DNA from: a virus | Direction: 5' to 3' (one strand) | Virus record (IMG/VR): IMGVR_UViG_3300001680_000212 | Coordinates: 1 to 27,643 of that record | Length of the DNA stretch: 27,643 nucleotides | Shown here: positions 1-27,643 of the stretch, piece after piece | How positions within the stretch are numbered: position 1 is the first letter of the stretch | How the letters are laid out: each line of letters begins with the position of its first letter | Notes under the pieces: generated by a model | Told to the model about the DNA's origin: nothing | Database searches by the model: none | Seen by the model: only the letters and a program-made list of their open reading frames with translations | Program-made: the position numbers and the translations under genes

Positions 1-1
1 A

Positions 2-1942
2 TTTAACAGTTTTGGCTTGGCCTCTGACCTTGCAGCAGCCGAAGGCGGCGCCGGCACGAATACAAGGACATCTGCAGCCTCCACAGCAGAATACTCATCC
101 GCGATGAAGGGTATTGATATGTTCAAGCGCCTCGCAGTAAGAAATGAGTGGCTTACAGAATCACAGGCAGCTTCTATTTCTCCCCAAATCCTCCGTGCAC
201 CAGCCTTATCAATTCTGGGAGTGTCAAGTGTTAGCGAACTATCCGCTCTGGCTCAATCTGCCGCAGCTACCTTAAAGAGTTCGGCCACTGAACTCGGCAT
301 CGATCACGGAGATTTTACAACTGATGTGCTAGCGCCCACGGATACTGGCCTACCATCTTGGATGTCCGATCCTCCCGATCTTGGTGTAGTAACGGGTTCC
401 CCGTCACGTGAGGAAATAGAGGAGTGGGACTTAGGTCCTATGAACCCGGATGGTACATATTCTATGTTGGCTCTACCAGACTACATTAACTATGATAGTC
501 CCGCCGACCCATGGCAATATAAAGGTGGCTGGTGCCCTGTCCACGGTTATGTAACCGGCACGGGAATGACTGCTGCAAGTAGAACTCCTGATGATATTTT
601 TTATATCATGCTCCATACAACTGCCGGCTCAGGCCAATCCGCAGGGTTTGGCTGGTTTCAGGATCCCACTTGTGGAGCCTCAACACATTACGGAGTAAAC
701 ACTGGAGGGTACATATATCAAGGCGTACGTGAAAAGGACATCGCTTGGCATGCCGGCGAAAAATCTTCATCCCGGCCGGGCTCCCCCGGCGAGGATAAGT
801 ACTCTGGCCGGAACAACTCTAATGGTATTGGTATCGAAATCGCAGGAATAATCCCAGATGAAAAAGCCCAGCCCGGCCGGTTCTACTCAGAAGAGATGTA
901 TGAAGGCTTAGCTTACCTCTGCGCTAGCATCGCTAGCCGCAATGGAATCTCAATTGACCGCGAACATATTATTGGCCATGATGAGGTCAGAAAAGATAAA
1001 ATTGATCCAGGCTCTGATTTAGATGATCAGGAACGTTCATACGATCTCCGTTCCGACCATGGTCATTACGAATATGAGAGCGTATTTGATTATCGAAAAC
1101 TGTTTACAATGATTAACGAATATCTTGCAGGCGCCGGAGTACCGATTCCTTTGAGTACAGGCTTCCCATCCGGCGCCCCACCTAGCGCCGCAGCAGCGGG
1201 CCAAGGTGGCGTCGATGCCGGCGGGTGTGAAGCTGCTAGCGCCGCCGGCGCATCAGTTGTTGGCGGGGTTAATCCAACAACGATTATGCCGCTTAGCGAA
1301 GTACCCGACAATACGCCCGGTGCCTCAATTTCATCGGGAGCCTTTTCAGCATCATCGACCACCCCTCCGGGAGTCATCACACTATTTGGGGTTAAGGAAA
1401 GAAAGTTGATTGCAGCAGATTTATCAAACCTTCCCGATGGCCCAAATCTTACTTTTGACTATACTCCAGATCCAACAAACTTTGGAAAAGAGTCTCCAAC
1501 AAAGATTATTGATCAACTACCAATTGCAACAGATCTTGCGCACTATTTATATGCGATGATTGGCGCCGCCAAAGCCGATGGTATTCCTCTGAGTCTTAAC
1601 AGCGTATGGAGAAACAATCCTGACATTGCCGCCGGCGGCTCTGGCTCAGGCACATGGAAATCATCTAAGGGCCAGCAAACTCTCTATGACGCTAACTGTT
1701 CTTCTGGTGCTTGTAATCCATCAACTGCCCGCCCGGGCACCTCTCGACACCAGCTAGGTGTCGCTGTCGACATTGCAGGCACTACGCCTGTCGGCTCAGC
1801 CATCTTTGAATGGTTGTCAAAAAACGCAGAAGCATTTGGTTTTTACAGAAGTGTTTCCTCAGAGCGCTGGCACTGGGTGTTAGACCCAGCTAAAAACAAA
1901 TATGCCAGAGTAGCATCAGATCATGCAAGTTGGACAAATTAG
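2..1942 (+). CDS. Tail-associated lysin: N-acetylmuramoyl-L-alanine amidase + VanY-like D,D-carboxypeptidase (5' partial)
   Basis: A bifunctional peptidoglycan hydrolase. The frame is open to the left edge, so the true start lies outside; residue numbers here count the TTG at 17 as 1. An amidase_2 (AmpD/T7 lysozyme-like) domain spans about 165-370: H200 in MLHTTAGS, H245 in AWHAGEK, E274 in GIGIEIAG, then H321 followed by K328-I-D330-P-G. By family analogy H200, H321 and D330 bind zinc, with E274 and K328 catalytic. An Ala/Gly/Ser/Pro-rich linker covers about 370-455. A peptidase M15/VanY domain follows at about 470-630, with SRH578QLGVAVD585I and ERWH619W giving the His/Asp/His zinc set. The two activities would cut the glycan-peptide bond and the stem peptide. 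Its position upstream of the spike-like and wedge genes suggests a tail lysozyme acting during DNA entry, the role of T4 gp5, rather than a lysis endolysin. No signal peptide is visible because the N-terminus is missing. Confidence 0.9.
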   Translation, partial: FNSFGLASDLAAAEGGAGTNTRTSAASTAEYSSAMKGIDMFKRLAVRNEWLTESQAASISPQILRAPALSILGVSSVSELSALAQSAAATLKSSATELGIDHGDFTTDVLAPTDTGLPSWMSDPPDLGVVTGSPSREEIEEWDLGPMNPDGTYSMLALPDYINYDSPADPWQYKGGWCPVHGYVTGTGMTAASRTPDDIFYIMLHTTAGSGQSAGFGWFQDPTCGASTHYGVNTGGYIYQGVREKDIAWHAGEKSSSRPGSPGEDKYSGRNNSNGIGIEIAGIIPDEKAQPGRFYSEEMYEGLAYLCASIASRNGISIDREHIIGHDEVRKDKIDPGSDLDDQERSYDLRSDHGHYEYESVFDYRKLFTMINEYLAGAGVPIPLSTGFPSGAPPSAAAAGQGGVDAGGCEAASAAGASVVGGVNPTTIMPLSEVPDNTPGASISSGAFSASSTTPPGVITLFGVKERKLIAADLSNLPDGPNLTFDYTPDPTNFGKESPTKIIDQLPIATDLAHYLYAMIGAAKADGIPLSLNSVWRNNPDIAAGGSGSGTWKSSKGQQTLYDANCSSGACNPSTARPGTSRHQLGVAVDIAGTTPVGSAIFEWLSKNAEAFGFYRSVSSERWHWVLDPAKNKYARVASDHASWTN

Positions 1943-1944
1943 AT

Positions 1945-2883
1945 ATGGCAGGAAGTAAAAACAAAGCAGTAAAACAAACTGGCGTAAGGCAGTCTGTAAG
2001 AGATATAATGGCAGAGCACTCAGGATTCGGTGGCGGCCGCACTGGCAAGGGCATCGGCGGATCGAAGATCGTCGAAGGAGTTCCAAGATATATATCAAGC
2101 GATTCTGAAAAAGTAATTGCATGCCCAAGTAACTCATCAATTGTGTTGGGTAGAGATCGCCCCGCCTCGCGGCTTAGCGGCTACGGCGGATCTGGAGATA
2201 CACACTGCGCTTCTATCGATTTAGTCGCCGGCCGAATGGCTTCCAACGCAGCATCAACTGACGCGAACGATTCAGCGATGTCTGTAGATCCAAACTTCAA
2301 GATTGATGCTGCAAGAATTTATATTAGCCAAAAGACCGATGTTGATCAGAATTTCGGCCTTGCTTCGGGAATGGTTGGAGATGCAACCGCAAAATCAGCT
2401 ATTGGTCTTAAAGCCGACGGCATTAGAATTGTCGCTCGCGAAGGCATAAAACTAATTACTAAAACAGATTTAAGAAATTCACAAGGCGGAGAGGTAGGAA
2501 CTATCACCGGCGTTGATATCATCGCAGGTAATGATGATTCAGATCTTCAGCCGATGGTGCTAGGCAACAACGCGGAAGAAGCTTTGAATAAAATAGTTTC
2601 GCACATTGACAAACTAAACGGGATTGTAGACGGATTCGTAATGTATCAGATGAAGTTCAATATAGCTATGTCAACTCACTTTCATATTTCTCCTTTCTTC
2701 GGAGTCCCAACTAGCCCATCACCGACTGCAATGCCCGCCGGCGCCGTTGCAGCCGTCGAGCTTTTGGCGAGCACAAAGAGATCATTAATGACTCACCGTG
2801 CAAATTTGATCATGTTTAAAAATACGTATTTAAGTGTTGCCGGCGGCAAATATATTAACAGCCGCTACAACAACGTAAACTAG
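1945..2883 (+). CDS. Putative baseplate hub/spike-associated protein
   Basis: A protein of 312 residues from the ATG at 1945, two bases after the previous stop. A TTG at 1930 would give five more residues and overlap the lysin; I prefer the ATG, although neither has a clear Shine-Dalgarno. The N-terminus is basic and Gly-rich. The middle has short alternating beta-like segments (GRDRP near 69, CASIDLVAGR near 90-100) and a stretch near 154-172 (GLKADGIRIVAREGIKLIT) that resembles the repeated strands of VgrG/gp5-type needle helices. A mixed helical C-terminus with a conserved-looking MSTHFHISPFFG follows. Placement directly after a tail lysin and before the wedge genes fits a spike, hub or needle component, as with gp5 and gp5.4 in T4. 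The family is not recognised by name; the function rests on context and strand pattern. Confidence 0.5.
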   Translation: MAGSKNKAVKQTGVRQSVRDIMAEHSGFGGGRTGKGIGGSKIVEGVPRYISSDSEKVIACPSNSSIVLGRDRPASRLSGYGGSGDTHCASIDLVAGRMASNAASTDANDSAMSVDPNFKIDAARIYISQKTDVDQNFGLASGMVGDATAKSAIGLKADGIRIVAREGIKLITKTDLRNSQGGEVGTITGVDIIAGNDDSDLQPMVLGNNAEEALNKIVSHIDKLNGIVDGFVMYQMKFNIAMSTHFHISPFFGVPTSPSPTAMPAGAVAAVELLASTKRSLMTHRANLIMFKNTYLSVAGGKYINSRYNNVN

Positions 2884-2887
2884 GAGG
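2882..2887 (+). promoter_or_regulatory. Strong Shine-Dalgarno AGGAGG driving the ATG at 2897
   Basis: A perfect AGGAGG overlaps the stop codon of the spike-like gene and sits nine bases before the ATG at 2897. That ATG opens only a 22-codon frame, not the long gene that follows. This is one of the strongest ribosome sites in the window, so it is odd that it does not serve the 2017-residue gene directly. Confidence 0.7.
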
Positions 2888-2896
2888 CACTAAAAA

Positions 2897-2965
2897 ATGG
2901 CGATTAACAATAAGTTCCAAGAAACGACCGGGACAAAAGCCTATGGTGACAAATACCATGGCTGA
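2897..2965 (+). CDS. 22-codon ORF overlapping the next gene start (leader, coupling cistron or frameshift remnant)
   Basis: This ATG follows a perfect AGGAGG at ideal spacing and encodes 22 residues beginning MAINNKFQETTGTK, then stops at TGA 2963-2965. The stop overlaps the ATG at 2958 of the long downstream frame (ATGGCTGA), and another in-frame ATG for that gene lies at 2943. Three readings fit: a leader cistron that couples termination to reinitiation; a +1 slip on the AAAA run at 2935-2938; or a one-base error in that run. Dropping one A fuses the N-terminus smoothly to ...TKPMVTNTMADP of the 2017-residue protein, giving a similar Thr/Pro-rich style. Whether a separate peptide is made is uncertain. 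Confidence 0.35.
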   Translation: MAINNKFQETTGTKAYGDKYHG

Positions 2966-5900
2966 CCCCACAATAACCCCAGACGACCCCCTCACCGGCG
3001 CCGAGACCACGGTTACTACCCTTCCGATCATCGAAACTCCTGAGGACCTGTCCGCCCGGCTACAAGATGAGGCGGATCTCATTGCCGATGGGACCCTCAG
3101 TACCATCGCTATTACGTGCCCAGACGAATCCGGACCAATTCCAGATCCCATCGCCGGCGGAACCCATTATCTCTATTTAGAAGGAGATAACACAACTGTA
3201 TATTCGAATTATAGATTACGACAGAATCCGCCGGCTGGAACAATAACCGACACAACTAGGGTTTATTTACACCCGAAAGAAGAATACATCGGAAAGGCCT
3301 GCGCGTGGTGTAAGATAACTCCAATAGAAGGAGATTTATCAGGTGTTGATGTATATATAAAGCGCTCCAATCTGATTCCTCTATCGGGCACTATTGGTTC
3401 TCTGGACATAGTGTGTCCAACCTCCCAACCCGATCCGAGCGCCTTCATACCGAACTGGGTCATGCGCGGCGCCTGTGCTCCATTCTATGATCCTAGCACA
3501 ATGAAATACTGTGCGACAGTAGTGACATCTCATACAACGATCGACGAGGAGAGTTCTACAACCACCTCCGAAAACATTAAATCAGAAGTAATACCCCAAG
3601 GCATAAAGCAAATTTTGGAATACTTCTCTCGGCGCCCATCAGGTTATGACGATGCTATGTCTGCGTCAGAATATTTAATAGCTAACTCTTACAGCTTTGC
3701 AGAAACTGAGAAGTTATATCTAAGTCCGCGGCCAAATGCTAAAGTAAAAGCTTTAGTAACAATTGATTCAAAATATCTTCATGCAATCCCAAAGAGAGTA
3801 GTACCAGCAATTGCTCCCAAAAACGGAATAAGAAGTGTAATCTTTAATAGTCACAATCTGCAAGAAGAAATTGATTTGTCTGTTTCGACTTTGAACGATA
3901 TAGAGTCTAAAAAGTCTACATTTACGGGAACCATCGTTGATTTTTCTCCGTCTAAAGAAGCGAGAATGCTATCAAAAGTGCCCTCGGCTCTTAAAGAACT
4001 ACTAAGAACAAACGGGGCTGATCTAAGAACAACTCATGAAGATTTGGTAGAGATTACAGTGGATAGTTCCTTCAGCCCAGTACAAATCACTCTGTACCAA
4101 GAAGGCACCGGCCGAACTATGGACGTCGGTCTTAATAGTTTCATAGCCTCCACAGGAGTTAACAGAGCAAGAACAATACATTATCTCTTGCAGACACATA
4201 ATATGAATTCGTCTGTGAGATCCCAAAGATTTAAGTCCACACCATTTAACTGGCTCGAACACTGCACAAATTATACTTATCCGTCTTTAGAAGTTAGATT
4301 TACATCAAAACTGACTCCTGGCATTAACACAGAAAAACTTCAGGCCGACATGAAAAACATGATCGACAAGTTTAATAGTATGCCGTTCAAGGGCCCCGAA
4401 CAACTGAAATTTGAAGGCGCGCAACTAACGAGCCCGGCCTTCTTAAAGAATATGTCTCTCGCAAGAGCAGACTTTGAGCTTCCATCTGGAGACAACTTGC
4501 TGGCTAACTTACCAGAACTATTAGACGAAATTGGATCCATGGATGATCTGTTCGGAAAGTTCTTAGGGAAAGTAGAAATACCCAGTCTCATCCAGATGGC
4601 CATGGCTTCTATCATGGAGCAACTAGAATTCCCAGATTTGTTTGAGGCCCTTGTTGGTTCTATCTTAGGTAAACTTTCTTTAGAAGCAATTACCGATCAG
4701 ATCCTCGGAGAACTGGATGCCGATGTTCGAGCAGTAATCATAGAAGACTTTTTAACTGATCTTGGAATTCCGACTGAAGTATGCTTGTCAATTCTTGGTA
4801 GTCTGGGTATCCTCACACTTGATTGTTCAACTGCTGTTTCTACTGCAACATGGCCCGGCATGCCATATCTAAAAGAAGCAATTCCATCAGATCAGATCCC
4901 AGCAGCACTAAGAGAATATATTGAATTTGATGCGACTGTAGCTGAGACAGAAGGAAAGTTAGATGACTTCACAGAAGCAGCAGTCTGCGCCGGCCTTTCA
5001 GCGCTCAGCCCCGAAGATCTAATTAAACCGATTGTTCATCTCGCTGTGCACGGGGCCCCACAAGTTAACCTCCCTGCCACCGATTTAAATCTTGAAGTTG
5101 ACCGGAACGGAGAAAGTCCGGAGATCTCAGGCCTTGCCCCAACACCCGAAACGGCAGGTACATCCCTCCCCCACGGAGGCCTCTCGGGCCCGGGCCTGCC
5201 ATCTATCTCTGCTCCAAAGATTATGAGATCGATGTTCTCAGTATGCAAGCTGGAACTTAATTTAACTACACCGTCGATTATTGCATCGCTAGGTTCTCTG
5301 ATTAAAGCTCAGATTAGTTTAGGTGCTATTGACATACCAACATTTAAGCAACTTCCGGTAATATCAGCAAATTTGGATCAGCTATTGGGGGATCCCAACC
5401 TTAACCTGAATATGGAAATCCCTTCGCTACCCGGCGTTTCTCTGGAGATGCCATCATTAAATGTAGATATGCCGTCCCTATCGGTCGGTAGCCTAAACAT
5501 TCCTACGATAACGTTACCAGACAATATTCCAACCGACGATCTCATGGGTTTAGTATTCGACGGAATGCAAGATGCTGTTAAATCCGGCATTGAAAGCGCA
5601 CTGGTAGCCATGGCTAAATCTGTTATAGAGGGTCTCATCGGAGATCCATCCATAGGCCTAGGCGATTTGTCTTTCGGAGAAGCATCCATTGAGGATCTGC
5701 TAGCATCTTCAATCGGCACTTTTGCTGCCGCAGAAGAAACAATAAGTCAAGTATTCACTCCATTAGGAATTGAACCAGATGGCAGTACTGATGCAACAGA
5801 TGAAGAAATCATTGAAGCATTAGATTCATGCGGAAGCTCTGAAGTAACAGAAGTAGAAAAAGGTACACCATCAGAATTCTTGGGAGCAGTTTCTTCGGCA

Positions 5901-8900
5901 GTAACACTTCCGGAACTAAAGAAACTTTTAGAAGGGCGCCCAACACCAGAGACTTGCGAAACGATTCAGGCCGTGGTTGCTTCTGGTTTCCATAACTTCG
6001 CACCGGCACTTGAGAACTGTTCTCAAATCGAGGAAGTGTTTGGAAAGATTGGAGAGTCTGTAGAAATTAAACTTATAGAACAGGAAATCCCAAAGAAGAG
6101 AAGATTAGTTAACAAACTTGATTACTTATGCGGAGTCATCTGGGAGAATAATAATATACCCACACCCGATGATGCATACAAACAAACAATGGCTAACAAG
6201 GGGCTATCAAACGACGAAACCGAGGCCCAACTATCCGCAATGAAAGAAAGGAAGAAAGCGGCTCTTGAAGAACTGGCTGGTATCCTATCTGATATACAAT
6301 CGGATTCGGTCTTAGATGGTGTTGTACCTCCTGTCTACCCAGAGGACTGTTCACAACCATCCCTTATGCCTCCAGATTCAGAAATACCTGCGATGAACTT
6401 TGCTAATGATATGGTCATGTCTGCCCTCTATTCCGGAATTGAAATGGCGTGGATAACAGAGACCAGTATGTACTATCACAATATGTTGTCCTCATCTGAA
6501 GTTGGAGAGGCCGTTCCTTTTATCTATCCCGGAGGTACCCGGAAGGAGGTTAATCCGAAATTCATGACATTATACAGTTCTGGGCACGCCTTGTGTAACT
6601 CCAGCGCTAGCATATATACCACCGCAGATGACCTTGCCGCGGCTAAATTAATTATTAACGCCAAGAACCCAGCTAGCAACCCCGCGTCCGCCTTGATGGC
6701 CGGCCTGCATGAGAGTAGAAATTTTGAGTCAGAATACCACGGCTGCTTTAATGATCCAGAGTCTACGTTTTCATCATGGTTCCCGTGGACAGACCAAGTT
6801 TATAATTACGTGACCTACAAGTATGATTGGGTACCTAGATACACCCTTGGTGAAGACTTTAGCGTCAACCAGGACAACGACCGAACAGATCTTACAAACG
6901 AAGTAAATGTTCTACAATCAGTTGTGAGTTCATCAGTTAACAGAGACATCATAAAACTTTACGAGAATTTATCTTCCAGTATATCCACCAAAGCGTTGGC
7001 CGCTCCATGGAATGGTGAATTGGGTATCAGCACGGGAACAAACCCCTCAGAGTTGGCGATTTCTAGTATCATGATAAACACCGCCTCCTTTGGGTCTATG
7101 GCTTCGGGATTAGGTAATGTTTCCATGACAATACCACGCGTCCCGCCATCGGACGCCGCGTCTTTAGACACTTCTACTGAAATCGAGATCTCTCTTGATT
7201 CTGAAGAGCCTTGCGTGACATCCGCCGTCGCCATAATCCCTGTTTCTGCTTCTGTCTCTGCTTCTGTTGCTTTCTACCCGGGCGCCACCAAGCCGGCACA
7301 GATATTGTCTCAAATGTTATATTCCTCATATTTATCTCACGCTCTCGTGCCTATACAGGGCGCTGGCCTGCCCGCCAGTATCCATACCTACAACCCAACC
7401 GACGAGATTTTATTCGAGCCAGCCCACCGCAGCGATATGGACCGCTTAGCCCAAAAATCGAATCTCATCGGGCCTCATAATACCTTACATATACTAGAAA
7501 CGATGAGTGCTATGATAAACGATAGTAGTATCATGACAAAGGACGCTATAGAAGTAATGCAAATAGAAGATACCTCCACGCCCTGCGGCTCAGAATCTTC
7601 TACAGTTCTTGATCCCGCCGCGGCAAAGAAAGACGCTATGGATAGCCTTAATAGCTCCTGTCCTTCTCCTACAAAAGAACTGGAGTCAGGAAGAAATACT
7701 ACGCGCCAAGCTGGTATCGCTGGCCATATAGGCATAACCTTAAGGGTTTATATAGCAGATGTACTTCTCAGGGCCCTCTACGCCTTGCAGAAACTCCCGC
7801 TATCTGAACCTTCTGAAACCATGGTAGCTTACATATATGAAGATCTTGTCAGTGACATGCGGTCGATTGATTCTGACTATTATGCCAATTTCTTTGCAGA
7901 AAGTACGCGTATATACCTTGAAAGAGAAGATGCCAAGCCCGGCCTTACTGAGCGCGAGATATTCACTATCTTAATTAAAGAACAATTCTCATCAACGGCC
8001 ACGGCCCTTTCCGCTAATTTAGGTGCTGAGCACTTAGATTTGGATTTGTGGTTTCTAAACAATGGACCATGGAACCAAAATATTCCTATTCCAGATCCCA
8101 CCCTACCACCGTCCGCCATTATTTTCTACCCCGAGGACACATACTTTGGAATCCGGGACAATAGGAACATAATAATTGAAACAGATACGGCCAACATGCA
8201 TGCACAAATTGTGGTTTATGTAGAGAATCTCCAACTCAGCCCGGCCGAGACAGGCGCCCTCGTCCGTTTAGTCTTGGCCTCTGTCACTGCGCCTACAGCA
8301 ACAACTTCCAAAGATGAATTGTTTAAGCTATTAATTAAAACGGAAGAATATCAAACAATCTTTGGGTATTGTATACCCTTACGAGAAATAGTCTCAATGA
8401 TTCACTTATCGATAGCGATAGGAGTGACTCAACAGTTGCCGGCTGTTCAACAATCGTTCGATGGTACAAAGCACGCCCTCCGAGAACTATTTGATATCCT
8501 GTTCTATGGAGATCAACAAGGAGTGGAATATACAGGAACTCAATCAGGAATAGACGCCATGGCAAACGCCGAAAACAATGTAGGGTCAGATCCTGAAACT
8601 TTCTCTGATGGCACTCCAATGGCAAAGATGATGGCCAAGATGGCACTTGAAGCTGTACCTACCATGATTAAGGGCTTAGCTGAGAAATTAGATCCGAATA
8701 TTAAAAGGTCAAAACTAATTAGAGATGCAGCATTAAAGGTTGGCGAAACAATCCATCCGATTAATGCTTCTTTGAAAGCGCTACCTATGAATATTATCCC
8801 GCCACCATTCGGAGGCATCGGCCCTCCCATCACACCACTAGGCTTAGCATACTGGGTCTTGGCCCGCCCGGATAAAATCGAGAAGCGCAAAGCCAAAGAA

Positions 8901-8996
8901 GCCGGAGACAACCCGGGAGTAGGCTCTGCCACCTCAGATACTGGCGGAGAATCAAGTAACGAAGAATGTAACCCTAACGAGGAGGAAACTAGCTAA
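2943..8996 (+). CDS. Large virion structural protein (2017 aa) with SH3-like N-terminal domain
   Basis: A protein of 2017 residues from ATG 2943. ATG 2958 (MADPT) is an alternative with a GGTGA eight bases upstream, and a frameshifted start at 2897 is also possible. Residues 1-45 are Thr/Pro-rich and disordered-looking. Residues about 75-148 resemble a bacterial SH3 fold (RLRQNPPAGTI, then WCKI and VYIKRSNL). A mixed region to about 500 is followed by helical, Leu/Ile-rich stretches (about 500-700), a Pro/Gly-rich linker (about 700-760) and a run of degenerate x-PSL units (about 824-865: IPSLPGV, EMPSLNV, DMPSLSV). The rest is mostly helical with acidic patches. No catalytic motif, signal peptide or convincing membrane span is seen. 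It lies between spike-like and gp25 genes, so a hub, tail-tip or inner baseplate role is likely. I do not recognise the family. Confidence 0.75.
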   Translation: MVTNTMADPTITPDDPLTGAETTVTTLPIIETPEDLSARLQDEADLIADGTLSTIAITCPDESGPIPDPIAGGTHYLYLEGDNTTVYSNYRLRQNPPAGTITDTTRVYLHPKEEYIGKACAWCKITPIEGDLSGVDVYIKRSNLIPLSGTIGSLDIVCPTSQPDPSAFIPNWVMRGACAPFYDPSTMKYCATVVTSHTTIDEESSTTTSENIKSEVIPQGIKQILEYFSRRPSGYDDAMSASEYLIANSYSFAETEKLYLSPRPNAKVKALVTIDSKYLHAIPKRVVPAIAPKNGIRSVIFNSHNLQEEIDLSVSTLNDIESKKSTFTGTIVDFSPSKEARMLSKVPSALKELLRTNGADLRTTHEDLVEITVDSSFSPVQITLYQEGTGRTMDVGLNSFIASTGVNRARTIHYLLQTHNMNSSVRSQRFKSTPFNWLEHCTNYTYPSLEVRFTSKLTPGINTEKLQADMKNMIDKFNSMPFKGPEQLKFEGAQLTSPAFLKNMSLARADFELPSGDNLLANLPELLDEIGSMDDLFGKFLGKVEIPSLIQMAMASIMEQLEFPDLFEALVGSILGKLSLEAITDQILGELDADVRAVIIEDFLTDLGIPTEVCLSILGSLGILTLDCSTAVSTATWPGMPYLKEAIPSDQIPAALREYIEFDATVAETEGKLDDFTEAAVCAGLSALSPEDLIKPIVHLAVHGAPQVNLPATDLNLEVDRNGESPEISGLAPTPETAGTSLPHGGLSGPGLPSISAPKIMRSMFSVCKLELNLTTPSIIASLGSLIKAQISLGAIDIPTFKQLPVISANLDQLLGDPNLNLNMEIPSLPGVSLEMPSLNVDMPSLSVGSLNIPTITLPDNIPTDDLMGLVFDGMQDAVKSGIESALVAMAKSVIEGLIGDPSIGLGDLSFGEASIEDLLASSIGTFAAAEETISQVFTPLGIEPDGSTDATDEEIIEALDSCGSSEVTEVEKGTPSEFLGAVSSAVTLPELKKLLEGRPTPETCETIQAVVASGFHNFAPALENCSQIEEVFGKIGESVEIKLIEQEIPKKRRLVNKLDYLCGVIWENNNIPTPDDAYKQTMANKGLSNDETEAQLSAMKERKKAALEELAGILSDIQSDSVLDGVVPPVYPEDCSQPSLMPPDSEIPAMNFANDMVMSALYSGIEMAWITETSMYYHNMLSSSEVGEAVPFIYPGGTRKEVNPKFMTLYSSGHALCNSSASIYTTADDLAAAKLIINAKNPASNPASALMAGLHESRNFESEYHGCFNDPESTFSSWFPWTDQVYNYVTYKYDWVPRYTLGEDFSVNQDNDRTDLTNEVNVLQSVVSSSVNRDIIKLYENLSSSISTKALAAPWNGELGISTGTNPSELAISSIMINTASFGSMASGLGNVSMTIPRVPPSDAASLDTSTEIEISLDSEEPCVTSAVAIIPVSASVSASVAFYPGATKPAQILSQMLYSSYLSHALVPIQGAGLPASIHTYNPTDEILFEPAHRSDMDRLAQKSNLIGPHNTLHILETMSAMINDSSIMTKDAIEVMQIEDTSTPCGSESSTVLDPAAAKKDAMDSLNSSCPSPTKELESGRNTTRQAGIAGHIGITLRVYIADVLLRALYALQKLPLSEPSETMVAYIYEDLVSDMRSIDSDYYANFFAESTRIYLEREDAKPGLTEREIFTILIKEQFSSTATALSANLGAEHLDLDLWFLNNGPWNQNIPIPDPTLPPSAIIFYPEDTYFGIRDNRNIIIETDTANMHAQIVVYVENLQLSPAETGALVRLVLASVTAPTATTSKDELFKLLIKTEEYQTIFGYCIPLREIVSMIHLSIAIGVTQQLPAVQQSFDGTKHALRELFDILFYGDQQGVEYTGTQSGIDAMANAENNVGSDPETFSDGTPMAKMMAKMALEAVPTMIKGLAEKLDPNIKRSKLIRDAALKVGETIHPINASLKALPMNIIPPPFGGIGPPITPLGLAYWVLARPDKIEKRKAKEAGDNPGVGSATSDTGGESSNEECNPNEEETS
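7242..7270 (+). repeat. Short 12-base tandem repeat encoding SVSA units
   Basis: About 2.4 copies of a 12-base unit (GTTTCTGCTTCT, with one change in the second copy) encode Val-Ser-Ala-Ser repeats inside the 2017-residue protein. It is too small and too imperfect to be more than local slippage. Confidence 0.5.
8979..8985 (+). promoter_or_regulatory. Ribosome binding site GAGGAGG for the gp25-like gene
   Basis: GAGGAGG lies ten bases before ATG 8996, inside the last codons of the preceding gene. It fixes the start of the gp25-like gene, whose ATG shares one base with the upstream stop (TAATG). Confidence 0.75.
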
Positions 8997-9385
8997 TGGC
9001 ATCAGGAATTTCAATAAAAGTACCCTTGCTAAGAAGTCCAAGCGACGGCCATGATATGAACAAAACATATAAGCAAGTCGCAGTACAGAATCTGAAAATG
9101 CTGATTATGACCTCCCCCGGCGAACGCGTCATGGACCCACTATTTGGTGTTGGCTTACGTACCTATATTTTTGAGAGCGATCACCCAACGACTCATTCGA
9201 ATATCGCAGCGAGAATTCGCTCACAAGTTAAGAAGTACTTACCTTATATTGATATTCGGGAAGTTTTGTTTGATTCACAAGGAATGGGAAACCCAGAACA
9301 GAAGGATAACACCGTACATGTACAGGTGAAATTCAAAATTATACCTCTAGAGATTATTGACGAGATTTCATTATCTGTAAGTTAA
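8996..9385 (+). CDS. 25: Baseplate wedge protein, T4 gp25-like (GPW_gp25 family)
   Basis: 129 residues, the usual size for gp25/P2 gpW-type wedge proteins (T4 gp25 is 132). The family signature is clear: a helix around N32-L33-K34 leads into T39-S-P-G-E43-R44 and then P48-L-F50-G51-V-G-L, the conserved PGER..P.FG core that also marks TssE in type VI secretion. The C-terminal half (about 75-125) is the expected beta-alpha-beta unit ending in a hydrophobic strand. In T4, gp25 clamps the gp6-gp7 core bundle and helps start sheath assembly. The ATG overlaps the preceding stop by one base and has a GAGGAGG site. Being followed at once by gp6 supports the call strongly; in T4 itself gene 25 is not next to gene 6. 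Confidence 0.92.
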   Translation: MASGISIKVPLLRSPSDGHDMNKTYKQVAVQNLKMLIMTSPGERVMDPLFGVGLRTYIFESDHPTTHSNIAARIRSQVKKYLPYIDIREVLFDSQGMGNPEQKDNTVHVQVKFKIIPLEIIDEISLSVS

Positions 9386-9400
9386 TACTATTTATTGATT

Positions 9401-9406
9401 AGGAGA
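9401..9406 (+). promoter_or_regulatory. Ribosome binding site AGGAGA for the gp6-like gene
   Basis: AGGAGA lies ten bases before ATG 9417, in the 31-base gap between the gp25-like and gp6-like genes, the only clear spacer in the module besides the one before 2943. The gap is AT-rich but shows no hairpin terminator and no TATAAATA box. Confidence 0.7.
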
Positions 9407-9416
9407 ATAAGATTAG

Positions 9417-11225
9417 ATGGCAAAATATGACGACGATAATGCAAGAGTGCCGATTAAATACACGGCCCGAGACTTCGCATCGATCAAATCAGAATTAGAA
9501 GATTATATCCGGAGATATTACCCGGATACATATAAAGACTTTAACGAGGCTTCCTTCGGGGCCATGATGGTTGATACTGTTGCTTATATTGGTGACATGC
9601 TCTCCTTCTATCTGGACTATTCTGTTAACGAGTTATTCCTTGACACAGCGCTGGAATATGGAAATGTTGTAAAGCTCAGTCGACAGATGGGTTACAAGTT
9701 CCGAGGAAAACCAACAGCTTACGGTGAAATAACCATATATGTTTTAATTCCAGCCACAGTCTCTGGCCTAGGCCCTGACTCTTCTTATATGCCGATTATC
9801 CAAAAGGGCAGCCAATTTTATGACAAGAGCGGCAACTCGTTTTTGTTAGCTGAAGACATCGATGTCTCTTACTCTAGAAATGAAGTGGTAGTTGCGACTG
9901 TCGACGCCGTGACCGGTATACCAACTCAGTACGCGATCAAAGCTACAGGCCAGATAATCTCCGGCCTCTTAGCAAGACAAACCTCTGCTATCGGTTCTTT
10001 CGAGAAGTTCCGGAGAGTTCGGCTTAACGGTTCTAATATTGCAGAAATCATTTCTGTTCGTGACACTGAAGGCCATGAGTATTATGAAGTAGATTATCTT
10101 TCCCAGAATGTTGTTTACAAAGAGATTCCAAACAGAGGCTCGAATTCTGAGTCTGTCCCGAAGATCATGAAAGCCGTAACAGTCCCTCGACGCTTTGTAG
10201 TCGAGAGAGATAAGACGGTAACTTATTTACAGTTTGGTTATGGCTCAGACGCGAGTGTAACAAACGATAATATTGCAGAACCATCTAGAGTAGTAATGAA
10301 TCTCCACGCAAGAGAATACGTTTCTAGTACAAACTTTGATCCAACTAATATACTCAAAGGAGACAAATTTGGTGTTGGTCCATCGAACACTAAGTTGACT
10401 GTTATCTATCGCACAAACGGTTCTAATAATGCTAACGCTTCTGCAGATTCAATCGTTCAGAAGGGAACAGTAAGAACTAAATTTGCAAATGCGTCTAAAC
10501 TTGAAAAAGGCACGATGGCCGCTGTTAGAAAATCGATTGAAATCACAAACGAAGCACCGGTTCGCGGAGATGTAGCAATTCCTTCTGCACAAGAGCTTAA
10601 GCGCCGAACAATCGACCATTTTGCTTCCCAAGGCCGCGCGGTAACAGAAAAAGATTATACCGCTTTGGTATATGCCATGCCACCACAATTTGGAGCGATT
10701 ACAAGATGCCGGCCTTTGCAGGACACGAATTCATTTAAAAGAAATATTAATTTGTACATTGTATCAGAGGATGCCAAGAATCGTTTAACCGCCGCGAACT
10801 CCGCGTTAAAAAATAATTTGAAAACTTGGCTAAATCGTAATAGAATGATTAATGATAGTATTGATGTTCTTGATGCAAAAATATGCAATGTTGGCATTGA
10901 ATATTCTATTGTTGTTGAAGCTAATCAGAACAAGTTTGAAGTTCTAGAATTATGTAATCGCCTATTAAGAAAGAGGTATGCTAAAATGCACGACATTGGG
11001 GAACCCTTTTACATCACAGAAGTTTACGCTATTCTCGGCAAGATCGACGGAGTAGCTGATGTAGTAAACGTCGAGATTAAAAAGAAGATCGATGGCAATT
11101 ACTCTTCAATAGCTTTTAACTTCGATGACAACAAGACAGCCGACGGAAGATTCCTGGCCTGTCCCAAGAATGTTATTTTTGAAATTAAGTATCCCTCAGA
11201 GGATATTGTGGGGTCAGTTGAATAA
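9417..11225 (+). CDS. 6: Baseplate wedge protein, T4 gp6-like (baseplate J family)
   Basis: 602 residues, close to T4 gp6 (660). The N-terminus is diagnostic: Y15-T-A-R-D-F20, an acidic helix ending RRYYPD, then E44-A-S-F-G and V-A-Y-I-G-D60-M-L-S-F-Y-L-D, the pattern of gp6/P2 gpJ/TssF-type wedge subunits. A central beta-rich region carries QFGYGSD-type motifs, and a second conserved block at about 409-430 (VTEKDYTALVYAMPPQFG) begins the C-terminal dimerisation-type domain common in baseplate J proteins. gp6 forms the inner baseplate ring that ties wedges together and triggers sheath contraction. The start has a good AGGAGA site; the stop shares one base with the next ATG. Confidence is high for the family, and the T4 symbol is used by analogy. 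Confidence 0.9.
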   Translation: MAKYDDDNARVPIKYTARDFASIKSELEDYIRRYYPDTYKDFNEASFGAMMVDTVAYIGDMLSFYLDYSVNELFLDTALEYGNVVKLSRQMGYKFRGKPTAYGEITIYVLIPATVSGLGPDSSYMPIIQKGSQFYDKSGNSFLLAEDIDVSYSRNEVVVATVDAVTGIPTQYAIKATGQIISGLLARQTSAIGSFEKFRRVRLNGSNIAEIISVRDTEGHEYYEVDYLSQNVVYKEIPNRGSNSESVPKIMKAVTVPRRFVVERDKTVTYLQFGYGSDASVTNDNIAEPSRVVMNLHAREYVSSTNFDPTNILKGDKFGVGPSNTKLTVIYRTNGSNNANASADSIVQKGTVRTKFANASKLEKGTMAAVRKSIEITNEAPVRGDVAIPSAQELKRRTIDHFASQGRAVTEKDYTALVYAMPPQFGAITRCRPLQDTNSFKRNINLYIVSEDAKNRLTAANSALKNNLKTWLNRNRMINDSIDVLDAKICNVGIEYSIVVEANQNKFEVLELCNRLLRKRYAKMHDIGEPFYITEVYAILGKIDGVADVVNVEIKKKIDGNYSSIAFNFDDNKTADGRFLACPKNVIFEIKYPSEDIVGSVE

Positions 11226-12733
11226 TGGCTATTAAAAGATATACTGCCGCGGCAGACACAACTATTACAAATGCTTATAAAACAGATTTGTCAACACGCG
11301 CCACCGGCTCCAACATGGGAGCCTCAGATATATTGGAAGTGTTCCATATCTTTGGCGCCGCTTCAACTACAATAGCTGCTAGTTCTTCCGAGGCCGCTCG
11401 TTCTTTAATAAAGTTTTCATCAGATACTATCTCCGCCGACCGCGCTGCAGGGTCTGTCCCTGCCTCTGGGAGCGTTAGCTTCTACCTAAGACTCTTTAAC
11501 GCAGAACACGGCTCGACTTTACCAAAAGATTACAGTATAGTGGTTCACCCCATCTCCGGCGGCACAGGCTCTAATTGGTCTGAAGGCACCGGCGTTGATA
11601 TGGACACCTACTTAGACGCAGGTTACTGTAACTGGACAGCTTCTTATAGCAACTCATCAGGCCTTAACTACTGGAACAATGAGGGCGGAGACTTCTACTC
11701 TGCTTCCAACGACACCTATGAATATTCATTCGATACTGGTACTGAAGACATCCTGTTAGACGTCACATCGATGATGGAAGAATGGATCGCAGGCACAAGA
11801 ACAAACCATGGCTTAATCGTAAAGCTAAGTTCTTCTTATGAAGATGCTGAGCGCTCTTACTACACTAAAAAGTTCTTTGCTAGGGGCACACAGTATTACT
11901 ACAAGCGCCCCCTCATTGAAGCAAGATGGAACTCTTCTAGAAAAGATCAAAGAGGAAACTTCTATTATAGCTCTTCTTTGGCTCCTGCTGAAGACAACCT
12001 AAACACACTTTACTTATATAACTATATCCGCGGACAACTTAGAGATATCCCAGCCGTCGGCACCGGGGAGATCCTTGTTAGTCTATACTCCGGCTCATCC
12101 AAGAACACGGCCCCCGGTGGGGATCCTCTTAAGCAATCAGCCGGAGGAGATGTTACATCAAACTTAGATCTTCACGCAACTGGTGGCTGGGTTTCAACCG
12201 GCGTATACTCTGCTTCTCTATGTCTGACTGCATCTACATCTTCTCCTTCACAAATATTTGATATGTGGTGGTCGGGCAGCGAGCAATATCATACCGGTAC
12301 TCTATACCCCACAGCGCTGCAGGCTACATCTTATAACCCAACAGAGAGATATGTGTCTAAGATTGTTAACCTAAAGTCAAGTTATTATACTCACGAAACC
12401 GCGCGCTTCAGACTGTTTGCTCGTCAAAAAGATTGGAGCCCAACTATTTATTCTAAAGCCAGCAAGGAAATATCAAATTATTGCATTGAAAGTGCATCTT
12501 TCAAAGTTATTCGAGTTGTTGATGAGTACGAAGTTATTTCATTCGGAACAGCCAGTACTCAACATACCGCTTTGTCATACGACGTATCGGGCAACTATTT
12601 TGATATGGACATGGGAATGTTCGAACCTGATTACGCATACGCGATTAAACTGGCATATTACAACGGCGCCTTAGGGGCCTATGAAGAACAACCAGAAGAA
12701 TACCGGTTTAGAGTAGAGAGACATGAGCCTTAA
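11225..12733 (+). CDS. Virion structural protein with DNRLRE/CBM96-like beta-sandwich
   Basis: 502 residues. The ATG overlaps the gp6 stop (TAATG), so translation is probably coupled. Residues about 36-242 resemble the DNRLRE/CBM96 fold: a strand pair ending ARSLIKF, then VSFYLRLFNAEHG, a middle NWSEGTGVD, a DVTSMMEEWIAG helix and HGLIVKL strand, closing with RPLIEARW. These folds often sit on cell-surface or fibre proteins and bind glycans, but no binding site can be assigned here. The C-terminal third (about 375-500), with YETARFRLF-like strands and DVSGNYFDMDMGMFEPDYAYAIK, looks like a second conserved structural domain. Position between gp6 and the giant wedge protein suggests an outer wedge component, perhaps filling the place of T4 gp8, although I see no direct similarity to gp8. 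The protein is Ser/Thr/Tyr-rich. Confidence 0.7.
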   Translation: MAIKRYTAAADTTITNAYKTDLSTRATGSNMGASDILEVFHIFGAASTTIAASSSEAARSLIKFSSDTISADRAAGSVPASGSVSFYLRLFNAEHGSTLPKDYSIVVHPISGGTGSNWSEGTGVDMDTYLDAGYCNWTASYSNSSGLNYWNNEGGDFYSASNDTYEYSFDTGTEDILLDVTSMMEEWIAGTRTNHGLIVKLSSSYEDAERSYYTKKFFARGTQYYYKRPLIEARWNSSRKDQRGNFYYSSSLAPAEDNLNTLYLYNYIRGQLRDIPAVGTGEILVSLYSGSSKNTAPGGDPLKQSAGGDVTSNLDLHATGGWVSTGVYSASLCLTASTSSPSQIFDMWWSGSEQYHTGTLYPTALQATSYNPTERYVSKIVNLKSSYYTHETARFRLFARQKDWSPTIYSKASKEISNYCIESASFKVIRVVDEYEVISFGTASTQHTALSYDVSGNYFDMDMGMFEPDYAYAIKLAYYNGALGAYEEQPEEYRFRVERHEP

Positions 12734-15700
12734 AGAACACTTCAATTCATCAAAAACAGCACAATCTGCTAGCCTATCTGACCTTGCTCAAGAAGTTGAG
12801 TCGGACAGGTACGTTGAAGCATATAGAAAGCTGCGCGCAGAATATGTCCCAAACGTAGACTTTGCTACTGCATCAAACTTCTCCCACTATGGTTCGGCCG
12901 AGAAGTATTACGAGGACAGTGTAAAGAGAATCTACCAGAACTATCCATATGATGGTTCCAAATATGAGATGTTATGTTGGGAAATCTCAGGCTCTCACTT
13001 AGATAAGTGGATTTATGACAACCGCTATCCTAAGACGACAGGTCATATTACAATGGGTATCACTGGCAAGGCCACCGGTACTCAGGAAAACGGATATGGT
13101 GTCCCAGATAAGAAAGAGTACTTGTACCTTATGGGCGGCCCCCACGCTCCTGAATCTGGTGAAGACACTTCCACACTCAAGAAAGTTTTTGATCTAGGAA
13201 ACGTATATGACGTTGATACCGCTAGAGAAAACAACTTAGAGTTCAAGCTATCGCGCGGTATTACCACAGAGTTCTGGCTTAACAAAGAAGCTTTTGATAG
13301 TACATCCACAGAGCACGAAGTAATCTTTGACTTGTGGAACCAGAGAACTTCCGGAAGCTTAGACTACGGCCGCCTTAGAATTGAATTAGCTGCCACGGGA
13401 TCCGAAAGCTTCAGAATCACAGCCCGATCGGGTTCCTCAGGTTTCACTGATGTCTCATTTGGCTCCGATGCTCCATCGCCAGCGACAGTTGCTTCATCGA
13501 CATGGAAGCACTATGCTATAAGTCTTATTAACAGTGACTCAGACGTCGCTGCTAAGCTTTACGTTAACGGCGCGCTCACTGCTACCAAAACCATCACAGG
13601 CGCCTTCCTAGGCCCTGTTACGGGCGCCCTAGACGCAACTATCGGTTCTCTCCGAACCACCCCCTCTGGGGATCTATACCACTCTGACATTGGCTTGGGA
13701 TCTGGTAAGCTATCTGCCTCGCTTGATGATTTCCGATACTGGAAAACCGAGCGCTCACCGAAACAAATTGGTAGGAACTGGTTCACCAACGTATATGGCG
13801 GCACTAATAGTGATGACGCTAATACAATGTTGGGAGTATACTATAAGTTTAATGAAGGAATCTATGGTTCTGCTTCATATGACGCTACTATTTTAGATTA
13901 CTCTGGAAGGCTTTCTAATGCCTCTTGGATTAACTATACTTCTAGTCTCGGAATGAGAAGCACTACCTCGGCAATGGTACTGTCCAATGCAGCGGAAAGA
14001 GAAAGAAAAGATCCGATTATATACAGGACTCACCCAGAGGTCGCAGATCTTTACTCAGGATTAAAGGTTTCAGGATCCCATTGGGACATGCAGAACAATT
14101 CATCAATTATGAATTCCCTTCCTGCTTGGACTACGGAGTACAATAACCAGCCGAATAAAACACTTCAAGAGATGACCCAAATTGTTGGTAGCTATTTAGA
14201 TAAGCTCCATCAGCAGATCTCTTCTTTGGGTTCTATTAAAGAACCATACGGCCAAGCCTATACGCACAATATTCATTCTTCCTCTACCGTACCAGTCCCG
14301 TTTTCGGATCGATTGGTATCAGGCCTAGGCTTCGCAGCACCAGAATTATTTAGCGAAGCAAAAATGGTTCAAGCGTTAGCCTCTAGAGACGAGGGCTATG
14401 AATATGAAGAAGATATTTACAAGATCAAGAATCAGATCTATCAAAATATCTATAGCTCAATTTTCAACATCTACAAATCCAAGGGCACAGAAAAGGCCTT
14501 TAGGAATCTTATCCGATGTTTCGGGGTTGATGATGAGTTAATTAAGATTAACCTTTATGCAAATAACTCGACTTACACAATCAGAGACAATTATCGCTAT
14601 AGCTCAGTAAAACAAAAGTTTATAAGTTTTAATCATCCGGATCGTTTTGCTTCAACGTTGTATCAATACGCGGATCCTGAAACTCCAAACAGTCGTTCGT
14701 TTATCAGCGGCTCCGGAGAGATAGAAGAACACATTCCGTTTACTCTAGAAGCCGAAGTGATCTTCCCGTCAAAGCCTGACAAGTCAGAAGAGGGCTGGTA
14801 CGACACCTATTTTGTAACATCTTCTGTGTTCGGAATGCACGAAGCAGATTCTACAACACCATCTGATAACACAATTCCGAGTACAGATTACTGTGGTATG
14901 GTTGTTACAGCAGTCCGACCAGATAAAGATTCTAACGATGCTACCTTCGTATTGAGTTCAAGTGTGCTGTCCGCTCCCATATCTTCCTCGGCTCTTCCTA
15001 TTGAAGACGTTTATGAAAATACAAAGTGGAACTTCGCTGTCCGCATGCGCCCAGCAAAATGGCCCTTCCCGGACTACATTAGCGGCTCTGTACTAAAAGA
15101 TACACACCCGATTGGAACACCGCCACACACACCAAACGAAGACTACATCCTTGACTTCTATGGCGTACAAATGGTGCAAGACTTTAAGCAAGACTCTTTC
15201 CATGTGTCCGCATCAGTCTCTCATGAAGACGGAAAGAACTTCATGGTATCTTCCAAGCGCGTCTTCGCTGGAGCCCAGCGCGCTGACATCTCATCCGCGG
15301 CCTTGACTCATAACTGTGACGCTAAAATAAGTAATGTCGCAGCGTGGTATAACTACATTGGTAACAAAGAGATCGATGCACATGCCAGAGACATCTCTAA
15401 CATGGGTGTTAAAAATCCATTAGAGCCAATCTACATATTCGACAAAGATTTAGGAACAGTTGCTATACCTCAAGCTGAAACGCTCCTGCTACATTGGGAC
15501 TTTTCTCAAGTTACTAGTTCTGGTCTAGAGTCCTCACCCGGCTCAGTCGACGCAAAATATACCGTTGCCGACATCTCCTCGGGATCAGTCGCAAATGTAA
15601 GCAGATACAACAGTATCTTTGGAGCAATAACCGAAGTTCATCACACAGCTAGAGGCGACTATAATCTACCAAGTTCAACGAAAGTTGTAAGTGTAGAGTA

Positions 15701-18700
15701 TATCCCCACAGCAGTACAAGAATTACCAGAGGTCCAGAATAGCAGTGACATGATTAAGTTGCTCTCTAGAGACGACGAGATCTTCACCTCTGATACACGC
15801 CCGACTGATTATTTCTTCGCATTTGAAAAGAGCATGTACGCTACCATTTCTGAAGAGATGGTAAAGATGTTTGCAACAATAACAGACTTCAACAATCTCT
15901 GGGGCCAACCGGTCAACCGGTACCGCTTAGAATATAAAGACCTATCGAAACTTCGTCAAATGTTCTTCGAGAGAGTAAGCAATACTCCCGACATCGACAA
16001 GTATATTGAATACTATAAGTGGTTTGATCAAGCCATCGGCAAAATGCTACTGGAGATGATACCTGCATCGGTCCAGTCCACTGAATCCTTAGTAAATACT
16101 GTTGAGTCTCATGTTCTTGAGCGTAACAAGTATTGGACGAAATACCCTTCCATGGAAATGAAAGGGACAGATCCAGAATCCGGACTCGAAGGGATTCACA
16201 GACTTACTGAGAACTGGAGAGATACACATCACCCGGTTACTAACTCAGAGCAGGACAACTGCGGCTATTGGAATAAGCTAGCCCTAAGAGATGAAATCGG
16301 AGGAGCACTCTCCTCTTCAGTTGAATCTGTAAACACTTCTAGAGCCGCGATCTTAGAAGCCCGAACCTCTGCTCTAAACCGTTCATATACAACTCCAGTA
16401 CGCCTAAACGTTGCTTCCCGCGGCGTCATTGGCGGAGGAGTTAACTTTGATCAGAACAAAAAGACAGATTACGTTTTTGCCGCTACGGCACCGTTCAGTC
16501 CAAAGCCAATTGATTTCGGCCTCCCCGGAGCAATGCCGTTACGATACTTGGTTGCTCACAGTTCAAGCTTTGCTTCCGCCTCCTATGGCTGGGGCACTAC
16601 CGCCTGTGATGACGAGGCTCATCCTCTTAAGAAAACAAAGATCTCTCACGAAATCATCGATGGAATGAGAGCCTTTGGCCTAAGAGAAACAAACGACGAG
16701 TCAGAGTTCTATGCAGATCTGCTGACTCCGTTCAACCTTATAGAAGACAGTGTTACAACAGGATACAGTGCACAGATTAATAGCTCAATAAAGGTTGCTG
16801 ACAACTCAAATATCGTTAATGTACACCACGACATGTATGGATCTGATGGCGATACTCCTATGCAGAGTCCGTTCACAGAAAGGCATGTCGGCGGCCGCAA
16901 GTTCCGACACAACAAACTCTCAGTATTCGGAATCTCTGAGAGAGAAGAGGGTTGGTTACTATTGATTGGTTCACCCACAGGAGCATACGCTCTTGTAGGC
17001 CCGGACTATCCACACCCTTACGGCCCAGCCCCCTACCGCGATCGCCCAATCGGCGGTGCTAAATTTAGAGATGAGACAGCCAAGCGCCCCCTAAACATCC
17101 GAAACATCAAGACAACCACTGCTGCTGCAGGTAACTATATCAACGACTATGAAGTCGTGCAGATGGCCGGCCGAAGTGTAAACAACCTTTACATGCGCGC
17201 TGTTGTTGGTGATCTTAATATTTCAAAGACAGGTTCTCTACCCCAGTCAACACATGCTAATGCATTGTTTAATACCAGAGATCCGGAAGATAACTTTACA
17301 TTGCCAACAAGAGAGAGCAACAAAGTTATTATTGCTAGTAAGTTCTCTTCACCCGGCGGAGCAGAGCAATCTTCCCGAGGCTTCCTTGATATTCACGCAG
17401 AAGAGTTCTCAGTACACAATGCCCACACCTACCGCAACTTGGGAGTGTTGGGCTCAGGCTCAACTTCTGTCCGACTCGGTAGCGGCTCTACAGCCGACCA
17501 CGGCGGCGCCGTCACAAGGATCCATGCAGATGCTCCTGAAGGTCTCCGAACGCTGCGACAGAGGCACTCAGCCCGCTTTGGTATGGACTCACAGTACTCT
17601 GCCCACGGAGCATGGCACAAAGTCTATAGAAACACAAGAACCCAACCTGTTACTGACGCACCTGTTGTTGAGAAACACGACAATGATTATGTCATTCAAC
17701 ACATTCCACAAAATGACAATCAGTATAAATGGATTGGTCAGGCACTCACCGCATCTTCGGTTTCCAGTACCCCAACCTCAGATGAGTTGGGCGCCGCAGG
17801 CTTTGGTCATTATGTAAGCTGGCTTACTCGACCCTCTGGCTCAGGCCATAGTCTGGGTTCACAAGAGCCATTGAGCTTTAGACTAGACGGTATTACTTCA
17901 GGATCTCTACCTCATGCCACAAGGATTCTACGACCCGGAAACATATTAGGAGAAGAGAGAACAGATAACTCTGGCTCTGTCGATGCTTTTAACGCAATAA
18001 TACACGATCGTATGGGCCCCTATGGCTGGCCATCTTGGAAGCAAACCCGCGGCGGCGAGCATCCAATTATTGTTTCCCACGGTAAGAATAACAAGATGAC
18101 TTTCTTGACAGAAGCTGTCAATGGCTCAGGGAACATTTCAGTAAACATTGAGGAATTTGATGAACCATCAGTAACTCACGCCTCTAACCCGACTTTAGCA
18201 GTTTATGATTCAAACACCGGCACCGACGACAGAACTTATGCGAAATACTCACACAAGCCTATAGGGTTCTCAAGTGACGCAGTGAATGTCTCAGCATTAT
18301 ACACTCCATCATCGGAAGCAGTTCAGGAGGTCATAGACTTCGGAAATGCGTCATCTGACTACTCTCTTGTTGGTGTGGTACACCGACAAGCAATATACCC
18401 TCCAGCAGCAAACTATGGTCGCAACCGCAACAGGCGCCGCGAAAAGTTTGTGTCTTCTTTCTGGGCTGCAAACAAAGACGCTGAGCACAGAGAGGTCACT
18501 CTATATAACCAACACCCGTACGGCCGCGTTACCGGTTCAACTCTTTTCCTTGGCGCCCCCGAAGACTTGGGATTCGAAACTTCTTATAAATTCCTCGCGG
18601 CACCGAACAGTTCGTCATTCAGCAAGTGGCCGCTTGATATCCGCAAGAACTTTTTGACAAGTGATCCCTACGCCGGCGCATATGATCTGCGACTTAAATT

Positions 18701-21700
18701 CGATGATCCCTACATCGACATCGAGGCAGCCAACCAGATCTTGGCGCCCATTATTGAACAACAAGTCAAAACGTTACCCACTTGGTGGTCGACCCAATAT
18801 ATCAATGGTGTATCACAAGATCTCATTGGCGATTCTGCCGGTAACCTGTTAACAAATTACTCCTTATTTCACCGCGGTCTGCCCGCACAGCCGGGCTACT
18901 ACGGATCCGCAGGCTCTCCTGTGGACGAGCTATTCACAATGCCCGTGTACTCTCGTCCGCACACAATCGTTGCGAGGGACAGTTGGCGGAATCCTTCGGC
19001 GCCTAACGCTATCGTTGCACGCTCATACCTATATGACGAAACCCTCGGCCACTTGGCACCACCCAATCTGCCAAGATTAAGCGCTTCCGATTACCCCGCG
19101 GTCGACTGGCGGCACGGCCTTACAACAAACGCCCGGGCAGAAAAGGGCGCGACCTACTCGCTTACGCGGTCGATCGGACATCAAGTCGAAGGCCTTTATA
19201 CTCACGCCTCTCCTTGGGATACCCCGGTCCAAGCCGGCCGCGCGCCGTTCTATGATGACTACGAAGAGTATTATAACAATCTAAGAAACAAAACGCATGA
19301 TAAAGCTGTAATACCAGAATATAGAATTAGCTCAAGAATGCCACATTATATTCTAGAGAAAGGCGGAAACTTCACTGCTAAAGACTATGAGTGGCTGTCA
19401 ATCGTTGGAAACTTATCTTCGTCCGGAAAAAACGTTTTTGGTGATCAAGGCTTCCGCGACGACCTTAGTGGAGAAAACGAGATATTTTACAATGATTATG
19501 TCTTATCGGATCCTACTAAGAAATTTGTTGAAGTAGTAAATGACTACGCTAATCTTAAGCCGTATAATCTCACTTTGACAGCCGAAGCTCTAATGAAGTT
19601 TTTGCCATATGATGGGTTTTATCCTGCCACTCGCTGCGAACAGATGACCAAGCAATTCGCGGCTTCTTACGCCAAGCACGTAACACTGAACTCTGACGTA
19701 CCAAATAGCACCGAGGCTTATAAGAATATTAACCGGGCAACTAATATTCCCAATGAAACAGCCGGCGATGACTATTTTAAAAACAAAGCACAAAATTACT
19801 TTGCAGGCTTCCGAGCATTCTATGGACCATTGTTCGCTCCTGGAATTCTTTTCAATACCATCAAGTCAGGTATTGCAGTAGATTATCCTACGCTAAGCCA
19901 TGGTATGGTCCCTACGGCATCTATCGACCGCGACGGAGGAATAAACTACCAGATCGGAAACGAGTACTTTGACAATCGTGTACCATTCGAGGCCCTAATA
20001 GAGCCTGAGGCGCACATGATGGGCAAGTTTGTTGATATGGAGCCACACCCGGATGCCCACATTAATGTTACTGCATCTTGGAACGGACAAGGCGATCCTC
20101 TGTATAAAATGATGATGCATAATTTCTTAGCAGAAATCCCCAATTTCTTCCTCGACGATAGTGGCCTAAAGTCACTTCAGTCCGAGGCTCTAGAAGAGAT
20201 TTTTGCAGAAAAGACTGACGCATCAACAGTCGCAGTCCCAGAGTTTAAAGAGTACCGAGCCCTATTACGTATATACAAGAGCCAAACTGGCTATGATCCT
20301 CTGGTAGAAAACATGCCACCATCATGCTCGAACTTAGCACAAAATCACCGCGGCCAACCAGTACATCTATACCAGCAACAAATACAAAAGGCATATTACT
20401 CTGAGCCCACTGGCTCCGTTGAGACGGCGTGGAGAGACCCATCTTCGGGCGGCGACAATCGCAGTTTGGTCGGTACACCGACTGCGGCGAAATTTAGATC
20501 CGCCGCGGAAGCAAATATTCCTCTTTTTGTTCCAAATGCTGATATTAATGCCATTGATAACGCCGCCGGCCATTTAGGAACTGGTTCTCATCATTACGCC
20601 GCATATTTACTTCAATCTTTCCCATCCGGAACTGTAAGCTATAACCCGGCCGCAGACCCCGGCGATAAGCAGGGGATATTCCTGCCTTATGAAGCAAAGT
20701 CACACCCAATGTGCGGCCGCGCCCTTCCTGTTTATGAGACTGACCGATTGCGATATCGTTCAAGCTGGAGAGACCCGGATCACCTGAGGCTCGACGGAGC
20801 AATGAGTTCTTCGCTAGCATTCTATGATGACACCAATGAATTAACAAGAAAGCTGAGTGAAAACACAGGCCTGCTAAATAACCCTCTTCAAATCAGAAAT
20901 GGGTTTAAGTATCACAATGAGGCCTATAACTATCCCCGGCCCCAACGCATTCAAGCAATTGATACTATCATGATGTATTCTCGCCCCTCGGGCTTCGGTC
21001 CTCCCTGCGCCGGCGGCTACGCTATCTCCCCTGCGACTCATCTTGTGGAGAAACATCATCACAGTCCATGGCTACCAAAGCTTACGGGCTTTGATACTTC
21101 CATTCGCATAGGCATCCGCACCGGAGACTTCGACCAGAACGATAGCATAAATACCAACCCAGAAAACAGCGCGAATATATTCAAAAGTAACTTCAAGGCC
21201 CGCGACAATAGCTCCGACGGTTCTAAACTAAACGGAACGACCTATGGCATGCACGATTCTACAAATGGATTCAACGCACCATTCACACCGCCATATTTCG
21301 ACGGCCAGTCCTGGGCATTCATGACTTGGAAGCCGACCAGCGAAGGCCCATTTACAATGGCTCAAGTGGCTGACCAAACGAAGATTGAATACTTGAGATA
21401 TGAATGGAATTTCGTATCGGGCGCTTATGGTGATATGGGAACGTATGGACCTCAGGGCTTCGCAATGAACACTAACGCGATGCATTTGGATGCGTCTTTG
21501 AATCTTAAACAGATTATTGCCAAACCTACAGTAAGCTACGACTCCCTCGGAAACCCCATGATAATCAGTGAAGATAGTAATAAAAATGTATGGGCAATCC
21601 AAACAAAATTTGAGACGCCTATCCTAAACTTTATTGATGCTTCAACAACAGCTACAATCTCGGGTAGTGAGCACTGCACTTCCTCGTACAGTCCCCCGAA

Positions 21701-24700
21701 CAGGGTTCCTGCTTATGATGCAACGCTACACCCAGATCACCGTGCCATCCCGGATGTGACTCATGGCCTGCTTCGAAATAAGATGAAAGGCGCGCCGTCA
21801 GACTCGGTGATGTACGAAAATAATGAGAATATCAGCGTAGAAAATCCAGATACCCGATACTCTTTATTCAAAGGTTTGGTATATAACACAGCCAGCTATT
21901 TCAGCGGTACTGTACCATACGATCAGGGCTTCCCTGGCCTCACTGCACCAGCAGGTATGTGGCATCAATACGGCAAATATGATGAAGAACCTTCAGTTGG
22001 AATCTTTATGCAAATCTGCGATATCCCAGCAGCCTATGCTATGAACGGAACAGAGTTACCAATTGCCAATCCAATGTTTTTGACAGTTACTGGCTCTCCG
22101 GATCATGCCATGGGCGCCTATGACAAATATTGGGACGGAGCCTACTATCTGAATATTGATGGCGATGATTTATCTCATGTATACGATGATACTGATACCG
22201 CATATAAAAATGGCCTTATTTTCCCAAATACTGGTTCAAACAATCCCCTCGAAACGAGGCACGCGTACAGAAGTTTGGCTAAAATATCGTCCACGGCTGA
22301 CGCACACGTGTTCGATGCTGGCCTCTCGACCGCGGTGTGTATGCAACGAGTTCTTCCCGGTTTTAAGAAATCAGATTATAAATGGTTACAGACTTGGCTG
22401 ACCGGCGCGATCGCCGGAACGATCCCATCGCCCGCCACGGCGGGAAACTCGGCAATCGGCGCCGAGATCACGGACATCATCAGCGATGCGAAGGCCTCAT
22501 CCACTGGAGTATATCAATACACGATCGCCGGCACAACGGTCACCCCTGGCATGGTTACTAATGAGGCAAACCACTGGCCATATAAACCATTTGAGAGCGG
22601 ATATGTAGAGGCTGTAAGTTTCTTGTCTGGTGCGAATAATCCTCGTACGGGTTACCGACACTCCGGAAGCTTGTCTTCCTCTGCAAATATAAGACCTGTA
22701 GGCGGCAGTCAGGTCATGAAGTGGCGCCTTGCTGCCGGTGGCAATAACGAGGGTTTAGTAGCCGATCGGACTCACTTACAAATCGTCTCTACTGATGATG
22801 GCATAATCGTCGATACAATGTATTCTCCATATGTGAATTACGGCCAGCGCCTAGGCCCGACTCCTCATGCCGTTGGTCCAGGCCAAACGGCCAGCGAACC
22901 GCAAGTGTTAAAGAGCGAGATCATTGGGCCCGTGCGCGGCTACCCTGGCCGTCGATACGGCGAGTATATGGGCATAGGCATGAGCTATTATGATCAGGGT
23001 TCTATGCAAATTGAAATAAACCAAACTTCTTCGGATACCTCTTCAGCCGAGCAGTACAACTTTGTAAACATGCCCAATCCCCCAACGGGACATAGTAATA
23101 ACGCATCCAGCTTCATGACACAAAAAGCAATTGGATACCAGTCACCTGTACACAAGAAGATAAAAGGGATCATTCCTACACCACCACCGCTTTCTGCGTC
23201 TGTTCTTCTTGCTGAAGCATTATCCACATCTGCTTATTCCTTCCCCGACCGCGGTGGCGCTAAAATTGCAAATGACGCGACTTATCCGATCTCCGGAGGG
23301 CTTCCCCCTAGACTAGCCTCCGGTGAGTTAACCTCTGAGCTTGGCGGTTGGAAGAGAACTGCTCTGCCCATAGCTCCAACTTTGCCAACATGGCAGGGCT
23401 CGTCAGAAGAAAACCATTTTCTCTCCTCGTCCATCGGAGTATACGCCGATCGAAACATGTGGTCAGAGGAAGCTATTTCCTATGAACTAGTTGATTCTGG
23501 TTCTGGTGCTGATGACAGCCACTTTAGTGAGACTAACAACACCTTCAGAAAGGTACTCGCCGGCACTCATGTTACTACGAACGGTATTCTCGCCCCCGCC
23601 AACTATCCGAAGCCCACCTCCATGGCCGGCCCAGTATCAGATCTGTTTGGGCAAGCAGGCCAGTATGCCGATATCGATATCGATGGAACGCCGGCCAATC
23701 CCCGCGCGCGCTTGCCAAACAATATGTATAACGACATGTACAGATACAAACCAGTCAATCTTAGCGGAGATAACAATATCCTCCAACGTTGGTACAGTAC
23801 CCAGAGCCACATGAGAGCAATACGCGAAGCAGACGAGCTTTTGCAACATCAGTCGGCCGGCGGTGACAACACTGACATTAATCAAACGACTACTTTGTGG
23901 GATACCGACGCCGGCGTCGACGCCCTTAACTCTAGAAGAACTATTCCCTGGGGTCAGTTCATGCCGAGAAAGGGAGATGTTAGCTCAACCGGTTCGCTAT
24001 GTGACCTTCTAGGCTTTGATAAAAGTCCTGTAAAACTTGGACAACCTGCAGAGACAAAGAAAATTAAGGAAGCTATTGTAGCTATCCCATATGTTATCAG
24101 TAGCGCTTCCGGAAAAAAAGAATTCTTGAAGCTAGAAGATCCTAATAACCCGGCAATAATCAAATTATATGAAAATGGTACCTTGGCCAAGAGCGTTCAA
24201 TCCGGCTCTGTAGAAGTTGCAATGTATGAACAGATGCAGAAGATGGAAGAATTTGTGCTCCCACCTCACTTAGATTTCTTGAAGAATCGCCAGATAGATC
24301 CGTTTGCTATGTATATCTTCCCCTTTGAATATGAACTAAACAGAAAGGATATTACAGACATTTGGCAAGGAGTAATGCCAGAAAGCGCAATAAAAGTAAA
24401 AGAAGAACAAAGTTCGATCCGCCATACTCTTGTTCCGGGGAATAGTACCCCAATGTCTTATAACATCACTACCAATGGAGAAGCAATACCAAATGATCTT
24501 AGGTTTATGGTATTCAAGATCAAACAGCGCGCCGAGATCAATTACTATAAGCAGACGCTTACCTCTGTCGACGATGGCAAATTTACGTTCAAATTTAGGG
24601 TAGGATCCGCCGATTACGCCGATACAACTACAATAACTCCAGATTACAGTTATAACTGGCCGTATGATCACTGTTCATTGATCGAAGCAGGCAAGCTGAC

Positions 24701-24797
24701 TATGACGCTTGGCGCCTGGGACGGTAAGTTTCAGGAATCAACACCGCCCGGGTCGCCCACGTGGTCGGGCAAAACTCCTGATGGAGACACATCGTGA
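12723..24797 (+). CDS. Giant baseplate wedge/adhesin (4024 aa) with gpI/gp7-like segment and two LamG-like domains
   Basis: One uninterrupted frame of 4024 residues whose ATG overlaps the previous stop by 11 bases. A helical N-terminus (1-90) precedes a first LamG/concanavalin-like fold (about 165-380: TTEFWLNKE, STWKHYAISL, KLYVNGAL, LDDFRYW). Next comes a region like phage tail protein I (P2 gpI, the counterpart of T4 gp7): helices at about 465-510 and the block I583-YKSKGTEKAFRNLIRCFG601. A second LamG-like fold follows (about 670-900: TKWNFAVRM, ISNVAAWYNYIG), then a helical segment (about 1038-1140: FFERVSNTPDIDKYIEYYKWF). The remaining 2,900 residues are rich in Tyr, Asn, Gly and Ser, probably beta-structured, and match nothing I know. 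No signal peptide, membrane span or catalytic motif is seen. T4 gp7 has 1032 residues, so this is about four times larger. Likely the wedge arm, with lectin-like surfaces for host contact. Confidence 0.75.
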   Translation: MSLKEHFNSSKTAQSASLSDLAQEVESDRYVEAYRKLRAEYVPNVDFATASNFSHYGSAEKYYEDSVKRIYQNYPYDGSKYEMLCWEISGSHLDKWIYDNRYPKTTGHITMGITGKATGTQENGYGVPDKKEYLYLMGGPHAPESGEDTSTLKKVFDLGNVYDVDTARENNLEFKLSRGITTEFWLNKEAFDSTSTEHEVIFDLWNQRTSGSLDYGRLRIELAATGSESFRITARSGSSGFTDVSFGSDAPSPATVASSTWKHYAISLINSDSDVAAKLYVNGALTATKTITGAFLGPVTGALDATIGSLRTTPSGDLYHSDIGLGSGKLSASLDDFRYWKTERSPKQIGRNWFTNVYGGTNSDDANTMLGVYYKFNEGIYGSASYDATILDYSGRLSNASWINYTSSLGMRSTTSAMVLSNAAERERKDPIIYRTHPEVADLYSGLKVSGSHWDMQNNSSIMNSLPAWTTEYNNQPNKTLQEMTQIVGSYLDKLHQQISSLGSIKEPYGQAYTHNIHSSSTVPVPFSDRLVSGLGFAAPELFSEAKMVQALASRDEGYEYEEDIYKIKNQIYQNIYSSIFNIYKSKGTEKAFRNLIRCFGVDDELIKINLYANNSTYTIRDNYRYSSVKQKFISFNHPDRFASTLYQYADPETPNSRSFISGSGEIEEHIPFTLEAEVIFPSKPDKSEEGWYDTYFVTSSVFGMHEADSTTPSDNTIPSTDYCGMVVTAVRPDKDSNDATFVLSSSVLSAPISSSALPIEDVYENTKWNFAVRMRPAKWPFPDYISGSVLKDTHPIGTPPHTPNEDYILDFYGVQMVQDFKQDSFHVSASVSHEDGKNFMVSSKRVFAGAQRADISSAALTHNCDAKISNVAAWYNYIGNKEIDAHARDISNMGVKNPLEPIYIFDKDLGTVAIPQAETLLLHWDFSQVTSSGLESSPGSVDAKYTVADISSGSVANVSRYNSIFGAITEVHHTARGDYNLPSSTKVVSVEYIPTAVQELPEVQNSSDMIKLLSRDDEIFTSDTRPTDYFFAFEKSMYATISEEMVKMFATITDFNNLWGQPVNRYRLEYKDLSKLRQMFFERVSNTPDIDKYIEYYKWFDQAIGKMLLEMIPASVQSTESLVNTVESHVLERNKYWTKYPSMEMKGTDPESGLEGIHRLTENWRDTHHPVTNSEQDNCGYWNKLALRDEIGGALSSSVESVNTSRAAILEARTSALNRSYTTPVRLNVASRGVIGGGVNFDQNKKTDYVFAATAPFSPKPIDFGLPGAMPLRYLVAHSSSFASASYGWGTTACDDEAHPLKKTKISHEIIDGMRAFGLRETNDESEFYADLLTPFNLIEDSVTTGYSAQINSSIKVADNSNIVNVHHDMYGSDGDTPMQSPFTERHVGGRKFRHNKLSVFGISEREEGWLLLIGSPTGAYALVGPDYPHPYGPAPYRDRPIGGAKFRDETAKRPLNIRNIKTTTAAAGNYINDYEVVQMAGRSVNNLYMRAVVGDLNISKTGSLPQSTHANALFNTRDPEDNFTLPTRESNKVIIASKFSSPGGAEQSSRGFLDIHAEEFSVHNAHTYRNLGVLGSGSTSVRLGSGSTADHGGAVTRIHADAPEGLRTLRQRHSARFGMDSQYSAHGAWHKVYRNTRTQPVTDAPVVEKHDNDYVIQHIPQNDNQYKWIGQALTASSVSSTPTSDELGAAGFGHYVSWLTRPSGSGHSLGSQEPLSFRLDGITSGSLPHATRILRPGNILGEERTDNSGSVDAFNAIIHDRMGPYGWPSWKQTRGGEHPIIVSHGKNNKMTFLTEAVNGSGNISVNIEEFDEPSVTHASNPTLAVYDSNTGTDDRTYAKYSHKPIGFSSDAVNVSALYTPSSEAVQEVIDFGNASSDYSLVGVVHRQAIYPPAANYGRNRNRRREKFVSSFWAANKDAEHREVTLYNQHPYGRVTGSTLFLGAPEDLGFETSYKFLAAPNSSSFSKWPLDIRKNFLTSDPYAGAYDLRLKFDDPYIDIEAANQILAPIIEQQVKTLPTWWSTQYINGVSQDLIGDSAGNLLTNYSLFHRGLPAQPGYYGSAGSPVDELFTMPVYSRPHTIVARDSWRNPSAPNAIVARSYLYDETLGHLAPPNLPRLSASDYPAVDWRHGLTTNARAEKGATYSLTRSIGHQVEGLYTHASPWDTPVQAGRAPFYDDYEEYYNNLRNKTHDKAVIPEYRISSRMPHYILEKGGNFTAKDYEWLSIVGNLSSSGKNVFGDQGFRDDLSGENEIFYNDYVLSDPTKKFVEVVNDYANLKPYNLTLTAEALMKFLPYDGFYPATRCEQMTKQFAASYAKHVTLNSDVPNSTEAYKNINRATNIPNETAGDDYFKNKAQNYFAGFRAFYGPLFAPGILFNTIKSGIAVDYPTLSHGMVPTASIDRDGGINYQIGNEYFDNRVPFEALIEPEAHMMGKFVDMEPHPDAHINVTASWNGQGDPLYKMMMHNFLAEIPNFFLDDSGLKSLQSEALEEIFAEKTDASTVAVPEFKEYRALLRIYKSQTGYDPLVENMPPSCSNLAQNHRGQPVHLYQQQIQKAYYSEPTGSVETAWRDPSSGGDNRSLVGTPTAAKFRSAAEANIPLFVPNADINAIDNAAGHLGTGSHHYAAYLLQSFPSGTVSYNPAADPGDKQGIFLPYEAKSHPMCGRALPVYETDRLRYRSSWRDPDHLRLDGAMSSSLAFYDDTNELTRKLSENTGLLNNPLQIRNGFKYHNEAYNYPRPQRIQAIDTIMMYSRPSGFGPPCAGGYAISPATHLVEKHHHSPWLPKLTGFDTSIRIGIRTGDFDQNDSINTNPENSANIFKSNFKARDNSSDGSKLNGTTYGMHDSTNGFNAPFTPPYFDGQSWAFMTWKPTSEGPFTMAQVADQTKIEYLRYEWNFVSGAYGDMGTYGPQGFAMNTNAMHLDASLNLKQIIAKPTVSYDSLGNPMIISEDSNKNVWAIQTKFETPILNFIDASTTATISGSEHCTSSYSPPNRVPAYDATLHPDHRAIPDVTHGLLRNKMKGAPSDSVMYENNENISVENPDTRYSLFKGLVYNTASYFSGTVPYDQGFPGLTAPAGMWHQYGKYDEEPSVGIFMQICDIPAAYAMNGTELPIANPMFLTVTGSPDHAMGAYDKYWDGAYYLNIDGDDLSHVYDDTDTAYKNGLIFPNTGSNNPLETRHAYRSLAKISSTADAHVFDAGLSTAVCMQRVLPGFKKSDYKWLQTWLTGAIAGTIPSPATAGNSAIGAEITDIISDAKASSTGVYQYTIAGTTVTPGMVTNEANHWPYKPFESGYVEAVSFLSGANNPRTGYRHSGSLSSSANIRPVGGSQVMKWRLAAGGNNEGLVADRTHLQIVSTDDGIIVDTMYSPYVNYGQRLGPTPHAVGPGQTASEPQVLKSEIIGPVRGYPGRRYGEYMGIGMSYYDQGSMQIEINQTSSDTSSAEQYNFVNMPNPPTGHSNNASSFMTQKAIGYQSPVHKKIKGIIPTPPPLSASVLLAEALSTSAYSFPDRGGAKIANDATYPISGGLPPRLASGELTSELGGWKRTALPIAPTLPTWQGSSEENHFLSSSIGVYADRNMWSEEAISYELVDSGSGADDSHFSETNNTFRKVLAGTHVTTNGILAPANYPKPTSMAGPVSDLFGQAGQYADIDIDGTPANPRARLPNNMYNDMYRYKPVNLSGDNNILQRWYSTQSHMRAIREADELLQHQSAGGDNTDINQTTTLWDTDAGVDALNSRRTIPWGQFMPRKGDVSSTGSLCDLLGFDKSPVKLGQPAETKKIKEAIVAIPYVISSASGKKEFLKLEDPNNPAIIKLYENGTLAKSVQSGSVEVAMYEQMQKMEEFVLPPHLDFLKNRQIDPFAMYIFPFEYELNRKDITDIWQGVMPESAIKVKEEQSSIRHTLVPGNSTPMSYNITTNGEAIPNDLRFMVFKIKQRAEINYYKQTLTSVDDGKFTFKFRVGSADYADTTTITPDYSYNWPYDHCSLIEAGKLTMTLGAWDGKFQESTPPGSPTWSGKTPDGDTS
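24783..24786 (+). promoter_or_regulatory. GGAG site supporting the GTG start at 24794
   Basis: GGAG lies seven bases before GTG 24794, within the last codons of the giant gene. The GTG overlaps the upstream stop as GTGA, a usual coupling arrangement, and there is no nearby ATG that would keep the conserved-looking N-terminus MTFFNKKEEVIEIQ. Confidence 0.6.
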
Positions 24798-25846
24798 CAT
24801 TTTTTAATAAAAAAGAAGAAGTAATCGAAATTCAACTTACCTCTTACGGGAAATATAAATTATCAAAGGGCAAGTTTGAGCCAACGTATTATGCATTTTT
24901 TGATGATGATATTCTTTACGACCCAGCATATGCAGGAAGAAGTACCAGTACTGATGAGGAATATACAGAAACAAGAATTCAAGATGAAACTCCTTCTCTA
25001 AGATCTCAGACCCTTATCACGGGCGCCGATCTTATCATGAAGAAAACAAAGGAAATTCATAACAGCGAATACTCTGCAGAAAAATATAATAATGTAATCG
25101 TAGATATCTCAGATACAGAATTGGCATCTTTACCAATTGGGTCAGGAGAACCTTCGATAGACCTTGCTCCTGCATGGTCAATCAGACTAAACAAGGGAGA
25201 GATCGTTTCAGGTTCATTCAGTCTAGAAAAACAAGCAAACAAGAGCATGTATGTTGTTCCATCTATTGATATCAACTTGACCTATACAACAAACATCTAC
25301 AATAGCGGAGATGTTTATGCCGGCACATCCGTCGCAGAAAGAGAAGTGGCAGAACAGAGCTATTCACAAACGATGGGAACGGTTTCAGTTCCTGCAGACA
25401 ACTATTTAATTACATACTTTAATGACGGCTCGGTATTGTTGTTAGACGACGGGAGTATTCTTTTGGATATTCAAGAAAAGAATGTTAGACAAGAGCCTCG
25501 TAACTTTGATATCGAAGTCTATCGAATGATGCCCGACTCCGCCGGAACTTCTACAATGCCATTAAAATTTGTTAAAAGGCCAGAAGAGATCGTTGGAGAT
25601 ATTTTGTTGGATGCGGATGACATAGAAATTATTAATGACACCGAGATTGATGAAACATATGTAGAATATTTTATGGACATTTTAGCAGACAATGAAATTG
25701 ATGATAATGCTGTATGCAACTATATTGCGACATCAACAGTTGAACAGATTAACTGGTCTAGAGTGTTAGGTTGCTCAGGTATGGTCGAGACTGAGGGATC
25801 AATATTATACAGTGACGAAGAATTAATAGGATGTGAGGACGAATAA
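24794..25846 (+). CDS. Acidic virion protein of unknown function (350 aa)
   Basis: 350 residues from a GTG start that shares four bases with the preceding stop (GTGA). The family is not recognised by name. The N-terminus (EVIEIQLTSYGKYKLSKGKF, then YAFFDDDILYDPAYAG at about 33-48) reads like a compact conserved motif. The middle, about 130-240, is beta-rich and includes a tandem-like pair FNDGSVLLLDDGSILLDI. The last 100 residues are strongly acidic, with many Asp/Glu (DADDIEIINDTEIDET and similar) and three Cys. No signal peptide or membrane span is visible. Coupling to the giant wedge gene and to the glycine-rich gene downstream implies a virion or tail-assembly role, possibly a connector or chaperone for the giant protein. 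That role is inference only. Confidence 0.6.
   Translation: MTFFNKKEEVIEIQLTSYGKYKLSKGKFEPTYYAFFDDDILYDPAYAGRSTSTDEEYTETRIQDETPSLRSQTLITGADLIMKKTKEIHNSEYSAEKYNNVIVDISDTELASLPIGSGEPSIDLAPAWSIRLNKGEIVSGSFSLEKQANKSMYVVPSIDINLTYTTNIYNSGDVYAGTSVAEREVAEQSYSQTMGTVSVPADNYLITYFNDGSVLLLDDGSILLDIQEKNVRQEPRNFDIEVYRMMPDSAGTSTMPLKFVKRPEEIVGDILLDADDIEIINDTEIDETYVEYFMDILADNEIDDNAVCNYIATSTVEQINWSRVLGCSGMVETEGSILYSDEELIGCEDE
25835..25838 (+). promoter_or_regulatory. GAGG site for the gene starting at 25846
   Basis: GAGG ends seven bases before ATG 25846, whose first base is the last base of the preceding stop (TAATG). It supports the start of the open-ended last gene. Confidence 0.55.
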
Positions 25847-27643
25847 TGAGCGCATGTGACTTTATAACAGATCTGCTACCTGCAGCAAGCATAGACAGAA
25901 TTACTCTGGAAACCACCGGCGGAGATATGCAGACGCAAGACAATCCTCATATTGATGAGGATGCATCATACGCGTCTATTTGTGACGACACCGGCGCCCA
26001 CATCGGTTATGAATCCGACTCTCTTTCCGCGAAGTACGAGAATCCTACTTCGGAAGCTCTTAACTTAAGCGTAACGGTGGACTTATCTCTAAAAGAAATT
26101 ATTACATCCGGAACAGACGGCATAATCTCAAGCTGGTTCGGCCAAGAAGACTTTACAAGATATTTTAATGTTGGGGTTTTCCTGTACACTGATCCCAGCG
26201 CTTTCGAAGAAGCCACCAGCCCCGATGACCGCAGCAGTTCCATTGGTTCTTATGAAGCTACGGCCGCGGCCTCAAAGAGCGTGAGTATACAAAACTACAT
26301 CAATACATATACCGGCCAAACCCCAACGCTGGACGAAAGTGGTAATCTGATCTTCGATACTACAACCCTCGATGTATCCCTCTCAGACTTATACAACTGG
26401 GGCATGGTAACAGCAGTCTCCACCGGTGGCACGCAGTTTAAGTTGCCCATATCGGAAACGTTTTCTAGTGGAGAATTAGGAACTATAAATCCTGATGTAT
26501 CATTTTTGGGAATTATTGTTGTACCGTTTATTGACGCCGACGCGCTAGCTGCCGATTTCGATTTACCCGCCGCCACACTTGGCCTCGACCCCCTCGGCTT
26601 TGTATCTGCTGAGATAATTTCAAACAAGGTCATAAGTCCCAAGAACCCAGAAGTCACAATATTAGATCAAAGGGATACAGCCAAGCTAACAAAATTAGAG
26701 TTGAACTTAAATCCGATCGAGGTTACTCTAAACTCTGGATATTCTACGGCAGCAGATATATCTTATGTCTCAGATATATATCTGTCTCATGATGAAAATG
26801 GAAAAGCGCGCGGCGCGTTCTCTGTTAACTATAAAGATCTTGTTCGAGACAACTCGATTTATGGCCGCGCCATGGATAATTCTCCTGGCGATGTAACCAA
26901 CATGCTATTCCGATCCTCTATAGAAGAGTTGACCCTCTTTAGAGAAAGAATCGATAATACTCATACTTACGGCAAAGAATATAAAAAAGAAACACTGATT
27001 ACAACATCTGATACAACAGCCCCGCCCCGATATGGCTATGGCACAGTGATTGCTTCTCTTTTGGGCACCCGCCTCGCATCGGGCTTCACTGGAGAAGATA
27101 CCCTTGTCTATAACCGCAGCGCCACTGAAGGCGGCCCACAAGAACAAGGAAATGGATTTGGCACCCAGGGCACTGGCTTCGGCGGTACTGAAGGCGGCCC
27201 CGGATCTGGCGCCTCGTACACTGACTTCGGCGGCACTGAAGGCGGCCCCGGATCTGGCCCACAAGGAGGCGGCTTTGGCGCCCAGGGCCCTGACTTCGGC
27301 GGCACTGAAGGCGGTACCGGATCTGACCTACAAGGTGGGAGTTGGATATTTGATGAAGAATACTCCCCTGCCCTCGCCTCAGACTCTAACCAGTGTCACA
27401 CTGAGAGACCTACGACCGCCGGCCCCATTGACGAACGAGGCCTCAGCTTCCCAGGTTTCTCGGGATTCGACGGCGATACTGGTGTCCCCCCACAAGGAAG
27501 TGGATTTGGCACCCAGGGCACTGACGGCGGCACTACAGGCGCCCCACAAGAACAAGGAGGCGGATTTGGCACCCAGGGCACTGGCTTCGGCGGTACTGAA
27601 GGCGCCCCCGGATCTGGCCCACAAGGAGGCGGCTTTGGCGACC
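25846..27643 (+). CDS. Virion protein with glycine-rich repeat tract (3' partial, at least 599 aa)
   Basis: A long frame with no stop runs off the right edge: 599 full codons from ATG 25846 (MSACDFITDLLP), with a GAGG site seven bases upstream and a one-base overlap with the previous stop. I checked every codon in this frame. Residues 1-423 look like a folded structural protein: acidic N-terminus, beta-rich middle (about 60-280), and a conserved-looking block at about 305-385 (YVSDIYLSHDENG, then YKDLVRDNSIYGRAMDN and RSSIEELTLFRERI). From about residue 424 the chain turns into a Gly/Thr/Pro/Gln tract with recurring GFGTQGT, FGGTEGG and PGSGPQ units, interrupted at about 500-545 by a non-repeat segment (SWIFDEEYSP...FPGFSGFDG). 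The tract continues past the window. Likely a tail-fibre or fibre-linked baseplate protein with a flexible, elastic-type repeat arm. No named family recognised. Confidence 0.7.
   Translation, partial: MSACDFITDLLPAASIDRITLETTGGDMQTQDNPHIDEDASYASICDDTGAHIGYESDSLSAKYENPTSEALNLSVTVDLSLKEIITSGTDGIISSWFGQEDFTRYFNVGVFLYTDPSAFEEATSPDDRSSSIGSYEATAAASKSVSIQNYINTYTGQTPTLDESGNLIFDTTTLDVSLSDLYNWGMVTAVSTGGTQFKLPISETFSSGELGTINPDVSFLGIIVVPFIDADALAADFDLPAATLGLDPLGFVSAEIISNKVISPKNPEVTILDQRDTAKLTKLELNLNPIEVTLNSGYSTAADISYVSDIYLSHDENGKARGAFSVNYKDLVRDNSIYGRAMDNSPGDVTNMLFRSSIEELTLFRERIDNTHTYGKEYKKETLITTSDTTAPPRYGYGTVIASLLGTRLASGFTGEDTLVYNRSATEGGPQEQGNGFGTQGTGFGGTEGGPGSGASYTDFGGTEGGPGSGPQGGGFGAQGPDFGGTEGGTGSDLQGGSWIFDEEYSPALASDSNQCHTERPTTAGPIDERGLSFPGFSGFDGDTGVPPQGSGFGTQGTDGGTTGAPQEQGGGFGTQGTGFGGTEGAPGSGPQGGGFGD
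27135..27196 (+). repeat. 62-base direct repeat, copy 1
   Basis: This copy matches 27543-27604 with three differences clustered in one codon (AAT here, GGC there). The last 43 bases are identical. Such identity, beyond what the protein would demand, points to recent duplication or gene conversion. Confidence 0.85.
27543..27604 (+). repeat. 62-base direct repeat, copy 2
   Basis: Second copy of the unit at 27135-27196, 408 bases (136 codons) downstream and in the same frame. It is followed at once by the 35-base unit also found at 27246-27280, so repeat order is shuffled between the two halves of the tract. Confidence 0.85.

Follow-up and report, generated by a model that had tools for sequence, protein, structure and literature searches.

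Organisation of the gene B/gene C junction

The window, by which is meant the entire virus record of 27,643 bases from an uncultured phage, carries genes A to I without any break across about 27 kb. When ATG 1945 is taken for gene B, the seven gene junctions of the contig other than that between B and C range from −11 to 31 nt, with a one-base overlap at three of them and a four-base overlap at one. Gene B falls in no named family, as searches of PHROGs at 0.001 and of Pfam at 0.1 were both without a match, and no relative of either gene B or gene C was detected by sequence among solved structures at 0.1. Gene C gave no PHROGs match at 0.001 and just two Pfam matches, both below their cut-offs. 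It is placed beside the baseplate genes because of its neighbours: the next gene, at 8996, is gp25-like according to both Pfam and PHROGs, and the gene at 9417 is a baseplate wedge subunit according to PHROGs, with a gp6-like Pfam match below its cut-off.

Between genes B and C lies a 22-codon open reading frame (ORF), preceded by a strong candidate ribosome site and ending over the start region of gene C (Table 1). The sequence-only reading had described the AGGAGG, the ATG at 2897, the 22 codons with their TGA, a run of four A (2935–2938) inside them and a gene C beginning in another frame at 2943 or 2958, and all of these coordinates hold. The small ORF and the gene C ORF are one base out of frame with each other. 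As in a translationally coupled pair, the upstream stop overlaps the downstream start, the small ORF ending 8 nt into gene C when this is counted from ATG 2958.

Table 1 Features of the gene B/gene C junction (positions in the window)
Feature	Position	Strand	Remarks
Gene B	1945–2883	+	312 aa from ATG 1945 (317 aa from TTG 1930); upstream partner; relatives in viral contigs
AGGAGG ribosome site	2882–2887	+	Overlaps gene B TAG stop (2881–2883); spacing 9 to ATG 2897
22-codon ORF MAINNKFQETTGTKAYGDKYHG	2897–2965	+	TGA stop 2963–2965; proposed translated bridge
Hairpin	2938–2963	+	Predicted; 10 bp, one-base bulge, 5-nt loop; inside 22-codon ORF
ATG 2943	2943–2945	+	First ATG of gene C ORF; without start-site features
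GGTGA	2945–2949	+	Possible ribosome site for ATG 2958, spacing 8
ATGGCTGA stop/start overlap	2958–2965	+	Proposed gene C start (2958) and TGA of small ORF
Gene C	2958–8996	+	2012 aa from ATG 2958; large protein adjoining baseplate wedge genes

The small ORF compared with chance

The 22-codon frame is probably more than noise. A first-order Markov model of the window was used to draw 20,000 sequences, and 0.78% of them had, within 60 nt, an ATG with a Shine–Dalgarno (SD) match of at least 6 nt and at least eight open codons. When in-frame codon use was compared with out-of-frame codon use the 22 codons scored +7.49 bits, a value reached by 17 of 4693 open out-of-frame stretches and not exceeded by 3718 of 8915 true in-frame stretches. 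Taken by themselves, the first 15 codons were less telling (389 of 6993 out-of-frame stretches were as high) and the last seven were strong (59 of 11426), so much of the codon signal sits in the last seven. Over the same first 15 codons the frame of gene C scored −5.5.

ATG 2897 has an SD match of 6, scored like all such matches against the SD core, and a GCN second codon. A bridging ORF with an SD match of at least 6 that ends at an ATG with a match of at least 5 was found at none of 6242 internal ATGs, and at four of the 6242 when both matches were required to be at least 5; these counts are guides, the SD, GCN and bridge features having been picked after the site was seen. A looser count across the family, of short ORFs with an SD match of at least 5 that end at a gene start, gave 10 distinct matches among 863 ORFs, the present one included. 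The control gave 68 of 5639 internal ATGs, which puts the looser count at chance level, and the idea that bridging ORFs are a general habit of the family was rejected on this comparison.

Relatives of the junction

A search with gene B gave 24 loci, and the best 80 of the 339 loci from a gene B profile were used. The resulting 104 junction loci were reduced to 77 distinct ones by merging identical junctions and dropping L107 and L118, which have no long ORF in their short flanks. Starts in the junction table were assigned mechanically, by taking the longest ORF and its first start codon, owing to which the rows for L159 (416 nt), L105 and L121 miss part of gene C. A further 65 loci with another gene (11225–12733) were kept outside the junction counts and were used in the local search and in the bridge and codon controls.

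The gap from the gene B stop to the next start was at most 24 nt in 72 of the 77 family junctions. The exceptions were gaps of 30 (L025), 38 (L127), 56 (L013), 67 (L098) and 416 nt (L159), the last being an effect of ORF choice, as a 136-aa ORF there really begins at a gap of 1. The corresponding gaps in the window are 13 nt to ATG 2897, 59 nt to ATG 2943 and 74 nt to ATG 2958. ATG 2897 is where the family puts its start, and distances of 59 and 74 nt fall at the long extreme of the range.

The best relative of gene B was 69% identical, in collections that may omit records very near the window. Pattern searches with the whole of gene C and with its first 266 aa returned 12 and 13 matches, respectively, with no relative among them, and a degenerate DNA pattern covering nine residues encoded by the small frame returned 0 matches. 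One genome collection gave 74 pattern matches, none of them a relative, and the phage records gave none. A gene C profile found seven loci, every one from contigs already found via the other searches.

The relatives run in a single frame from near the gene B stop, and their N-termini, which differ in length and sequence, are not alignable at the site. No homologous small ORF was present in the 77 junctions, so that no conserved co-location of stop and start was seen among them. L008, L127 and L159 were alone in having an out-of-frame ATG ORF at the junction, and the sequences of these ORFs are unrelated. In L127 (3834–3930) a 9-codon ORF ends ATGCCTGA over the start of the gene C homologue, the same overlap as in the window, which speaks for the bridge reading given below. 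This ORF is without an SD match of at least 5 and failed the looser family-wide bridge count; the overlap in L127 may be due to chance, because bridges with SD matches of at least 5 are not enriched in the family.

The N-terminal tail of gene C, some 70 residues long, is variable and for the most part of low confidence in the structural model; the conserved region of gene C starts from GTHY. Similarity to gene C starts near residue 73–75 in L002, L003, L005, L093 and L095 (the alignment row of L095 began one codon before its ATG) and later in the other relatives found; L091 aligns weakly from residue 5. The model of the first 420 residues from 2943 had a mean pLDDT of 68, with residues 1–31 and 49–70 below pLDDT 50. 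These comparisons show an extreme N-terminus that is free to vary. A structure search with this N-terminal model gave no match at E 0.001, for which reason the fold of gene C is left unnamed; the best match was a plant protein (E 0.005, TM at most 0.22) and SH3-like matches came near E 1.

The start of gene C

A longest-ORF listing puts the start of gene C at 2943. The 2017 residues that the sequence-only reading gave to the protein correspond to the ORF open from 2943 to 8996, which was confirmed; the N-terminus proposed here is different, as the features of the two ATGs suggest that gene C likely starts at 2958. ATG 2958 has GGTGA (SD match 5) in front of it and GCT, a GCN codon, in second position; both are absent at ATG 2943. 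The combination of an SD match of at least 5 with GCN was found at none of 529 other plus-strand ATGs of the window (with the eight assumed starts set aside), at 2 of 432 minus-strand ATGs of the window and at 11 of 6242 internal in-frame ATGs. Among the 77 gene C starts of the family, 17 have an SD match of at least 5 and 29 have a GCN codon.

Codon use was then compared between the two frames from 2939 to 2956. The small frame scored +4.95, a level reached by 43 of 12192 out-of-frame stretches, and its score remains coding up to its TGA. The frame of gene C scored +1.27, with 1676 of 12192 out-of-frame stretches as high, a value that is within the coding range (2846 of 9059 in-frame stretches are no higher). 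The difference between the two scores favours, but does not prove, a frame change near ATGGCTGA rather than at AAAA. The removal of one A from AAAA, which had been pointed out as a way to join the frames into one, is thus less favoured by codon use, although the frame of gene C is still acceptable over this segment.

The predicted hairpin

The hairpin predicted inside the small ORF takes both ATG 2943 and ATG 2958 into its paired bases, together with most of GGTGA. In one of the two models of translational coupling the upstream ORF spans an RNA structure that masks the downstream start, and this is the arrangement predicted here. The predicted mean unpaired probability of ATG 2958 was 0.02, below all 77 family starts, which are poorer in G+C than the 2958 site. 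The ATG at 9417, that of the wedge gene, was likewise below all 77 family starts (0.07), and one family start came out lower than 2958 when the measure was widened to −14 to +6.

Within 31 nt, folds as good as or better than this one occur at 44 places in the window, 2938–2963 included, and 37 of 537 ATGs in the window are as buried as ATG 2958; the hairpin by itself therefore proves nothing. The fold of a 121-nt piece was not unusual (z −0.84) and that of a 66-nt piece was (z −3.1). An RNA family at the junction was rejected, as Rfam gave no match at the site at gathering scores.

Interpretation

On balance, we read the 22-codon frame as a short translated ORF that bridges two tail genes, B and C, and hands ribosomes on from one to the other. 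Ribosomes finishing gene B, the TAG of which overlaps AGGAGG, would start at ATG 2897, open the predicted hairpin while translating across it and stop at the TGA. Translation of gene C would then begin at ATG 2958, five bases upstream of that stop, either by reinitiation or through the exposure of GGTGA and ATG 2958. The whole would be a relay from gene B to the short ORF to gene C, in which every stop is near the next start. A chain that includes the short ORF has no long gap; without it, 59 or 74 nt separate gene B from gene C. Since ATG 2958 is predicted to be almost fully paired, a ribosome translating upstream would help, and a hairpin inside a translated short ORF would make gene C dependent on that ORF. 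Coupled reinitiation, a programmed +1 shift and an assembly error had been put forward for this site, and coupled reinitiation at ATGGCTGA fits best, ATG 2958 having both GGTGA at a spacing of 8 and a GCN codon. That the mini-ORF and the start-hiding hairpin set the dose of a giant baseplate-region protein, and tie its translation strictly to the tail gene before it, is a stronger proposal and a distinctly unlikely one.

As to its origin, the bridge may well be what is left of an older N-terminus of gene C, because it lies at the start distance usual in the family and conservation is lacking in the N-terminal tail. A former N-terminus cut off by an indel would account for both the position and the codon use of the short ORF.

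Alternatively, gene C is in reality, or was in its ancestor, a single frame that begins at ATG 2897, and an assembly error or a recent indel splits it in the contig by a one-base difference. Family starts do cluster at the distance of ATG 2897, and the stretch of about 87 residues from 2897 to GTHY is near the 90–108 of L093, L003, L095, L005 and L091, but L002 has 31 and L007 about 19, and L004, L006 and L010 are without the stretch. Published base rates for orphan cases also favour errors or indels: orphan singleton frame transitions in the GeneTack survey are expected to be 33% gene overlaps and 67% errors and indels (PMC3711429). The unbroken run of genes A to I suggests, however, that errors are rare in this contig, and the start-like features of ATG 2958 (11 of 6242) would be left to chance. 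A switch at AAAA also fits the codon signal less well, while a switch close to 2958 would be in no conflict with it. We regard an error or recent indel as a tentative possibility, on the unlikely side; if the junction is merely that, it matters for annotation alone.

It is unlikely that the small frame is due to chance and that gene C, starting alone at either 2958 or 2943, is preceded by an unusually long gap. The chance-level result of the family-wide bridge count would agree with this, but the AGGAGG-like site with its ATG in 60 nt (0.78% of Markov draws) and the codon score (17 of 4693) would both have to be coincidences. Gaps of at least 56 nt are moreover seen in 3 of the 77 junctions, one of which (L159) results from the choice of ORF, and ATG 2958, which would have to act unaided, is predicted to be buried in the hairpin. 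A programmed +1 frameshift joining the small frame to gene C is highly improbable. In its favour, the two frames stand at +1 to each other and the UGA stop has a C after it, which is a weak termination context. Tailed phages use +1 and −1 shifts, but the phage cases described in that source involve the chaperones of tail assembly and proteins of the coat or tail, not an N-terminus (PMC5009743). No signal for a shift is visible: the codon after AAAA is an ordinary GCC and, judged by eye, the P-site tRNA at GGC UGA would re-pair poorly in +1. A homologous split was present in none of the 77 junctions, as opposed to what a conserved shift site would give.

Two further mechanisms were considered and rejected: leader-peptide attenuation, as no run of one codon was seen by eye, and polymerase slippage, as the run is of only four A.

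Comparison with known systems

A review of translational coupling gives two models for it: translation upstream unfolds the next start, or ribosomes reinitiate; it adds that some short ORFs merely deliver ribosomes (PMC12548453). Genes VII/IX of phage f1 and the coat/lysis genes of MS2, as described there, resemble the present junction in that the upstream ORF crosses a hairpin that hides the start and in that stop and start are close; here the upstream ORF is of 22 codons and predicted, and its coupling is proposed from the sequence. Ribosome-delivering short upstream ORFs, among them MIRU at start codons, provide a second parallel, as the short ORF here could likewise carry ribosomes onward, although the overlap is ATGGCTGA here and of 4 nt in MIRU (PMC12548453). 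The minigene of the axe-txe operon is also a very short operon ORF and is said to influence the translation of its neighbour (PMC8708949); axe-txe is a toxin–antitoxin operon, however, and the likeness drawn here is one of layout. The split genes of the GeneTack survey share with this site two frames that would join as one protein, whereas here there are start-like features at 2958 and a coding signal up to the TGA (PMC3711429).

The junction is thus a plausible new case of a known arrangement, one that is not conserved in the collections searched. Among the papers listed in literature searches for such leaders in phage structural genes, none was recognised as a matching case. The junction has a practical bearing on where gene C is annotated to start, and it offers a clean case, open to testing, in which two late phage genes are linked by a very short ORF.

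Other observations

What appears, by position and by eye, to be gene C is split into two consecutive ORFs with a TAATG overlap in L121 (3899–6873) and into three consecutive ORFs in L159 (3839–6834); we count these divisions in favour of the bridge reading. In L105 a 263-aa ORF (3856–4647) lies between the homologues of genes B and C; its end (WHVDHIIPQSAL...ENLRPL) is HNH endonuclease-like by eye, with no Pfam match at 0.01. The B–C junction may be an insertion site.

Elsewhere in the window, positions 12723–24797 form one ORF of 4024 aa, without a PHROGs match at 0.1. Gene A (2–1942), which is open at the start of the contig and stands just before the baseplate genes, carries Amidase_2 and VanY peptidase domains and is likely to encode a tail-borne cell-wall enzyme.
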